Below, one piece after another: positions 1 through 64,000 of a stretch of DNA of 64,000 nucleotides. The translations under genes and the position numbers were made by a program. The DNA is from an uncultured Dehalococcoidia bacterium (GTDB lineage Bacteria; Chloroflexota; Dehalococcoidia; Lucifugimonadales; UBA1123). Where the stretch lies: positions 1 through 64,000 of the forward strand of contig OY282441.1 in NCBI GenBank assembly GCA_958296105.1. The letters run 5' to 3'. Each line of letters begins with the position of its first letter. Position 1 is the first letter of the stretch. Below the pieces are notes generated by a model that did not search any database, was not told the origin of the DNA, and worked only from the letters and a program-made list of their open reading frames with translations.

Positions 1-2345
1 GACCCTTGCGACAGAGACCGCCAACCGCTGCCTGAGCGCTCATCCCTGTGTTCGATCTCGATACTGTCCTTTGGCAAGTAGAGGGCAAGACGGTCGATTC
101 TCTCAGGAGGGACTCCCTTGAGCGCAGTTTTGAACCGTCCATCATAGCTTTCCCATGAGTCGACCGCGCCTGAGTGAAATCTACTTATCATCTCGACTGC
201 GCCATCGAGTCTATTCCAATCCCATTGACCATCACCTTCGGGTCGAATGTTGTCTGCGATTTTCTCACGGTCTCTCTCGAACCGCCCGATTCCGAGTATC
301 TCGCTCAGTTCGCTGACTAGGCTCTCATGTTCGGCGAACGCATCCACTCGGACGCGGAGCGTGTTACTCGACGCCGCATCTGCGAAGGTTTGCCGCCTGT
401 CACTCAGCCGAATGCGCTCTTCCCGATACAGGGCAAGGGTTGCGGAAGCCTCGACTTCCAAAGCCTCCGCCCTCTCTCGCTCGCTGTCCAGCGCCTCGAT
501 CTCAGCCCCCAGATTCGCAGCCTGACCAAGCAATGCCCCGTACTCGCTGGGGTCGGAAATGCCTTCACTGGCGAGCCGGCTGGATGTCCGCTCGTATTCG
601 GCTGCGCTCGCCTCCACCCCAGCGACCCACTCCTGCGCATACGCGCCTGCGCGAATCTCATCGAGCCGCCGCTCGACTTGGCTGAGACACCAAATCGTGA
701 CTTGCCGAAACTCTTCCATCTCCCGACTGAGGTATTGATGCGCGCGCCTGAGCGCAGCGCGCGCAGCGTCGTCTTCGGAATCCTCCCCAAGGTCGAGATC
801 GGATACAGATAGGTCCTCTACACTGCTGCGTACTGAATCCAGCGCCCTCTCGGTGGATTCCAAAATCGCATTCCATGTCTCGTCAGTCTGGCGTCTGGCG
901 CGATACGTGTTCAGTATCTGCGCATGTCCGCCTTGCTGAAGGACGTCGAGCTTATGCTGAACGTCCCTCAGCGCCGCCCTGCGAGCCGGCAATTCCCTTG
1001 CCCGAGCCCACGCCGCGCGAGCCTCGGCGCGCAGAGACAGGTAAGCGGCTTCCATCTGTCTGATCCGTCGTTCGATCTCTGCTCCGCCCACTTCGGATAT
1101 ATTGTCGATGACGTTGAGCAGAGCGTTCGGATGCTGAGCCATAGTGAACAGCTGCTTTTGGCTGTAGATTCGCACAGGAAAACGTTCACGGATGTCACCG
1201 TCTTCAGAAATTCGGCTGTCGCCATCGAGCCGAGAGATGGATGGCGCGCTCCCGTCCCGACTCCAAGAGAGCAGGAATCTCTGATCATCCTTTCGGTACA
1301 CCATCTCTATAAGCGTATCGTCGGTCAGCAGCCCTGCTTCCGAGCGCGATTCGGGAACACTCATACGGCGGTCGAACAGACTGCGCAGCGAGCCTTCTTC
1401 CTCGCTGTCCGTGCCGTCCAGCTCGTCTTCTCTGCGCAGCGTCTTGCGGCAGAAGTCCACCAGCGTGGATTTGCCCGTCCCTCGACCGCCGATGATCGCG
1501 TTTAGCCAGGGGTTCAGGCAAACGGTGATCGGCTGCTGGCGACCGATGAACATTGCGCCGTCTACTCTGATGCTCTCTATGGACGTGGAAGCGTATCTGT
1601 TGGGATCTTCTGTGTCTCCGGAAATCCTGGGCTTCAGCGATGCTGCCCCGTCCAGCAGCGCCAGACGCAGCCCCTCTAGGTTTGGCTCCGTCATCTTCAC
1701 CCAAGTGAACCTCTGGCCAATCCTGTCGAAGTCGTGGCTGTCCGAGCTCCACACCTGAGACAGCCTGCGCCCGATCTCGGGCTTGCTTCCGTCTAGCCAT
1801 GTACTGTCGATGTTCTCGTTCGGGTTCACTTCGACAGCCGACAGCCCGGAATGTCTCAAGACTGAGAGCCTCTGTTCGCCGCTGAGTCCGAGAAGTCCAT
1901 CGGGGCCGTTGACGTGCGCGCCGATTACCAGCGCGTCATCGCCTGTTTCATCCAATACCTGTTCGACGTTCAGCGATGATCGTGAATTCATCTGTCCCCG
2001 CTGCTCCACGCCGATTCCAACTCTCGATAGCAGGTCTTCGACGTGAGTTTGCCGAGAAGATGGATCCATCAGAAGCAGCAAGTGCGAACCGTCGCTGGCG
2101 GTCAGCTCCACGCCCGGAAAGACAACTGGCGAGTTGTCGACACGTGAAGCGGCTTCCTGTATATGTGTTACCCCCGCCGCCGTGTTGTGATCCGTAACGG
2201 CTATGGCGTGTATCCCCGCGTCGCGCGCGGCTGTTGCCCACTTCACCCAGTCCGTATCTTCCCTGAAGTCATGCGACCCCCCCGTATGCGCGTGGAAGTC
2301 GAACTTCCACCAGCGCGAGCCGGGCCACTGCCACCCTGCGCTCAT
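1..2345 (-). CDS. TrlF-family PHP/AAA-like ATPase, truncated by window edge
   Basis: The reading frame opens at an ATG that overlaps the methylase stop (ATGA) and stays open to the left edge, so about 781 residues are visible and the C-terminus is missing. The N-terminal 200 residues form a PHP-type metal-dependent phosphoesterase: FHAHTGGSHDF near the start, then AVTDHN, GVELT, IGAHV and SSDSHDF, which supply the expected His and Asp ligands. A Walker A motif GGRGTGKST follows at about residue 285. A long Arg/Glu/Ala-rich stretch after residue 380 looks like an SMC-type coiled coil. The domain order matches the family annotated as TrlF. The overlap with the DUF1156 methylase implies translational coupling and a shared defence role. 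The substrate is unknown; nucleic-acid cleavage is inferred from the PHP fold. Confidence 0.85.
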   Translation of the reverse strand, partial: MSAGWQWPGSRWWKFDFHAHTGGSHDFREDTDWVKWATAARDAGIHAIAVTDHNTAAGVTHIQEAASRVDNSPVVFPGVELTASDGSHLLLLMDPSSRQTHVEDLLSRVGIGVEQRGQMNSRSSLNVEQVLDETGDDALVIGAHVNGPDGLLGLSGEQRLSVLRHSGLSAVEVNPNENIDSTWLDGSKPEIGRRLSQVWSSDSHDFDRIGQRFTWVKMTEPNLEGLRLALLDGAASLKPRISGDTEDPNRYASTSIESIRVDGAMFIGRQQPITVCLNPWLNAIIGGRGTGKSTLVDFCRKTLRREDELDGTDSEEEGSLRSLFDRRMSVPESRSEAGLLTDDTLIEMVYRKDDQRFLLSWSRDGSAPSISRLDGDSRISEDGDIRERFPVRIYSQKQLFTMAQHPNALLNVIDNISEVGGAEIERRIRQMEAAYLSLRAEARAAWARARELPARRAALRDVQHKLDVLQQGGHAQILNTYRARRQTDETWNAILESTERALDSVRSSVEDLSVSDLDLGEDSEDDAARAALRRAHQYLSREMEEFRQVTIWCLSQVERRLDEIRAGAYAQEWVAGVEASAAEYERTSSRLASEGISDPSEYGALLGQAANLGAEIEALDSERERAEALEVEASATLALYREERIRLSDRRQTFADAASSNTLRVRVDAFAEHESLVSELSEILGIGRFERDREKIADNIRPEGDGQWDWNRLDGAVEMISRFHSGAVDSWESYDGRFKTALKGVPPERIDRLALYLPKDSIEIEHRDERSGSGWRSLSQG

Positions 2346-5251
2346 CCCTCGCCCCCTCCGACATCGTTCATCAGCGCCACCTGCCGCGCTTGCGACATAT
2401 CCCTTGCCAGCCGATCTATCTCCGGCCAGCTCTGCGCCAGCCCGTTGTACGACAGCGCCTCCCCCGCGCGCCCCTTGCGCTCCGACATCGCATATAGACG
2501 ATAGCACAGATCCCGCGCCGTCTCCGCGTAGCCCCCCAGCTTCGCCAGACACTCCGCCGCCGCCGTTTCGCCCCCCGTTTCCAGCGCGTCCACCATCCGA
2601 TGCACCGTCTCCCAGACCGTTATGCCCGAGCCCCCCGTTGCGTCCCACCCTTCCGAAAGCTCGGACGGCCTCAGCAGCCGCACCTTGCCCCCGCCCGAGC
2701 GCACTATCCCTTTGTCCACCATTCCGCCCACACTCGTGACCTTCGCCTTCGAGAGCGTCTCCGCCAACCCGTACTCCCCCTCCGAGAAGCCCGACTGCTC
2801 GAACCACGCCAGCGCCCAGCGAGTATCCGCGTCGAACTCCCCCTCCTGCTGAGCCAGCGCCTCGTCCAGCGTGCGGTTGATCAGCCCCAGCGCCTCCCTC
2901 ACCGACACCGTCTTCCCCTGAGCGTCCAGCACCTTCGAGTAGCGCGTGTAGATAGCCATACCCGGCCCTATCGCCGCCTGCGCCAGATCCACCGGCGCAA
3001 CGTTCCCGCTCTGGAGCTTCGACACCGCATCCGGAAGCTCCGCCCTCAGCGCGTCCACGAATTCGCGCCGAGTCGCCGTCGGCGCGTCGGAGAGCCGCGC
3101 TCGGCAGACGAGGATGATGGAGGAGGCGAGGGCGTTGGTGTTCATTCCAACCTGCCGATTGCTCATTTCTGTTCGGATCGGCCATGTGCCACTGATGGAG
3201 AACCCAGCTTGAATAACCGCATCTAGGAACGTCTCCCAGCCTGTGTTTCCTTTACCTTTGTCTCCTTTCTTTTCGGACTGCTTGAAGGCGTAGTAGATGG
3301 TGACTGGAAATGCAGGGTGAGCCTGTTCGCTAAGGCGGCGCATCGCCCGCGTCATCCCGTTGAGGAAGAACTCATCCGCATCTTCCTTGCTCCCGTGTCG
3401 GTAGGGTGAAGCGATCAACTCCTCGTCCTTCGGCACCGCGAGCGTGGCGAACAGGTCGGGAAAGACCGACCGCAACGAACGGCGCAGCCAAACATAGAAG
3501 AAGTCTGAAAGGTCGGCATAACCGATATTGTCGTAGTAAGGTGGGTCGGTGGAGACTATCTTGTCTATGCTGACAGATTGGGTAACAGCGTCATTCTGAG
3601 TTGTGAATCCTTGCGGCTCTGATGAGCCTGAAAGCGCTTTAGTGACACCGTCAACCGATACGCCGTAATCACCTGCGGCTCCAGCAAAAGGGTTCACATC
3701 TGGAAAATCCCACGTCATAGGAATCGCTTGTCTTCCGAAGGCGGTGACGGTCTGCTCCCTACCCGTAGTCCAACGCGCGATTGTGCAGAGCGTATTGGCC
3801 ATACGGTCAATTGCCAACGCCAAATACACCCCCACCGCCTCCGAGTACGCCGTCGCGCCAGTGCCACAGTCACGCAGAGGCACGCCGTCATCCGCAAGCC
3901 CGGCGTCCGCCGCGTCCAGCCGAATGCGCTCCCGCGCCTCGCCCACGAGGTCGGAGAAGGTCGTCAGCGCAACAAGCTGGCGGGGAGTGAAGAGGTCACG
4001 CCACTTTGTCATTCCGTATTCCTGCACACGAAAGCCGAGCGCTTTGGCAGGCAGATAGGTTTCTGGTACGTCTTCGGGACTGGCTGAACGCGCGAGAGAC
4101 TCCATATCGGCAGTTGGCGACAGATACACGCGGCCCCCGTCACCCTCAGCTACCACCGCCATCAGCCGCGCGCGCATCCCGCTATCCTTCGCCTCTGCGC
4201 GGAGGTAGCCGAATGTAGCTGGCGCGCCCGACATCAGACACAGAAAATTGCTCCCACTGCCGCCTGATTTCGTCCCCCGTCTCGTCACAGAAATATCAGG
4301 CAGCGCGCCCGCTTTCACCGTGAACCTGTACCCCCGCCCTTCGATCACCGGTTCGAGGTATGCCTGCTTGCCCCTCTTGGTGGAGAGCATGAAGTTCGAT
4401 ACCAGCGGCACGTCCACGTTGGAGAACGCCGGGTTCGGGCTTTTGACCGTGCGCGCCCACAGCCACGCGATGACCGTCAGCCTGCGCCCCAGGTGCGGCA
4501 TCAGGTCTGGCCTCTCCTCGACCATCCGCGACGTGACCTCGATCTTCGGGTACAGATGTCCGATGCGCCTCTGCGCCTCGTCTCGCATCCACCCCCCATA
4601 GTGGCGCACGTCTTCGGCGATGCCCGCCGCGCCCTTCCAGCCTGCGCCCGTCGAGCCGCTGCCGCCCTGCGCTTCCCGGTTGACGGGAGGCTTTCCCGCG
4701 AACTTGGGCGGAATCTCTATCATCGCCTTGTTGATGAGAACCGCCACCGGGTTGAGGTCGCTCGCGTGCGCTTCCAGCCCCAGCCGCTGCGCCTCCAGCG
4801 GCAGCGCGCCCCCGCCCGCGAACGGATCGTGAAACGCCGGCAGCCTGTTCGGGTCGAACAGCTCCGCCGCGCGCGGGTGAGATGCGTTGTCCTTGCAAGT
4901 CCGCCGCCAGCTCTTGCGAATCTCCTCCCGCGCCTCTTCGAGTACCCTTTCGTTCGTCGTGTTCTCCCACTTCACCATGTCTTTGACGATCTCGAACAGC
5001 CGCATCCGTTCCTGATCCTGCTCCGGCCGGGTGAGGTCTTCGCGGCTCGATGGATCGTCCACCATCTGCGCGAAGATCACCGCCCGCGCCGCCGCCAGCG
5101 GCCTCCGCGCCCACCACAGATGAAGCGTCGAGGGGTGGCCATGCCGAATCGACTTCTCCCGCTTGGACGCCGCGTTGACAGCATCCAGCGGCAGCGCAAC
5201 CTCGATCAGCTTCTTCCGCAGAGCGACGCCGTTCATATACGTTACTCCCAT
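2342..5251 (-). CDS. DUF1156 domain DNA methyltransferase (copy 1)
   Basis: A 969-residue adenine-type DNA methylase. The N-terminus has the DUF1156 signature (EKSIRHGHPSTLHLWWARRP). The SAM-binding motif DPFAGGGALPLEAQRLG lies near residue 140, with ASDLNPVA following. The catalytic TDPPYYDNIGYADLSDFF (DPPY type) lies near residue 568. This is the COG1743 family, repeatedly found in defence islands with a DUF499 ATPase and a SNF2-type helicase. An alternative ATG at 5236 has a better ribosome site (GGGAG) and gives a 964-residue protein. Its 3' end overlaps TrlF by ATGA. A second, divergent copy lies at 32517-35540. It probably marks host DNA; the target sequence is unknown. Confidence 0.92.
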   Translation of the reverse strand: MGVTYMNGVALRKKLIEVALPLDAVNAASKREKSIRHGHPSTLHLWWARRPLAAARAVIFAQMVDDPSSREDLTRPEQDQERMRLFEIVKDMVKWENTTNERVLEEAREEIRKSWRRTCKDNASHPRAAELFDPNRLPAFHDPFAGGGALPLEAQRLGLEAHASDLNPVAVLINKAMIEIPPKFAGKPPVNREAQGGSGSTGAGWKGAAGIAEDVRHYGGWMRDEAQRRIGHLYPKIEVTSRMVEERPDLMPHLGRRLTVIAWLWARTVKSPNPAFSNVDVPLVSNFMLSTKRGKQAYLEPVIEGRGYRFTVKAGALPDISVTRRGTKSGGSGSNFLCLMSGAPATFGYLRAEAKDSGMRARLMAVVAEGDGGRVYLSPTADMESLARSASPEDVPETYLPAKALGFRVQEYGMTKWRDLFTPRQLVALTTFSDLVGEARERIRLDAADAGLADDGVPLRDCGTGATAYSEAVGVYLALAIDRMANTLCTIARWTTGREQTVTAFGRQAIPMTWDFPDVNPFAGAAGDYGVSVDGVTKALSGSSEPQGFTTQNDAVTQSVSIDKIVSTDPPYYDNIGYADLSDFFYVWLRRSLRSVFPDLFATLAVPKDEELIASPYRHGSKEDADEFFLNGMTRAMRRLSEQAHPAFPVTIYYAFKQSEKKGDKGKGNTGWETFLDAVIQAGFSISGTWPIRTEMSNRQVGMNTNALASSIILVCRARLSDAPTATRREFVDALRAELPDAVSKLQSGNVAPVDLAQAAIGPGMAIYTRYSKVLDAQGKTVSVREALGLINRTLDEALAQQEGEFDADTRWALAWFEQSGFSEGEYGLAETLSKAKVTSVGGMVDKGIVRSGGGKVRLLRPSELSEGWDATGGSGITVWETVHRMVDALETGGETAAAECLAKLGGYAETARDLCYRLYAMSERKGRAGEALSYNGLAQSWPEIDRLARDMSQARQVALMNDVGGGEG

Positions 5252-5255
5252 CCCG

Positions 5256-5261
5256 TATAAT
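5256..5261 (+). promoter_or_regulatory. Candidate -10 box between divergent genes
   Basis: TATAAT lies in the 88-bp gap between the leftward methylase and the rightward nucleotidyltransferase-like gene. No convincing -35 is present at 17 bp, so this is a weak call. The gap must hold promoters for both directions if the genes are transcribed independently. Confidence 0.3.
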
Positions 5262-5339
5262 TAGACCCAGCTATGATACAATGTATTCCTATAGATTTCT
5301 TGCCCATAACGTTCATAAACTAGGAGCGTTTTTCCCCGA

Positions 5340-5771
5340 TTGATTCCAGCATTTGACGAGCAAGGCTTTCTGCCGCTTGGACTGCACGACGCTTCCCTGC
5401 CAGAGATACGCGCCGCCCTGAGCTTCACGCCACGCCGGCGTATGCTGATTTCCGGATTGTATGGATACGTTCGCATATGGAACCAATCCAGCCTGCTGGA
5501 TTATCTCATACTGGACGGTAGCTTCGTTACCTCGAAGCCCGAGCCCGGCGACATAGATATGATACTCGTTCCCAAACCCGAAGGACTCACGAGCAGGCTT
5601 GGCGAGTTAGCCAGAACGCTCTGTTACGACAGAGAATTTACAAAAGCGGAGTTTGGGTGCGAGGCGTTCTTGGTGTCAGGATTGGCAGACTTGGATGGAT
5701 GGCTCGACTTCTTCAGCCATGACCGTCAGGGAAATGTTCGCGGCTTGCTTCGGTTGAGATTTCCACTATGA
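5340..5771 (+). CDS. Small nucleotidyltransferase-fold protein (DUF6932-like)
   Basis: A 143-residue protein starting at TTG, with AGGAG 13 bases upstream. The central motif DGSFVTSKPEPGDIDMIL matches the minimal nucleotidyltransferase pattern (Gly-Ser, about ten residues, then Asp-x-Asp). This places it near DUF6932/MNT-type proteins, many of which act in toxin-antitoxin or defence pairs. A third catalytic acid is not obvious. The stop overlaps the next start (ATGA), so the two are translationally coupled. The pair runs opposite to the methylase on its left and the helicase on its right, as if inserted between two parts of one system. A toxin or effector role is inference. Confidence 0.7.
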   Translation: MIPAFDEQGFLPLGLHDASLPEIRAALSFTPRRRMLISGLYGYVRIWNQSSLLDYLILDGSFVTSKPEPGDIDMILVPKPEGLTSRLGELARTLCYDREFTKAEFGCEAFLVSGLADLDGWLDFFSHDRQGNVRGLLRLRFPL

Positions 5772-6562
5772 CGAAACAGCATGTGCGTCAGGACACGAAC
5801 TACAGAGTTACTGCCGAACAGATCGGACGGTTGGAACGCGCTCTGCTGGCTATGCGCGAAACTGCCGTGGGGTCTCCCGACGTGCTGGATACCATAGCCC
5901 TAGTCCAGTATCAGGAGATTCTCAGACTCAGATCGGAGCTGGACGCCGCTATGGGATTCGCGGAAGAGACCAGCGATCTGGTGGTGTCCCTCCAGGGTGC
6001 GCGCGTCGGTCTCGGCGCGGCGCCCGTGAGCGTGATCGCCAAGACGCTCGATAACGTCCGCGGAGCGGTACAGACCGTCTCGTCATATCTGACTACAGGA
6101 CAATGGGCAAGCAGGGGTAGATTCCCTAGAGCCGTATCTCGATCAGCGGACTTTCAGTTTGTGGGCGTTGGTAGTGGGAGTGTACGCATCAAACTCGATC
6201 TGCCGGAGCCTACTTCCCCACTTGGTAATGAGCGTGAAACCGCCGAACGCAGTGTGGGGCTTATACTCCAAACGGTGGAGTGGGTATCTTCCAGCGAAGA
6301 TATCGACATATTCGAGCGGAGAATCGAGGATGAGCGTCTTGCGTGGCTGCTGCTCACCCAGATTCGCCGAGTAGCCCCTGCCCGCAACGGGATAGTGGAC
6401 CGCATGGAGTTTTCCGGTCGCTTGGCAAGTCGGGCAAGTACAGAAGGCAGTTACATCCTCTCTCGCAGGTCAGACGGCAGAATAAGGGATGCCCTCAGCG
6501 AAGCCTCAGCAGGAGATATCTACGATATAGCAGCCTCTACCCCCCCCGAAGGGAGAGGGTGA
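5768..6562 (+). CDS. Unknown partner of nucleotidyltransferase-like gene
   Basis: A 264-residue protein of no family I recognise. The first 100 residues are largely helical with several Leu/Ala heptads and the phrase YQEILRLRSELDAAMGF, which could be a coiled-coil or antitoxin-like segment. The middle holds an alternating hydrophobic stretch ending in SVRIKLDLPEP. The start overlaps the upstream stop by ATGA, so it is made with the nucleotidyltransferase-like protein and probably binds it. The gene ends five bases before the stop of the convergent helicase; its 3' end (CCCCGAAGGGAGAGGGTG) looks partly derived from the intergenic hairpin repeats seen elsewhere in the window. Confidence 0.65.
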   Translation: MTKQHVRQDTNYRVTAEQIGRLERALLAMRETAVGSPDVLDTIALVQYQEILRLRSELDAAMGFAEETSDLVVSLQGARVGLGAAPVSVIAKTLDNVRGAVQTVSSYLTTGQWASRGRFPRAVSRSADFQFVGVGSGSVRIKLDLPEPTSPLGNERETAERSVGLILQTVEWVSSSEDIDIFERRIEDERLAWLLLTQIRRVAPARNGIVDRMEFSGRLASRASTEGSYILSRRSDGRIRDALSEASAGDIYDIAASTPPEGRG

Positions 6563-6567
6563 TCCCC

Positions 6568-10092
<3,525 letters not shown>

Positions 10093-10177
10093 ATGCCCCT
10101 GCCTGCCCATCCTTGCCATAATCGTAACACGACTGGATAGAGCGATGAGCGCAGAGAAAGCAAGCCTATCGACACAT

Positions 10178-10193
10178 GCCCCGCGCGCGGGGC
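10178..10193. promoter_or_regulatory. 16-bp perfect GC palindrome between divergent genes
   Basis: GCCCCGCGCGCGGGGC is a perfect palindrome in the 237-bp gap between the leftward helicase and the rightward unknown pair. It could be an operator or a hairpin. No clear sigma-70 promoter stands out nearby. The rest of this gap shows no other feature. Confidence 0.3.
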
Positions 10194-10329
10194 AGCGGCT
10201 GCAATCCTGACTGCGAACGGTACTGAGAACGGTGAGATTGCAGGCGCTCGAAGCATATAGTAAAGTCGTGCTGCGTGAAACTCTCTGATCGAACTGTCCT
10301 GAGCATAGAGAGCGCCAATACGCCACTAT

Positions 10330-10884
10330 ATGAAGAACCCAAAACTTCCCATCCACGATATGGCGCAGCGGCACAGTGGTCTCACTCCAGCGATTGCAGG
10401 GAGCTACACCGAAGCGGCGAAAGTCTGTTTTGACCGACACCATGAGCCACCGACGACGTTCGAGATAAGATGGTCGGAACAGCAATCGGAACAGCATATA
10501 GATGCCGCTGTGGAATGGGAAACGACCGATCAGCGCACAAGAGGCGGGTGGAATAATGAGGTGGATGCAACCAGAGATGGCGCTTATGCCTGCATATTGG
10601 CGGCAGTGGAACTGGTGTGTGGATTGGTAGCTGTTAGGCGCGCGGAGACGGGAACGGGCGCTGACTACTATGTCGCCCCAACAGACACATCCGCTGATGA
10701 CCTCGAGGATTACATCCGTGTCGAAGTGTCGGGAACAGACAGAGAGAGCGCCTCGGGTGTCGCCCGCAGACTAAGAGAGAAGCTCGATCAGGCCAAGCGT
10801 GGAGACAGCGATCTCCCTGCGATTGCGGGTGTCGTTGGCTTCCGCGCTAGGCTAATACACTTGGCGAGTCTGGAGGAGTCATGA
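10330..10884 (+). CDS. Conserved-looking unknown protein, first of a pair
   Basis: A 184-residue protein I cannot assign. A mostly helical centre (DGAYACILAAVELVCGLVAV) is followed by a beta-rich segment GADYYVAPTD and then DDLEDYIRVEVSGTD. The D...E-V-S arrangement is reminiscent of a PD-(D/E)XK-like core with an altered lysine, but this is only a suggestion. The stop overlaps the next start by ATGA, so the two are coupled. The position beside the DUF1156/helicase genes suggests a defence accessory or an independent two-gene module. Confidence 0.7.
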   Translation: MKNPKLPIHDMAQRHSGLTPAIAGSYTEAAKVCFDRHHEPPTTFEIRWSEQQSEQHIDAAVEWETTDQRTRGGWNNEVDATRDGAYACILAAVELVCGLVAVRRAETGTGADYYVAPTDTSADDLEDYIRVEVSGTDRESASGVARRLREKLDQAKRGDSDLPAIAGVVGFRARLIHLASLEES

Positions 10885-11984
10885 GTTGGCTCGAACATCA
10901 CCGCCAGAGCGAACAGTATGCGTCCAAAGCTGAGGTAACTGCCCAACTTGGTGATGACATCGAGGCGCAGAAACTCTATGCGATTGCCGCGCAAGCTGAG
11001 GAAAGGGCGCTTGATGAGCTTGGGCATGACAAGCCGCGCACTTACGGCATCACCGCCGTAAGCGCCGTAGCTCTGTACTTAAAAGCGGCGCAGTGGTCTG
11101 CCGCCAAAACTTTGGCACATCGGTATCTTGGTTCCGGCCGCCTGCCAAAGTTTGCGCGGCGACAGTTGAAAGACTTGCTCGACTCCATCGAGATGCGGCA
11201 GGTCGGCATCGACCCCCACAATGCACGTATGCACGTATCGGCAAAAGGTAGCGAGATTGTGATGGGCGGCGCTCCCTTGAACTCGGTCGTGGCAGTAGCT
11301 AAAAACCTAGAATCACTGATATACCGAACCGCTGAGTACATTAAGAACCTTCCGCACCGCAAGCGTGGAGAACCCAGCAAGGAAATTCGGAACTCTTACC
11401 GCCCATGGATACTTCAGTCTCAACCGGGAAGCTATCAATTCGCCGTCTCCGTACAGGAGACCAGACAGCTGGACATGTTCGATCCTGATGACATACATCC
11501 CAAACAGATCATTGATCGTCTCTTCGACATCTTGCAAGCCTGCGCGGGATCACCCAGAGATGAATTGTCGAGCATAGTCCCTGATGATGATTACAGAAAG
11601 ACGTTTCTCAAGCTGACACGCGACTTGGCTCCGACTGAGAATGGAGACTTCTCTCAGATTGACATTCGATCTGCGTCTGGTACACAGACAATAGCGCTGA
11701 TTCCAGGCACTAGGGGCGCTATCAACGAAGTTATCCGCGATGACTTTACTCCTTCTTCGATTGAATACGAGCAGACAGAGATTCGCGGCATACTGCGCGC
11801 TCTGCATCTGGATAGGGATTGGATTGAGATTGTCCCGCACGGCGTTGAGAAGGGGAGAAGAATATACCGAGCGGGTGATGAGGTCGATGATAGAATAGGT
11901 CCTATGGTGAACCATTCCGTATTGGTTCGAGCTGCGCAAGCTGGCGACAAACTGCACTTTCTTGACATAGAAGCTGATGAGTAA
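10881..11984 (+). CDS. Unknown protein with helical N-terminus, second of a pair
   Basis: A 367-residue protein. The first 130 residues are Ala-rich helices resembling tetratricopeptide-type packing (AIAAQAEERALDELG, AVALYLKAAQWSAAK). The middle is an unassigned alpha/beta region containing QETRQLDMFDPDD. The C-terminal 70 residues (GILRALHLDRDWIEIV, then DDRIGPMVNHSVLVR) look like a small beta-barrel seen in other uncharacterised proteins. There are no catalytic motifs I can name. It is coupled to the preceding gene by ATGA, so the two products probably work as a complex. Confidence 0.7.
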   Translation: MSWLEHHRQSEQYASKAEVTAQLGDDIEAQKLYAIAAQAEERALDELGHDKPRTYGITAVSAVALYLKAAQWSAAKTLAHRYLGSGRLPKFARRQLKDLLDSIEMRQVGIDPHNARMHVSAKGSEIVMGGAPLNSVVAVAKNLESLIYRTAEYIKNLPHRKRGEPSKEIRNSYRPWILQSQPGSYQFAVSVQETRQLDMFDPDDIHPKQIIDRLFDILQACAGSPRDELSSIVPDDDYRKTFLKLTRDLAPTENGDFSQIDIRSASGTQTIALIPGTRGAINEVIRDDFTPSSIEYEQTEIRGILRALHLDRDWIEIVPHGVEKGRRIYRAGDEVDDRIGPMVNHSVLVRAAQAGDKLHFLDIEADE

Positions 11985-12077
11985 GCTAACTGTTGTTCAT
12001 CCACACACAGCGCATATATGATCTTGGACGGCCCTAAGGGACAGCGCGCCGTGAGCAGCGACTTGGAGGAGATGACC

Positions 12078-12536
12078 ATGCCGCCCCGGGTACGACGGGA
12101 AGCGCCGGGGCGCAGGGATGCCCGCATCCGCAAGCATCTGGCGCAGGCGCGGGACTACTGGCTGAAATGGCCCGCGCACCTGATCGAGGGTGACCACTGT
12201 CAGGCTGGGGAGAAGGGCTGGGGCGCCGTCACGCAGTTGACCAAAGCGGTGGCTTCCCTGCGCAGTTGGGACCACTTCGACCATGACGCCATACGGGAGG
12301 CCGTCACCGCCTTGGCCGATGAAATGCCGGAGCAGTCGGTAACCATCTACCGCGGCCTGACCGCTGCGGAGGCGTTGCACGGCAACTTCTACGAGGTCTA
12401 CATGAACGTAGGGAAAGCCCAAGTCGCCTTGCATGACGTGCGCCCCCTGCTGGATGTACTGTGGCGCTTGCTGCCTGCCCAGTACACCGGCGGCGCGTCA
12501 TTCGAGGAATGGACCGAAGCCGAGCCAGCTAGCTAA
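12078..12536 (+). CDS. PaREP1/HEPN-like small helical protein
   Basis: A 152-residue protein. The frame is open from 12018, but ATG at 12078 has GGAGGAG at optimal spacing and is preferred. The segment GEKGWGAVTQLTKAVASL followed by SWDHFDHDAIREAV matches the PaREP1 family of HEPN-like four-helix proteins. The canonical HEPN ribonuclease motif RX4-6H is not evident, so an enzymatic role is doubtful. It lies between the unknown pair and the polysaccharide locus and could belong to either or to neither. Confidence 0.6.
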   Translation: MPPRVRREAPGRRDARIRKHLAQARDYWLKWPAHLIEGDHCQAGEKGWGAVTQLTKAVASLRSWDHFDHDAIREAVTALADEMPEQSVTIYRGLTAAEALHGNFYEVYMNVGKAQVALHDVRPLLDVLWRLLPAQYTGGASFEEWTEAEPAS

Positions 12537-12565
12537 CCAAGCCCCTCGCCTAGAGGAGTAGACCG

Positions 12566-13882
12566 TTGAAGATCACCGTCATCGGGTTGGGTCACGTGGG
12601 CGCTGTGGCAGCCGCCGGGTTCGCATCCGTCGGCCACGACGTTCTTGGCATCGACATCGACCCATCGCGCATCCTCGCCCTCCAGCGCGGAGAGCCGTTC
12701 CTGTACGAGCCGGGACTTCAGCCGATGGTGCAGGCTGGCGTCAGGAGGGGCAGCCTGCGCTTTGCCCACCGCGACGAGGCGGCGGATCCCCTCGGCGACA
12801 TGGCGATCATCGCCACCGGCACCCCTCCGACGAGCAGCGGCGCAGCCGACCTGCGTCAGGTCAGATCCGCGCTGGACTGGATCAAGTCCAAAGAGCCGCG
12901 CCGACTCGTGCTTGTAATGAAGAGCACCGTCCCCCCGGGCACCGGGCGCAGGATCATAGAAGACGATCTCAGAGACGTCCCCATCTCATACGTCTCCGTA
13001 CCGGAGTTCCTGCGAGAGGGCCGCGCCGTCGCCGACTGGAGCTTCCCCGATCGGATAGTCGTAGGATCCGATCCCAGCGACCTCGCATCCCTCGATCTCG
13101 TCAAGCGCGCGCACGCCGGTATCGCCGCGCCGTTCATGTTTACCGACGTGACCAGCGCCGAGATGATCAAGTACGCCAGCAACGCCTTCCTCGCCACCCG
13201 CATATCGTTCATCAACGAGATCGCCGCCCTGTGCGACAGCGTGGGCGCTTCCGTGGACGCCGTCAGTGAGGCTCTCGCCATGGACTCCCGCACCGGCCAC
13301 AGGATATTCGCCGGCGTGGGATATGGCGGCTCCTGCTTCCCCAAAGACGTTCGCGCCCTCGACCACGTCGCCCTGACCAGCGGAGTCGAGGTCGAGCTTC
13401 TGAGATCGGTCATCAACGTGAACAACCGCCAGAGGCTGCTGCCGCTCCACGCCCTGCGCCGCCGCTTCGGTGGCTCCCTCTCCCGCCTGCGCGTAGCCGT
13501 CTTGGGCTTGGCGTTCAAGCCAAACACCGACGACGTCCGAGAAGCGCCGTCCCTCGACTTGATCGAGGCGCTGGTCAGCGAGGGAGCCGAAGTCTGCGCC
13601 TACGACCCCCAAGCCAGCGAGACAGCTAGGGAGCGCCTCCCCGAAAACGTGCGTTTGGCATCCCATCCGCTCGATGCCGCCAGCCAAGCGCAGGCAGCAG
13701 TCATCCTGACCGAGTGGGATCAGATCGTCAGCGCCGACTGGCAGTCAATAGCCCAGCGCATGATGCCCCCAAAGTTCGTGTTCGATGGCAGAAACGCCCT
13801 AGACAAGCCCCAAATGCTGCGCTTGGGCTTCGCGTACCTCGGCGTAGGACGCGGCGGCGCGACCGAATCGACCATCGAGTAG
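12566..13882 (+). CDS. UDP-glucose/GDP-mannose dehydrogenase family protein
   Basis: A 438-residue enzyme that oxidises a nucleotide sugar to the uronic acid in the cytoplasm, supplying exopolysaccharide precursors. The N-terminal Rossmann motif is VIGLGHVG. STVPPGTG lies near residue 119. The catalytic cysteine is in GGSCFPKDVRAL near residue 258. The C-terminal UDP-binding domain has VLGLAFKPNTDDVREAP. All expected parts are present and the length is normal. The start is TTG with AGAGGAG upstream. It opens the rightward polysaccharide locus. Whether the substrate is UDP-glucose or another sugar cannot be told from the sequence. Confidence 0.93.
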   Translation: MKITVIGLGHVGAVAAAGFASVGHDVLGIDIDPSRILALQRGEPFLYEPGLQPMVQAGVRRGSLRFAHRDEAADPLGDMAIIATGTPPTSSGAADLRQVRSALDWIKSKEPRRLVLVMKSTVPPGTGRRIIEDDLRDVPISYVSVPEFLREGRAVADWSFPDRIVVGSDPSDLASLDLVKRAHAGIAAPFMFTDVTSAEMIKYASNAFLATRISFINEIAALCDSVGASVDAVSEALAMDSRTGHRIFAGVGYGGSCFPKDVRALDHVALTSGVEVELLRSVINVNNRQRLLPLHALRRRFGGSLSRLRVAVLGLAFKPNTDDVREAPSLDLIEALVSEGAEVCAYDPQASETARERLPENVRLASHPLDAASQAQAAVILTEWDQIVSADWQSIAQRMMPPKFVFDGRNALDKPQMLRLGFAYLGVGRGGATESTIE

Positions 13883-13933
13883 GGCGAGCGTAACCCACAC
13901 TGCCCCGACCCCAGAGCAGTACGAGGAAGAAGA

Positions 13934-14374
13934 TTGAATCGGTTCATCCGCCAGCTCTTCGTCTATTGGGCGCCGCTGTTCGTCTGGATGGGCGTCATCT
14001 TTTGGGGGACGTCTCTCAGCGCCGACTCTGTGGGAAAAATCGGCGCCAGCGTACCTGTGCCGTTCATCCTAGACGCGGCACATGTTGCCGAGTTCGCCAT
14101 TCTGGCGGCGCTCGCATATCGTGCGTTTCGCACTTGGAAAGGCTTTACTTCCCTCCCTGCGCTGTGGGGCGCAGTCTTGGCGTTCACCGTGCTGTACGGC
14201 ATCTCCGACGAGGCGCGCCAGACGTTCAGCCCGGGGCGTTGGCCTAGCGTCGCCGACCTCGCCCTGGACGCCGTGGGCGGAGTGGCGGGGCTTGCATTCG
14301 CAGACGCGCTTCTGCGCAGAAATTCCGCCGTCTGCGCGGCGTACCGCGCATGGCGAGCGGCGCGAAGGGCGTGA
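13934..14374 (+). CDS. VanZ-family membrane protein
   Basis: A 146-residue inner-membrane protein with about four transmembrane segments and the family features FWGTSLSADS and the SDEARQTFSPGR segment. The start is TTG with GAGGAAGAAG upstream. VanZ-like proteins are often found in polysaccharide loci, although their reaction is unknown. The 3' end overlaps the flippase start by 25 bases, so the two are coupled. Confidence 0.85.
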   Translation: MNRFIRQLFVYWAPLFVWMGVIFWGTSLSADSVGKIGASVPVPFILDAAHVAEFAILAALAYRAFRTWKGFTSLPALWGAVLAFTVLYGISDEARQTFSPGRWPSVADLALDAVGGVAGLAFADALLRRNSAVCAAYRAWRAARRA

Positions 14375-15696
14375 ACCCCCTAATTGCCCGGCTGCTCCCT
14401 GCCTCCGATCAGCGCGCGGCGCGACAGACGTTGTGGATAGGCGCGATAACCGCCGCCCAGCTCTTCGCCAGCACGGTTCAGGTGGCGCTTTCGGCGCGTA
14501 TCCTGGGCCCCGAAGGCTTTGGAGTTCTGGCTGTCATCATAGCCGTAACTTCGCTTCTCTATCGGTTCGTGTCCCTGCCCGGCAACGAAGTAATTACGAC
14601 GTTCGTCACTCGCAGCTTGGCTGAAGGCCGCATGGAGGAGGCCACAGGCACCTTGCGGTTCACCTTCATACTGTCTCAGGCGCTCTCCCTCGTCTCCTAC
14701 ACCCTTCTGGCGGCTGCGACCCTCGCCGTGAGCGGCTTGCTTGGAGACGCTGAAGGCTACGGGTCTTCGCTGCTCGTCTACGGAATCGGGGGCGTGGCGG
14801 CGGCAACCGTCAGAGAAAGCATGGCGCTGCTGAGACTGGCGGACCAGCTGCGGCTCGGCTTTGCCGTTGCGCTGGTCAGCGCGGCGGCGAGGATCGCCTT
14901 TCTTCTGGCTGCATGGCTGACTGAGGCCGGGCTGATCATCGTAGTATTGGCATACGTTGCCGGAGACGTGATAAGCGGGGTCGGACTGTTCATTGCCGCC
15001 GCGTTCTCCGAGAGGAAAGCGGGCCTGCCCGGATTTCTGCGCTCGTTGTCCGCTAGAGCGCCGGGCAGAGATGTCATCGCGTTTCAGGTCGGGTCGTTCT
15101 GGCGAGCGTCGGTCGAAGCCGTCATCCTGCATATCGACGTAATCCTGATAGCCAGCATCGTCAGCTTGAATCAGGTCGGGCTGTACCGAGCGGCGCACCA
15201 GATCATAGACGCCACCAGACACCCCTTCCGCTCCATCTCCACCGGAGTACAGGCAGAATACAGCCGATTGTGGTATGGCGGCGATATGGCAGCCGTTCGA
15301 CGAATCTCCCGCAATTTCGCATTGCTGTCGCTCGCTGCCGCTGTTGCAGGATACAGCCTGCTTGCTATAATCCACGAACCGATTATACGGATTGTGCTGG
15401 GTCCCAGTTTCGAAGAAGCCGCCTTACCGTTGCTGTTCCTGCTTCCAGGAGCCTTGGCCTTCGCGGTCGTCGCTCCCCTTTACGTCCTGCCCGCCGCGAC
15501 GGGGAGAGCCATTCCCCATCTGGCGTCATCGCTGGCGACGCTGGCGGCTATGGTTGCGGCAATGTCGATCCTGGCCCCCAAGTACGGAGCGGAGGGCGCG
15601 GCGTGGGCGAACTCCATCGGCTGGATCGCTTTCGCGGCGGTTTTCGCCCCGTTCATAGTCGCCACGCTGCGACGGAGTCACGCCGCCGCCCAGTAG
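14350..15696 (+). CDS. Oligosaccharide flippase (Wzx/MATE-type)
   Basis: A 448-residue polytopic membrane protein with about 12 to 14 hydrophobic helices. The opening QTLWIGAITAAQLFASTVQV and the glycine-rich LGPEGFGVLAVIIAVTSLLY are typical of the polysaccharide biosynthesis flippase family, which moves lipid-linked repeat units outward. It overlaps the VanZ-like gene and precedes the polymerase, as expected for a Wzx/Wzy pathway. Confidence 0.9.
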   Translation: MASGAKGVNPLIARLLPASDQRAARQTLWIGAITAAQLFASTVQVALSARILGPEGFGVLAVIIAVTSLLYRFVSLPGNEVITTFVTRSLAEGRMEEATGTLRFTFILSQALSLVSYTLLAAATLAVSGLLGDAEGYGSSLLVYGIGGVAAATVRESMALLRLADQLRLGFAVALVSAAARIAFLLAAWLTEAGLIIVVLAYVAGDVISGVGLFIAAAFSERKAGLPGFLRSLSARAPGRDVIAFQVGSFWRASVEAVILHIDVILIASIVSLNQVGLYRAAHQIIDATRHPFRSISTGVQAEYSRLWYGGDMAAVRRISRNFALLSLAAAVAGYSLLAIIHEPIIRIVLGPSFEEAALPLLFLLPGALAFAVVAPLYVLPAATGRAIPHLASSLATLAAMVAAMSILAPKYGAEGAAWANSIGWIAFAAVFAPFIVATLRRSHAAAQ

Positions 15697-15748
15697 AGGC
15701 GTAGGGCAGGGGAGCGGGAGTAGATCGTGCTGCATATCGGGAGGTTTC

Positions 15749-17785
15749 ATGGCGGTTGAAATGGATGCCCCCGCAACTAGGGCTGCGTCTTGGATCGGCT
15801 CGGTCTACTCTACCTGGGCGTCGCTGCCCTCCAGAGCTTCCGAAGCAGGCGTGGGCGTCCTGTCGATGTATTGCGCCTCCATTGCGCTTGCCCTGTTCGC
15901 CTTCGCCTTCGTGTTTCGCGGCGGAACGCAGCTGTTCGGAGCCGTAAACCTTACACCCGTGTTCCTGCTGGCTGTCGTCCTCTGCGTTGGCGTCCACTTC
16001 TGGGCCACTAGGGAGATCAGGTTCCAGCTTATTTGGGCGGATGTCGCCCTGATCGGCTTTGCCCTGCTGATGCTGGCGAACAGCAGCTCGATTGCCGCTA
16101 TGGAGAAGGGCTTGCGGTTCGTGGCGCTGGTGCTGGCGCCCTACTTCCTCGCCCGTGTCATCTTGGTCGATTTCGTTCGGTTGAAGCTCTTCCTAGCCGT
16201 GATATTGGCGGCGGCAACGGTTTTGGGCATCGGCGTCGTAGCCTTCCTGACCCTGCCCGATGCGCTCGCCAACATGCTGCCGTATGAGATAACGGAATGG
16301 AACCAGCGCATGGTCTTCCTGAAAGTCAACCCCGTTCAATTCGGGATGTTCTTGATGGTCGGCGCAATGTTGTACACTGGTCTGGCGTCCGCTTGGCGGC
16401 GCATCTGGATGGTTCCCAGCCTGGCAATCATAGGGGCGCTGCTTTACGACATGCTGAACGTCGGCACTCGCGCTTCGCTGGTTGCCGTACTTGGAGCGGT
16501 GTTGGCAGCCTTCTCGATTGCCCTAATTACGCGCAGATTCAGCAACTTCCCCGTTCTGTTGATTGTTCTCGGCGCAACGGGCTTCCTGTTCTACACGGTT
16601 TTCGCCGCCGCTTTGGCGCCGTCGACAACAGTGGCACAACCCGGCGAAGCCCGAATCCGCGACGATACCGGCCTTTGGCTGGATGATGAACAGAAGCGGG
16701 CGGGAGAGTTCGTCGCCGCCTATCTGGTAACCGACAAGCTCCACCGGCGCGACGACGACCCCATGGATCGTTGGCATTGGCAGAGGGCAACCGCTCTGTC
16801 CGACGATCCCAGTATGCCCGACAACGCCACCTGGACCGACATCGACCGCAGCGGCCGGATAAGCGAGACATACGAGTATACCTTGACCGAAGATGACATC
16901 GGCAAGTTCTTGCGCGCCTATGTGTCCTACGAAAAGGAGGGTGATAACTACCGGGCGCAGACGATAGCCATAGGCCCGATAGCCCCAGCGTCTGGGCAGC
17001 TGACGACTTCCGCAGCAGCGCAGCAGACCACCCCCGCGCCTGCCGCCGCAAGCGAAGACGCTCAGCCTGCCGCCGCAAGCGAAGACGCCCAGCCTGCCGC
17101 CGTAAGCGAAGACGCTCAGCCTGCCGCCGCAAGCGAAGAAGCCCAGCCTGCCGCCGTAAGCGAAGAAGCCCAAGAATATACGCCCCCCGGGATTACACTC
17201 CCGCAGACTGGGGTAACGCTGCCCAATCAGGAGCGCCTCCAGACCCTGGCGCTGGTGGTCAAACCTTCGGATGAAGATGATAAGGAGACGGCGAAGCTTC
17301 GTGGGCATGTAATACAGAATAGGCTCGATCTTCTCCAAGGAGCCCTGACCAAGCTCAGGGCAAATCCCCTCTTGGGCGCGGGCGTCGTGGGGATGGACGA
17401 TTACGCCCACAACATCTTTGCGGAGACGGCGGCGGATATGGGTCTGATAGGGCTTGCTCTCCTGCTGGCAGTCTTCGCCTTTGCGCTTAGAAGCCTCTGG
17501 AAGTTCTTCGTCAAGCTGGACGAGAAAAACCCCCACTTTCACATCGTCACTACGGTGTTCCTCGTGGCTAGCGCGCTCTTTATCCAAAAGCAGTTCTCCA
17601 CCAGTCTGCCCCACCATAAGGATCTGATCGTCTTCCTCGCCATAATATTCAACCTGCCGCTTCTTCTGGGTATGCCAAGCCCGGAGGTCAGCGGGGGCAT
17701 CCGCGAGAAGCTCCCGCCCCGCCTTCGCTTCCTCGTACCGGGCAAGGACAGCGTGCCGCTGGACGACGCCAAGATACGACCATGA
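15749..17785 (+). CDS. O-antigen ligase/polymerase (Wzy/WaaL) with inserted Ig-like domain
   Basis: A 678-residue membrane protein. About eight transmembrane helices fill residues 25-290. Residues about 300-405 form a soluble insert with WQRATALSDD, NATWTDIDRS and TLTEDDIGKFLRAYVSY, the repeat style of Ig-like domains in bacterial surface proteins. A 9-residue repeat (SEDAQPAAA and variants, about 4.5 copies) spans residues 434-474. The conserved ligase loop follows (DDYAHNIFAETAADMGLIG, near 550), then further helices. The insert should lie on the outer face. It probably polymerises or attaches polysaccharide. I know of no described ligase with this insert. Confidence 0.85.
   Translation: MAVEMDAPATRAASWIGSVYSTWASLPSRASEAGVGVLSMYCASIALALFAFAFVFRGGTQLFGAVNLTPVFLLAVVLCVGVHFWATREIRFQLIWADVALIGFALLMLANSSSIAAMEKGLRFVALVLAPYFLARVILVDFVRLKLFLAVILAAATVLGIGVVAFLTLPDALANMLPYEITEWNQRMVFLKVNPVQFGMFLMVGAMLYTGLASAWRRIWMVPSLAIIGALLYDMLNVGTRASLVAVLGAVLAAFSIALITRRFSNFPVLLIVLGATGFLFYTVFAAALAPSTTVAQPGEARIRDDTGLWLDDEQKRAGEFVAAYLVTDKLHRRDDDPMDRWHWQRATALSDDPSMPDNATWTDIDRSGRISETYEYTLTEDDIGKFLRAYVSYEKEGDNYRAQTIAIGPIAPASGQLTTSAAAQQTTPAPAAASEDAQPAAASEDAQPAAVSEDAQPAAASEEAQPAAVSEEAQEYTPPGITLPQTGVTLPNQERLQTLALVVKPSDEDDKETAKLRGHVIQNRLDLLQGALTKLRANPLLGAGVVGMDDYAHNIFAETAADMGLIGLALLLAVFAFALRSLWKFFVKLDEKNPHFHIVTTVFLVASALFIQKQFSTSLPHHKDLIVFLAIIFNLPLLLGMPSPEVSGGIREKLPPRLRFLVPGKDSVPLDDAKIRP
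17051..17172 (+). repeat. 27-bp in-frame tandem repeat in the ligase gene
   Basis: About 4.5 copies of a 27-bp unit encode the 9-residue motif SEDAQPAA[A/V], drifting to SEEAQPAAV in the last units. The alternation Ala/Val at position 9 suggests a two-unit amplification. It encodes a flexible Pro/Ala-rich linker between the Ig-like insert and the catalytic loop, and could vary in length by slippage without breaking the frame. Confidence 0.85.
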
Positions 17786-17786
17786 G

Positions 17787-18411
17787 ATGGGCTGTATGAC
17801 TTCACACAATCGCCATCGGGTGAGAACGGCGCTGCTGGGATGTGGCTATTGGGGAAAGAACCTGCTGCGCGTACTCATGGAGTCCCCCGACTTTCAGGTG
17901 CAGCAGGTGGTCGACTCCTCGCCCGCCGCCCGAGAGTACGTAAGCTCCCGCTACCCGGATCTGCGCGTCTCCGGCAGTGAGTCGCACATCTTCGATTCCG
18001 ATTCGACCGATGCGGTGGTGATCGCCACTCCCGCGAACGAACACTACCGAGCCGCTCGGCTGGCATTGCGCGCCGGAAAGCACACTTTCGTCGAGAAGCC
18101 GCTGGCTGCCAGCGCGGACGAAGCCCAAGAGCTGGTAGACTACGCCAGCCAAAATGGTCTGGCGCTGATGCAGGAAATGCGACATTTCCTTGACTGCATA
18201 CGGAGCTAAACTACTTGACACAATCAGCGCGGATGTATAGGCTCAGGAAATGCGACATTTCCTTGACTGCATACGGAGCGGCTCGGAGCCAGTCAGCGGC
18301 GGCCAACATGCGGTCTCTGTGGTCAAGACCATCGAGCGGATACAGGCGGAGCTGCGCAGAGGCAGGCCGTCATCAGTGCCCGGCGCGCCTCGCCGGAGCG
18401 TCGCAGAATAG
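17787..18411 (+). pseudogene. Gfo/Idh/MocA oxidoreductase with large internal deletion
   Basis: The first 128 codons encode an intact NAD-binding domain (ALLGCGYWGKNLLR, then the EKPLA motif in HTFVEKPLAASADEA). After NGLALM the frame jumps to the family's C-terminal end (EMRHFLDCIRS) and stops at 18209. A 37-bp spacer follows, then the same C-terminal segment again, now continuing properly (GSEPVSGGQHAVSVVKTIERIQ) to a stop at 18411. Roughly 190 codons of the substrate domain are missing, so no active dehydrogenase can be made. The intact parent probably oxidised a UDP-sugar for the neighbouring DegT aminotransferase. Residual expression of a 140-residue fragment is possible. Confidence 0.88.
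18171..18279 (+). repeat. 36-bp direct repeat with internal hairpin
   Basis: Identical 36-bp copies at 18171-18206 and 18244-18279, separated by 37 bp. Each contains the inverted repeat GGAAATG-CGA-CATTTCC. They encode the EMRHFLDCIRS segment of the broken oxidoreductase and mark the deletion/duplication joint. Confidence 0.9.
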
Positions 18412-18420
18412 ATCTGCCGT

Positions 18421-19623
18421 ATGCGCGTTGCCCACGTTTCAGTCTACTATCAGGAGGGCTTGGGGTACGAGGAGAATCATCTTCCGTTCTTTCAAGCCGC
18501 GATGGGCGCCCACGTCTCCATCATAACCTCCACCTTGCCTTTTGCCACGTGGCAGGGGCTGGAGCGCCCCCAGACCGAGACCGTCCCCGGCGTCTACGAG
18601 GAGCGCGGCGTCAGGATACACCGCTTGAATGCCCGATTCCGCTTCAGAAAGGGGACCCAGCTCTTGCTGGATGGACTCGAGAGCGTCCTGAGAGAAACCA
18701 AGCCCGACATTCTCCACATACACAGCCCCATCGGATCCTTGACCGTTCAGGCTCTGTCTGCGGCTAGGTCTTTGGGCTTGCCGGCCGTCATAGATTGCCA
18801 CCTCTGGCGCTTCCTCACTTATCCTCGCGGACCGGTGAGACGGGCATACTACCAGCTGTTTCGACGCTTGATTCTTCCCCACTACGCCTCCGTCATCGAG
18901 CGTTACATTCCTTTGGGACCCGAGCCCGAGCACATTCTGCGCGACCTGTTCGGAATCCCCCACTCCCGCATGACACACTCCACCTTGGGGGCAGATACCC
19001 GCTCCTTCAGGTACGACGAGTCCGCCGGTCTGGAGATTCGGCGGTCGCTGGGAATCCCCGACGAGGCTAGGGTGATACTGTTCGGCGGACGGATCGACCC
19101 CGGCAAGGAGGTCGAGGTGCTGGTGGAGGCGTGGAATTCACTTGCCGACAAGTACGGTCTGTACCTCTTGCTGGTGGGTCCCGCAGCGCGCGGCATAGCC
19201 GAAAGGCTTACTCAGGCGGCGCATCCCAGCGCAAGGAGCAGGCTTGTTTTGACCGGATTCGTTCCCAACGCCGAGCTGCCCAGCTACATGTCGGCGGCGG
19301 ACATAGCGGTATGGCCCGGCAACACGGGCATAGCCATGAACGAGGCGATGGCTTGCCACAACGTCCTAGTACACTCGGACGAGGCTGCTGGAAGGCATCT
19401 TACGATGTACGGAAACGGCGTCGCTTTCGAGAGAGGAAACGCCGGTTCCCTGTCAAGAGCGCTCGACTCGATTCTCGCCGACCCCTTACGGCTGGCAGAC
19501 ATGAGACTGCGCTCCCGCCGCTTGGCGGAAGATGTCTTCGACTGGAAGGTCGTTGCCGCTAGAACACTGGGTATCTATAATGACGTTTTACGAGGTACGA
19601 ACATGTCCACGGCAATCTGGTGA
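18421..19623 (+). CDS. Glycosyltransferase family 4
   Basis: A 400-residue cytoplasmic GT-B enzyme that adds a sugar to the lipid-linked repeat unit. It opens with RVAHVSVYYQEGLGY. The donor-binding half has VILFGGRIDPGKEVEVLVEAW near residue 219, and PGNTGIAMNEAMACHN holds the usual acidic position of the family. The start is ATG, ten bases after the stop of the broken oxidoreductase. The 3' portion was partly copied into the relic at 20082-20270. Confidence 0.9.
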   Translation: MRVAHVSVYYQEGLGYEENHLPFFQAAMGAHVSIITSTLPFATWQGLERPQTETVPGVYEERGVRIHRLNARFRFRKGTQLLLDGLESVLRETKPDILHIHSPIGSLTVQALSAARSLGLPAVIDCHLWRFLTYPRGPVRRAYYQLFRRLILPHYASVIERYIPLGPEPEHILRDLFGIPHSRMTHSTLGADTRSFRYDESAGLEIRRSLGIPDEARVILFGGRIDPGKEVEVLVEAWNSLADKYGLYLLLVGPAARGIAERLTQAAHPSARSRLVLTGFVPNAELPSYMSAADIAVWPGNTGIAMNEAMACHNVLVHSDEAAGRHLTMYGNGVAFERGNAGSLSRALDSILADPLRLADMRLRSRRLAEDVFDWKVVAARTLGIYNDVLRGTNMSTAIW

Positions 19624-19675
19624 CCTGCGATTTAGAGGAACGGCTCCACGGACGGCTCGGGTCCGCCCCACGCCT

Positions 19676-19930
19676 TCAAGGTTTGCTCGGCAGCCGAGCC
19701 TCCCACAGCGTCTTGACATTCAGGAAGTCCTCGTAGCTCGCGTCGGGCAGCTCGGTCAGTTTGCCCCTCAGCGTACTGAGAGACGGTTTCCCCCCTGTGG
19801 GGCGATGCACTGGCGTGAGCCTGCCGCACGGCTCCCCCCGTCGGGTGATGACCACATCTTCGCCATCATCGAGGCTTCGGAGTATCTCGCTGACCCTAGC
19901 CTCGAACTCTCTTATGCTGTAGGTAGCCAT
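19676..19930 (-). CDS. Phd/YefM-type antitoxin, apparently orphan
   Basis: An 84-residue protein starting MATYSIREFEARVSEILR, with DGEDVVITRRGEPCGRLTPV: the standard Phd/YefM fold, with an N-terminal DNA-binding domain. The C-terminal tail (SLSTLRGKLTELPDASYEDF) should wrap a PIN or RelE toxin. No toxin gene follows: downstream on the same strand is the antisense end of the glycosyltransferase. It lies antisense within a stretch of decayed sequence. The frame is open upstream to 19945; ATG at 19930 is the family start. Confidence 0.85.
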   Translation of the reverse strand: MATYSIREFEARVSEILRSLDDGEDVVITRRGEPCGRLTPVHRPTGGKPSLSTLRGKLTELPDASYEDFLNVKTLWEARLPSKP

Positions 19931-20081
19931 GTCGCATCCCATCATATAGTCATATCGTGAATCGTCGTGACCACATCCTACCGTCTGGCGAGCGAGCGAG
20001 GCAACCCCTTGACGCGCCCGCCAGCGACTCGATCTTCGAGGATTATCATAAGGGGACGCCCTCGACTGAGTAGATCGGTTG

Positions 20082-20270
20082 CACTTGTCGACAAGTACGA
20101 TCTGTACCTCCTGCTGGCGGGTCCCACAGCGCGCGGCATAGCCGAAAGGCTTACTCAGGCGGCGCGCCCCAAAACAAAGAGTTTTCTACTGGAAGGTCGT
20201 TGCCGCTAGAACACTGGATATTTATAATGGCGTTTTACGGGTCACGGCAATTTGGAGGCCTGCGACTCAA
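20082..20270 (+). pseudogene. Relic fragment of glycosyltransferase 18421-19623
   Basis: This stretch repeats, with scattered changes, 19136-19230 of the upstream glycosyltransferase (encoding DKYxLYLLL and GIAERLTQAA), then jumps to its last 75 bases (GACTGGAAGGTCGTTGCCGC and on through the stop). About 330 bp are deleted between. It is a partial duplication that has decayed. The 19946-20081 stretch before it shows no gene. Confidence 0.85.
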
Positions 20271-20328
20271 GGGCAGGGGATTGAGACCGGCAGGGGACTG
20301 AGACCGTAGCTTCAGTCAAGGATCGCCC

Positions 20329-20470
20329 ATGAGCGTAGCCCGTTCCGCGAAGCGCAAACTTACAATCCAGACGCGATTCGACGAGATAGCGGCCACCTAC
20401 GAGGACACTGTCGGAGCGCGGCGGGCTTTCAATGACTGGTCTGTCGTCGCAACGCCTCGAACGGTCGCCG
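20329..20470 (+). pseudogene. Possible N-terminal relic of a methyltransferase
   Basis: An ATG frame reads MSVARSAKRKLTIQTRFDEI then AATYEDTVGARRAFNDW, resembling the start of class I SAM methyltransferases (FDEIA..Y.....R..FNDW), before running out of frame into the aminotransferase gene. No SAM-binding glycine motif is present. It may be a remnant displaced by the aminotransferase. Confidence 0.3.
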
Positions 20471-20488
20471 AAAGTGAGTATCCCTGCC

Positions 20489-21592
20489 ATGCGCCCCATC
20501 CCCTTGGTCGACCTGAGAGCGCAGTACGCCGCCATCGGACCGGAGATCCGCTCCGCAATTGATGGAGTGCTGGCTAGCGCTCGATTCATAAACGGCCCGG
20601 ACGTATCCAGCTTCGAGCAGAAGTTCGCCGCCTTCTGCGATGCAGAGTTCGCGGTCGGCGTGGGCAGCGGCACAGACGCCCTCACTTTGGCGCTCCAAGC
20701 CCTCGATGTCGGCCCTGGCGATGAGGTAATCACCACCGCCAACACCTTCATCGCCACCGCCGAGGCCATCGTCGCAGTCGGCGCGGCGCCGGTTTTCGTT
20801 GACGTGGACCCGTCCCACTTCAACATGACCGCCGAGACCCTCAGCGCCGCTGTCACCCCCAGGACCAGAGCGACCATTCCCGTCCACCTGTACGGACAGC
20901 CTGCGCCTATGGCGGAGATAGTGGAGGTTGCCGCGCGACACTCCATCAAAGTCATAGAGGACGCGTCGCAGGCTCATGGGGCAGAGTACGATGGCAAGCG
21001 AGTTGGAAGCTGGGGCGATGCGGCGGCTTTCAGCTTCTATCCCGCCAAGAACTTGGGCGCATATGGAGACGCCGGCGCGGTCGTTACGAACGACGAACAG
21101 ATCGCGGCCGCCGTGCGAATGCTTCGAGATCACGGACGAACCGACAAGTACCTGCACGAATACGTTGGAGTCAACAGCCGTCTGGACACGCTCCAAGCCG
21201 CCGTTCTGGGAGTAAAGCTGAGCCACATGGAGGAGTGGAACGAGGCGCGGAGGGCGGTCGCCGCGAAATACGACGCCGGCTTGGGAGAGTTTGCGCGGCT
21301 GACTCTGCCCGCCCGGATGCGCGGCGGCAGACACGTCTATCATCTCTACGTCGTCCGAACCGACCGCAGAGATGAGCTGAGCCAGAGCCTTTCCGACAGC
21401 GGCATTGGCGTCGGCATACACTACCCCATCCCGCTGCACCTACAGCCTGCGTTCCGCTCGCTCGGTCACGGCATGGGCGATTTCCCGGTCTCCGAGCGGC
21501 TTGCCGCTTCCATCCTGTCGATTCCCATGTATCCCGAATTGAGCGATACGCAGCTGAGCCGGATCGTTCAGACCATCGGGGCATTCCGATAG
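20489..21592 (+). CDS. DegT/DnrJ/EryC1/StrS sugar aminotransferase
   Basis: A 367-residue PLP enzyme that transaminates a nucleotide-linked keto-sugar. Family landmarks are PIPLVDLRAQYAAIG at the start, GSGTDALTLAL, EDASQAHGA, and the Schiff-base lysine in SFYPAKNLGAYGDAG near residue 188. ATG at 20489 fits the family N-terminus; GTG at 20474 is an alternative. Its usual partner, a Gfo/Idh-type dehydrogenase, is the broken gene at 17787-18411, so the sugar pathway may be altered. Confidence 0.92.
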   Translation: MRPIPLVDLRAQYAAIGPEIRSAIDGVLASARFINGPDVSSFEQKFAAFCDAEFAVGVGSGTDALTLALQALDVGPGDEVITTANTFIATAEAIVAVGAAPVFVDVDPSHFNMTAETLSAAVTPRTRATIPVHLYGQPAPMAEIVEVAARHSIKVIEDASQAHGAEYDGKRVGSWGDAAAFSFYPAKNLGAYGDAGAVVTNDEQIAAAVRMLRDHGRTDKYLHEYVGVNSRLDTLQAAVLGVKLSHMEEWNEARRAVAAKYDAGLGEFARLTLPARMRGGRHVYHLYVVRTDRRDELSQSLSDSGIGVGIHYPIPLHLQPAFRSLGHGMGDFPVSERLAASILSIPMYPELSDTQLSRIVQTIGAFR

Positions 21593-21631
21593 CTGGCGCG
21601 CAGAAGATATCTGCCGCCAGCCGTTGCCGCC

Positions 21632-22822
21632 ATGACCAGCCCAGAGCCAGCAGACACCGAGCGCGCCGCCTCCCCTCTGCGCCGCTCCGGATCGGATCAT
21701 CCTATAGTGGTCTTGCTGGTGTCCGCCCTCCCGCCGCCTCCGGGAGGGTTGATGACTTGGACTCGAACGTTGTGCGATCTCGGCTTGCCCCCTCCCTTCC
21801 AGTTCGAGGTCGTTGACACTAGAGTATACAGGCGAAGTCAGTTCACGCCGCCAAGATTGAGTCTGGTGGAAGTAAAGCGCAACCTGAGCATCTTGTGGCG
21901 AATACGCCGCGCATTGGCTTCGGGGCGATTTTCAGTCATGCACCTGAACTGTGGACTCACCCTCAGCGGAGCGCCGCGCAATCTGGCATCCGCCGCGATT
22001 GCGAGACGGGCAAAAGTCCCATACGTAGCGCACCTGCACGGAACGTTCGATGTCCCTTCGGGCAGTCATCCTTCGGCGATGTTCTACCGCCGCTCTTGGC
22101 GCGCCATATTCGACGGCGCCGCGCACATTCTCGCGTTGGGCAAGCCGAGCTACCGCTCCATATTGGAGTTGGGCGACTTTGCCCACAAGACGACCCCGCT
22201 GCTTCCGAACTTCGTCAATTGCCGTTCGATTCCGGAGCATGTCCCGCCTTCGGATGGGCGAAAGAGTCTGAGAGTCATATTCACTGGCGCCCTCATAGAG
22301 GAGAAAGGCGTTCACACGATCGTAGAAGTCGCCAATCGAGTGACCAGCGCCCAGTTCCAGCTGGTGGGAGGCAGCCCCGACGAGTCATCCCATTCTAGGC
22401 TGCTGCGTCATATTCGGAAGCTCGGACTGCAAGATAGGGTACAGGTGCTGGGCCCGTTCGAGAACCGCGAAGTCGTGCGGATGCTGGCTGAAAACGACGT
22501 ATTCCTATTTCCATCCAAGCTAAAGTATGAAGCCTTCCCCATCAGCGTAGCGGAGGCGATGGCGGCTGGTCTGCCGGTGGTGGCATCTCCGGCGGGAGCG
22601 ATCCCGGAGATGATCGACGTCCCCGAGGGCGGCTTCTTGCCCCCCCCCGATGACGTAGCCGCCTACGCCGAGATTCTGAAGCGCCTGCACGACGAGCCAT
22701 CTTCGAGGCAGCGCATGGGAAGACACAACAGGCAGAAGGCGTTGCAGGAGTACGATTACAACGTCGTCATTCAGCATCTCTGCGACATCTGGTCCGCAGC
22801 CAGCGACCACCGTACCCCATAG
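21632..22822 (+). CDS. Glycosyltransferase family 4
   Basis: A 396-residue GT-B enzyme. The N-terminal half contains a diglycine-Pro loop (ALPPPPGGLMTWTRTL). The donor half has RVIFTGALIEEKGVHTIVEV and the EX7E segment YEAFPISVAEAMAAGLPVV. It is the last gene of the left part of the polysaccharide locus. The hairpin-repeat region begins right after it, and then the defence island. Confidence 0.92.
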   Translation: MTSPEPADTERAASPLRRSGSDHPIVVLLVSALPPPPGGLMTWTRTLCDLGLPPPFQFEVVDTRVYRRSQFTPPRLSLVEVKRNLSILWRIRRALASGRFSVMHLNCGLTLSGAPRNLASAAIARRAKVPYVAHLHGTFDVPSGSHPSAMFYRRSWRAIFDGAAHILALGKPSYRSILELGDFAHKTTPLLPNFVNCRSIPEHVPPSDGRKSLRVIFTGALIEEKGVHTIVEVANRVTSAQFQLVGGSPDESSHSRLLRHIRKLGLQDRVQVLGPFENREVVRMLAENDVFLFPSKLKYEAFPISVAEAMAAGLPVVASPAGAIPEMIDVPEGGFLPPPDDVAAYAEILKRLHDEPSSRQRMGRHNRQKALQEYDYNVVIQHLCDIWSAASDHRTP

Positions 22823-23201
22823 ACACCGAGTAGCCCCCAGTCAAAACCAGCCGAATAACCCCCTCTCCCTAGAAGGTAGAGCGCTAGGGGATCCATCCCC
22901 CCTCGAAGGAAGAGGTCAAGCGAGAGTGTGAGAGTGAGATCCCCTCTCCCTTGAGGGAGAGGGTTAGGGTGAGGGTGATCCCCCCTCCCTAGAAGGAAGA
23001 TGTCAAGCGAGAGTATGCCCCACCATATCAAAACCAACCGAATAATCCCCTCTCCCTTGAGGGAGAGGGTGATCCCCCTCCCTCGGAGGTAGGGCGCTAA
23101 GGGATCTATCCACCTCCCTTGAAGGAAGAGGTCAAGCGAGAGTATCCCCCCCAAGTCAACAGCTTCCAAGCCATCCCCTCTCCCTTCGAGGGAGATCCAT
23201 C
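22823..23201. repeat. Intergenic hairpin repeats; includes left 120-bp repeat of CBASS cassette
   Basis: No gene is seen here. The sequence is a mosaic of short modules such as CCCTCTCCCTTGAGGGAGAG (self-complementary), TTAGGGTGAGGGTGAT and AAGGAAGAGGTCAAGCGAGA. The block 22860-22979 is repeated at 28841-28960 with 118 of 120 bases identical. Relatives occur at 35541-35771. They look like dispersed palindromic elements; the function is unknown and RNA hairpins or recombination sites are possible. Confidence 0.85.
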
Positions 23202-23309
23202 ATGTCAAAACCAATCCCTGACGACCTCGACGCCGCTCACTTCCTGCGCGTGGCGGGCGAGTTCGCGCGCTTCTGGGAAGACCCAAGTCGGCAGGCTAGA
23301 GTCGGTTGA
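23202..23309 (+). pseudogene. 35-codon fragment, likely the cut start of a gene
   Basis: An ATG frame encodes MSKPIPDDLDAAHFLRVAGE followed by FARFWEDPS and soon a stop. It reads like a genuine N-terminus that then runs into the 3' end of cap3, which is transcribed towards it. It may be a gene beheaded when the CBASS cassette arrived, with the junction near 23280. The family is not recognised. Confidence 0.4.
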
Positions 23310-23797
23310 CCAGAGTACAGGGATCCCGGGTCTGGTGATTCCAACCTTATCGGCGAGTGATGCCGGGGGAATACGTGCGCCACTACTTCCAACTCCGTTG
23401 GACGAGTTCCACCGACTACTATCAAGACAGGCTCCAGACAGTTGTATTCGGGGGACTCGGCAATCCTAACCATCTGACGGATGTCCGTCTTGCTGGGTTG
23501 AGCTGCCCCACTGGGGTGATAGTGCCACTCCCCAAGGTAGTATTCCTGAGTTCTCCAGAGAGAATCGAGTTTCCGCTGCAGGCCGCGCGTTCCCCTCCAG
23601 AAGCTGGCCTGCCTTCTGATCGAGTCCTTTGGCGGCCCCCATACCCGAGTCACCACCGCAGTATCATGCCCTTCGCTGTACCGGCCGACGAGCAGCCCCC
23701 CGGTTTCCAACGACTCCGACTCGCGGCACATCGTCAGGAGGGTCGCCAGATGGCGAGAGCCGACGCGAACCCGAAAACGCCCATCGGATGAGCGCAT
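23237..23797 (-). CDS. cap3: CBASS Cap3, JAB/MPN-family isopeptidase
   Basis: A 186-residue metalloprotease with the JAMM motif: ESLETGGLLVGRY early, then EWHYHPSG with a following Ser and Asp (SKTDIRQM). In type II CBASS, Cap3 removes the CD-NTase from its conjugated targets and so restrains the system. ATG at 23797 follows the cap2 stop by seven bases; TTG at 23845 is possible. The last 15 or so residues (SSQKRANSPATRRK) look like read-through into foreign sequence, so the native stop may have been lost at the cassette edge. Confidence 0.88.
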   Translation of the reverse strand: MRSSDGRFRVRVGSRHLATLLTMCRESESLETGGLLVGRYSEGHDTAVVTRVWGPPKDSIRRQASFWRGTRGLQRKLDSLWRTQEYYLGEWHYHPSGAAQPSKTDIRQMVRIAESPEYNCLEPVLIVVGGTRPTELEVVAHVFPRHHSPIRLESPDPGSLYSGQPTLACRLGSSQKRANSPATRRK

Positions 23798-23804
23798 CGT
23801 CAGG

Positions 23805-25568
23805 TCAGACGACTGAATCGGGTTCGGAGATTCTTCGTAATCCAACGAACACGCCTTCCTCGTACTGCTGCTCGAACACAGTTAGCGTCGGCTCACACGG
23901 CACTTCCAGTATCGCAGATTCAATCGTCTTGACAGCAGCTCCGCTCATCATCCAAATGTCATCTATCCGTCCTGGCATCAGCGCGTGCCAACATCCCGTG
24001 CCATCTCGCGGCAAATCGACATCGTACCCCTCCATCTCCGACCACAGCCACGGATCGAGCTTACTCGTGAAGTCAGCAGCCGGGAATGAGTCTCCATGAG
24101 CCACGTATATGAACGCCCTCTTGGAGTTCAGGCCCAGCGAGACCGAGACAAATGTAACCGGCCCGTCCCACCGGAAGCGGCCCATCTCCTCTATGACCAA
24201 GTCGTCCGCGGTGCAGTCGACGACGACGTCGGCGTTCAGCACACGATCGATGTCGTCCTGCTTACTAGGGGGGAAGGAATCGTCTATGGACGATACAAGC
24301 GAATGGACTGCCGCATCATCCAGCCGGTTCGACAGACTCGAGGCTTTCGGCTTACCGATGTGGCTCATGCCCAGTGTGTGCCGAACCAGGTTGCCAGCTT
24401 CCAAGCGGTCTTTGTCGATGATCGTCAAGCGTTGGACGCCTGAGCGAACCAGCGCCTCACCGAGCGCCGACCCTACCGCACCGCCGCCGATAACGAGAAC
24501 CGACTTGGACTGGAGTGATGGATCCATCTTGCCCCTGCCTGAAATCTCGTCTCGATGCCAGTTCTCAGTCTCGACCCATCTGAGAGGTGCCGCATCGCCA
24601 AAGACGCGCTTTCGGTCTAGCTGCCAATACCCGGGCTCGGATGGGCGGAACCCGGGTACGGGTGACGATGTGAGTGGCGGGATCCGGAGGGCAAGCCAGT
24701 GGGCTTGAACGTCACTGCCCCGAACTCTGGCGGGGATGGGAAATCCGACGAGCAGCAGGCGCTCCCTTCCATCGCGGAGCCCCTTGACCGCAAATCGCAG
24801 TATGGAATCGAGGTCGATCCCCTGTGCGTGACAGCACGTTCTGAGCTCTCCCCATGAGGTCGGTATCGCCCAAGGCTCGACCACGGGCAGCTCGTCGAGC
24901 CATATCCACGCGACAGGGCAATCGCTATCCTCACCGAGCGGCTTGCTCCATGTCGATGCGATGTCGATTTTTGACCTTCCCGCATCGAACTCGTCCACGA
25001 CTAAGATGGCTGGGTTTTTCTGTAGAATCCTGACCCTCGCGCTCCCTCTCCGCGGGTGTTTGCCCTGCCAGAAGGGGAGATTCTCAGGCCCCTCGCTGAA
25101 GACGACCTTGAGACCGGACGAGGATGGTATGTGCGGCAGCTCGAAAGGGTCGCCAGTCTCGACCAGCTCACCCCGGCACGCTAGGCGCAGCCACTCCTGT
25201 ACGCGACAGACATGCCAGGCAAGCCTGGATTCAGGATCGAACGGTTCGACGTCGTAGGCTCGCCGCCCCAGAGTTCGCAGACTGGTATCGACACACAGTC
25301 GGCCGCATCGCCACGGCAATTCAGCGCGACCTGCGCCGTTGTGATTTTGGTGATTGAATGTCTGGGTTATTCCCCCGATCTTTGCCGGATAGAAGGCTAC
25401 CTTACCGTAAGGGTACGTGTCATTGACGTGAACGTACCAGTAAGTCGTCGTCGGTATGAGACCTCCCGGCCCGACATCGGCGGTAATGCCACAGTGCAGC
25501 AGCCATATCTCTTGGTCTCGGTGCCAGACGAAGTCTTCGAGCAGTCTGAATCCCGGCACAGACTCCAA
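23805..25568 (-). CDS. cap2: CBASS Cap2, E1-E2 fusion for CD-NTase conjugation
   Basis: About 587 residues. The N-terminal E2-like part has its cysteine in WRCGRLCVDTS near residue 91. A linker region follows, then the ThiF/E1 domain: VLVIGGGAVGSALGEALVRSG near 352, an adenylation Asp in TIIDKDRLEAGNLVRH, and the E1 cysteine in GTGCWHALMPG near 523. In known systems Cap2 joins the CD-NTase C-terminus to target proteins, which primes second-messenger synthesis. The start is uncertain: TTG at 25568 or GTG at 25559 fit best, while the frame stays open into the CD-NTase gene. It ends seven bases before cap3. Confidence 0.88.
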   Translation of the reverse strand: MESVPGFRLLEDFVWHRDQEIWLLHCGITADVGPGGLIPTTTYWYVHVNDTYPYGKVAFYPAKIGGITQTFNHQNHNGAGRAELPWRCGRLCVDTSLRTLGRRAYDVEPFDPESRLAWHVCRVQEWLRLACRGELVETGDPFELPHIPSSSGLKVVFSEGPENLPFWQGKHPRRGSARVRILQKNPAILVVDEFDAGRSKIDIASTWSKPLGEDSDCPVAWIWLDELPVVEPWAIPTSWGELRTCCHAQGIDLDSILRFAVKGLRDGRERLLLVGFPIPARVRGSDVQAHWLALRIPPLTSSPVPGFRPSEPGYWQLDRKRVFGDAAPLRWVETENWHRDEISGRGKMDPSLQSKSVLVIGGGAVGSALGEALVRSGVQRLTIIDKDRLEAGNLVRHTLGMSHIGKPKASSLSNRLDDAAVHSLVSSIDDSFPPSKQDDIDRVLNADVVVDCTADDLVIEEMGRFRWDGPVTFVSVSLGLNSKRAFIYVAHGDSFPAADFTSKLDPWLWSEMEGYDVDLPRDGTGCWHALMPGRIDDIWMMSGAAVKTIESAILEVPCEPTLTVFEQQYEEGVFVGLRRISEPDSVV

Positions 25569-25621
25569 GGCCCTGCGACCTTGACGCAGGGCATCCGTTA
25601 ATGATCGAGTGCGGTCAGAAG

Positions 25622-26734
25622 CTAGGCGAATCTTCCTCCTCCAATGCGGGACGATCCTTTTCGGGGAGTGAATGCGCCTGCTCCGGCTGCTGCGCCCGTA
25701 GACGATGAGCCGCTCGGAGGGGGTGGAAATCTGTTGCCGAACAGCGCCCGCCATCGCGCCGCACTGTCCGATACGTCGTCGGATTCCAGCGCCGCCCTTG
25801 CGCTGACGGAAGCCTGTCGGACACACTCGACGAACTTCGAGAACTCGCTGGGAGACAGCCGTTTCAGAACGTTATGCTCCTGAACCCCTCGATCGTGAAC
25901 GAACGGAACCCGCCCTGCCGCGACGTATGCCGAGAATCTGGCGACCATATCCTCGATCGCCAATGTGAACCCCTCTGCCAGCGATCCAGTCCTGTCCGGG
26001 CAGGAGTCTCCGACGAGATGCTCCAGCGGATAGCCCTTGGGATACTGGAGATCGGGATGCGCCGTTCTCCACCACCACTTCACCAGTCTCACGATGTTGA
26101 CGTAATGCCCATTCGTGCGCCTGTTCTTGTCCGTGGTCCACTTGTACTGTTCGAGCGGATAGGTGCGATGCCACTGATGGGTGTCACTGTCGGGGATGTA
26201 CAGTGGGGCCAGCTTCCACCTCGGCTCTCCATTGTCCGACTTGAAGAAGTCTGCAATGTCATCGGGCAGTGGGTCGGATCCCGTCGGCCAGTCTTCGGGT
26301 GTGAAGTGGCTCTGGATGAAATCTGATGCCCAGCCATTTTCTTCCGAGGGAGCGGTGGCGATCACCAGATCGAGCTTCAGCTTGGATAGCTCGATACCTA
26401 GAGAGCGTCCCTTCCTCTTCCACTTGCCCCCGTAGTGCTTGTCCAGAAAGGATGTGAACTCGTTCATCACGTAGTCCGCACTCGGATAGTCTTCACGCCG
26501 GAACCGGGTCACAGCGACCAGATCGACGTCCAGCTTGTCGTCCCCTTGGGGGCGAATGGCGGTAGCCCTCCGGTAGCTTCCCTGAAGGAACACGCTGACG
26601 ATCTTGGGGCCGAGATAGTCGTCGTCAAGCAGTCGTTCTCTCAGGCGCGTGTGAGCTTCCTTTAGGCTCTTGTCCTGCGCCTTGGTCGGTCTGATTTCGC
26701 TGAGAAAGTCAGTGAAGTAGCTGTTCAATTCCAT
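25622..26734 (-). CDS. CBASS CD-NTase (cyclic oligonucleotide synthase), system 1
   Basis: A 370-residue SMODS-type nucleotidyltransferase. The catalytic set is visible: GSYRRATAIRPQGDDKLDVD (Gly-Ser, Asp-x-Asp) near residue 50 and a third acid in KLKLDLVIAT near 118. On phage infection such enzymes make cyclic di- or trinucleotides; the product here is unknown. The C-terminus ends GGGRFA, the exposed kind of tail that Cap2 activates. ATG is preceded by AGGAGATG. It lies 25 bases after the SAVED effector gene and just before cap2, so one operon is likely. Confidence 0.92.
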   Translation of the reverse strand: MELNSYFTDFLSEIRPTKAQDKSLKEAHTRLRERLLDDDYLGPKIVSVFLQGSYRRATAIRPQGDDKLDVDLVAVTRFRREDYPSADYVMNEFTSFLDKHYGGKWKRKGRSLGIELSKLKLDLVIATAPSEENGWASDFIQSHFTPEDWPTGSDPLPDDIADFFKSDNGEPRWKLAPLYIPDSDTHQWHRTYPLEQYKWTTDKNRRTNGHYVNIVRLVKWWWRTAHPDLQYPKGYPLEHLVGDSCPDRTGSLAEGFTLAIEDMVARFSAYVAAGRVPFVHDRGVQEHNVLKRLSPSEFSKFVECVRQASVSARAALESDDVSDSAARWRALFGNRFPPPPSGSSSTGAAAGAGAFTPRKGSSRIGGGRFA

Positions 26735-26759
26735 TGCTTCATCTCCTGATGCTTGTTGT

Positions 26760-28286
26760 TCATATGGTAGTCAGGGTGAGCGACTTCCGATACTTGTCAG
26801 GCCAGTCGGACTCGAAGGCGTGTTCGTACAGCTGTATTGGTCCTAGACTGCGGGCTAGCCGCCCTACGAAGAACATCAGTCCGTTCGGGGCTGCGCTGAA
26901 CACGTGCAGCGCGCCCGTGGATTCTCGCCATGGGCGACGCTCCCGCACCACCTTGACCACCTCTTGCGCCAAATCCCATGCGTGACCGCCGTCAGTGACC
27001 GACGTGGAACCGATGTCGGGCTTTATGGTGAAGACCAGCGCCCGGCCCAGATGCGGGACGTGATCTCTAACGTATTCCAAGACCTCCGACCTTGCGTCAT
27101 GGGTTACGGACAGGACGATGCCGACATCGCCACCCTCTGAGTTGACCTCGATCTCGGAGACTTTCCAAAGGTTCGATCGCTGCGTCCCAGACCCGGGATG
27201 AATTTCCCAGACCGACCTGCCGCTGGCTGTGTTCTGGACGAGCGAGACTCTTATACCGGACTTGGGGTCGAGCTCGTACCCTGCCGCGAACGCAATCGAG
27301 CTGTGCGCGGACAGGTACAGCTGACACCGCTTCAGAGGAATGACCGATTCGGCGGCGAACTCTCGGATCATAGGGCCGACCTTGTCGTTCCAGTATTCCG
27401 GCGCGCTGATCTCCCTGCCGTCGAACAGGTCGACCAAATCCAGCAGGACCTCGACATCGTCCTCCATGTGTTTGGCGAACTGTAGAAAACTCCTGATGCC
27501 GACCAGCGGAGCGTTATGACCTGAATCGGCTCCCACCCATAGCCCCTCCTGCTCGCAGATGCTCTTGATCTCTTGCGCAGTGAACACCTGCCGCCCTTCT
27601 GAGAGCAGGCGCTCGATCAGGCTGTCGTATGGATTGGATCGACTGCCATTTTCTATTGGACGGAGCCCGACATTTGCCAGATCGTCGCTCAGCATCCTAG
27701 TCAACCGGTCCAGACTGACCGAGTTCGCGCAGAGACGCAGGCGTTTCAGGGTCTTTCTCAGCTCCTCCCGATCCACGCCCAAGTGGTCTGACCACCGCTG
27801 TATGAGCGAGGAATACCGCCTTGAGCTGTTCTGACCAAAGAGAACGTCCAGCCTCAGCTCCCCATCCCGTCCGCTCACCAGCTTCGCCAGGGCGTCATCG
27901 TGAGGGATACCCCAAGTCGTCACGAAATTAAAACGCGCAGACTGGCTTTTGTCTGACGTGGCTTTGTCGGCTTCATGGAGCCTCTGGAGGATAGAGGTCG
28001 TTTTAGACCCGATAAATGAAGGGTCCATTAGAGCGTCGCACGTCAGCGAACGCGCCTGATCGACATGCCACTTGAGCTGATAGTAGTCGGCTGAGATCGA
28101 CTCGCCGCGCGCATCGCAGATCGGTTCCGAATAGATGACTGCAATATCGTCGAAGTGAGGAACGTCGGAAATCTCGTACCCAACCTGCGCAACTTTCGTG
28201 TGAGGTCGAAACAGGCGGCAGACCTTCAGCCAGAACGCCCGTTCCTGGTACGTATTACCCTGTTGTAGAGCGGAAACTGCCTTCAT
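26760..28286 (-). CDS. CBASS effector: Cap4-like nuclease with SAVED domain
   Basis: A 508-residue effector. The N-terminal 120 residues hold a PD-(D/E)XK-type pattern (HFDDIAVIYSE, then YYQLKWH near residue 72), similar to the DNA-degrading domain of Cap4 proteins. The C-terminal region from about 330 is SAVED: VWEIHPGSGTQ, ALVFTIKPDIGS, LHVFSAAPNGLMFFVGRLA and YEHAFESDW. In the family, SAVED binds the cyclic oligonucleotide and switches on non-specific DNA cleavage. It is the first gene of the leftward operon, divergent from the HTH gene. The nuclease family assignment is from motif only. Confidence 0.85.
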   Translation of the reverse strand: MKAVSALQQGNTYQERAFWLKVCRLFRPHTKVAQVGYEISDVPHFDDIAVIYSEPICDARGESISADYYQLKWHVDQARSLTCDALMDPSFIGSKTTSILQRLHEADKATSDKSQSARFNFVTTWGIPHDDALAKLVSGRDGELRLDVLFGQNSSRRYSSLIQRWSDHLGVDREELRKTLKRLRLCANSVSLDRLTRMLSDDLANVGLRPIENGSRSNPYDSLIERLLSEGRQVFTAQEIKSICEQEGLWVGADSGHNAPLVGIRSFLQFAKHMEDDVEVLLDLVDLFDGREISAPEYWNDKVGPMIREFAAESVIPLKRCQLYLSAHSSIAFAAGYELDPKSGIRVSLVQNTASGRSVWEIHPGSGTQRSNLWKVSEIEVNSEGGDVGIVLSVTHDARSEVLEYVRDHVPHLGRALVFTIKPDIGSTSVTDGGHAWDLAQEVVKVVRERRPWRESTGALHVFSAAPNGLMFFVGRLARSLGPIQLYEHAFESDWPDKYRKSLTLTTI

Positions 28287-28350
28287 GACGAATCCATCCC
28301 CTGCTAATCCCTATGCCTGCGCGTACAGCCATGTTCACCGAAAGCCCTGA

Positions 28351-28429
28351 TTGCGAGTGCGACTGCAAATTGCTACAATCGCACCATTCACCATTTTACC
28401 GATAGTGATGTATGATTGCAAGATCGCAA
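28351..28429. promoter_or_regulatory. Candidate operators and HTH promoter in divergent CBASS region
   Basis: Two TTGC...GCAA dyads flank the region: TTGCGAGTGCGACTGCAA at 28351-28368 and TTGCAAGATCGCAA at 28416-28429. The second overlaps a possible -10 (TATGAT, 28411) that has TTCACC 17 bp upstream, just before the HTH start at 28444. The layout suggests that the HTH protein represses itself and perhaps the leftward CBASS operon. The binding is inference. Confidence 0.45.
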
Positions 28430-28443
28430 ACGAGGGAGATTCC

Positions 28444-28800
28444 ATGGCTAGGACGGGAAGTTTCGATGGAGATGGATTCTACGCCGCGCTGGACGGAGAG
28501 AGACAAGCTCGCAAAGTCACGTGGAAGAGAGTAGCGGACGAGAGCGGCGTAAGTCCGTCCACACTGACTCGAATGGCACAGGGTAGACGGCCCGACGTGG
28601 ACAGCTTGGCCGCCTTGTCCTCATGGTCGGGGCTGAACGTCGATAGATTCATGAAGACCGCTGGTTCGAAGGAGCATCCGGAGCCGCTGGCGATGATCTC
28701 CACGTACCTACGCTCCGATCCTCAACTGAATCGGGAAGCCGCCGTCGCGCTGGATGAGCTGGTCAAAGTCGCCTACAAGAGGATGCGAGCCTTAACCTAG
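28444..28800 (+). CDS. XRE-type helix-turn-helix regulator beside CBASS
   Basis: A 118-residue protein. ATG at 28444 has GAGGGAG upstream; the open frame starts earlier but not with family-like sequence. The helix-turn-helix is TWKRVADESGVSPSTLTRMA, followed by GRRPDVDSLAALSSW. The C-terminal part (REAAVALDELVKVAYKRM) may dimerise. It is divergent from the CBASS operon with TTGC/GCAA dyads between, so it is a likely repressor. It lies inside the segment bounded by the 120-bp repeats. Confidence 0.85.
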   Translation: MARTGSFDGDGFYAALDGERQARKVTWKRVADESGVSPSTLTRMAQGRRPDVDSLAALSSWSGLNVDRFMKTAGSKEHPEPLAMISTYLRSDPQLNREAAVALDELVKVAYKRMRALT

Positions 28801-29036
28801 CGCCTACTTGAATATGACATATAAACACCCTCCAATCCATCCCCTCTCCCTAGAAGGTAGAGCGCTAGGGGATCCATCCCCCCTCGAAGGAAGATGTCAA
28901 GCTAGAGTGTGAGAGTGAGATCCCCTCTCCCTTGAGGGAGAGGGTTAGGGTGAGGGTGATTCCCCTCCCTCAATGGCAGAGTGCTAGGTAAACCATCCCC
29001 CCGCCGCCAGAGCGCAGCCCAGGAGCAGCCACCCCC
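28801..29036. repeat. Intergenic hairpin repeats; right 120-bp repeat of CBASS cassette
   Basis: No gene is seen. The block 28841-28960 matches 22860-22979 in the same orientation at 118 of 120 positions; the two differences lie in AAGGAAGATGTCAAGCTAGA versus AAGGAAGAGGTCAAGCGAGA. A further degenerate module (CTCCCTCAATGGCAGAGTGC) follows before the helicase start. Confidence 0.88.
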
Positions 29037-32000
29037 TTGACCCCCACCACACCCCACCCCATCCGCGAAGGCCAGCTGCTGACCGGCCCCCAGTTCCCCG
29101 AGCCCATGCGCGTGGAGACCGTGCGCTCGAACGCCCCCCACTCCATCGAGGCCGGCCTCGTCGGCCAGCGAACCGAGCGATTCCAGCGCGTCACCCTGAC
29201 CCCCGAAGACATCGCCAGCCTGCGCATCTCCGACACCTCCCTATCCTACGACGGCGACGGCAGACTGCTGAAACTCGGCATTCAGTCCTACGTACTCGGC
29301 ATAGCCCACGAGTTCGACCCGTACTTCGGCCTGTCCATATCCCGCGTCGACCCCCTGCCGCACCAGCTCGACGCCGTGTACGAGCGCCTGCTCAAGCTCC
29401 CCGCCGTGCGCTTCCTGCTCGCCGATGACGCCGGCGCAGGCAAGACCATCATGGCCGGCCTCCTCATCCGAGAGCTCAAGCTGCGCGGCCTTGCCGAGCG
29501 CGTCTTGGTCGTCTGCCCCGCCAACCTCACCTTCCAGTGGCAGCGCGAGCTGAGCGAGAAGTTCGACGAGAGATTCATCGTCATCAAGGGCGGAGACATC
29601 CGAGACCAGTTCGGAGTCAACCAGTGGATGGAGCAGAAACAGCTCATCACCTCCCTGGACCTCGCCAAGCGCGAAGACATCCTGCCCGGCCTCAGACAGT
29701 CTCGCTGGGACCTCGTCATCATAGACGAAGCCCATCGCATGTCCGCCCAGGACGAGACGCACAAGAGCCAGCGCTATCGGCTCGGCGAGCTGCTGCGCGA
29801 CAGCGCCGACCACATCCTCCTGTTGACCGCAACCCCCCACAAGGGCGACCCCCACAACTTCACCCTGTTCCTCCAGCTGCTGGACCAAGACGCCTACGCG
29901 GACGTGAAGTCGATTCGTGAAGCCATGGAGCGGCGGCGCGCCCCTTTCTACCTGCGCCGCACCAAAGAGGCGATGGTCTACTTTCCCGAGCGCCAGCCCG
30001 ATGGCAGCTGGGCTGCCCAGCCCGTGTTCACCAAGCGCATCACCCGCACAGCCGATTTCAGGCTCGGCGGCGCAGAGTTCGATCTCTACCAGAGCGTCAC
30101 CCGCTTCGTGAAGCGCCAGAGCCACCGCGCCGCGATGAGAGGAGACGACCGCCGAGCCAGAGCCGTCGGATTCCTCATGTCCCTGTACCAGAGACGCCTA
30201 GCCTCCAGCGCCAGCGCCATGCGCAGATCGCTCGAAAATCGCGCCAAGCGTCTCGAAGACGGACTGGAGCGCGCCCAGACCCTCGCCCGAACCGCCCCCC
30301 CAGACATCGACTGGGACGACATCGAAGAGCTGGAAGACTCCGAGCGCGAGCGCATGGAGACACTCCTAGAAGCCGTCACACTCGCCCGCAGCGCCGACGA
30401 GATACATAACGAGATCGCCGAGCTTCACGCTCTAGCTGCGCAGGCGCGCTCCGTCGAGACGTCCGGCGGCGAAGCCAAGCTCGAACACCTCCGACAGCTG
30501 ATGCAGCGCGAAGGATTCTTCGACTCCCCCGATCAGCGCCTGCTGATATTCACCGAGTTCAAGGACACCCTCGATCACCTCGTAGAGAATCTGGAGAGAT
30601 GGGGCTTCAGAGTCGGCAGCATCCACGGCGGCATGAGGCCCGGCTCGCGCGATGCCCCCGGCTCTCGGCTGCACGCCGAGCGGCAGTTCACGGACGGCGC
30701 GATTCAGGTTCTCGTGGCGACCGAGGCGGCAGGGGAGGGCATCAACCTACAGTGCTGCCACATCCTGTTCAACTATGACATCCCCTGGAACCCGAACCGC
30801 CTCGAACAGCGCATGGGGCGCATCCACCGCTACGGACAGCGCGAAGACTGCCTGATCTTCAACTTCGTCGCCTCCAACACCATAGAGGGGCGCGTGCTGG
30901 AACGCCTTCTCTCCAAGCTCCAGGAGATTCGAGACGCCCTCGATGACGACGCCGTCTTCAACGTGATTGGCGAGGTCCTGCCAGCCGCCCACGTGGATAG
31001 AGTGTTCCGAGACTACTACGCCGGCAGGCTCGGCGATGCCGACCTCGAAGACCGCCTGCTGACGGACGTGGACGAGGAACGCTTCCGCGCCATCTGCCAG
31101 ACCGCGCTCGAAGGCCTCGCGTCCAGACATCTGAACCTGGACATGCTCTTGGAGCGGCGCGCCAGAGCGCGTGAGCGGCGCGTCGTGCCGGAGACCATAG
31201 CCCGCTTCCTCACCGACAGCGCCAGAGTAGCGCGCATGACCCTCAGACCCGTCCGCAGACTGCGCCACACCTTCGATCCGGGCCGCACCCCCGCCGCCCT
31301 GAAGGCGTTCGAGCGCGAACCGACTTGGAGGCTCCCCGAGCTGGCTGCGCGCTACCCCCGCGTCTCTGCCGATAGGGAAGTGTCCGAAGGCAGCGGCATC
31401 GAGTGGGTCACTCCCGGCCATCCCCTCTTCGAGGCGCTCCGCAGGAACAGCCTTGCCCTCGCCCTCGACACGTTCACCAGCGGCGCGCGCTTCTACTCTC
31501 TGGATCACGCCGCCCCCGCGCGCCTCGACTTCTACCGCGCCAGAGTGGTGGACGGGCTGGGGCATACCATCCACGAGAGGATGTTCGTAGTCGAGCTGAG
31601 CGAAGGCGGAGAGACCAGAGCCACCGAGCCGGACGCGCTCGGCAACCTCACCCCTGCCCCCGCCCCCGCCCGTATGCCCGAAGTCGCCTCCGCCCCCGAA
31701 GCGCGGGACTGGCTCGACCGCTTCGCCCTGACCCCGTTCATAGAAGACGTGAGACGCGAGCGGCTCGCAGACCTCGACCGCATCGCCGATCACGTCGATC
31801 TGTCCCTTACTGAGGTTCTTCAGCGAATCGACCAAGAGATCGGACACGCTGCCGAAGAGATGGAGCAGCAGATCCCCGGCGCTGCGGGCAGGCTGGCGCA
31901 GGCAGAGATGCGCCACGATGAGGCGATGGCGCGACGCGATCGGCGCAGCCGCGAGCTTCGCCAGCAGCGCGCGCTCACCCTTCAGGGCGTCGAGCGTCTG

Positions 32001-32468
32001 ACCAGCGCCCTTGTCCTTCCCCACCCCGAGCGCGAGTCCTCCGATATCCGAAACCTCCGCCCCAGCTCCGAGACCGAGATGATCGCCATGCGCGCAGTCA
32101 TGGACTACGAGCGCGATCGCGGATGCCGTGTCGAAGACGTCCACGAGAAGAATTTGGGATACGATGTAACCAGCGTGAACCGTGCATCCGGAGAGTTGCG
32201 CCTGATAGAGGTGAAGGGCTTGGCTGCCGAGACTGGAACCATCCTGCTCTCGCCCAACGAGCGCCGCGTTGCGGAAGACCGCCGCGATTGCTACTGGCTG
32301 TACATCGTCACCAGCTGCGCCGCCGCCCCACAGCTTCAAGAGCCTGTCAGCGACCCCGCCCGCTTCTCTTGGCGCGAGGTCAGCAAGGTTCAGCGCTACT
32401 GGCTAGAGGTGAACGCAATGACCAAGCCGCTGCAAGTACGCGAGGAAGAGGAAGAATATCTGCTATAG
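29037..32468 (+). CDS. SNF2-type helicase with DUF3883 C-terminus (copy 2)
   Basis: A 1143-residue superfamily 2 translocase. Walker A (DDAGAGKT) is near residue 130 and DEAH (IIDEAHRMS) near 232. The second lobe carries FTEFKDTLDHL, TEAAGEGINLQCCH and QRMGRIHRYGQ. A DUF3883 end (LRLIEVKGLAAETGTILLS) spans about 1020-1110. The start is TTG at 29037, with no strong ribosome site. It precedes the DUF1156 methylase by 48 bp, so one operon is likely. It is clearly related to copy 1 but divergent, so the two sets are not a recent duplication. Confidence 0.9.
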   Translation: MTPTTPHPIREGQLLTGPQFPEPMRVETVRSNAPHSIEAGLVGQRTERFQRVTLTPEDIASLRISDTSLSYDGDGRLLKLGIQSYVLGIAHEFDPYFGLSISRVDPLPHQLDAVYERLLKLPAVRFLLADDAGAGKTIMAGLLIRELKLRGLAERVLVVCPANLTFQWQRELSEKFDERFIVIKGGDIRDQFGVNQWMEQKQLITSLDLAKREDILPGLRQSRWDLVIIDEAHRMSAQDETHKSQRYRLGELLRDSADHILLLTATPHKGDPHNFTLFLQLLDQDAYADVKSIREAMERRRAPFYLRRTKEAMVYFPERQPDGSWAAQPVFTKRITRTADFRLGGAEFDLYQSVTRFVKRQSHRAAMRGDDRRARAVGFLMSLYQRRLASSASAMRRSLENRAKRLEDGLERAQTLARTAPPDIDWDDIEELEDSERERMETLLEAVTLARSADEIHNEIAELHALAAQARSVETSGGEAKLEHLRQLMQREGFFDSPDQRLLIFTEFKDTLDHLVENLERWGFRVGSIHGGMRPGSRDAPGSRLHAERQFTDGAIQVLVATEAAGEGINLQCCHILFNYDIPWNPNRLEQRMGRIHRYGQREDCLIFNFVASNTIEGRVLERLLSKLQEIRDALDDDAVFNVIGEVLPAAHVDRVFRDYYAGRLGDADLEDRLLTDVDEERFRAICQTALEGLASRHLNLDMLLERRARARERRVVPETIARFLTDSARVARMTLRPVRRLRHTFDPGRTPAALKAFEREPTWRLPELAARYPRVSADREVSEGSGIEWVTPGHPLFEALRRNSLALALDTFTSGARFYSLDHAAPARLDFYRARVVDGLGHTIHERMFVVELSEGGETRATEPDALGNLTPAPAPARMPEVASAPEARDWLDRFALTPFIEDVRRERLADLDRIADHVDLSLTEVLQRIDQEIGHAAEEMEQQIPGAAGRLAQAEMRHDEAMARRDRRSRELRQQRALTLQGVERLTSALVLPHPERESSDIRNLRPSSETEMIAMRAVMDYERDRGCRVEDVHEKNLGYDVTSVNRASGELRLIEVKGLAAETGTILLSPNERRVAEDRRDCYWLYIVTSCAAAPQLQEPVSDPARFSWREVSKVQRYWLEVNAMTKPLQVREEEEEYLL

Positions 32469-32516
32469 TTGCCGTCCAGATACAGATACAATGAGGCGCG
32501 AGCGGAGTGACGACCC

Positions 32517-35500
32517 ATGATCCCCAAAGACTGCAAACGCCTCGCCGAAGTCGATTTCCCCATCGCCGAAGTCTCTAGGCACGCTGTCCGCGAAAAATCC
32601 ATACGACACGGACACCCCTCCACCCTCCATCTGTGGTGGGCGCGCCGCCCGCTGGCGTCCTCCCGCGCCGTCCTCATCGCCCTGCTCCTGCCCGACCCGT
32701 GCGATCCCAACTGCCCCGAAGCCTTCAGCCCGCGAGCGCGCCAAGCCTTGCTGTCCATGAAGTCCCGCCCCTCCTCGTGGGATCGGCAGCTCGAATCCCC
32801 CGATGGACTGCGCCGCGTCCTGCTGGAGTTCATCGCAAACTTCGCCAACTGGGACAACGCCGCCAGCGCCGAGTATATCGAGACCGGCAGGGCGCTGGTG
32901 AAAGCCGCCCACCCGCGCGATACCCCCTTGGTCGTCGACCCCTTCGCCGGCGGCGGCTCCATCCCCCTCGAAGCCCTGCGGCTCGGCTGCGAGGCGTTCG
33001 CAAGCGACCTCAACCCCGTCGCCTGCCTCATCCTCAAGGTCATGCTCGAAGACATCCCCCGACACGGCCCCGACCTTGCCCAAGAGCTGCGGCGCGTCGG
33101 CGCAGAGATCAAGACCAAAGCCGAGCGAGAGCTTGCCGATCTCTACCCAACAGACCCTGACGGCGCGACTCCCATCGCCTACCTCTGGGCGCGAACCGTG
33201 CGCTGCGAAGCCCCAAGCTGCGGCGCCGAGATTCCCCTGATGCGCTCGTTCTGGCTGTGCCGGAAAGCCAACCGCAAGATCGCCCTGCGCCACAGCGTGG
33301 CACGTCCCGATAACGCCCCGCCGCAGGTAGCCTTCAAGATAAAGATATTCAAGCCTGACTCCAACGACGAAGTACGTGGCGGCAGCGTGTCCCGCGCAAG
33401 GGCGACCTGCCTCTGCTGCGAAGCCGTACTCCCGCCCGCAAGAGTGCGCTCACAGCTTGCCGCCCAGCGCGGCGGCGCGGATGTGACTTTCGACGAGAAC
33501 GGCATCCGCACCGGCGGCGCGCGCATGACAGCCGTCGTAACCCTCCGTCCCAACGAGCGCGGACGCCACTACCGCCTGCCGACCGCCGCCGATTACGCCG
33601 CAGTCCATCGGGCGCAAGAGCGCGTGGCGCGGATTCTGGACGAATGGGAACGCGGCGGGAAGCAGGGTCTTTGCCCCGTGCCGGATGAGCCAGCGCCAAC
33701 AAAAGACACGCATCGCGCAGTCGGAAGCCAAATCCCGTTGTACGGTATAACGACCTTTGGCGATCTGTTCACTGCGCGGCAGAAATTGACTTTGATTGAA
33801 GGAGCACGTGAAATCTCTAAAGGTGGAGAGATACTTGGTTTATCCCTTGGAAAAGTGGCTCGGCATTGCAATGTGCTTAGCAAATGGCATAAGGGCAGTG
33901 AGACTGTTGCAGGCTCATTTGGTATGCAGACACTTCCGATGTCTTGGGACTTTCCTGAGATGTTCCCTTTTGTCCCATATGCGGGAGGCTTTGAAAATGC
34001 TATCACCGATGTTATAGGAGCATCTAGCACAGTTTCACATGTAGTAAAATCAGCAGGACAAATCCAGCCCGCCGACGCCACCGCTCATCCCCTTCCCGAC
34101 CAATCAGCGGGAGTCTGGTTCACCGACCCGCCCTATTATGACGCAATTCCATACGCCGACCTCTCGGATTTCTTCTTGGTCTGGCTCAAGCGCGCGTTCC
34201 CCGATTATCCGTTGTTGCATGACCCTTTCGGTGAGAACAATCGTCTGTCCCCCAAAACGGCTGAGATAGTGCAGTGTGAGAGGGTGAAGGATATAAACGG
34301 GACGTCCAAAGATAGAGAATTCTATGAGAGATCCATGGCTAGGGCTTTTGCCGAAGGTCGACGTGTGCTGAGCGAAGACGGCGTCGGCTCCGTCGTATTC
34401 GCCCACAAGACAACCGAAGGATGGGAAGCTCTGCTCTCCGGCATGATACGCGGCGGCTGGACTATCACCGGCTCTTGGCCAATCAAAACTGAGAGGGGCG
34501 CAAGACTCAATGCACGCGAGACAGCGCACCTCGCCACCAGCGTTCATCTGATCTGCCGCCCACGCCCCGAGGATGCGCCCGTCGGCGATTGGGCGGACGT
34601 GCTGCGCGAGCTGCCCGGGCGCGTCGGAGACTGGATGGAGCGACTTCAGCGCGAGGGCGTGCGCGGCGCGGATCTGGTGTTCGCCTGCGTCGGCCCCGCC
34701 CTGGAGATCTTCAGCCGCTACTCCCGCGTGGAGACGGTGGAAGGCGACGTCGTGGGCTTGCCCGAGTATCTCGAAAGAGTCTGGGAAGTCGTGGGACGAA
34801 CCGCCCTCGAAACCGTCTTAGGCACGGCGGAGGCGCGGGCGCGCAACGGCGCGCTTGGCGCGCTCGAGGAGGACGCCCGCCTGACCGCGCTCTTCCTCTG
34901 GACGATGCAAAGCACCGCCGAAGGGTTCCCCGCCGACAGCGGCGCAGACACCGCCGCCGCCCCACGCCAGATGTTCAGCCTGCCGTTCGACGTGGCGCGC
35001 CGGTTCGCCCAGCCGCTCGGCATCCACTTGGACAGCTGGGAGTCGCGGCGCATCATCCAGATCCGGAAGGGCGTGGTGCGTCTGATTCCCGTAGACGACC
35101 GCCGCCAGTGGCTCTTCGGAGAGTCCGGCGTAGACACCATAGCCGACTTGCTGGAGTCCAACGCCGGCTCCGACCATCAGCTGAACCTGTTCCCCGACAG
35201 CCCGCCCACCGCCCGCCGCCGTTCGAGCCGACGCCCCCAGCGCGCCCTGGATTCGGATACCGCCGCCGCGCCCCAGACGAGCCGAAGCCGAAATACGCAG
35301 GCAGTCGCCCCAGACGATCTTCACACCGTACCCGGCTGGACCACACTGGATCACGTTCATGCCGCCATGCTGCTGCAATCGTCCGGTAGATCGCAGTCAT
35401 TGAGAAACCTGTTGCAATCCCAGCAGGAGCGCGGCCCCGACTTCCTGCGCTTAGCCAACGCCCTCTCCGCCCTCTACCCCCGATCCAGCCAAGAAAAGCG

Positions 35501-35540
35501 CCTGCTGGATGCCATGCTCCTAGCCGCCCCAAGACAATGA
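32517..35540 (+). CDS. DUF1156 domain DNA methyltransferase (copy 2)
   Basis: A 1007-residue DNA methylase with the DUF1156 N-terminus (EKSIRHGHPSTLHLWWARRP), SAM motif DPFAGGGSIPLEALRLG near residue 140 with ASDLNPVA, and FTDPPYYDAIPYADLSDFF near 535. A cysteine-bearing segment CEAPSCGAEIPLMRS and a later CLCCEAVLPPA form a Zn-ribbon-like insert. Together with helicase copy 2 and the DUF499 ATPase downstream it completes the set known from defence-island surveys. Its C-terminal 150 residues are Arg/Ser-rich and variable. The start ATG at 32517 encodes MIPKDCKRLAEVDFP. Confidence 0.92.
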   Translation: MIPKDCKRLAEVDFPIAEVSRHAVREKSIRHGHPSTLHLWWARRPLASSRAVLIALLLPDPCDPNCPEAFSPRARQALLSMKSRPSSWDRQLESPDGLRRVLLEFIANFANWDNAASAEYIETGRALVKAAHPRDTPLVVDPFAGGGSIPLEALRLGCEAFASDLNPVACLILKVMLEDIPRHGPDLAQELRRVGAEIKTKAERELADLYPTDPDGATPIAYLWARTVRCEAPSCGAEIPLMRSFWLCRKANRKIALRHSVARPDNAPPQVAFKIKIFKPDSNDEVRGGSVSRARATCLCCEAVLPPARVRSQLAAQRGGADVTFDENGIRTGGARMTAVVTLRPNERGRHYRLPTAADYAAVHRAQERVARILDEWERGGKQGLCPVPDEPAPTKDTHRAVGSQIPLYGITTFGDLFTARQKLTLIEGAREISKGGEILGLSLGKVARHCNVLSKWHKGSETVAGSFGMQTLPMSWDFPEMFPFVPYAGGFENAITDVIGASSTVSHVVKSAGQIQPADATAHPLPDQSAGVWFTDPPYYDAIPYADLSDFFLVWLKRAFPDYPLLHDPFGENNRLSPKTAEIVQCERVKDINGTSKDREFYERSMARAFAEGRRVLSEDGVGSVVFAHKTTEGWEALLSGMIRGGWTITGSWPIKTERGARLNARETAHLATSVHLICRPRPEDAPVGDWADVLRELPGRVGDWMERLQREGVRGADLVFACVGPALEIFSRYSRVETVEGDVVGLPEYLERVWEVVGRTALETVLGTAEARARNGALGALEEDARLTALFLWTMQSTAEGFPADSGADTAAAPRQMFSLPFDVARRFAQPLGIHLDSWESRRIIQIRKGVVRLIPVDDRRQWLFGESGVDTIADLLESNAGSDHQLNLFPDSPPTARRRSSRRPQRALDSDTAAAPQTSRSRNTQAVAPDDLHTVPGWTTLDHVHAAMLLQSSGRSQSLRNLLQSQQERGPDFLRLANALSALYPRSSQEKRLLDAMLLAAPRQ

Positions 35541-35771
35541 CACCCCCAAGCCATCCCCCCTATACTATAATGGTAGAGCGCAAGGCAGAGCGTAATCCAT
35601 AATGAGCATCCGATTAATCCCCCCCTCCCATGATGGTAGAGCGTTAGGGTTAGCGTGGATTCCCCATGATCCACCAATTAATCCCCTCTCCCTTGAGGGG
35701 AGAGCGTTAGGGTGAGGGTGATTCCCCCCTCCCATGATGGTAGAGCGTGAGGCTGAACAGGAGTATCCGAA
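35541..35771. repeat. Intergenic hairpin repeats between methylase and ATPase
   Basis: No gene is seen. The region has three copies of a module ending in TGGTAGAGCG (near 35570, 35632 and 35737) plus one copy of the CCCTCTCCCTTGAGGGGAGA hairpin near 35685 followed by TTAGGGTGAGGGTGATTC. These are the same family as at 22.8 and 28.8 kb. Confidence 0.75.
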
Positions 35772-37103
35772 GTGAACGAGATCAGACTCAAAGACTACAG
35801 ATGCTTTCGCGACGAGCAGACCGCCCGCCTTGCCCCCCTGACCCTGCTCGTAGGCGAGAACAGCGCCGGAAAGACATCCTTCATGGCAATGATTCGCGTC
35901 CTATGGGACATTGGCTATGGATTCCGCAGCCCGGACTTCAAGGAAGACCCCTACGACCTCGGCAGCTTCGACGAAATCGCTCACTATCGGGGGGGCAGGG
36001 GCGGGCGCGCGAGTACGTTCGAGGCTGGATTCAGCGCCGAACTTGGGCGCGAGGTTAGCAGCTTCGAGTTCACTTTTGGAAGGAGTGGGACTGCACCCGT
36101 TCCTGTAAGGCGGCGTTTTTCTCTTGGAAGCGCTTGGATGGAAGAAACCTTTGCGCTCGACGAACCCTACTCGCTTCGAGTTGGAACCAGTCGGGGGTCT
36201 TGGGGGCTTGGGGATACAGGTGAATTTAGAGTTATATCCCACACTGTAGAGCGTACGATACTCCGCCCCTACCTTTTTCTGGCGCCAATGAGTTTACGAG
36301 AGGATGGAACGGGTTTTGCGCCGCTGGCAGACGCTCCACCCATTAGTTCACAAGACCTTGAAATGCTAGGTGATCTGGATCATTTCATCTGGTCGATTCG
36401 CCGACAGCGCCAGCGGCCATTCGCCAGCGCCCCCGTCCGCTCCAAGCCGCGCCGTACATACGACCCTTCCCGGCCTACACCGGACCCCGAAGGCGACTAC
36501 GTTCCCATGTATCTCGCCGACGTATCTTCCGGAGACGAACAGACGTGGACGGATCTAAAGGATGGACTCGAACGCTTTGGGAAAGCCGCCGGACTCTTCG
36601 ATGAAATCTCCTTCAGGCGTCTGGGAGGGAGAGCCGGCGATCCCTTCCAAGTGGAGGTCAGAAAATTCGGAGGCAGGCTGAAAGGCCCCATGCGAAATCT
36701 CATCGACGTGGGATACGGCGTCAGCCAGTCGCTGCCCCTGATAACGGAGCTGCTGCGCCCCGACGCGCCGGACATGTTCCTGCTCCAGCAGCCGGAAGTG
36801 CATCTCCACCCGATGGCGCAAGCCGCTCTAGGCAGCCTGTTCTGTCGGGTCGCAGGCACAGAAAGGCAGCTTGTGGTCGAGACTCACAGCGACCACCTGA
36901 TGGACAGGGTGCGCATGGACGTTCGGGACGGTGAAACGGATCTGAAGCCCGAAGACGTCTCGATCCTCTACTTCGAGCGCAATGACTTGGATGTTCGGAT
37001 TCACTCGCTCCGAATAGACGAAGATGGCGACATCCTAGACGCGCCCGATAGCTACCGCAGCTTCTTCATGGAAGAGACGATGAGGTCTCTATGGAGAGAC
37101 TAA
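35772..37103 (+). CDS. AAA (ABC/OLD-like) ATPase
   Basis: A 443-residue ATPase with Walker A GENSAGKTS near residue 30, a signature-like GYGVSQSLPLITELL near 318, Walker B MFLLQQPEVHLHP near 336, and an ETHSDHLMDRVRMDV switch region. There is no TOPRIM domain, unlike full OLD proteins. The start is GTG. Such ATPases act as sensors in several two-gene defence systems paired with a nuclease. The next gene, 20 bases on, encodes a PIN-type nuclease, so the two probably form one unit. Regulation is not visible. Confidence 0.88.
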   Translation: MNEIRLKDYRCFRDEQTARLAPLTLLVGENSAGKTSFMAMIRVLWDIGYGFRSPDFKEDPYDLGSFDEIAHYRGGRGGRASTFEAGFSAELGREVSSFEFTFGRSGTAPVPVRRRFSLGSAWMEETFALDEPYSLRVGTSRGSWGLGDTGEFRVISHTVERTILRPYLFLAPMSLREDGTGFAPLADAPPISSQDLEMLGDLDHFIWSIRRQRQRPFASAPVRSKPRRTYDPSRPTPDPEGDYVPMYLADVSSGDEQTWTDLKDGLERFGKAAGLFDEISFRRLGGRAGDPFQVEVRKFGGRLKGPMRNLIDVGYGVSQSLPLITELLRPDAPDMFLLQQPEVHLHPMAQAALGSLFCRVAGTERQLVVETHSDHLMDRVRMDVRDGETDLKPEDVSILYFERNDLDVRIHSLRIDEDGDILDAPDSYRSFFMEETMRSLWRD

Positions 37104-37123
37104 TCTATTCGAGGAGTTGAGGC

Positions 37124-37609
37124 ATGTGCGCAATCGTGGACGCAAACGTCGCCCATGAGGTGTTTGGACCCAGTCCGCAGCCGGCAGGTAAGGAGTTCTT
37201 AGAATGGATCCGCAAAGGGAGCGGTCGGTTGGTGGTTGGGGGCAAGCTGCACCGTGAGCTTATTTTGAGTTCGGAAGGCTTCAGGAATTGGGCGCTTGAA
37301 GATAAGCGCGCTAACAAGATGCGGATGCGGATGCGCATTGAGAAGGCGAGTGAAGTAGATGCAAGAACCAAATATATCGAGGGTCAGGGAAGGTGCGAGT
37401 CGAACGATGAGCATATCATCGCCTTGGCGCAGATCAGCGGATCCCGCCTTTTGTACTCCAACGACAGAGCTCTGCGACACGATTTCACGAACAAACGTCT
37501 GATTGACAGTCCGCGCGGAAAGCTCTATTCGACACCCAAGAACAAGAAATCCGAGAACGATATGAGAAGACTTCTCAACAGAAAAGACCTGTGCGGAGCA
37601 AAGCAGTGA
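37124..37609 (+). CDS. PIN-domain-like protein paired with AAA ATPase
   Basis: A 161-residue protein. CAIVDANVAHEVF places the first PIN aspartate at residue 6. ESNDEHIIALAQISG and LLYSNDRALRHDF supply the later acidic residues. The Lys/Arg-rich end (SENDMRRLLNRKDL) may contact nucleic acid. As the partner of the upstream ATPase it is the likely nuclease effector, probably acting on RNA as most PIN proteins do. Its stop overlaps the DUF433 start (GTGA). Confidence 0.8.
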   Translation: MCAIVDANVAHEVFGPSPQPAGKEFLEWIRKGSGRLVVGGKLHRELILSSEGFRNWALEDKRANKMRMRMRIEKASEVDARTKYIEGQGRCESNDEHIIALAQISGSRLLYSNDRALRHDFTNKRLIDSPRGKLYSTPKNKKSENDMRRLLNRKDLCGAKQ

Positions 37610-37821
37610 ACGCCGACCCTCTGAATCGAATAACCGCTCGCCCCGACGTCTTTGGCGGGAAGCCGATCATTCGTGACATGCGCGTATCTGTGGAGTTGAT
37701 ACTGAGCCTGTTGACGCAGGGAGTCACGCCGGATGATATTATTGACGACTACCCCGACCTCGAATTGGATGACATTCGCGCCTGCACCGCTTACGCCCAC
37801 GCTGTCATCGCCGGAGACTAG
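37606..37821 (+). CDS. DUF433 antitoxin-like protein
   Basis: A 71-residue protein beginning at GTG overlapping the PIN stop. RITARPDVFGGKPIIRDMRV and GVTPDDIIDDYPDLELDDI are the hallmark of DUF433, the winged-helix antitoxin usually followed by a DUF5615 PIN-like toxin. That toxin survives only as a relic just downstream, so this antitoxin may now be an orphan or may serve the upstream PIN protein. Confidence 0.88.
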   Translation: MNADPLNRITARPDVFGGKPIIRDMRVSVELILSLLTQGVTPDDIIDDYPDLELDDIRACTAYAHAVIAGD

Positions 37822-37924
37822 CTGGCTGCCGTGTCGATTGCAAGCTCGTAAGATTTCTCGTGCGATAGTAACCATACGCGGCGGGCGAATCCGTATATCA
37901 CATCCCCTTGATACTCCGAAATAA
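37822..37924 (+). pseudogene. Relic C-terminus of a DUF5615-type toxin
   Basis: Immediately after DUF433, one frame reads RAIVTIRGGRIRISHPL, which resembles the end of DUF5615 toxins (an AIVxxxxGRIRIRxLP pattern). The rest of the toxin is absent. I infer an internal deletion that removed the toxin and left its last 20 or so codons. Confidence 0.5.
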
Positions 37925-37942
37925 ACAGATGGAGTCTTTCCG

Positions 37943-40738
37943 ATGCAGCCTTGGTACAGAGTGGTCACGCCCCGCGAGGAAGTCCGAGAAGGACGCTCGT
38001 TCAGCCCCGACGAGTTCGCCATCGCGCTGGAACAGGTGGTCAACCGAACCGCCCCGCCCGACTACAGCGACCCCAGTCAGTTCTTCTCCCGCACCTACGT
38101 CACCCGCGCCTTGGAGGAGCATACCGGCATGGCCCTTCGCCGTCTGGCGGGCAGAACCGGCAACACCGCCCCCGTTCTCACCCTGATTACCCAGTTCGGC
38201 GGGGGAAAGACACACACCCTGACCGCCCTCTACCATCTCGCCAGAGCCGGCAGAGACGCCGCCAGACTCCCCGGAGTCGCAGAGCTGCTGATGAGTTCCA
38301 GCATGTCCGAGGCTCCCCGCGCGCGCGTCGGCGTCTTCGTAGGCAACGCCTGGGACCCCTCTGAGGGGCGGGAGACGCCTTGGATCGACCTCGCCCGCCA
38401 GATCGCCGGCGATAGGGGAGTGGAGGCGCTTGGCCCCACCGCCCAGACCACCCCGCCCGGCACCGAGGCGCTGTCGAGAGCGTTCGCCGCCGCCGACGCC
38501 CCCGTTCTGCTGCTGTTCGACGAGGCGCTGAACTTCATCAACCGTCACCGCGGCATGGCAGACAGCTTCCACGCCTTCATCCAGAACCTCACCGTCGCCG
38601 TCACCGGCACCACCCGCGCCGCCGCCGTGATAAGCCTTCCCCGCAGTCAGGTAGAGATGACCGAATGGGATCAGGAGTGGCAGGAGCGCATCACTAAGGT
38701 CGTCGGGAGAGTCGCCCGCGACCTGATCGCAAACGACGAGTCCGACATCAGCGAGGTGGTGCGGCGCAGACTGTTCGAGGACTTGGGCGGCGAGCGCGTC
38801 CGTCAGAACATCTCGCGCGCGTATGCGGATTGGTGCCTCGACAGAAGCGAGCGGCTGCCCTCCGAGTGGACGGCAGTCGACACCGCCACCAGCGACAGGC
38901 GCGCGCGCGATTTCCTCCGCAGGCGTTTCGAGGCGTGCTACCCGTTCCACCCCGCCACCCTCTCCGTGTTCCAGCGCAAGTGGCGCGCCCTGCCCCAGTT
39001 CCAGCAGACGCGCGGCGCGCTGGCGATGCTGGCGCAGTGGATATCATGGGCAGCCCGCGAGCAGTTCGCGCAGGCGCGCGCCGAGCCGCTCATTACACTC
39101 GGATCCGCCCCGCTTCACGTTCCCGAATTCCGCGCCTCGCTTCTGGGCCAGCTCGGAGAGTCCAGGCTGGACGTCGCCATAGACGCCGACATCGCCGGAG
39201 AGACCGCCCGCGCCAGAGCGCTGGACGCCGACACCAAGGGCGCGCTCCGCGACATCCACCGCAGACTCGGCGCAGCCATACTGTTCGAGTCCTCCGGCGG
39301 ACAGGTGGACAAAGTAGCCCATCTGCCCGAGCTGCGCTTCGCCCTCGGCGAGACAGACGTCGAGACCACCACCATAGACAACACCGCGCTCGCGCTTGAG
39401 AGGACGGGCTTCTTCATTCGCAAAGTCGGCGCAGACGGCTACCGCATCCACCATCAGGCAACACTGAGGAAAGTCGTAAGCGACCGTCGAGCGTCTCTCG
39501 ACTACCGCAGCGAAGTCGCCCCCGCGATTCGCAGACTCGTAGAGAGTGAGTTCAGGGACGGACCATCCGTGCCGACCGTCTTCTTCCCCGAAGACAGCGC
39601 CGCAATTCCCGATTCGCCCAGACTTGCGCTGATCGTCGCCGACCCTGATGAAGAGTGGCAGCCGGGAGACGAGACGAGCAAGCGCATCGCCCACTGGATC
39701 AGGCATCGCGGATCCTCCCCCAGACTCTACCCCGCCGCCATAGTCTGGTCTGCCAGGAGGCCTGGGCGTGAGCTGCGCGCGCGCGTCGAAGAGTGGCTCG
39801 CATGGCAGCGCGTGGATCAAGAGTTGAAGCAGGGCATACTTGGAGCGGAGATCGAGCAGTCGGAGCGCGACGAGGTGAGCGCGAGAATCCGGGACTCCCA
39901 AGACTTGGCAAAGGACGAGGTTTGGGCTGCGTACCGTTACGTGATCATATCCGACGCCGGCTCCGATGACAGGCTCAGGACGATCGACTTGGGCGCGGGC
40001 CACTCCAGCGGCAGCTCGACCCTGTGCGGACGCATAATCGGCGCGTTGAAGTCCGAGGCGTTGCTGAACGAGTCGATCGGCGCCGGCTACGTCGACCGCC
40101 ACTGGCCGCCCGCCTTCGAGAATTCCGGCGCGTGGCCTCTAACCGGCTTGCGCAAGAGCTTTCTCGACGGTTCGCTGACGCGACTGCTCGACCCGGACGC
40201 GGCTCTCCGTCAGAAGATTGCCGAGTTCGTGGAAAGAGGAGATTTCGGCATCGCGTCCGGCGACAGGGGAGACGGCCGATACGAAAGAGTCTGGTACCAC
40301 GAGCCTATTGGCATGGAAGAGGTGGCGTTCGAGCCGAACGTCTTTCTGTTGAAGAAGACAAAGGCACAGGAGCTTCGGACGCCGTCGACCGCGTCCGATA
40401 TTCAGCCGCCTGTCATCGTCCCCGATCCCGCCCCTGCTGATCCTGACGACCGCGAAATCGTCCCCCTCGATACCGTCCCTGATGACATCGAACCGCTTGG
40501 ACATACTCAGACTGATCGGAAGACCACGCTGCGGATTACAGGCACCGTCCCCCCCGAAGTCTGGAACCGGATTGGAACTCGGATCCTGCCCAAACTCCGC
40601 TCCGGCGCGGACCTCACCGTGGGCATAGACCTGTCCGTCGACATAGAACCAGACCGCTCGCATGGCCTCCAGCTGGATCTGCTGCAAGCCTTGGATGCAC
40701 TCGGTCTCCAAGAGCGGGTGTCTGTGGATGCGTCATAA
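37943..40738 (+). CDS. DUF499 domain ATPase
   Basis: A 931-residue protein of the COG1483/DUF499 family. N-terminal features are REGRSFSPDEFAIALEQV, a Walker A in ITQFGGGKTHTLTALYHLA near residue 88, and Walker B PVLLLFDEALNFINRH near 193. A long helical region and a C-terminal winged or beta domain (TLRITGTVPPEVWNRIGTRI) follow. The family is known next to DUF1156 methylases and SNF2 helicases in predicted defence systems; both lie 2-9 kb upstream on the same strand. The AAA/PIN/DUF433 genes are inserted between. Its exact role is unknown. Confidence 0.9.
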   Translation: MQPWYRVVTPREEVREGRSFSPDEFAIALEQVVNRTAPPDYSDPSQFFSRTYVTRALEEHTGMALRRLAGRTGNTAPVLTLITQFGGGKTHTLTALYHLARAGRDAARLPGVAELLMSSSMSEAPRARVGVFVGNAWDPSEGRETPWIDLARQIAGDRGVEALGPTAQTTPPGTEALSRAFAAADAPVLLLFDEALNFINRHRGMADSFHAFIQNLTVAVTGTTRAAAVISLPRSQVEMTEWDQEWQERITKVVGRVARDLIANDESDISEVVRRRLFEDLGGERVRQNISRAYADWCLDRSERLPSEWTAVDTATSDRRARDFLRRRFEACYPFHPATLSVFQRKWRALPQFQQTRGALAMLAQWISWAAREQFAQARAEPLITLGSAPLHVPEFRASLLGQLGESRLDVAIDADIAGETARARALDADTKGALRDIHRRLGAAILFESSGGQVDKVAHLPELRFALGETDVETTTIDNTALALERTGFFIRKVGADGYRIHHQATLRKVVSDRRASLDYRSEVAPAIRRLVESEFRDGPSVPTVFFPEDSAAIPDSPRLALIVADPDEEWQPGDETSKRIAHWIRHRGSSPRLYPAAIVWSARRPGRELRARVEEWLAWQRVDQELKQGILGAEIEQSERDEVSARIRDSQDLAKDEVWAAYRYVIISDAGSDDRLRTIDLGAGHSSGSSTLCGRIIGALKSEALLNESIGAGYVDRHWPPAFENSGAWPLTGLRKSFLDGSLTRLLDPDAALRQKIAEFVERGDFGIASGDRGDGRYERVWYHEPIGMEEVAFEPNVFLLKKTKAQELRTPSTASDIQPPVIVPDPAPADPDDREIVPLDTVPDDIEPLGHTQTDRKTTLRITGTVPPEVWNRIGTRILPKLRSGADLTVGIDLSVDIEPDRSHGLQLDLLQALDALGLQERVSVDAS

Positions 40739-40808
40739 GTTTTTCGACGAGTCACTTATCCCCTCTGAGATAGCCATAGGGTAAGTTAACCGTGTAGGAA
40801 TTTGATAA

Positions 40809-41591
40809 GTGGGTCACGAGAGAGTAGGCGCTCTTCCACACTCCAAGCGCTGGCGCGATGTCGTTGCTCAGTTGGGTGCATCGTCGGGATCGCAGCAAGA
40901 AGTGGCAGAGCTGGCAACTGCCACACTTGGGAATGTTCGAGTCCAGTTCAGAAAACTTCACACGGATGATGGCGTAGTAGCCGCGTTCCAGTTCTTGTTG
41001 GCATTGGCCAAGAGCGCCTCATCCGGCAGTCTCCCTGCTGACTCATTCGCCCCTAGCATTGATCTTGACGAACGTCCAACAACTCTGAAGCTCGTAAGCG
41101 AGCTTCGATCATGGGTTGACGACCAGAACGGTTCGAGGGAGTACGCTGATCTTGCGGCAAAGGCATCGGCTGATGCCATATCCATCTGGTCCACCCAACA
41201 GAAAGTGCAGCCGACGCTCTTCGACTCCGACATAGACTCGAAAGATATTTGGCGGCGAGCGGACAGCGGCGCGGGATTCTGCGAGGTGTCCAGACTGTTC
41301 TTCGCTAAATTCACAGAGAGGTACCTCAATTACTTTCTGGAGCGCGAGGCGTCAGCCGCCATGGCCAGTGTCGTCGAACGGGACCAGCTTGCTTCACGAC
41401 TAAGGGACCACATTGACGATGTATCTAGGTTCGCTTTTGAAACATCCCGGATAACGCAGTCATTCGCAGCAGGATGGTTCAACAGTCACGCCCGCGACAG
41501 AGTCCCGTCGAAAGATGAGTCCGAGGGGTTCTTGTTCATAGCCTTCGGCAAGATGCGGGAGGAGCTGATGCGGGAGGTGCCCAAGCCATGA
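40809..41591 (+). CDS. Unknown partner of QueC-like/nuclease fusion; predicted Met-Gly N-terminus
   Basis: A 260-residue protein of no named family. GTG at 40809 has AGGAA eight bases upstream, so the product would start Met-Gly-His; after methionine removal glycine would be N-terminal. The protein is mostly helical (DVVAQLGASSGSQQEVAELA, later EREASAAMASVVERDQLAS). The stop overlaps the QueC-like gene start by ATGA. In Qat and type IV CBASS, QueC-like enzymes are reported to attach a deazaguanine to the N-terminal glycine of a partner protein. That this protein is such a substrate is inference from its position and N-terminus. The base composition is less GC-rich than that of the helicase/methylase genes. 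Confidence 0.7.
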   Translation: MGHERVGALPHSKRWRDVVAQLGASSGSQQEVAELATATLGNVRVQFRKLHTDDGVVAAFQFLLALAKSASSGSLPADSFAPSIDLDERPTTLKLVSELRSWVDDQNGSREYADLAAKASADAISIWSTQQKVQPTLFDSDIDSKDIWRRADSGAGFCEVSRLFFAKFTERYLNYFLEREASAAMASVVERDQLASRLRDHIDDVSRFAFETSRITQSFAAGWFNSHARDRVPSKDESEGFLFIAFGKMREELMREVPKP

Positions 41592-43462
41592 GCACTGATG
41601 CTCCCGTCATGGTTCTATGCAACGAAGCCGCCATTCCAAGAGAATGCTCCATAAAGCCGCGAAAGAACATTGTCCTAGACTACTTACAGCGAGGCGAGGA
41701 GCCTGCCAACGTTTGGATCGGACTTCCAGATTTTGTCCGTGATGTGTATCACTTGTCAGACCGGGTACTCGACTTGCTAGAGATCGCGGCATATGTCTAC
41801 TGCGCAGATCGAATGATCAGCCGAGGCTCAACAAGGGCCGTCGAGTACCAAGCTTGGGATAGATCATTCCATTTCGTTGTCAAGGTGCGTGATTACGATT
41901 TCTGGAGTCGGAGTGACGTCTCGACCTGCTTGGCGCAAGCTCTGAAGTTCATGACAGGCGACCGCCACTACGAGTTCTCGTTTCAACCGGGCCACTCAAC
42001 GCCGAAGACCAATCTATTCGATGATGAGCAATTCCGACTCGATGACTCTTCGAACTTGTCGGTGGCGCTGTTCTCGGGTGGCTTGGATTCTCTAGCGGGA
42101 ATCACTCAGCGGCTTGAAGATACCAGAGACCAGCTTTGCCTTGTCAGCCATCAGCCCCAGCCTGGCACTGCGCGAACTCAGAACCGCTTAGTCACCACCC
42201 TAAAGAATCTATACCCTAACAGGATTTTCCACTACAAGTTCCAAAGCAACCTGACGCAGATTGCCAAACGAGTCGAGGAGACCCAACGGTCCAGATCATT
42301 CTTGTACACCAGCATTGCTTATGCTATCGGTCAAGCCTTTGGGCAAGACAGCTTCTTCGTGTTTGAGAATGGAATCACAAGCATCAATTTCTCCCGTAGA
42401 CAAGATCTCTCCAATGCCAGGGCGAGTCGTACTACACACCCGCAGACAATCTACCATCTGCGACAGTTCTTTTCGCTGCTCCTTGAACGTCCCTTCCGGA
42501 TCGACCTTCCATTCTTGTGGAAGACCAAGACCGACATCATGGAGATGCTCAAGAACAGTCCACATGCAAATCTGATTCCTAGTTCAGTCTCGTGTAGTAA
42601 GACATCCCGGAATCTCGGTCAGTCGACACACTGCGGGGGCTGCTCTCAATGTATCGACCGTCGGTTCGCGGCTTACGGAGCAAAGGCGGATGATGTAGAT
42701 GAGGCCGGTATCTATGCCAAAGACATTATTGCCAAAAGCATTGTAGAGCGAGAAACACAGACAACAGCAGTGGACTATGTGCGACAAGCCCAGAAATTTG
42801 GCACTTGGAACATTGACCACTTTTTCACTGAGCTAACAACCGAGTTGTCTGACATCGTCGACTACCTTCCAGACGATTCGAGTGAGACTGAGCGTATCGA
42901 ACAGATTTGGACCATGTGTCGCAGGCATGGGGATCAGGTGTCGCTTGCCATGAAGCGGATGCGGGAGGTACATGACGATCTCTACTCTGCTGTCGAAAAG
43001 AGCTCGCTACTCGGTCTGATTTCCGACCGGGAATACCTTAAGGACCCAGTGGACCGGCTGATAGAGACGCTGTGCAAGTTGCTTCCTCCTACAGTTGGGA
43101 TGATGTTTAGCGCCAACAAACCTAAGGATGAATCGGACCTGAACCTCAAGATAAGTGCCCTGCTGGACTCACATCGCATTGAGTTGGAACGAGAGCATCC
43201 GGCAGTACCATTCGCTGGAGGTCACGCCGTGCCTGATCACGGAAGCGAAGACTGTGCCGTTTTTGTCGAGTCCAAGTACATCCGCGGTGGAACGTCGCCA
43301 AGTAGGGCATCCGAAGGCATGGCAGCGGACTTGACCAAATATCCTCAGGACACGCACATCCTTTTTGTGGTTTACGACCCAAAGCGGTCAATCAAGGACG
43401 ATCGACGCTTCAAGAACGACTTTGAGTCGCGGGGGCGTTGCACAGTGATCATAATTCGATGA
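41588..43462 (+). CDS. QueC-like PP-loop enzyme fused to PD-(D/E)XK-like domain
   Basis: A 624-residue protein. Residues 1-150 are unassigned. The PP-loop SVALFSGGLDSLAGI is near residue 160. The QueC zinc site is seen as one Cys in SVSCSKTS and three in STHCGGCSQCIDRR (336-356). The C-terminal 100 residues read SEDCAVFVESKYIRGG, then HILFVVYDP: a D...E-x-K arrangement typical of restriction-type nucleases. Housekeeping QueC is about 230 residues, so this is a defence-type fusion. The expected chemistry is amidation or adenylation of a carboxy-deazaguanine. It is coupled to the Met-Gly partner upstream and followed by a 570-bp gap. Confidence 0.82.
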   Translation: MSTDAPVMVLCNEAAIPRECSIKPRKNIVLDYLQRGEEPANVWIGLPDFVRDVYHLSDRVLDLLEIAAYVYCADRMISRGSTRAVEYQAWDRSFHFVVKVRDYDFWSRSDVSTCLAQALKFMTGDRHYEFSFQPGHSTPKTNLFDDEQFRLDDSSNLSVALFSGGLDSLAGITQRLEDTRDQLCLVSHQPQPGTARTQNRLVTTLKNLYPNRIFHYKFQSNLTQIAKRVEETQRSRSFLYTSIAYAIGQAFGQDSFFVFENGITSINFSRRQDLSNARASRTTHPQTIYHLRQFFSLLLERPFRIDLPFLWKTKTDIMEMLKNSPHANLIPSSVSCSKTSRNLGQSTHCGGCSQCIDRRFAAYGAKADDVDEAGIYAKDIIAKSIVERETQTTAVDYVRQAQKFGTWNIDHFFTELTTELSDIVDYLPDDSSETERIEQIWTMCRRHGDQVSLAMKRMREVHDDLYSAVEKSSLLGLISDREYLKDPVDRLIETLCKLLPPTVGMMFSANKPKDESDLNLKISALLDSHRIELEREHPAVPFAGGHAVPDHGSEDCAVFVESKYIRGGTSPSRASEGMAADLTKYPQDTHILFVVYDPKRSIKDDRRFKNDFESRGRCTVIIIR

Positions 43463-44032
43463 CTAAAGGCGATGCTCGGCTTCCATCGAATGCCATTGCG
43501 AGAATGTCTTCGTCGGCCCTGAATCCCGTCTGTCTGTCGTAGAGTGGTTTACCCCCTTACTGCCCACGAGTCCTGTTCCCCTGCCTCAAGCTGAGAAAGT
43601 CGCCCCACCTGCTGTTCCAATAGGGTATTCCTCATCGTTGCGACCAACTCCATTGAGCGCTTCGCCCATTTGTACCACGCCCGAAGGCGTCTCCCTGTCG
43701 CCCTCAGAACTGCTCGTGTCCGTATTCCACCCCCACCATCTCACCGTGATCAAAACTGTGCATTTCACTAGGACACTTGAGCATGATCTGCAAGATTCCC
43801 ATGTCCAACTTTGGACATTTCGTAGCTGCGACTTGGACACAGGTGTTGCCACCAGTCCTTAGCCAGCAGTGTTCACATGATTCGCGCGCTAGGCGACCGC
43901 TTTCGTAGCTGATCCAGCTTGCAGCCAGTCTTGACCTTGCTGGGCCGGACTGAGATCTGGGCGTCTCTGAAAAGACCTGCCACTGCATCCATCCGTGTTG
44001 CACACTCTACGCAGCGTAGCTAGACTGATTCC
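43463..44032. other. 570-bp gap with no convincing gene
   Basis: Short frames exist on both strands, but none resembles a protein family or has a good ribosome site. One minus-strand frame around 43704-43900 has a cluster of cysteines that may be chance or a decayed gene. The right end holds the promoter for the Pycsar genes. Confidence 0.6.
43998..44026 (+). promoter_or_regulatory. Candidate promoter of Pycsar operon, possibly leaderless
   Basis: TTGCAC, a 17-bp spacer and TAGACT precede the ATG at 44033 by only six bases. If used, transcription would begin at or next to the start codon, giving a leaderless message. The match to consensus is moderate. Confidence 0.35.
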
Positions 44033-44974
44033 ATGCGGAAGACTCTGGGAGTTCTCAGTATGCTAGACAGGTTCGATGGACCTGAGGGACGGCCTCGCTT
44101 GGTCGAGGCGCTTCGGACCCAGAATATCATTGGTGACGACGCTGCCTTGGCAGGGCTGATCGCCGATTCTGCTAAAGTCGAGGGGTTCAAGCCGTGTTCC
44201 GTCCTCATCGAAGATTCGGCAGCGGACAACGACATCCTCTTCATACTGGCAGGCGTCGTTTCGATCCGAGTTCTAGGACGCGAAGTTGCGGTCAGGGCGT
44301 CAGGTCAGCACGTAGGCGAGCTGGCGCTCATAGACCCTGGACAGCGTCGCTCCGCGTCCGCGGTGGCAGACGGTGAGGTGGTCATAGCCCGCCTGTCCGA
44401 GGAGGCGTTCACCGAGTTGGCCGAATCCCATCCCCGGCTGTGGCGCAACCTCGCCCGCGAGCTAGCTCACCGCCTCCGACAGCGAAACAGGTTCGTCGCG
44501 TCGGTGAATCCTCGCCCCGTCCTGTTCGTGGGCTGTTCGGCAGAGTCGCTTCCCATAGCCCGCGCTATCCAGTCGGCGCTCGAACACGATCGGATAGTCG
44601 TCAATCTATGGACCGATGGTTTGTTCGTGGCGTCGAGCTTCCCAATCGAATCCCTAGAGCAGTTGTTGCCAACCGCCGACTTCGCCGCGCTCGTGCTGTC
44701 GCCGGATGATACAGTAATCAGCCGAGACGCGACCAATCCAGCGCCGAGGGACAACATCATATTCGAGCTGGGGCTGTTCATGGGAGCTCTGAGTCACTCC
44801 CGCACGTTCCTGATCCACCCGCGTGACGTCGATGTCAAGATACCGACAGACCTCGCTGGCATCACGCCGCTGACCTATGCGATAGGGACAGAGGAAGAGG
44901 ATGGACTTTCCGTCACGATGGCATCTGCGTGCAATCAGATGAGAACCGTCATACTAACTACTGGACCGCGTTGA
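44033..44974 (+). CDS. pycTIR: Pycsar effector: cyclic-nucleotide-binding domain plus TIR-like domain
   Basis: A 313-residue protein. Residues 30-150 form a cyclic-nucleotide-binding domain with the phosphate-binding cassette GELALIDPGQRRSASAVA near 95-112. From 160 a TIR-like nucleotide-binding domain begins with PVLFVGCSAESLPIARAI, followed by YxD-like strands and RDNIIFELGLFMGAL, whose Glu is the expected NADase residue. In Pycsar, cCMP or cUMP binding activates NAD+ destruction and the cell dies or stops growing. The cyclase gene follows 22 bases later. Confidence 0.9.
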   Translation: MRKTLGVLSMLDRFDGPEGRPRLVEALRTQNIIGDDAALAGLIADSAKVEGFKPCSVLIEDSAADNDILFILAGVVSIRVLGREVAVRASGQHVGELALIDPGQRRSASAVADGEVVIARLSEEAFTELAESHPRLWRNLARELAHRLRQRNRFVASVNPRPVLFVGCSAESLPIARAIQSALEHDRIVVNLWTDGLFVASSFPIESLEQLLPTADFAALVLSPDDTVISRDATNPAPRDNIIFELGLFMGALSHSRTFLIHPRDVDVKIPTDLAGITPLTYAIGTEEEDGLSVTMASACNQMRTVILTTGPR

Positions 44975-44996
44975 CAATGATCGGGGGAGATAGACG

Positions 44997-45689
44997 ATGG
45001 CACTCGGAGACAATCTCAACTCGGAAGTGAGGAAGATACTTCAAGAGGAATGGACCACGCAGAATCGCCGGGGTGCGCCCAAACTGGATGATCTGAAGCT
45101 CGGCAACGATGCCGTCGAGCTGGAGGGAACGGTTCTGTATGCCGACTTGGACGACTCGACCAAGCTCGTTGACACTGAGGAACCTGCGTTCGCGGCAGAG
45201 GTGTACAAGACCTATCTGGTATGCGCCGCAAGGATAATCCGATCTGAGAACGGGACGATTACCGCGTATGACGGCGACCGCATCATGGCGGTGTACACCG
45301 GCGGCAAGAAAGACGACAGAGCCGTCCGCACCGCGCTCAAGATCAACTATGCCGTGCAGAAGATCATCAATCCCGCTATCAGAGAGGAGTATCCGCGTTC
45401 CAGCTACTCGGTGAAGCAGGTAGTGGGCATTGACACGAGCGATCTGTTCGTGGCGCGCACAGGTATTCGGGGGTTCAACGAACTCGTCTGGGTTGGGCGC
45501 GCAGCCAACTATGCGGCCAAGCTGTCCTCACGCTCCGGACCAGCTTCGCAGATCACCGCCGAGGTGTATGATCGCTTTGAGCAAAGTTTGAAGGTCAATA
45601 GAAACGGCTCGAACGCGTGGATTCGGACGACTGCCCCAGAGATTGGGAGTGGGGAGATATACACATCGTCGTCATGGTTGGAAGTGTAG
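44997..45689 (+). CDS. pycC: Pycsar pyrimidine cyclase (class III cyclase fold)
   Basis: A 230-residue cyclase. TVLYADLDDSTKLVD near residue 46 and AYDGDRIMAVYTGG near 92 provide the two metal-binding aspartates. GFNELVWVGRAANYAAKLS near 158 is the usual Asn/Arg region. As a stand-alone cyclase next to a cyclic-nucleotide-binding TIR effector it fits PycC, which makes cCMP or cUMP after phage attack. Which pyrimidine is used cannot be read from the sequence. The ribosome site GGGGGAG precedes ATG. Confidence 0.88.
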   Translation: MALGDNLNSEVRKILQEEWTTQNRRGAPKLDDLKLGNDAVELEGTVLYADLDDSTKLVDTEEPAFAAEVYKTYLVCAARIIRSENGTITAYDGDRIMAVYTGGKKDDRAVRTALKINYAVQKIINPAIREEYPRSSYSVKQVVGIDTSDLFVARTGIRGFNELVWVGRAANYAAKLSSRSGPASQITAEVYDRFEQSLKVNRNGSNAWIRTTAPEIGSGEIYTSSSWLEV

Positions 45690-45768
45690 ATACGGTGTGG
45701 GCGAGGCTACTGAACCGGGCGGCGAGTTGCTCAGCGCCGATCTACCCCTTTGACGGCATCTTGGACAG

Positions 45769-46695
45769 ATGCAGAAACCCATGACTCAAGATAGCGCATT
45801 TCACATTCTAGCTCTGGATGGAGGGGGTACGAGTGGAGTTTACTCAGCTCAGATCCTCGCTTGCATCGAACAGTCGAACGGCGCGCCTGTAGGGGAGTGC
45901 TTCGATCTGATCGCCGGCACCAGCACAGGCTCGATCATAGCGGGGGCTGCCGCTGCGGGAATTCCCATGCCCGAGATAGTCAAGCTCTTCGAGAAGGAGT
46001 CGCCACGCATCTTCCAGAGGAGACGGCTGGGCTCGTTTCATGTCCGAAGCAAATACTCGATTCGGCCCCTTGAGAAAGTGGTCCGAAGACACGTCCCCGA
46101 CCTGACCCTAGGGGAAATCTCAAAGCCTCTGATGATTATGGGATCCGACATATCCACCGGCGGGGTGCATGTTTTTAAGTCTCGCTACCTGAAGGACCTC
46201 GGACAGCCCTATGTCAGAGACTCAGATGTCGCCTTGAGCGATGCCATCTTGGCGTCGTGCGCCGCTCCCGCGTATTTTGACCCTGTATCAGTCGGTGATT
46301 TCCTTCTAGCAGATGGCGGCCTGTGGGCCAACAATCCGTCGATCATGGCGTTGACGGAGGCAGTTGCCAAGTTCGGGCGGGCGGTTGAACAGGTACGTAT
46401 CCTGTCGATCGGTACCGGCCGCTCCGTCAATCTCTATTCTAAGAACAGACTGTGGGGCCTCATCACCGGCTGGGGCCGCCAGAAGTTGGTCTCGTATGTC
46501 TTCAGACTGCAATCCGACGCTTCAGCGAATATGGCCAAGCTGCTGCTCGCAGACCGGTACCTGCGGATCGACCCTGAGATCGAGGCTTGGGATTTGGACG
46601 ACACCAAGCATCTCGACACTCTCAAGGCTCTGGCTACTAGAGATTTCGCCCTTCACAGTGAGGCGATTATGAAGAACCTAAAGAAACCGCAGTGA
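45769..46695 (+). CDS. capV: CBASS effector CapV, patatin-like phospholipase
   Basis: A 308-residue patatin. The oxyanion motif GGGTSGVYS is near residue 17, the nucleophile Ser in AGTSTGSII near 49, and the catalytic Asp in LADGGLWANNPS near 183. CapV enzymes are activated by a cyclic dinucleotide and degrade the inner membrane. It stands directly before a CD-NTase and a Cap2, the standard type II order. ATG at 45769 or 45781 may start it. An 85-bp gap with a palindrome separates it from the CD-NTase. Confidence 0.92.
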   Translation: MQKPMTQDSAFHILALDGGGTSGVYSAQILACIEQSNGAPVGECFDLIAGTSTGSIIAGAAAAGIPMPEIVKLFEKESPRIFQRRRLGSFHVRSKYSIRPLEKVVRRHVPDLTLGEISKPLMIMGSDISTGGVHVFKSRYLKDLGQPYVRDSDVALSDAILASCAAPAYFDPVSVGDFLLADGGLWANNPSIMALTEAVAKFGRAVEQVRILSIGTGRSVNLYSKNRLWGLITGWGRQKLVSYVFRLQSDASANMAKLLLADRYLRIDPEIEAWDLDDTKHLDTLKALATRDFALHSEAIMKNLKKPQ

Positions 46696-46712
46696 CAAAA
46701 CACTCGCATGGC

Positions 46713-46727
46713 ACAGGCCTGTACAAT
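46713..46727 (+). promoter_or_regulatory. Palindrome overlapping a possible -10 before CD-NTase
   Basis: ACAGGCCTGT (46713-46722) is a perfect 10-bp palindrome joined to TACAAT (46722-46727). No -35 is found at normal spacing. It could be an internal promoter/operator or chance. Confidence 0.25.
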
Positions 46728-46780
46728 ACTTAGACAGGCTGGCACTCCCGAAGCAAATAGAACATCCACAGGAGATAAAG

Positions 46781-47806
46781 ATGACCAAGAACAATCAGGA
46801 CTTCCAAGACTTTCTCAGGGATGAAGTCAACCTTAACAAAACCCGGCTCGACAGGCTGAACAGGAGCGTGCGAGCTGTGAGCAGCCATCTTGAGGATCAC
46901 CTGACCGGCTATCAGAAGACGGAGCGGCAGGGTTCATACGCCCTGGACACTCTCATCAAGCCTGTCGCCGACAACGACGAGTACGATGCCGACATCCAGA
47001 TCGTGATGAAACCCAACCGCCGATGGCAGGCTAAAGACTACCCCAACGAGATCTTCAGGACTCTGAAACAGAACCATAACTACGCCGACAAGCTCCGGCT
47101 AAAGACTCGATGTGTCACCATCGACTACGCAGGCGACTTTCACCTAGACGTGGTTCCCCGATTGACCTCGCGCAGCAGACACTACGTGTGCAATCGAATT
47201 GATAACAGACGCGAGGTAACGGACGGGACCGGATATCGAGACTGGTTCAACGAGCAGAATCGGATAACCGACGGCAATCTCAAGCGAGTCGTGAGAATCC
47301 TCAAGTACCTGCGGGATCACAAGAACAACTACACAGCCAAGTCGATCCTGCTCACCACGTTGGCCGGCAGCGCCATCATGCAGTCCCATAAAGGGACTGA
47401 AGCTGTCAGAACTGTGGCAGACACCTTGGTGACGGTGCTGACGAGGATGGACGATTACCTGCAGCAAAACCCCTATATGCCTGAGATTAGGAATCCAGCG
47501 CTGCCAGACGAGAACTTCAACCGACACTGGGACCAGAGGAAATACGCCAACTTCAGGAATAGAGTTCACTCCCATGCGCTGACGGCAAGGAAAGCCAAGG
47601 CGGAATCGTCGAGTGAAAGGGCAGTCGAGATTTGGCAGGAGCTGTTCGGCGAGAGCTTCGGCAGAGGTTCTTCCGGTGGGAGCGATGATCGAGGCGGAAG
47701 CGGCAGAGGTTCACCGAACCAGCGGAGTAACAACACGGTCCGTGGAGCGGCCTCTGGCTCAGGCATCTCGGCAGCCCGACGCAACGAGGCACAGGGGTTC
47801 GGATAG
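46781..47806 (+). CDS. CBASS CD-NTase, system 2
   Basis: A 341-residue SMODS-type synthase. The catalytic motif QGSYALDTLIKPVADNDEYD is followed by ADIQIVM, giving GS...DxD near residue 50-70. The third acid is in YAGDFHLDVVP near 121. It differs strongly from the CD-NTase of system 1. The tail from 295 is Gly/Ser/Arg-rich and ends AQGFG, a flexible C-terminus suited to conjugation by Cap2. AGGAG precedes ATG. Paired with a phospholipase effector, it probably makes a cyclic dinucleotide, but the product is not shown by sequence. Confidence 0.92.
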   Translation: MTKNNQDFQDFLRDEVNLNKTRLDRLNRSVRAVSSHLEDHLTGYQKTERQGSYALDTLIKPVADNDEYDADIQIVMKPNRRWQAKDYPNEIFRTLKQNHNYADKLRLKTRCVTIDYAGDFHLDVVPRLTSRSRHYVCNRIDNRREVTDGTGYRDWFNEQNRITDGNLKRVVRILKYLRDHKNNYTAKSILLTTLAGSAIMQSHKGTEAVRTVADTLVTVLTRMDDYLQQNPYMPEIRNPALPDENFNRHWDQRKYANFRNRVHSHALTARKAKAESSSERAVEIWQELFGESFGRGSSGGSDDRGGSGRGSPNQRSNNTVRGAASGSGISAARRNEAQGFG

Positions 47807-47808
47807 AG

Positions 47809-49352
47809 ATGATGACGGACGACCACTTCCACTTGGATTCCCTAGAGAAATTCATCGGGGAGTTGGCGGACGCTGGATTCCAGCTAGTCCCTGAATCCAG
47901 TTATCAACGATGGACAGGGAAGATTCACCCGGCCTTTGAGCCGCTGACCAACGCGACGACAATGGACATCGTTGTTGCTCCGGGGTGGCCATTCCAACCC
48001 CCGGCGCTGTTCGTGCAGGGTCTCAATACCAACCATTCAACCCTAGATGGTCTGGTGTGCATGTGGCGCGAGGGAGATTTCAGCCACGAATGGACCACTG
48101 CGCACGGTCTGTTCTCGAGGATCGAAGAGTGGTGTGCGGATGCGAAAAAGGGGTGGGAGGATGATCGGCTGGATCAGGACGCTTTCCTGAATTTTAGGGA
48201 GAATAGTCCGCTTGCCGCTACTTTCGACCTTTCGTCGCTAGGCATTATTGAAGGTAGTTGGGGTGAATGTCACGGCGTATTTGGTCAGAGGCCGCCACGT
48301 GTGGACATTGCCCCAGAGCGCAGACGGTCGGCAGACCAGCTGCGGTGTCTTTGGTTTCATGTTGGGTCATTGAGTGCGCCACCGCCTCGTAAACTCTCCG
48401 AGGTCGTCGCCTGCCTGCCGCGATTGCAGCGTAGACAGCTGCGGCGGGCATTGGCAGACCGGCGCAAGCCCAATTTCCTCACTGCCAGCGGTGGAGTGGA
48501 CCTCATCATCTTTTGCTGGCAGCGTCACGGCCGGACCGACCTCTTAGTGATGGCATGTAGAGGGACGGAAGAAGAGACGGAAGCAGTCGCCATGCAAGCA
48601 GCGCCAAGAGACGAACAGAGCCTCATTCTGCGCGCAGGGCCTGACGCAACGGCGCTGCGCACGCGCAGAGCCACTGTGTTCGGGGCCGGAGCGCTTGGTG
48701 GGTACACCTCCACGTTACTGGCTGAAAGCGGAGTCGGGTTCGTGGACATTGTCGACCCCGATGTACTGCTGGTAACGTGGTGAGGCACGTCTCCGGTCAC
48801 AGCATGGTGGGCGTTCCAAAGGTGCAGGCGGTCCAGTCCATAATCGGAGACCACGCTCCTTGGGCTGAGGTTTCAGCGTTCATGGAGGCGCCCCGTACCC
48901 CAAGAGAAATACAAGAGCGCATACATCGCGCCGACATCGTTATAGACACGACAGGAAACGAGGCTCTAGCTCACTCGCTGGCCATGGTGTCACAGGACAT
49001 TGGGAAGCGACTGGTCTCCGGAGCGCTCTATCGAGGCGGTTTCATCGCTCGCGTGCGCCGGCAGGCGTTAGCAGGAGATACACCGATTCACCAGCGAGAC
49101 GACCTGACACGCTATCCCGTCATACCCGCCGGACACGATAGCGAGGATTTCGCTTCTCCCCAGTTGGGTTGCTCAGCGCCGGTCAATAACGCTCCCCCCT
49201 CAGCGGTGTCGGCCTGCGCTTCCCTGATATCGCAAGTCGCAATAGACGTGCTGACCGGTCGATTTGAGTTTGCTGACGAGGTCATCGAGGTCTACCGAGC
49301 TATTCCTGAACCGCCGTTCCACCAGATTGGAAAGGTTGGCCGAGAGCGGTAA
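47809..49352 (+). pseudogene. cap2: CBASS Cap2 (E1-E2 fusion), split by a one-base frameshift
   Basis: The first frame (47809-48783) carries the E2-like part with the cysteine in LDGLVCMWREG near residue 83, then the start of the E1 domain (ATVFGAGALGGYTSTLLAESG, then VDIVDPDVLLVTW and stop). The second frame (48777-49352) resumes with VRHVSGHSMVG and contains the E1 cysteine (QLGCSAPVNNAPPSA). Homology should read DVLL-x-GN-x-VRH across the joint, which needs one extra base near 48768-48772. So it is either an inactivating deletion, programmed slippage or a sequence error. No cap3 gene follows, unlike in system 1. Confidence 0.88.
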
Positions 49353-49518
49353 GTTACATTCCAGCAGCCTGAGCGGCCCTCAGGCCGATCCCGGACATCT
49401 GCGTGGGCAGCTGATCTCCCTCATTGTGAGCGCCGCCTGCATTTCGCCCGCGGTGAGATCACTTGATCGTTGAGGAGATGCCATTACCGGAGGGAGTTCC
49501 ATCTTCTGTAAACGTTGG

Positions 49519-49592
49519 TGGGCCATCGTGGACTCGAACCACGGACCTCAGTCTTATCAGGACTGCGCTCTAACCGTCTGAGCTAATGGCCC
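49519..49592 (-). tRNA. tRNA-Ile (GAT)
   Basis: A 74-base cloverleaf on the minus strand. The acceptor is GGGCCAT/ATGGCCC, the D stem GCTC, the anticodon loop CTGATAA giving anticodon GAT, and the T arm GTTCGAGTC. No CCA is encoded. The 3' end faces the defence island. Confidence 0.97.
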
Positions 49593-49776
49593 ACTTGAGG
49601 GGTGGCGGCGTGCCGTGACCTTCGCGGTCGTACTCGACTGCGAAGCCATCGGCGCGAACCGTAACGTGTGTCTCATGCAACCTCAAGTATACCCCTGTCC
49701 GGGAAATCGTGTCAACTCAGTTGTCAGATGCGAGCCTTTTATGAGCGTATCCTAGCTCGCCGCTGAGGGCCGCCCA

Positions 49777-49893
49777 CTACGCCCTGAGCGGGACGACCCT
49801 GTACGCTGGCTCCCGTGTCGTCTGTTCGGCGTCGAACTCGAACCACTGAGCAAGCTCCGCCGGGTTCGGGATAAGGTTGTACCTGTCGCACAT
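49777..49893 (-). pseudogene. N-terminal remnant of an SRAP (YedK/HMCES-like) gene
   Basis: A 38-codon frame starts MCDRYNLIPNPAELAQWFEF and stops soon after. This matches the first 25 residues of SOS-response-associated peptidases (MCGRY...), including catalytic Cys2, but Gly3 is Asp and the remaining 180 residues are absent. The stretches 49353-49518 and 49593-49776 show no gene. Confidence 0.65.
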
Positions 49894-50049
49894 TTCTCAT
49901 ATTCGGCAGTCTACCCGTAGATGGCGTTAGGGCAGGGGGGCGACAGCGATCAGGAAGGGGACGATTGCGAGGGCCGCCGCTGCTGACGTTGTTGGCGCGC
50001 GCGAGTAGCCCGGCGCAGTTTGCTCAGGGGCGGCTGATGAATGCAAGAA

Positions 50050-50081
50050 GGCCCGGATTCCCCTTTGGGAATCTCCGGACC
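50050..50081 (-). terminator. Hairpin terminator after coiled-coil gene
   Basis: On the minus strand GGTCCGGAGATTCCC, loop AAAG, then GGGAATCCGGGCC form a strong stem with a two-base bulge. A T-rich run (TTCTTGCATT) follows. It lies 33 bases after the stop of the leftward heptad-repeat gene. The 49894-50049 stretch holds no gene. Confidence 0.6.
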
Positions 50082-50113
50082 TATGGATGGTTTGGTCGGC
50101 TTTGGCAGAGACG

Positions 50114-51448
50114 TTAGCGTTGCGATCTTATCAGGAACACCTCCACGCCTCTGGCTCCGGCGTAGAGCCTGTCCTCATCGGACATCTCACTGCCGTACAC
50201 CGCCGGCAAGCTCTCCGCCTCCGGATAGACTAGAGCAAGCGCGGACGCGCTATCCACCGCCCTGTCGACGTCTCCCCTGTCGAGCTGATTGGACACCTCG
50301 ACAGAGACGTAGGTCCACGGACTGGACTTGGTTCGCCGCGCCCTGGCGATCAGGTCCGTTCTCATCAGTCGCTTGTACTGCTCGGACGTGATCTTGTCCT
50401 CATCGAAGGCATCCTCTACGCCGCGCATGAATCCGGTCTGATCTCCCGCCGGATAGAGCGCCCTGGACACTTGAATTCGGCGCATCTCCAGCCTTTCGGC
50501 CAGCAGTCCGTGGATTCGACCCTGAAGCCGCATCTCCATATGGTCGCCCTTCATGAAGTCGAGGTCGCGCTGCATTATGGACTGAGTTTCGTCGATGCGC
50601 GCTATGGTGGTCTCATGGCGCTCTTGGGTCTCTTGCATCCGTGCCTGCGACTCTTGCATTCGTGCCTGCGACTCTTGCATTCGTGCCTGCGACTCTTGCA
50701 TCCGTGCCTGCGACTCTTGCATCCGTGCCTGCGACTCTTGCATCCGTGCCTGAGTTTCGTCGATGCGCGCTATGATGATCTCATGGCGCTCCTGCGTCTC
50801 TTGCACCCGTGCCTGAGTTTCGTCGACCCGTGCCATGGTGATCTCATGTCGTGCCTGAGTTTCGTCGACCCGTGCCATGGTGATCTCATGTCGTGCCTGA
50901 GTTTCGGTGATGCGCGCCATGGTGATCTCATGCCGCTCCTGCGACTCTTGCATCCGTGCCTGAGTCTCCAGCATCCGCTCTTGGGTCTTGGCGACCCGTG
51001 CCATGGTGATCTCATGTCGTGCCTGAGTTTCGGTGATGCGCGCCATGGTGATCTCATGGCGCTCTTGGGTCTCTTGCATCCGTGCCTGCGACTCTTGCAT
51101 CCGCTCCTGAGTTTCGGCGATGCGCGCCATGGTGGACTCATGGCGCTCCTGCGTCTCTCGCATCCGCTCCTGAGTTTCGGCGATGCGCGCCATGGTGATC
51201 TCATGTCGCTCCTGAGTTTCGGCGATGCGCGCCATGGTGATCTCATGTCGCTCTTGGGTCGCCTCCAGCCTGTCGAAGCGCGCGTTGGCACTATCCACGA
51301 ACTGCTGGTGGGATGCCGCCAGCTGAGCGACCACCTGCGGCAGCTCCAGCAGCTCGCGGGTCAGCAGCCGCGAGCGCGCCGCTTCCAGCCACTCCGGGTT
51401 CTCGTCCATGATTCGGATGAAGTCTTCGAAGGTGTCGATGGTGGTCAT
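50114..51448 (-). CDS. Long heptad-repeat coiled-coil protein with nuclease-like C-terminus
   Basis: A 444-residue protein. ATG at 51448 has GGAGG at good spacing. Residues 1-65 are a globular start (FEDFIRIMDENPEWLEAARS). Residues 65-290 are an almost perfect coiled coil built from 7-residue units (ETQARMQ, ESQARMQ) and a 14-residue unit (ERHEITMARIAETQ). The last 150 residues (LHGLLAERLEMRRIQ-like, then PWTYVSVEVSNQLDRGD) resemble the PD-(D/E)XK-like ends of related DUF3782-type proteins. Its function is unknown. The repeat length may change by recombination. Confidence 0.75.
   Translation of the reverse strand: MTTIDTFEDFIRIMDENPEWLEAARSRLLTRELLELPQVVAQLAASHQQFVDSANARFDRLEATQERHEITMARIAETQERHEITMARIAETQERMRETQERHESTMARIAETQERMQESQARMQETQERHEITMARITETQARHEITMARVAKTQERMLETQARMQESQERHEITMARITETQARHEITMARVDETQARHEITMARVDETQARVQETQERHEIIIARIDETQARMQESQARMQESQARMQESQARMQESQARMQESQARMQETQERHETTIARIDETQSIMQRDLDFMKGDHMEMRLQGRIHGLLAERLEMRRIQVSRALYPAGDQTGFMRGVEDAFDEDKITSEQYKRLMRTDLIARARRTKSSPWTYVSVEVSNQLDRGDVDRAVDSASALALVYPEAESLPAVYGSEMSDEDRLYAGARGVEVFLIRSQR
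50635..50755. repeat. 21-bp tandem repeats within coiled-coil gene
   Basis: At least five near-identical 21-bp units based on CGTGCCTGCGACTCTTGCAT encode consecutive MQESQAR heptads on the minus strand. Surrounding 42-bp units encode ERHEITMARIAETQ. The high DNA identity suggests recent amplification. Confidence 0.85.
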
Positions 51449-51723
51449 TTGCGCCTCCAATGGATTGTAGTGTACAGAACGACGGGTGGACGTTCCAGCG
51501 GGTCGCCCACCCTGCGCTCGACTCCAAGCCAGTCCGAGGGATCGGTCTCGATGAGACCATCTTACCCCCTTCCGATGCGCTCGGCGGCGTCAGGAATCTC
51601 GCCTCGCTGCCATCCTCATTCATGCGGCTGCGATGAAATATCAGCGCCACCTAGCCACTGTCACCTTCATCCCCTATAATTGCCCGAATCGCGCCGCCAG
51701 CATCGGCCCATAGGACGCCATCC

Positions 51724-53766
51724 TTGACTCGACCCGCCAGCCGCAGAACAGATCAGCCCGATCTCGGCGCAATCTTGCTGTGGGCAGTCAGAGTGGGCCT
51801 CATGCTGGTGCTGCTCACCCCCTTGATAGTCACCCCGAACGTATATTTCCCGTTCATAGTCGGCAAGGCCTTGTACGCGCGCTCGGTCATAGAGATCACC
51901 TTTGCGCTCTGGGTCGTCCTCGTTCTGTTCCATCCCGAGCGCCGCCCGCGCAGATCGTGGATACTCCTCGCGTTCGGCATCTGGCTCGGCGTGTCGTGCC
52001 TTGCCGCGCTGCTGGGAGTGAGTCCCACGCGCAGCATGTGGTCCACCTACGAACGTATGCAAGGCGTGTTCGACCTCGCCCACTGGTTCGCCTTCGCTCT
52101 GATGGCGAGCTCCGTCTTCAGAGACTTCTCGGAGTGGCGCGCGCCACTCAGCGCCAGCCTCTTCGTGAGCGCGCTGGTCTGCGCTCTGGGAGTGGGACAG
52201 TACTACGGTATACTCGAATCTCAGCTGGTGGGCAGCCAGCTGGAGAGCGACTCGACCCGCGTGTCGTCCACACTGGGCAACCCCACCTACGTGAGCGTGT
52301 ACGCGCTGACCAGCGCCCTGATCGGAGCGGGACTGATCATCCACTCGCTTGGGCGCTCCTCTGGCGGAGAGGCCGCCGCGCCTCCGAGAGGTCGCGCCGC
52401 TCGCAGGCGGCGACGGCGGCGGCAGGCGACGGCGGCGCGCGCGTTCGACTACGTCCCTTGGATCAGGGCGCTGTGGTCGATAGCCATACTTGTAGACCTA
52501 TGGGCGATGTGGCTGTCTGGATCCCGGGGAGCGGTCGTGGGCTTGGCTGCGGCGACGCTGGTATTCTCCATTGGATATCTGCTGTGGGGCAGAATGAAGC
52601 CCGCCAGAATCGCCGCCGCCGCGATTCTCGCCGTCTCCATCGCCACTGTCGCGCTGTACGCGATCATAATAACCATCGTGCCGATCGAGGCGGACCCAAG
52701 GGCGCCCGGAATGATGAACAGGCTCCTTGCCGTTAGCGTGGGTACGGAAGACCCCAGCATCAGAGGGCGCGTAGTGTCTGCCCAAGTGGGCATAGAGGTG
52801 TTCCTAGACAGGCCCCTGCTGGGATGGGGGCCGGAGAACTATCTGATCGGGTGGGGCAGGCACTTCGACGCTGACTCCGGCGTTCTCGAGAGGTTCGACC
52901 AAGCCCACAACAAGCCGCTCGAAGAGTTGGCCACCAGAGGCGTGGCGGGTCTGATCGCATATCTGTCCGTCTGGGGTGCGACGGCCTTCGTGGTGGTCCG
53001 TTCGTTCATGCGCCGAGCCGGTCCCTCCCAGATATTCGTGGGCATCGTGGGCTCTGCGCTCGCCGCCTACTTCGTTCAGAATATATTCCTGTTCGACACC
53101 CCTGTAACCGTGATGCAGTTCTCGATGCTGGTGGCGTTCGCAGCTTCCGAAGAGTCATGGATACGATCACGAGACGAACCTTCCAGCTTGCGGCGCGCCT
53201 CCGGCGTATGGCGCGTGGGCGTGAAGCGGCTGACGTCCGCGCTGACCTCTCCCATCGGCTCGAAAGCGACCGCCGCAATCGTGGTGATACTCACGCTCGC
53301 CTCACTGGTGTGGTTCAACATCCGCCCATACGCCGCCGCCGCCGAGGTGGTGCAGGGTACTACGGAGATTCGAGACTGGTCTGACCGCTTGGACTCTTTC
53401 CAGAGCGCGATACGCGGATTTCCCAACCTCGCCAACTACGCGCGCCTGCGCATGATCGTCGATTCGATCCCCAAGATCGTGGAGACGTCCAACGACTACT
53501 TCGCCATGACAGACCGCGAATTCGAGCGCACGGTGAGCATCGTCTCGGAGGAGGGAGCCGAAGCCATCGCCGCGGAGCCGCAGAACTGGCTTCTGGAAGT
53601 GACCCTCGCAAGATTCTTCCAAGTCGCCGCGAACCGCGACCCTTCGCACTTGCAGACAGCTAGGAAGCATATCGACAGAGCTGTCGAGCTTGCCCCAAGA
53701 ACGATAGACTCCGTCAATGTGCTGCAAGAGCAGGAACGGATCGAAGAGATCGTTGGAAAGCAGTAG
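51724..53766 (+). CDS. O-antigen ligase/polymerase family membrane protein (second)
   Basis: A 680-residue protein with about 12 transmembrane helices up to residue 530. Family marks are LGNPTYVSVYAL near 180, the basic Arg-rich cytoplasmic loop (about 215-235), and the ligase loop AHNKPLEELATRGVAGLIAY near 395. The C-terminal 140 residues are soluble and helical. The start is TTG. It probably polymerises or ligates surface polysaccharide, like the gene at 15749-17785, from which it differs by lacking the Ig-like insert. The TATAAT at 51675-51680 is a possible -10. Confidence 0.85.
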   Translation: MTRPASRRTDQPDLGAILLWAVRVGLMLVLLTPLIVTPNVYFPFIVGKALYARSVIEITFALWVVLVLFHPERRPRRSWILLAFGIWLGVSCLAALLGVSPTRSMWSTYERMQGVFDLAHWFAFALMASSVFRDFSEWRAPLSASLFVSALVCALGVGQYYGILESQLVGSQLESDSTRVSSTLGNPTYVSVYALTSALIGAGLIIHSLGRSSGGEAAAPPRGRAARRRRRRRQATAARAFDYVPWIRALWSIAILVDLWAMWLSGSRGAVVGLAAATLVFSIGYLLWGRMKPARIAAAAILAVSIATVALYAIIITIVPIEADPRAPGMMNRLLAVSVGTEDPSIRGRVVSAQVGIEVFLDRPLLGWGPENYLIGWGRHFDADSGVLERFDQAHNKPLEELATRGVAGLIAYLSVWGATAFVVVRSFMRRAGPSQIFVGIVGSALAAYFVQNIFLFDTPVTVMQFSMLVAFAASEESWIRSRDEPSSLRRASGVWRVGVKRLTSALTSPIGSKATAAIVVILTLASLVWFNIRPYAAAAEVVQGTTEIRDWSDRLDSFQSAIRGFPNLANYARLRMIVDSIPKIVETSNDYFAMTDREFERTVSIVSEEGAEAIAAEPQNWLLEVTLARFFQVAANRDPSHLQTARKHIDRAVELAPRTIDSVNVLQEQERIEEIVGKQ

Positions 53767-53774
53767 GCTTGGAT

Positions 53775-54419
53775 CTACCTGTCCTCGCCCTGCCAGCGCG
53801 CCACGACCGTTATCCAGACCGACATGAGCAGGAGCTTCACGTCCAGCCAGGGCGACATCCGCCTGATGTAAACCGTGTCGTATCTCAGCTTGTTCTTAGG
53901 GAGAGAAGAGTACCTGCCGTAGACCTGCGCCAGTCCAGTCAGCCCCGGCCGTGTCAGCAGACGCCTCCTGAACCCCGGATGTCTGGCTTCGAACTGCTCG
54001 GACAGATCCGGCCTCTCCGCGCGCGGCCCAACCAGGCTCATGTCCCCTTTCCACATGTTGATCACTTGGGGCAGCTCGTCTAGGGCGCGATTTCGCAGAA
54101 TACGCCCGACCCGTGTTATTCGAGGGTCGTCATCCTCCGCCCATACCGCGCCGGTATGCCGCTCCGCGTTCGGGATCATCGAGCGGAACTTGTACATCCT
54201 GAACACCCTGCCGCCCTTGCCCAGCCGCGCCTGCGTGTAGAATATCGGCCCTCTGTCTTGAAGCCAGATAGCCAGCGGAATGACCGTCCACAGCGCCGCC
54301 CATACGGGGAAGAGCGCGATGTGAACCGCCGTCAGAACCGCAAGGTCGAAAGGACGCTTCCACCAGTCCGCGAGCCTGCCCCACTCCGCTTCGTCCCCGT
54401 CTCGCTCGGCGCGTCGCAT
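53775..54419 (-). CDS. Bacterial sugar transferase (undecaprenyl-phosphate sugar-1-P transferase)
   Basis: A 214-residue enzyme that starts lipid-linked repeat-unit synthesis at the inner membrane. One N-terminal membrane segment is followed by the catalytic core: YKFRSMIPNAE, RITRVGRILRNRALDELPQV, and MSLVGPRAERPDLSEQF. The frame runs upstream through tRNA-Pro, so ATG at 54419 is taken as the start. It lacks the long multi-helix N-terminus of WbaP/WcaJ and resembles the short EpsL/PglC type. It converges with the ligase gene and is separated from the main locus by the defence island. Confidence 0.92.
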   Translation of the reverse strand: MRRAERDGDEAEWGRLADWWKRPFDLAVLTAVHIALFPVWAALWTVIPLAIWLQDRGPIFYTQARLGKGGRVFRMYKFRSMIPNAERHTGAVWAEDDDPRITRVGRILRNRALDELPQVINMWKGDMSLVGPRAERPDLSEQFEARHPGFRRRLLTRPGLTGLAQVYGRYSSLPKNKLRYDTVYIRRMSPWLDVKLLLMSVWITVVARWQGEDR

Positions 54420-54530
54420 GGAATGAGATAGCTGTGGGGTGCAGCTCGGCAGTGGATTTCGTTCACCAGCTGCCGCCACATCCTGCCTATCCTCTAAGCG
54501 TGATTCCGACAGTTTGATTACCCCACATGG

Positions 54531-54602
54531 TCGGGGTGGGCGGGATCGAACCGCCGACCTCCTGTTCCCAAAACAGGCGCGCTGCCGCTGCGCCACACCC
54601 CG
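54531..54602 (-). tRNA. tRNA-Pro (TGG)
   Basis: A 72-base cloverleaf on the minus strand. The acceptor is CGGGGTG/CACCCCG, the D stem GCGC, the anticodon stem CCTGT/ACAGG with loop TTTGGGA giving TGG, and the T arm GGTTCGATC. No CCA is encoded. Confidence 0.97.
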
Positions 54603-54724
54603 ATCCAACACGCTTCTTAAAGCCTACACTCTCGGCATCCATTCGGTAAAGGGTAAAGTCGTCCGTCAGCGAAGAATTCGCAAAACCCTGCTTCCGAGTC
54701 AAGAGCGCGGTTCGGGATCGGCTC

Positions 54725-56146
54725 TCACCCCTCGAAACCCGCCCGCCGCGTGTGCCAGCCGCCGGACTGCTCGTAGGCGTGCGCGATCGCCAGCAGCCTC
54801 GCCTCTGCGAACGGACGACCGATGATCTGCAAGCCGATGGGCAGCCCCCGCTCCGAAAATCCGCACGGCACCGAGATAGCCGGAAGCCCCGCAAGCGCCG
54901 CCGGACTCGTGTAGCGCCGCCGCCCCAGATCACGCCGCCCTTGATAGTAGCCGCCCGGCGACCCCGTCGACTGCGCTATGGGCGGCGCCAGCGTCGGCGC
55001 GGTGGGCATCGCCACCGCGTCATAGTCGCCAAGAGCGCCCATCAGCTCGTCCCTGATCAGCGCCCGCGCCCGCTGCCCGCGCAGATAGACCACGCTCGGC
55101 GTCAGCGCCGCCGTTTCGAGTCTCGCGCGCGTGTTCCAGTCGTACAGATCGGGAGCCGTCCTCAGCCGCTCCATGTGGAACGCCGCCGCATCCACGTCGG
55201 CGGTCGCCAGGAACGCCGCGCCGCTGTGAGCCGAGATCGGCAGGCCAACGTCCCCGACCTCCGCCCCCAGCTCTGCCAGCTGATCGACCGCAGACGTCAC
55301 GCTCGATCTCACCTCGTCATCCAGCCCCTCGTACTCGATCATCTCCCTGGCCAAGCCGATCCGCGCCCCGCGCGCCCCGTCTCGCAGCGCGGCCAGATAG
55401 TCCGGCACCGGCTCCGCGCTGGAGGACGGATCGCGCTCGTCTCGACCGGCAATCGCGCTCAGCACGATTGCGCAGTCCTCCACCGTGCGCGTCATTGGGC
55501 CGACCGTATCCAGACTCCAGCTCATGGGTACTGCGCCGTGCCGCGTCACGCGCCCATACGTGGGCCTCAGCCCCACGATCCCGCAGAACGCGCTCGGCCC
55601 CCTGATCGACCCCCCCGTGTCCGACCCCAGCGCGCCCGCGCACAGACCCCCTGCGACAGCCACCGCCGAGCCGCTGCTGGAGCCGCCGGCAGAGCGATCG
55701 AGGTTCCACGGATTGCGCGGAGTTCCGTATGGATGCTCGATAGTGCCGCCCATGGCGAACTCGCTCAGGTTGAGCTTTCCCAGAAGAGTCGCCCCCGACC
55801 CGCGCAGCCGCTCCACGATGGTGGAGTCGTAATTCGGGCGGTGATCGGACAGCGCCCGCGAACCCGCGCTCGTCAGAACGCCTCTGGTGTAGATGATGTC
55901 CTTGACTGCCAGCGGGACGCCGTGCAGCGCGCCGCGATACGATCCGCCCGCTATCTCGGATTCGGCCCTCCGCGCCTCGTCGAGCGCGGATTCGCCCATG
56001 ACCGTGATATACCCGCCGAGCGTCGGATTCAGCCGCTCGATCCGTTCGAGATAGGCGCGCGTCAGCTCCAGCGCAGACAGCCGCCCCGACCGGATCAGCC
56101 CGCCAAGCTCCGCGATGGTAAGCAGGTGCAGACCGTCATTCGCCAT
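54725..56146 (-). CDS. Amidase signature family protein (GatA-like)
   Basis: A 473-residue amidase with the Ser-Ser-Lys triad: Lys in LAVKDIIYT near residue 83, the glycine/serine loop AGGSSSGSAVAV near 155, and the nucleophile in SDTGGSIRGPSAFCG near 178. It overlaps a small GatC-like gene by 11 bases. That pairing exists in tRNA amidotransferases but also in catabolic amidases such as the AtzE/AtzG type. Without GatB nearby and beside RraA and FAD-oxidoreductase genes, a catabolic amide or ester hydrolase is more likely; this is inference. Confidence 0.88.
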   Translation of the reverse strand: MANDGLHLLTIAELGGLIRSGRLSALELTRAYLERIERLNPTLGGYITVMGESALDEARRAESEIAGGSYRGALHGVPLAVKDIIYTRGVLTSAGSRALSDHRPNYDSTIVERLRGSGATLLGKLNLSEFAMGGTIEHPYGTPRNPWNLDRSAGGSSSGSAVAVAGGLCAGALGSDTGGSIRGPSAFCGIVGLRPTYGRVTRHGAVPMSWSLDTVGPMTRTVEDCAIVLSAIAGRDERDPSSSAEPVPDYLAALRDGARGARIGLAREMIEYEGLDDEVRSSVTSAVDQLAELGAEVGDVGLPISAHSGAAFLATADVDAAAFHMERLRTAPDLYDWNTRARLETAALTPSVVYLRGQRARALIRDELMGALGDYDAVAMPTAPTLAPPIAQSTGSPGGYYQGRRDLGRRRYTSPAALAGLPAISVPCGFSERGLPIGLQIIGRPFAEARLLAIAHAYEQSGGWHTRRAGFEG

Positions 56147-56345
56147 CGGTCACACTCCCCATCTCCGGCTCCACCGAAAATTCGTGCGCCGGCTCCGCGC
56201 GCGTCAGCATATCCTCGCCTATCTCGCCCAGCCCCTCTATGACCCCCGACAGCCTGGACGCTATCACCCGCGCCCGGCCCTCGTCCACCTCCAAGCCCAG
56301 CGCCCCCGCCATCTGGAAAACCTGCTCCACTGTAATCTCCGCCAT
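56136..56345 (-). CDS. Small GatC/AtzG-like protein
   Basis: A 69-residue protein, MAEITVEQVFQMAGALGLEV onwards, with a two-helix N-terminal part and an extended acidic tail (AEPAHEFSVEPEMGSV). It is like GatC or AtzG chaperone subunits that wrap round an amidase. The coupling to the amidase by an 11-base overlap supports a complex. It is followed upstream by the RraA-like gene 24 bases away, probably the same operon. Confidence 0.75.
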   Translation of the reverse strand: MAEITVEQVFQMAGALGLEVDEGRARVIASRLSGVIEGLGEIGEDMLTRAEPAHEFSVEPEMGSVTDGE

Positions 56346-56369
56346 GCGCTCCCCTCCAGCAGCTGCCCT

Positions 56370-57095
56370 TCAGTCGGGCCGCTTCTTCCCAGTCTTCTCC
56401 TCGTACAGCCGCCAGGTGGCTTCGTTGAACGGATAGTATTTACCCGGCGAGCATCTCTCGATCTCCAGCTGCGCCTTGACGATCTCCTCGACCTCTTCGC
56501 GCTGATGGGCTATCTCTATCACCTCTCCCACTTCGAATTTCGGCACCGCCACCACACCGTCATCGTCTCCCACCACCGCATCGCCCGGCCTCACCAGCGC
56601 GCCGCCGCACTGTATGGCGTCGTTCACCTGCCAAGGCCAGAACTCCGCAGGCCCCTGCTTCGCCGTGGTGGACGCGCTGAACACCGGAAAGCCGTACCCC
56701 TTGAGCGCCGCGCTGTCCCTGACCGCCCCGTCCGTCGCCAGTCCGCCCACCTCGCGCTGCATTAGCCTGAAGAACTTGATGTCGCCGCCGATGGAGCTGT
56801 AAGCCCACCTCATGGCATCTACCACCAAGACCTCGCCCGGCCCGCACAGCTCGATAGCCACGTACTCCGCCGATAGCTCCCCCTTCGGCTTGTCCGCCGC
56901 CAGATCGGGCCTGTGCGGCACGAACCGCAGAGTCACGGCGCGCCCCGCCATCTTCTGCCCCAGTCTCAGAGGACGCGCCCCCTCGATGTAGCCTTGCGGC
57001 CAGCCCTTCACCCAGAGCGCGTCTATCAGCGTCTGCGTGGGGATCGCCTTCAACACTTCGAGGGTCTCGTCCGAAATCGCGTCTGCATCGGCCAT
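56370..57095 (-). CDS. RraA-family protein (aldolase/decarboxylase fold)
   Basis: A 241-residue protein with the family core GGLATDGAVRDSAALKGYGFPV and downstream acid-rich metal site (GDAVVGDDDGVVAVP). Members act as 4-hydroxy-4-methyl-2-oxoglutarate aldolases or oxaloacetate decarboxylases; few truly inhibit RNase E. ATG at 57095 has GGAGGAG upstream; the frame is open further to 57224 but overlaps the divergent gene. It heads the leftward operon with the GatC-like and amidase genes, suggesting an organic-acid or amide breakdown pathway. Confidence 0.88.
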   Translation of the reverse strand: MADADAISDETLEVLKAIPTQTLIDALWVKGWPQGYIEGARPLRLGQKMAGRAVTLRFVPHRPDLAADKPKGELSAEYVAIELCGPGEVLVVDAMRWAYSSIGGDIKFFRLMQREVGGLATDGAVRDSAALKGYGFPVFSASTTAKQGPAEFWPWQVNDAIQCGGALVRPGDAVVGDDDGVVAVPKFEVGEVIEIAHQREEVEEIVKAQLEIERCSPGKYYPFNEATWRLYEEKTGKKRPD

Positions 57096-57223
57096 CGCCA
57101 ACTCTCCTCCGTAAGCGCTCGCAGATATTCTATGGCGCAGCCGACCCTTCACGCAATATAATCTTGGCGGCTGTCCGCCCGTCGCCAGCCACTGACCGCC
57201 ATCTTGCATTAAGGAGTCTCCCA

Positions 57224-58411
57224 ATGCCCCCAGCGTCCGCGGATGTAGTCGTCATAGGAGGAGGCGTCAACGGCGCGAGCGTGGCGATGCACCTCGCGCG
57301 CATGGGCGCGGGCAGGGTGGTCTTGGTCGAGAGGGGACATCTTGCCAGCGGCGCGAGCGGGCGCTCCGGCGCGATGGTGCGCGAGCATTACCTGCACCCC
57401 ACGCTGGTGGAGATGGCGATGGAGGCAAGCGACGTCTTCCACAACTTCGGCGACGTCGTAGGAGGCGACGCCAGATTCATCCAGTCGGGCCGCGTACTGA
57501 TCTTCCCGGAGATGCACAGAGCCGCAGTCGAGGCGAACTTCGCCATGAACCGCGAGCTTGGCGTCAACATCCGCCTGCTGCCTCCCGATGAAGTCTCGCG
57601 CCTCGTTCCGATGATGAACACCGAAGACATCTCCATCGGCCTGTACGAACCCGACTCCGGCTACGCCGACCCGGTGGCGACCACCTACGCCTACGCCGAC
57701 AGCGCGCGGCGGAGCGGAGCGCAGATCCTGACCGAGACCCCCGTATCTTCCATCAGCGTCGAGGGCGGGCGCGTTCGTGGAGTCCGCGCCGCCCACGGCC
57801 TGATCGAGACCGACGCCGTCGTGTCCGTCATCGGCCCATGGTCCAACACTCTGGCAGCCCCCATAGGAGAGGCGTTGCCGATCACGCCCATAAGAGTTCA
57901 GATGGTGCATCTCAGACGCCCTCCCACGCTCGAATCGCTCACCGTCAACGTCATCGACTACACCACTGGCGCCTATTTCAGAGTCGATTCGGGCTTCGGC
58001 ACCCTGATCGGCGGCGAGGCGTGGGACGACCTGACCGAGATCGCCAACCCCGACGCCTTCGCGCTGAACGCCGACCACGACGCCATAGCCCGTTTCTGGG
58101 ACAGGGCAATCCACCGCTTCCCCGACTTCGCCGCCGCCACGTGCAGAGGCGGATACGGCTCGCTGTACGACATGACGCCTGACGGCAACCCCATCCTGAG
58201 CCGTTCGCAGACCGTCGAGGGGCTGTACTGGGCAGCCGGCTTCAGCGGACACGGCTTCAAGCTCTCGCCCGTAGTGGGGCGCATGATGGCAGAGCTGGTG
58301 ATGTACGCCCAGAGCGCCGCCGACCCCGTCCACCAGTTCAGAATTGGCCGCTTCGCCGAGGGCGACCTTCTGGAAGCCGAACACCCATACGAGGGCAGGC
58401 GTCACCAGTGA
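57224..58411 (+). CDS. FAD-dependent oxidoreductase (DAO/sarcosine oxidase-like)
   Basis: A 395-residue flavoprotein. The FAD-binding motif is VVVIGGGVNGASVAMHLARM at the N-terminus, with GxSGRSGAM (SGASGRSGAMVREHY) near 45. The C-terminal signature GLYWAAGFSGHGFKLSPVVG is typical of sarcosine, glycine or amino-acid oxidases. ATG at 57224 has AAGGAG at good spacing. TATAAT at 57157-57162 is a possible -10 in the divergent gap with the RraA gene. The stop overlaps a GTG start (GTGA) of what was originally the next gene; the duplications downstream have displaced it. Confidence 0.9.
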   Translation: MPPASADVVVIGGGVNGASVAMHLARMGAGRVVLVERGHLASGASGRSGAMVREHYLHPTLVEMAMEASDVFHNFGDVVGGDARFIQSGRVLIFPEMHRAAVEANFAMNRELGVNIRLLPPDEVSRLVPMMNTEDISIGLYEPDSGYADPVATTYAYADSARRSGAQILTETPVSSISVEGGRVRGVRAAHGLIETDAVVSVIGPWSNTLAAPIGEALPITPIRVQMVHLRRPPTLESLTVNVIDYTTGAYFRVDSGFGTLIGGEAWDDLTEIANPDAFALNADHDAIARFWDRAIHRFPDFAAATCRGGYGSLYDMTPDGNPILSRSQTVEGLYWAAGFSGHGFKLSPVVGRMMAELVMYAQSAADPVHQFRIGRFAEGDLLEAEHPYEGRRHQ

Positions 58412-58719
58412 GCGCCGACCGCGCGACCTTCTGCTGCGATTCAGCGTCGGAAACATGAGCGCGTTCATTCTGACGTCATCGAGCGGAGACCGCGCCACCT
58501 TCTATTACTTCCCTAGGAGGACGCGAATGCGGCAGCTGTTGAGCTTGTCACCAGTGAGCAGCGAACACACCACCTTCTACTATTCCCCTAGAGGACGCGA
58601 ACGCGGCAGCTGTTGGGCTTGTCGCCAATGAGCGCCGACCGCGCCACCTTCTACTACGATGGAGACTGCGCCATGTGCCTTCTGGAAGCCGAACACCCAT
58701 ACGAAGGCAGGCGTCACCA
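58412..58719 (+). pseudogene. Tandem broken copies of the oxidoreductase/DCC gene joint
   Basis: The first codons of the DCC gene recur at about 58408, 58485, 58548 and 58628 before the intact start at 58720. The oxidoreductase tail plus DCC head (58366-58440) recurs at 58678-58752 with few changes. One product is a 31-codon chimera (58628-58723) with the DCC head MSADRATFYYDGDCAMCL and the oxidoreductase tail LEAEHPYEGRRHQ. This shows repeated unequal recombination at one spot; no functional gene is expected in between. Confidence 0.85.
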
Positions 58720-59076
58720 GTGAGCGCCGACCGCGCCACCTTCTACTACGATGGAGACTGCGCGATGTGCCTCGCTTTCGTGCGCCGCGTTCGCAAGCTC
58801 GACAGGCGCCGCCTCGTTCTCTGGACGCCGTACCAGCGCGCCGCCGCGCTCCCCGTCGGCGTCTCTCGCCAAGACATGGAGCGCGCCGCCCACTTCGTCT
58901 CCGACTCCGGCGCCGTCCACGAGGGCTTCGACTCGATCAGAAAGCTGCTGCTGAAGATCCCCGCCCTCGCCCTGCTTGGCATGATCATGTCCATCCCCGG
59001 CGTGTCCTTGCTGGGACGCCCCACCTACCGTCTGATCGCCCGTCGCCGCCGCTGCATACTCCCCACCCGCGAATGA
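58720..59076 (+). CDS. DCC-family (DUF393) thiol-disulfide-like protein
   Basis: A 118-residue protein with the family motif YYDGDCAMCLAFVRRV (DxxCxxC) at residues 9-24, then a thioredoxin-like body (VSDSGAVHEGFDSIRKLL) and a hydrophobic helix (ALLGMIMSIPGVSLLG). GTG at 58720 overlaps the stop of the duplicated oxidoreductase tail, reproducing the ancestral GTGA coupling. Its redox role is inferred from the family and has not been shown for most members. Confidence 0.85.
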   Translation: MSADRATFYYDGDCAMCLAFVRRVRKLDRRRLVLWTPYQRAAALPVGVSRQDMERAAHFVSDSGAVHEGFDSIRKLLLKIPALALLGMIMSIPGVSLLGRPTYRLIARRRRCILPTRE

Positions 59077-59106
59077 AGCCGCAAGACTTCCCACCCATAC
59101 ATGTGA

Positions 59107-59600
59107 ACGTGATCACGTCCCTTCCCCCTCTGGGGGAAGGTTAGGATGGGGGCATCCCCATCCCCTCCCACTTGTCACATCCCTTCCCCCTCTGGGGGAA
59201 GGTTAGGATGGGGGTATTCTCAACGCGCGCTGTTTACGAATTCGCCTTACCCATACATACCAAGAACGTGATCACATCCCTTCCCCCTCTGTCTGAAGGT
59301 TAGGATGCGGTCATCCCCATCCCCTCCCACTCGTCACGTCCCTTCCCCCTCTGGGGGAAGGTTAGGATGGGGGCGCTCTCAACGCGCGCTGTTTACGAAT
59401 TCGCCTTACCCATACATGCCGAGAACGTGATCATATCCCTTCCCCCTCTGGGGGAAGGCTAGGATGGGGGCATCCCCATCGCCTCCCGCCTGTCCCGTCC
59501 CTTCCCCCTCTGGGGGAAGGTTAGGATGGGGGCATCCCCATCGCCTCCCGCCTGTCCCGTCCCTTCCCCCTCTGGGGGAAGGCTAGGATGGGGGGCATCT
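59107..59600. repeat. Array of seven hairpin repeats with larger repeat units
   Basis: The core TTCCCCCTCTGGGGGAAGG (a hairpin) followed by TTAGGATGGGGG or CTAGGATGGGGG occurs seven times at about 60- to 100-bp spacing; the third copy is degenerate. A longer unit containing CTCAACGCGCGCTGTTTACG occurs twice (near 59220 and 59377). There is no gene in this 600-bp stretch. The array is a different family from the 22.8-kb repeats but of similar style. It could act as a bidirectional transcript barrier. Confidence 0.88.
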
Positions 59601-59607
59601 CCCGATT

Positions 59608-59637
59608 CCGACAACAGCCGCCCTCTTGAGATATAAT
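59608..59637 (+). promoter_or_regulatory. Candidate sigma-70 promoter for MFS gene
   Basis: CCGACA (59608), an 18-bp spacer and TATAAT (59632-59637) lie 44 bases before the ATG. The -10 is perfect and the -35 is partial. Confidence 0.5.
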
Positions 59638-59680
59638 ATCGCCGCCCTTTGATCAGTCGAATCGGGAGAGCAGGCGCTAC

Positions 59681-60916
59681 ATGACCACAGTCGAAGCATC
59701 ATCCGAAGTCAGGCGTGGCAGAAACCAGCTGGCAGTAACCGTCGTCCTCGGCCACGCCGTCAAGCACATCTACAACTCCGGACTTCAGTCCGTCATACTC
59801 GCCGTTATCAAGAAAGACATGGGGCTGACCGGCGCGCAGTTCGGCCTTCTCTCCACCTCCCAGCGCGTCACCAGCGGAACCACCACTATGGTATCCGGAT
59901 ACCTGGGCGACCGCTTCGCCAACAGATCCGGCCTCATGCTCATGCTGTCCTTGGGCATCATGGGCATCTCGTACTTCCTCTTGGGACAGGCCCCCAGCTA
60001 CTGGCTGCTGTTCGCCGCCATGCTGCTGGTCGGAATTGGCCCGTCCCTGTACCACTCCCCCGCCATAGCCTCACTCTCGCGCAAATTCCCAGACAAACGC
60101 GGCTTCGCCATCTCGCTCCACGGCACCGGCGGCAGCGTGGGGGAGGTAGTCGGCCCCTTGCTGACCGGCGCCCTGCTCACCGGAACCTATCTGATCGCCT
60201 TCGAGTGGCGCGAGGCGCTCGGCTTCAGCGTGTTTCCCGCCCTGTTCTTCGCCGTCCTCGTCTATCTGATGATGAGGAACATCCCAACCGTCGCCACCGA
60301 CACCGCATCGCTCTCGGAGTATTTCGCGTCCCTGCTCGATCTGCTTCGGCGCAGGGCGATGCTCTCGCTCGTGTTCGTGACCGCCCTCCGCAGCGTTGGC
60401 CAGTCGGCTGTCATGGCGTTTCTGCCCGTGTACCTTCTCGAAGACCTGGAATACCGCGAAGACGTGATCGGGCTGTTCATGGCTGGCGCGCAGGTCACTG
60501 GAATCATCTCCCAGCCCCTCATGGGCTGGCTGTCCGACAGATTCGGGCGCAAGGTCGTCCTCGTACCTTGCACCGCCGCCTTGGGCATACTCGTGATCGC
60601 GCTCAAGTTCGCTCCGCCAGACCTGCCTTTGGCGCTGACCGTGCTGGCGATGGGCGCGTTCCTGTACTCCCTCCACACCATATACATAGCCGGCGCTATG
60701 GACGTGGCGCGCGGACAGGCGCAGGCGACAGTCGTATCGCTCATCTACGGCGCCAGCTTCCTAGGCGCGTTCTCCCCTTGGCTGTCGGGCAGGATAGTCG
60801 ACCTGACCGAGACCTCCAACGCCTTCGTCTTCGGCGGCGTCATGGTCATCCTCGGAGCCGTCGTCCTATCCATGACTCGCCTGCCCAAGACCGCCAACCA
60901 GATGGACGCGGAGTAG
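59681..60916 (+). CDS. MFS transporter
   Basis: A 411-residue carrier with 12 predicted helices. Motif A occurs after helix 2 as SGYLGDRFANRSGL and after helix 8 as GWLSDRFGRKVVL, the usual two-fold arrangement. ALSRKFPDKRGFAISLHG-type sequence (residue 130) marks the central part. The substrate cannot be told. It stands alone between the repeat array and the protease-like genes. GGGAGAG lies upstream of ATG. Confidence 0.9.
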   Translation: MTTVEASSEVRRGRNQLAVTVVLGHAVKHIYNSGLQSVILAVIKKDMGLTGAQFGLLSTSQRVTSGTTTMVSGYLGDRFANRSGLMLMLSLGIMGISYFLLGQAPSYWLLFAAMLLVGIGPSLYHSPAIASLSRKFPDKRGFAISLHGTGGSVGEVVGPLLTGALLTGTYLIAFEWREALGFSVFPALFFAVLVYLMMRNIPTVATDTASLSEYFASLLDLLRRRAMLSLVFVTALRSVGQSAVMAFLPVYLLEDLEYREDVIGLFMAGAQVTGIISQPLMGWLSDRFGRKVVLVPCTAALGILVIALKFAPPDLPLALTVLAMGAFLYSLHTIYIAGAMDVARGQAQATVVSLIYGASFLGAFSPWLSGRIVDLTETSNAFVFGGVMVILGAVVLSMTRLPKTANQMDAE

Positions 60917-60993
60917 AGCCAAGCCCGGAGCGCGCGCGTCCCGCCCGCAGGTTTACAATCATGGTGTATACTGTACTCAGGGAGGCGAATTCT

Positions 60994-61350
60994 ATGAGAG
61001 CCTTCACCGTGCCAGTGGAGATCAGCGAGCTTCGTGGGCGCAGCTTCGTTCGGCTGGATGCGCTCGTGGATACCGGCGCGGTTACGTCCGTAGCGCCGAC
61101 TTCGCTCCTTCAGGGTCTGGGAGTCACTCCGTCCGCTCGCAGAACGTTTCTGTACGCCGATGGCAGAGAAGCCGACTTGGACATGGCTGAGGTCGTAATG
61201 CGCGTGGACGGACGCGAAACCGTCACTTGGGTCGCCTTCGGCAGCGACGACGTGATTGCGCTGCTCGGCTCGTACACCTTGGAGGGCGTGTTTATGAAAG
61301 TCGATCCATACAGCCAGCGCCTAGAGCCAGTCGGCCCCGCCCTGCTTTAG
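60994..61350 (+). CDS. Retropepsin-like aspartyl protease
   Basis: A 118-residue protein with the aspartic protease motif LDALVDTGAVTSVAP near residue 20 and FLYADGREADLDMA further on, typical of single-lobe clan AA bacterial proteases that dimerise. GGAGG precedes ATG at 60994. There is no signal peptide. A related domain begins the next gene, so the two arose by duplication. Confidence 0.8.
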   Translation: MRAFTVPVEISELRGRSFVRLDALVDTGAVTSVAPTSLLQGLGVTPSARRTFLYADGREADLDMAEVVMRVDGRETVTWVAFGSDDVIALLGSYTLEGVFMKVDPYSQRLEPVGPALL

Positions 61351-61421
61351 CCCTGAATGCGCTGGCATTTTCCGCGAGCGGGGAGGGTTCGTATTCCTGA
61401 ACAGTAGAGAGGTCTTACGCG

Positions 61422-62375
61422 ATGGGAACCTTCACCGTGCAAATAGAGATTGGCGACCTGCAAGGCAGGCAGTACGCCCCGCTCGACGCCTTGGTGGATA
61501 CTGGAGCGTCGACCACAGTAGTTCCCGCATCCGTCTTGCGAAGGCTGGGAATCGAACCCGCGATGCGCCAGACCTTCTCGCGCGCGGACGGCGGCGAAGT
61601 CGAGCTGGACATGGGCAAGGCGAGCGTCCGAGTGGAAGGGCGCGAGACGCCCACTTGGGCGATATTCGGTTCCGAAGACAGCGGCGCGCTGCTGGGGGCT
61701 TACACTCTGGCGGGGACGTTCCTCGGAGTGGATCCACACAATGAACGCCTTATCCCAGTCATCGGCATACTGAACGGGCAGCCCACATCCTCGAAGCGTA
61801 CTTCGGTGGTGGTTACCCGTCCCATCCCCCGTCGATCTGTTAGAGAGACTAAACCGATTACGCCATTGGATAAGTATGTCGCCAAGATAACTTTGCGCCA
61901 CGCGGCTGTACGAGGTAAAGCTAAAAAGGCGTTGAGGATCATATCCGCCGCCGGTCTCGATGTCAACGAACAAGATGAATACGGTACCACGGCTCTGCAT
62001 GAAGCAGCCTCCCATGGCCATCCGCTGCTGGTGCATCGGCTCATAACTGAAGCCGGCGCCAACGTTGACGTTTTGGACGAAGATGGCGAAACACCCCTGC
62101 ACAGAGCGGCTCGACATTATCCTAACGCATTGCAGGCGCTCATCCTCGCCGGTGCCAACGTCGACATCGCAGACAAACGAGGCAGGACTCCCATGCACGT
62201 GGCTGCCGATGAGAGATACAGCAGAAACGCAACCAAAGCAGTGTCGCTGCTCATAGACGCCAACGCGAACGTCAACGCAAGGAATGACCTTGGCCACACC
62301 CCTTTGACAGTAGCGACTAACGAGGGCGCTGCCGAAACAGTGACGATACTCTTGAATGCAGGCGCCGAGTTTTAG
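61422..62375 (+). CDS. Retropepsin-like domain fused to ankyrin repeats
   Basis: A 317-residue protein. Residues 1-112 match the upstream protease-like gene, with LDALVDTGASTTVVP as the catalytic motif and RADGGEVELDMG. A basic linker (TRPIPRRSVRETKP) leads to four or five ankyrin repeats from about 155, such as YGTTALHEAASHGHPLLVHR, GETPLHRAARHYPNALQALI, GRTPMHVAADE and GHTPLTVATNEGAAETV. The repeats should bind a protein partner, perhaps a substrate or regulator. There is no signal peptide, so it is probably cytoplasmic. I know of no described function for this fusion. Confidence 0.85.
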   Translation: MGTFTVQIEIGDLQGRQYAPLDALVDTGASTTVVPASVLRRLGIEPAMRQTFSRADGGEVELDMGKASVRVEGRETPTWAIFGSEDSGALLGAYTLAGTFLGVDPHNERLIPVIGILNGQPTSSKRTSVVVTRPIPRRSVRETKPITPLDKYVAKITLRHAAVRGKAKKALRIISAAGLDVNEQDEYGTTALHEAASHGHPLLVHRLITEAGANVDVLDEDGETPLHRAARHYPNALQALILAGANVDIADKRGRTPMHVAADERYSRNATKAVSLLIDANANVNARNDLGHTPLTVATNEGAAETVTILLNAGAEF

Positions 62376-62422
62376 GCGACGCTGACATTTACGACCACTG
62401 CAAATCGGTGATGGAGTAGTAG

Positions 62423-63604
62423 CTACACCCCAATCCGAACCACCTCCCGCTGCGGCGGCGTGGTCACCTGCGGGCCGTTCTCAGAGATGTACACGTCTAT
62501 CTCCGATCTCACCCCGAACTCCGGCAGGTAGATGCCCGGCTCTATCGTCACCGCCACCCCCGCTATCAGCTCTCGCGTGTCGAACGTCTCCCACGAGTCC
62601 AGATTGACCGCGTTCGAGTGTACCTCGCGCCCCAGACTGTGACCCAGACGGTGATTGAAGTACTCGCCGTACCCCGCCGCCTCGATGTACTCCCGCGCCA
62701 CCCTGTCCACCTCCCACCCTCGCAGCGTCCGACCTTCGGCGAACGCCTTTTCGATCTCCCCCAGCGCGGCGTCGCGCGAGCCGATCACCGTATCGAACAC
62801 CTCTTGGTGCTTGCGCGGAACGTCCTCGCCCACGTATGCCGTCCATGTGATGTCCCCGAACATAGCCTTGTCGTGCGGCTGCCGCGTCCACAGGTCTATC
62901 AGTACCCAGTCGCCGCGCCCGATCCGCGCGGAGGCTTCCGGAGTCGGGTCGAAGTGCGGGTCCGATGCGTGCGCGTTGACCGCCACCGCCGGCCCGTCCG
63001 TAACGATCATCCCCTCCTCTAGGAACCTGTCGCGGATGAACTCCGCCACCTCGAACTCCGTCACCCCCTCGCCCAGCCTATCCCCTATGTGGTCGAACGC
63101 CTCCCCGACTATCTGCGTGAGCTTCTCCGCCGCGAACAGGTGAGACGCCAGATTCTCCCCGTCCCATCTCTGCGTGGCGTACTGAAGCAGATCCGCAGAC
63201 GACACCACCTCCACCCCCAGCCCGGCGACCATCTCCAGCGTTCCCCCGTCCACCTTCGAGACGCGCGGCAGCGCCCCTTCCGGAGTGTACTCCATGGCGA
63301 TGCGCGAGACGCCCCCGAGCATCGCGCGCAGCTTGGCGATCATGTCCGCGCGGTTGACGAACAGCGCCGTCTCGATTCCCAGATGAGTGAAGCGGCTCTG
63401 ATCCACGAAGCTGACCAGCATACGCGCCGGCCCCGCCGTCGGCATCCACAGCCACACCGGCCTGGTGACGTGGCTCAGACTGGAAGCGCCCACCGTGTCC
63501 GCGAATATCGGGTTCAGCCCCCGATAGTCGTACACCAGCCAGCCCCCGACTCCACTGGCTCGCATGTACTCCTGCGCCTGCTCTACCACCGACCGCATGG
63601 ACAT
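62423..63604 (-). CDS. M24-family Xaa-Pro peptidase-like protein
   Basis: A 393-residue protein of the creatinase/prolidase fold. The metal ligands are visible: Asp in WVLIDLWTR, Asp in AMFGDITWTAYVG, His in HRLGHSLGREVH, and Glu in TIEPGIYLPEFG and SEIDVYIS. The N-terminal creatinase-type domain begins MSMRSVVEQAQEYMRASGV. ATG at 63604 has GGAGAAGG upstream. It probably cleaves X-Pro dipeptides or a related C-N bond. It converges with the ankyrin fusion gene and diverges from the GNAT gene. Confidence 0.9.
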   Translation of the reverse strand: MSMRSVVEQAQEYMRASGVGGWLVYDYRGLNPIFADTVGASSLSHVTRPVWLWMPTAGPARMLVSFVDQSRFTHLGIETALFVNRADMIAKLRAMLGGVSRIAMEYTPEGALPRVSKVDGGTLEMVAGLGVEVVSSADLLQYATQRWDGENLASHLFAAEKLTQIVGEAFDHIGDRLGEGVTEFEVAEFIRDRFLEEGMIVTDGPAVAVNAHASDPHFDPTPEASARIGRGDWVLIDLWTRQPHDKAMFGDITWTAYVGEDVPRKHQEVFDTVIGSRDAALGEIEKAFAEGRTLRGWEVDRVAREYIEAAGYGEYFNHRLGHSLGREVHSNAVNLDSWETFDTRELIAGVAVTIEPGIYLPEFGVRSEIDVYISENGPQVTTPPQREVVRIGV

Positions 63605-63779
63605 ATGCCCTTCTCCCCTTTGCCGCTCGTTTGCGCCAATGTACCAGCGTACCGCCCAGCGCGGCAAGCGCGCCGCCCCCAAGTGGATAATTCACGCCGA
63701 ATCTGCTATTACTAATTCAGCATAAACAAGCTCTCCTCGGGCGTGCCAATCTCTCCACCCCAACGTCAGGAGGACTCCC

Positions 63780-64000
63780 ATGTCCAGCCAGCAAACCGTA
63801 TCCCTTAGAAGCGTCACCCGCGAGGACGTGTCGCGCGTCAGGCAGTGGCTCCGAGACGAAGACCTAGCCGCCAGCTGGTTCGGACGCTACTCATACGGCG
63901 AGGCGGCCCATCTCGGCTATCGTCCCGACGCGATGGAAACCGCCACTGACGAAGAGTTCGCCAGGGCTGTCGAAGACCCGTCCCACGTAACCCTCTCCAT
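63780..64000 (+). CDS. GNAT-like acetyltransferase, truncated by window end
   Basis: The first 73 codons are visible (MSSQQTVSLRSVTREDVSRV, then WLRDEDLAASWFGR), with AGGAGG seven bases before ATG. This N-terminal pattern (LR.V...D...V..WL.D) is that of GNAT acetyltransferases. The acetyl-CoA-binding part lies outside the window, so the call is tentative. Confidence 0.6.
   Translation, partial: MSSQQTVSLRSVTREDVSRVRQWLRDEDLAASWFGRYSYGEAAHLGYRPDAMETATDEEFARAVEDPSHVTLS

What the first reader, a model, noticed from the sequence alone, without database searches (positions are those of the whole stretch)
40809..43462. QueC-like enzyme fused to a nuclease-like domain, with a Met-Gly partner: candidate new defence unit
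Seen: two coupled genes (ATGA). The second has a PP-loop (SGGLDS), a QueC-type four-cysteine site and a C-terminal D...ESK arrangement of restriction-type nucleases. The first is a 260-residue unknown whose best start gives Met-Gly. Known: in Qat and type IV CBASS, QueC-like enzymes modify a partner at an N-terminal glycine with a deazaguanine. Inference: this unit uses the same chemistry but carries its nuclease on the QueC-like protein. I know of no described system with this two-gene architecture. It sits between a DUF499 ATPase and a Pycsar system.
Basis: partly seen in the sequence, partly recalled or inferred. Interest (0 to 1): 0.88.

Follow-up and report, generated by a model that had tools for sequence, protein, structure and literature searches.

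The report
Two-gene Qat relative carrying a nuclease
A bacterial defence-island gene pair is a distant, stripped-down relative of the Qat anti-phage system in which the QueC-like enzyme carries its own DNA-cutting domain and its small partner always starts Met-Gly-His; it matters because its host seems unable to make the deazaguanine building block that a related enzyme attaches to its partner, so the chemistry may be something new.

Summary
The pair (40809-41591 and 41588-43462) is a divergent QatB-QatC unit. Residues 5-480 of the second protein match solved QatC along its full length (Z 30.3, 397 residues). Residues ~484-624 are a DpnII/MboI-type restriction-nuclease domain (Pfam over cut-off for the window, match in 11 of 11 relatives, PD...ExK invariant). 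The first protein has no sequence relative outside its own family, but its predicted fold matches QatB (Z 11.1, 188 residues; next unrelated 5.5).

Relatives in many phyla always pair the two genes. All 26 readable partners start Met-Gly-His, and none of the loci has QatA or QatD nearby. The QatC core forms a clade apart from canonical QatC (99/95). The C-terminal module is exchanged: restriction domain, another nuclease-like domain, or unassigned domains.

The residues that bind 7-carboxy-7-deazaguanine in Cap9 and QueC are Ser/Thr here, as in QatC. The window's genome has no recognisable QueD, QueE or canonical QueC; QueE is also missing from its three congeners.

Best reading: the enzyme conjugates an unidentified carboxylate to the partner's N-terminal glycine, controlling the fused nuclease. 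Architecture well supported; mechanism inferred. New variant of a known kind.

The parts
40809..41591 (+). QatB-like partner gene, 260 aa, GTG start, N-terminus MGHERVGALPHSKRW
   Evidence: ORF and start; family alignment; AlphaFold2 model matches QatB 9y01_A, Z 11.1, 188 aligned
40809..40853 (+). N-terminal motif MGHxRxGxLPxxxxW with invariant Gly2 and His3 (Gly2 codon 40812-40814); low model confidence for residues 1-12, so probably flexible
   Evidence: 26 of 26 readable partners start MGH; most conserved 15-residue window of the protein; pLDDT under 50 at 1-12
41588..43462 (+). QatC-like enzyme fused to a restriction-type nuclease, 624 aa, overlapping the partner gene by 4 nt (ATGA)
41588..43027 (+). 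QatC part, residues 1-480: N-terminal extension, QueC-like PP-loop core and C-terminal helical extension
   Evidence: VIA-align to QatC 9y01_B: Z 30.3, 397 residues, model 5-480; PADLOC QatC E 1.5e-50
42074..42091 (+). PP-loop SGGLDS (residues 163-168), ATP pyrophosphate binding
   Evidence: S, G, G, D, S invariant across 36 QatC-type sequences
42425..42433 (+). S280-R281-T282, equivalent to QatC T278-R-T280, which replace the Tyr/Asp of QueC and Cap9
   Evidence: alignment; role of T278/T280 from PMC13279940
42593..42652 (+). Zinc site C336, C349, C352, C355
   Evidence: invariant in 36 sequences
43037..43459 (+). C-terminal DpnII/MboI-type restriction endonuclease domain, residues 484-624
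   Evidence: PF18742 E 3e-11, all 11 members match;
43232..43276 (+). Predicted nuclease active site P549-D550 ... E561-x-K563
   Evidence: invariant in 11 of 11 members

Best explanation
This is a two-gene relative of the QatB-QatC core of the Qat anti-phage system. The QatB-like partner loses its initiator Met and presents an N-terminal glycine (Gly-His-x-Arg...) to the active site of the QatC-like enzyme. The enzyme uses ATP (PP-loop) to activate a carboxylate and join it to that glycine. In this host the carboxylate is probably not host-made 7-carboxy-7-deazaguanine. The modification, or a phage-induced change in it, licenses the C-terminal DpnII/MboI-type nuclease to cut DNA and stop infection. 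Shown here by computation: QatC homology, QatB-like fold, invariant Gly2, nuclease family and motif, conserved pairing, absence of QatA/QatD, no QueD/QueE found in the genome. Inferred: that a conjugation takes place, that it controls the nuclease, that the target is phage DNA, and the anti-phage role itself.
For: QatC match over the full length. QatC hallmark residues checked are kept: D62, D74, R79, W90, R92, SGGxDS, R234/R236, E260/G262, S/T-R-T, H284-P285, T313-K314, four Cys, Y376. Partner fold = QatB, Z 11.1, twice the next unrelated hit, over nearly the whole domain. Met-Gly-His in 26 of 26 partners, and in most it is the only possible start. Nuclease: PF18742 in 11 of 11, PD...ExK invariant. 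Overlapping genes at all 23 junctions read. No QatA/QatD in 27 loci, with positive controls ringing. Setting: window full of Hma, CBASS and Pycsar genes. Literature: QatB and QatC alone suffice against some phages, and QatB G2 and QatC catalytic residues are essential (PMC13279940). A natural QatC-TatD fusion (L025) shows a nuclease joined to the same end of QatC in a canonical Qat locus.
Against: Profile-profile comparison of the partner with QatB finds nothing (probability 0.5%), so the QatB link rests on a predicted model, and helical bundles give middling Z by chance. No PDB sequence matches the nuclease domain, and no fold search of it alone was run. Relatives whose C-terminal module is not a recognised nuclease (L016, L062-L069, L076-L078) show the nuclease is not needed for whatever the core does. 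No experiment on this clade is known to me.
Confidence: 0.6

Rival explanations
1. One reading: the enzyme attaches 7-carboxy-7-deazaguanine (CDG) to Gly2 of the partner, exactly as Cap9 does in type IV CBASS.
For: Same PP-loop/zinc fold; Cap9 does this chemistry (PMC13279940); several other hosts of the family have QueE-like hits of good coverage and QueC.
Against: CDG-contact Tyr/Asp are Ser/Thr; QueD, QueE and canonical QueC not found in G000; QueE not found in three congeners although convincing QueE hits occur elsewhere in the order; G104, 99% complete, has no QueE and no canonical QueC.
Confidence: 0.2
2. The C-terminal module is a DNA-recognition or sensing part rather than the effector: the restriction fold and the other modules bring QatBC to phage DNA, and the modified partner is the effector, as may be the case in canonical QatBC, which defends without QatA or QatD.
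For: The module is exchanged for domains without recognised nuclease families, some of which look like helix-turn-helix by eye; QatBC alone defends against some phages in canonical Qat (PMC13279940).
Against: PD...ExK catalytic residues are invariant in 11 of 11, which binding alone would not need; L017 carries a different nuclease-like domain; canonical Qat also carries a nuclease, fused in L025.
Confidence: 0.25
3. A toxin-antitoxin-like pair: the nuclease is toxic and the modified partner restrains it until infection disturbs the modification.
For: Strict gene overlap, two-gene unit, single catalytic effector.
Against: QatB in the canonical system is required for defence rather than known as a restrainer (PMC13279940); the module is not always a recognised nuclease.
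Confidence: 0.12
4. Not a defence system: a DNA-repair or housekeeping modification pair that happens to lie in an island.
For: None direct; function has not been tested by experiment.
Against: Sparse presence, roughly 0.5-2.5% of genomes per phylum sampled; absent from congeners searched with the enzyme; defence-island setting.
Confidence: 0.05

Closest known systems
Qat (qatABCD), QatB-QatC core
   Same: QatC core and both extensions (Z 30.3), QatB-like partner fold (Z 11.1), gene order B-C with overlap, N-terminal Met-Gly, QatC hallmark residues checked
   Different: No QatA or QatD; N-terminal motif MGHxR instead of MGTS; short N-terminal tail; extra C-terminal module (here a restriction nuclease); first Thr of T-R-T is Ser in the REase-type branch; below the NCBIfam QatC cut-off (192.7 vs 280 bits)
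Type IV CBASS Cap9 (with CD-NTase and Cap10)
   Same: QueC-type PP-loop enzyme with a partner that has an N-terminal glycine
   Different: Partner is not a CD-NTase; CDG-binding Tyr/Asp absent; enzyme far larger
QatC-TatD (QatC-QatD) fusion on Bradyrhizobium plasmids (L025)
   Same: Nuclease joined to the C-terminus of a QatC
   Different: TatD rather than PD-(D/E)XK nuclease; canonical QatA and QatB present
DpnII/MboI-type restriction endonucleases (PF18742)
   Same: Domain family, PD...ExK site
   Different: Fused to QatC; no methyltransferase or specificity partner in the two-gene unit

Membership tests
Qat (qatABCD) | QatC enzyme with N- and C-terminal extensions around a QueC core | tested here: met
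Qat (qatABCD) | QatC equivalog score (NF041925, cut-off 280 bits) | tested here: not met
   192.7 bits; relatives 164.6-186.1
Qat (qatABCD) | QatB partner by sequence | tested here: not met
   No QatB HMM hit; hhalign probability 0.5%
Qat (qatABCD) | QatB partner by fold | tested here: met
   9y01_A Z 11.1, 188 aligned, predicted model pLDDT 76
Qat (qatABCD) | N-terminal glycine on the partner | tested here: met
   26 of 26, as MGH rather than MGTS (canonical MGT)
Qat (qatABCD) | QatA KAP NTPase | tested here: not met
   No hit in 27 loci, controls positive
Qat (qatABCD) | QatD TatD nuclease | tested here: not met
   No hit in 27 loci, controls positive
Type IV CBASS (Cap9) | CD-NTase partner with MGGS N-terminus | tested here: not met
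   Partner has no CD-NTase family hit and a QatB-like helical fold
Type IV CBASS (Cap9) | Tyr/Asp that bind CDG | tested here: not met
   S280 and T282 at the equivalent positions
Canonical QueC (queuosine synthesis) | Equivalog score TIGR00364 and YPDC substrate motif | tested here: not met
   19.1 bits vs cut-off 150.3; position reads SRT
DpnII/MboI REase (PF18742) | Family score over cut-off and PD-(D/E)XK residues | tested here: met
   43.5 bits vs 27, 11 of 11 members match; motif
DpnII/MboI REase (PF18742) | Restriction fold confirmed against solved structures | tested here: inconclusive
   No PDB sequence hit; whole-protein fold search was filled by the PP-loop domain
Qat / anti-phage defence | Phage protection | not testable with these tools
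   Needs plaque assays

The most novel reading that the evidence does not exclude
A widespread, unnamed branch of QatBC defence in which the enzyme carries an exchangeable effector or DNA-binding module and conjugates something other than deazaguanine to the partner's N-terminal glycine, so that hosts without the queuosine pathway can run it: a new kind of N-terminal protein conjugation.
Probability: 0.4. Interest if true: 0.82.

Novelty: new variant of a known kind. Interest (0 to 1): 0.63.

Why it matters
What reaction QatC catalyses is stated as an open question in the 2026 structural paper (PMC13279940). This branch gives a direct handle on it: a natural QatBC unit in a genome where no QueD, QueE or canonical QueC is found. 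A plaque assay in E. coli queD or queE deletions would say whether CDG is the substrate. The branch is also a minimal natural form of the system, with its probable effector on the enzyme itself, which would make a link between partner modification and nuclease activity testable with two purified proteins. No paper describing it was found in the held library.

Tried and rejected
Relatives in IMG/VR viral contigs and in phage records: none. Sequence-only link of the partner to QatB: failed by HMM and hhalign; Foldseek alone also gave only chance hits, and VIA-align found QatB. PDB sequence relatives of the partner or of the nuclease domain: none. The idea that the upstream DUF499 gene is a third component replacing QatA: rejected as a constant partner; most other loci have no such gene beside the unit by eye, and in the window it matches HmaC of a Hma-like cluster. 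A DUF499-like gene does precede L018 (by eye), so an occasional link is not excluded. Pfam names for the non-REase C-terminal modules: none. Promoter/terminator scan: nothing above chance. Papers on QatC-nuclease fusions: none found in the library.

Full report
OBSERVATION. The two ORFs are present as described and overlap by ATGA. The partner's GTG start at 40809 is directly preceded by an in-frame stop, so Met-Gly is the earliest possible N-terminus. The enzyme has SGGLDS at 163-168, cysteines 336/349/352/355, and at its C-terminus PF18742 (REase DpnII-MboI), 39.4 bits against a cut-off of 27.

WHAT THE ENZYME IS. PADLOC QatC matches at E 1.5e-50 and solved QatC chains at 7e-22. NCBIfam's QatC equivalog scores 192.7 bits, below its cut-off of 280, so the protein would not be named QatC. 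An AlphaFold2 model on ten sequences (pLDDT 79) matches QatC 9y01_B with Z 30.3 over 397 residues, spanning model residues 5-480, that is both QatC extensions as well as the core. The nuclease domain begins after this, at about residue 484. In an alignment of 36 QatC-type proteins the hallmark residues checked are kept with rare exceptions, including QatC's threonine pair as S/T-R-T; the Tyr and Asp that hold CDG in QueC and Cap9 are absent (roles from PMC13279940).

WHAT THE PARTNER IS. It has no Pfam, PADLOC (beyond a chance-level 0.02), NCBIfam or PDB sequence relative, and a profile comparison with six canonical QatB proteins fails. Its model (pLDDT 76, ten helices, residues 1-12 of low confidence) matches QatB 9y01_A with Z 11.1 over 188 residues and 9y02_A with 10.8; the next, unrelated chain is at 5.5. 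The published QatB has ten helices and a disordered N-terminal tail (PMC13279940). I take it as a divergent QatB. The caveat is that helical bundles can reach middling Z by chance.

RELATIVES. A scan driven by the enzyme, not the partner, gave ten loci from Armatimonadota, Bipolaricaulota, Planctomycetota, Bacteroidota, Latescibacterota, Verrucomicrobiota, Ignavibacteriota, Rhodothermota and an unassigned bacterium. Each whose start can be read has a partner gene upstream that begins MGHER. A Leptospira noguchii plasmid carries the complete pair, annotated as hypothetical proteins. Searching whole genomes with the partner profile added more divergent pairs (read). In all, 26 of 26 readable partners start Met-Gly-His, and in most no other in-frame start is possible upstream. 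Across 25 aligned partners the first 15 residues are the most conserved window; Gly2 and His3 are invariant. Starts in the later set were sought with a profile that contains this motif, so the enzyme-driven set is the unbiased one. Matches occur in 0.5-2.5% of genomes sampled per phylum (some are fragments), and none in phage or viral collections.

A CLADE WITH EXCHANGEABLE C-TERMINAL MODULES. On a maximum-likelihood tree of the core, these enzymes form one side of a branch against canonical QatC (99/95). Starred branches force at least two changes of the REase label, and the best tree needs five. Modules seen: the REase (11 members), a different nuclease-like domain in L017 (PADLOC PDC-M36A), a short module in four members from Bacteroidota and Ignavibacteriota, a longer one in seven members, and others in L015, L018, L038 and L069. 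Pfam names none of the non-REase modules; some look like helix-turn-helix domains by eye, which is untested. The REase has P-D ... E-x-K invariant in 11 of 11 and Pfam agrees in 11 of 11. No QatA or QatD homologue lies in any of the 27 loci, while the same queries ring in two canonical loci. A Bradyrhizobium QatC is fused to TatD, so joining a nuclease to this end of QatC has a parallel.

THE DEAZAGUANINE QUESTION. Cap9 joins CDG to its partner's Gly2; QatC's reaction is unresolved (PMC13279940). CDG needs QueD and QueE (PMC13329287). The window's genome (one contig, 97% complete) has no PF01242 match, no canonical QueC and only partial, generic radical-SAM matches to QueE. Its three congeners have no QueE match, while convincing QueE matches occur elsewhere in the order. 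G104, 99% complete and carrying the REase-type pair, has a PF01242 protein but no QueE and no canonical QueC. Other hosts do have these genes. The simplest reading is that the system does not depend on host-made CDG. Import of a precursor, a phage-supplied pathway or an unrecognised route are not excluded.

MECHANISM. Proposed: Met removal exposes Gly2; QatC-like ATP-dependent activation of an unidentified carboxylate; conjugation to Gly2; and control of the fused nuclease by the state of the partner. The glycine, active site, pairing and nuclease motif are shown by sequence. The conjugation is inferred from Cap9 and from the essential G2 of QatB. Nuclease control and DNA target are inference. 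Anti-phage function is inferred from homology and from the setting: Hma, two CBASS sets, Pycsar.

NOVELTY. It is a new variant of Qat: core shared, QatA/QatD missing, motif changed, probable effector built in. I would not file it as qatABCD, since two defining genes and the sequence cut-offs are not met. It most likely works like QatBC.

Noticed in passing
window 2342-10497, 23805-28286, 29037-40738, 44033-49353: Dense defence island: Hma (HmaB, HmaA), a CBASS set (E1-E2, CD-NTase, SAVED-PDDEXK effector), a second Hma-like cluster (helicase, methyltransferase, AAA, PIN, DUF499/HmaC), Pycsar (TIR effector, cyclase), and a second CBASS (patatin, CD-NTase, E1-E2), close to tRNA-Ile at 49516-49592.
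   Followed up: partly
window 47809-49353: The E1-E2 gene of the second CBASS stops at 48783 (324 aa; its best profile has 523 positions) and its apparent remainder continues in another frame downstream: frameshift or sequencing error.
   Followed up: no
L025:3381-5510 (Bradyrhizobium ottawaense plasmid NZ_CP150124.1): Natural QatC-TatD fusion of 709 aa annotated only as QatC: QatC and QatD in one chain.
   Followed up: partly
L018:5573-7147: A DUF499-like gene (by eye) lies just upstream of the unit here as well as in the window; both genes of the unit in L018 appear frameshifted.
   Followed up: no
L038, L064, L065, L068, L069: Serine-recombinase-like genes lie near the unit (by eye), suggesting it travels on integrating elements.
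   Followed up: no
L010, L011, L014: AbiE-like nucleotidyltransferase toxin-antitoxin genes lie just downstream of the unit (by eye).
   Followed up: no
L004/L044 (G096) and L005 (G028): Degraded relatives in the same order as the window, keeping the restriction domain and parts of the enzyme.
   Followed up: partly
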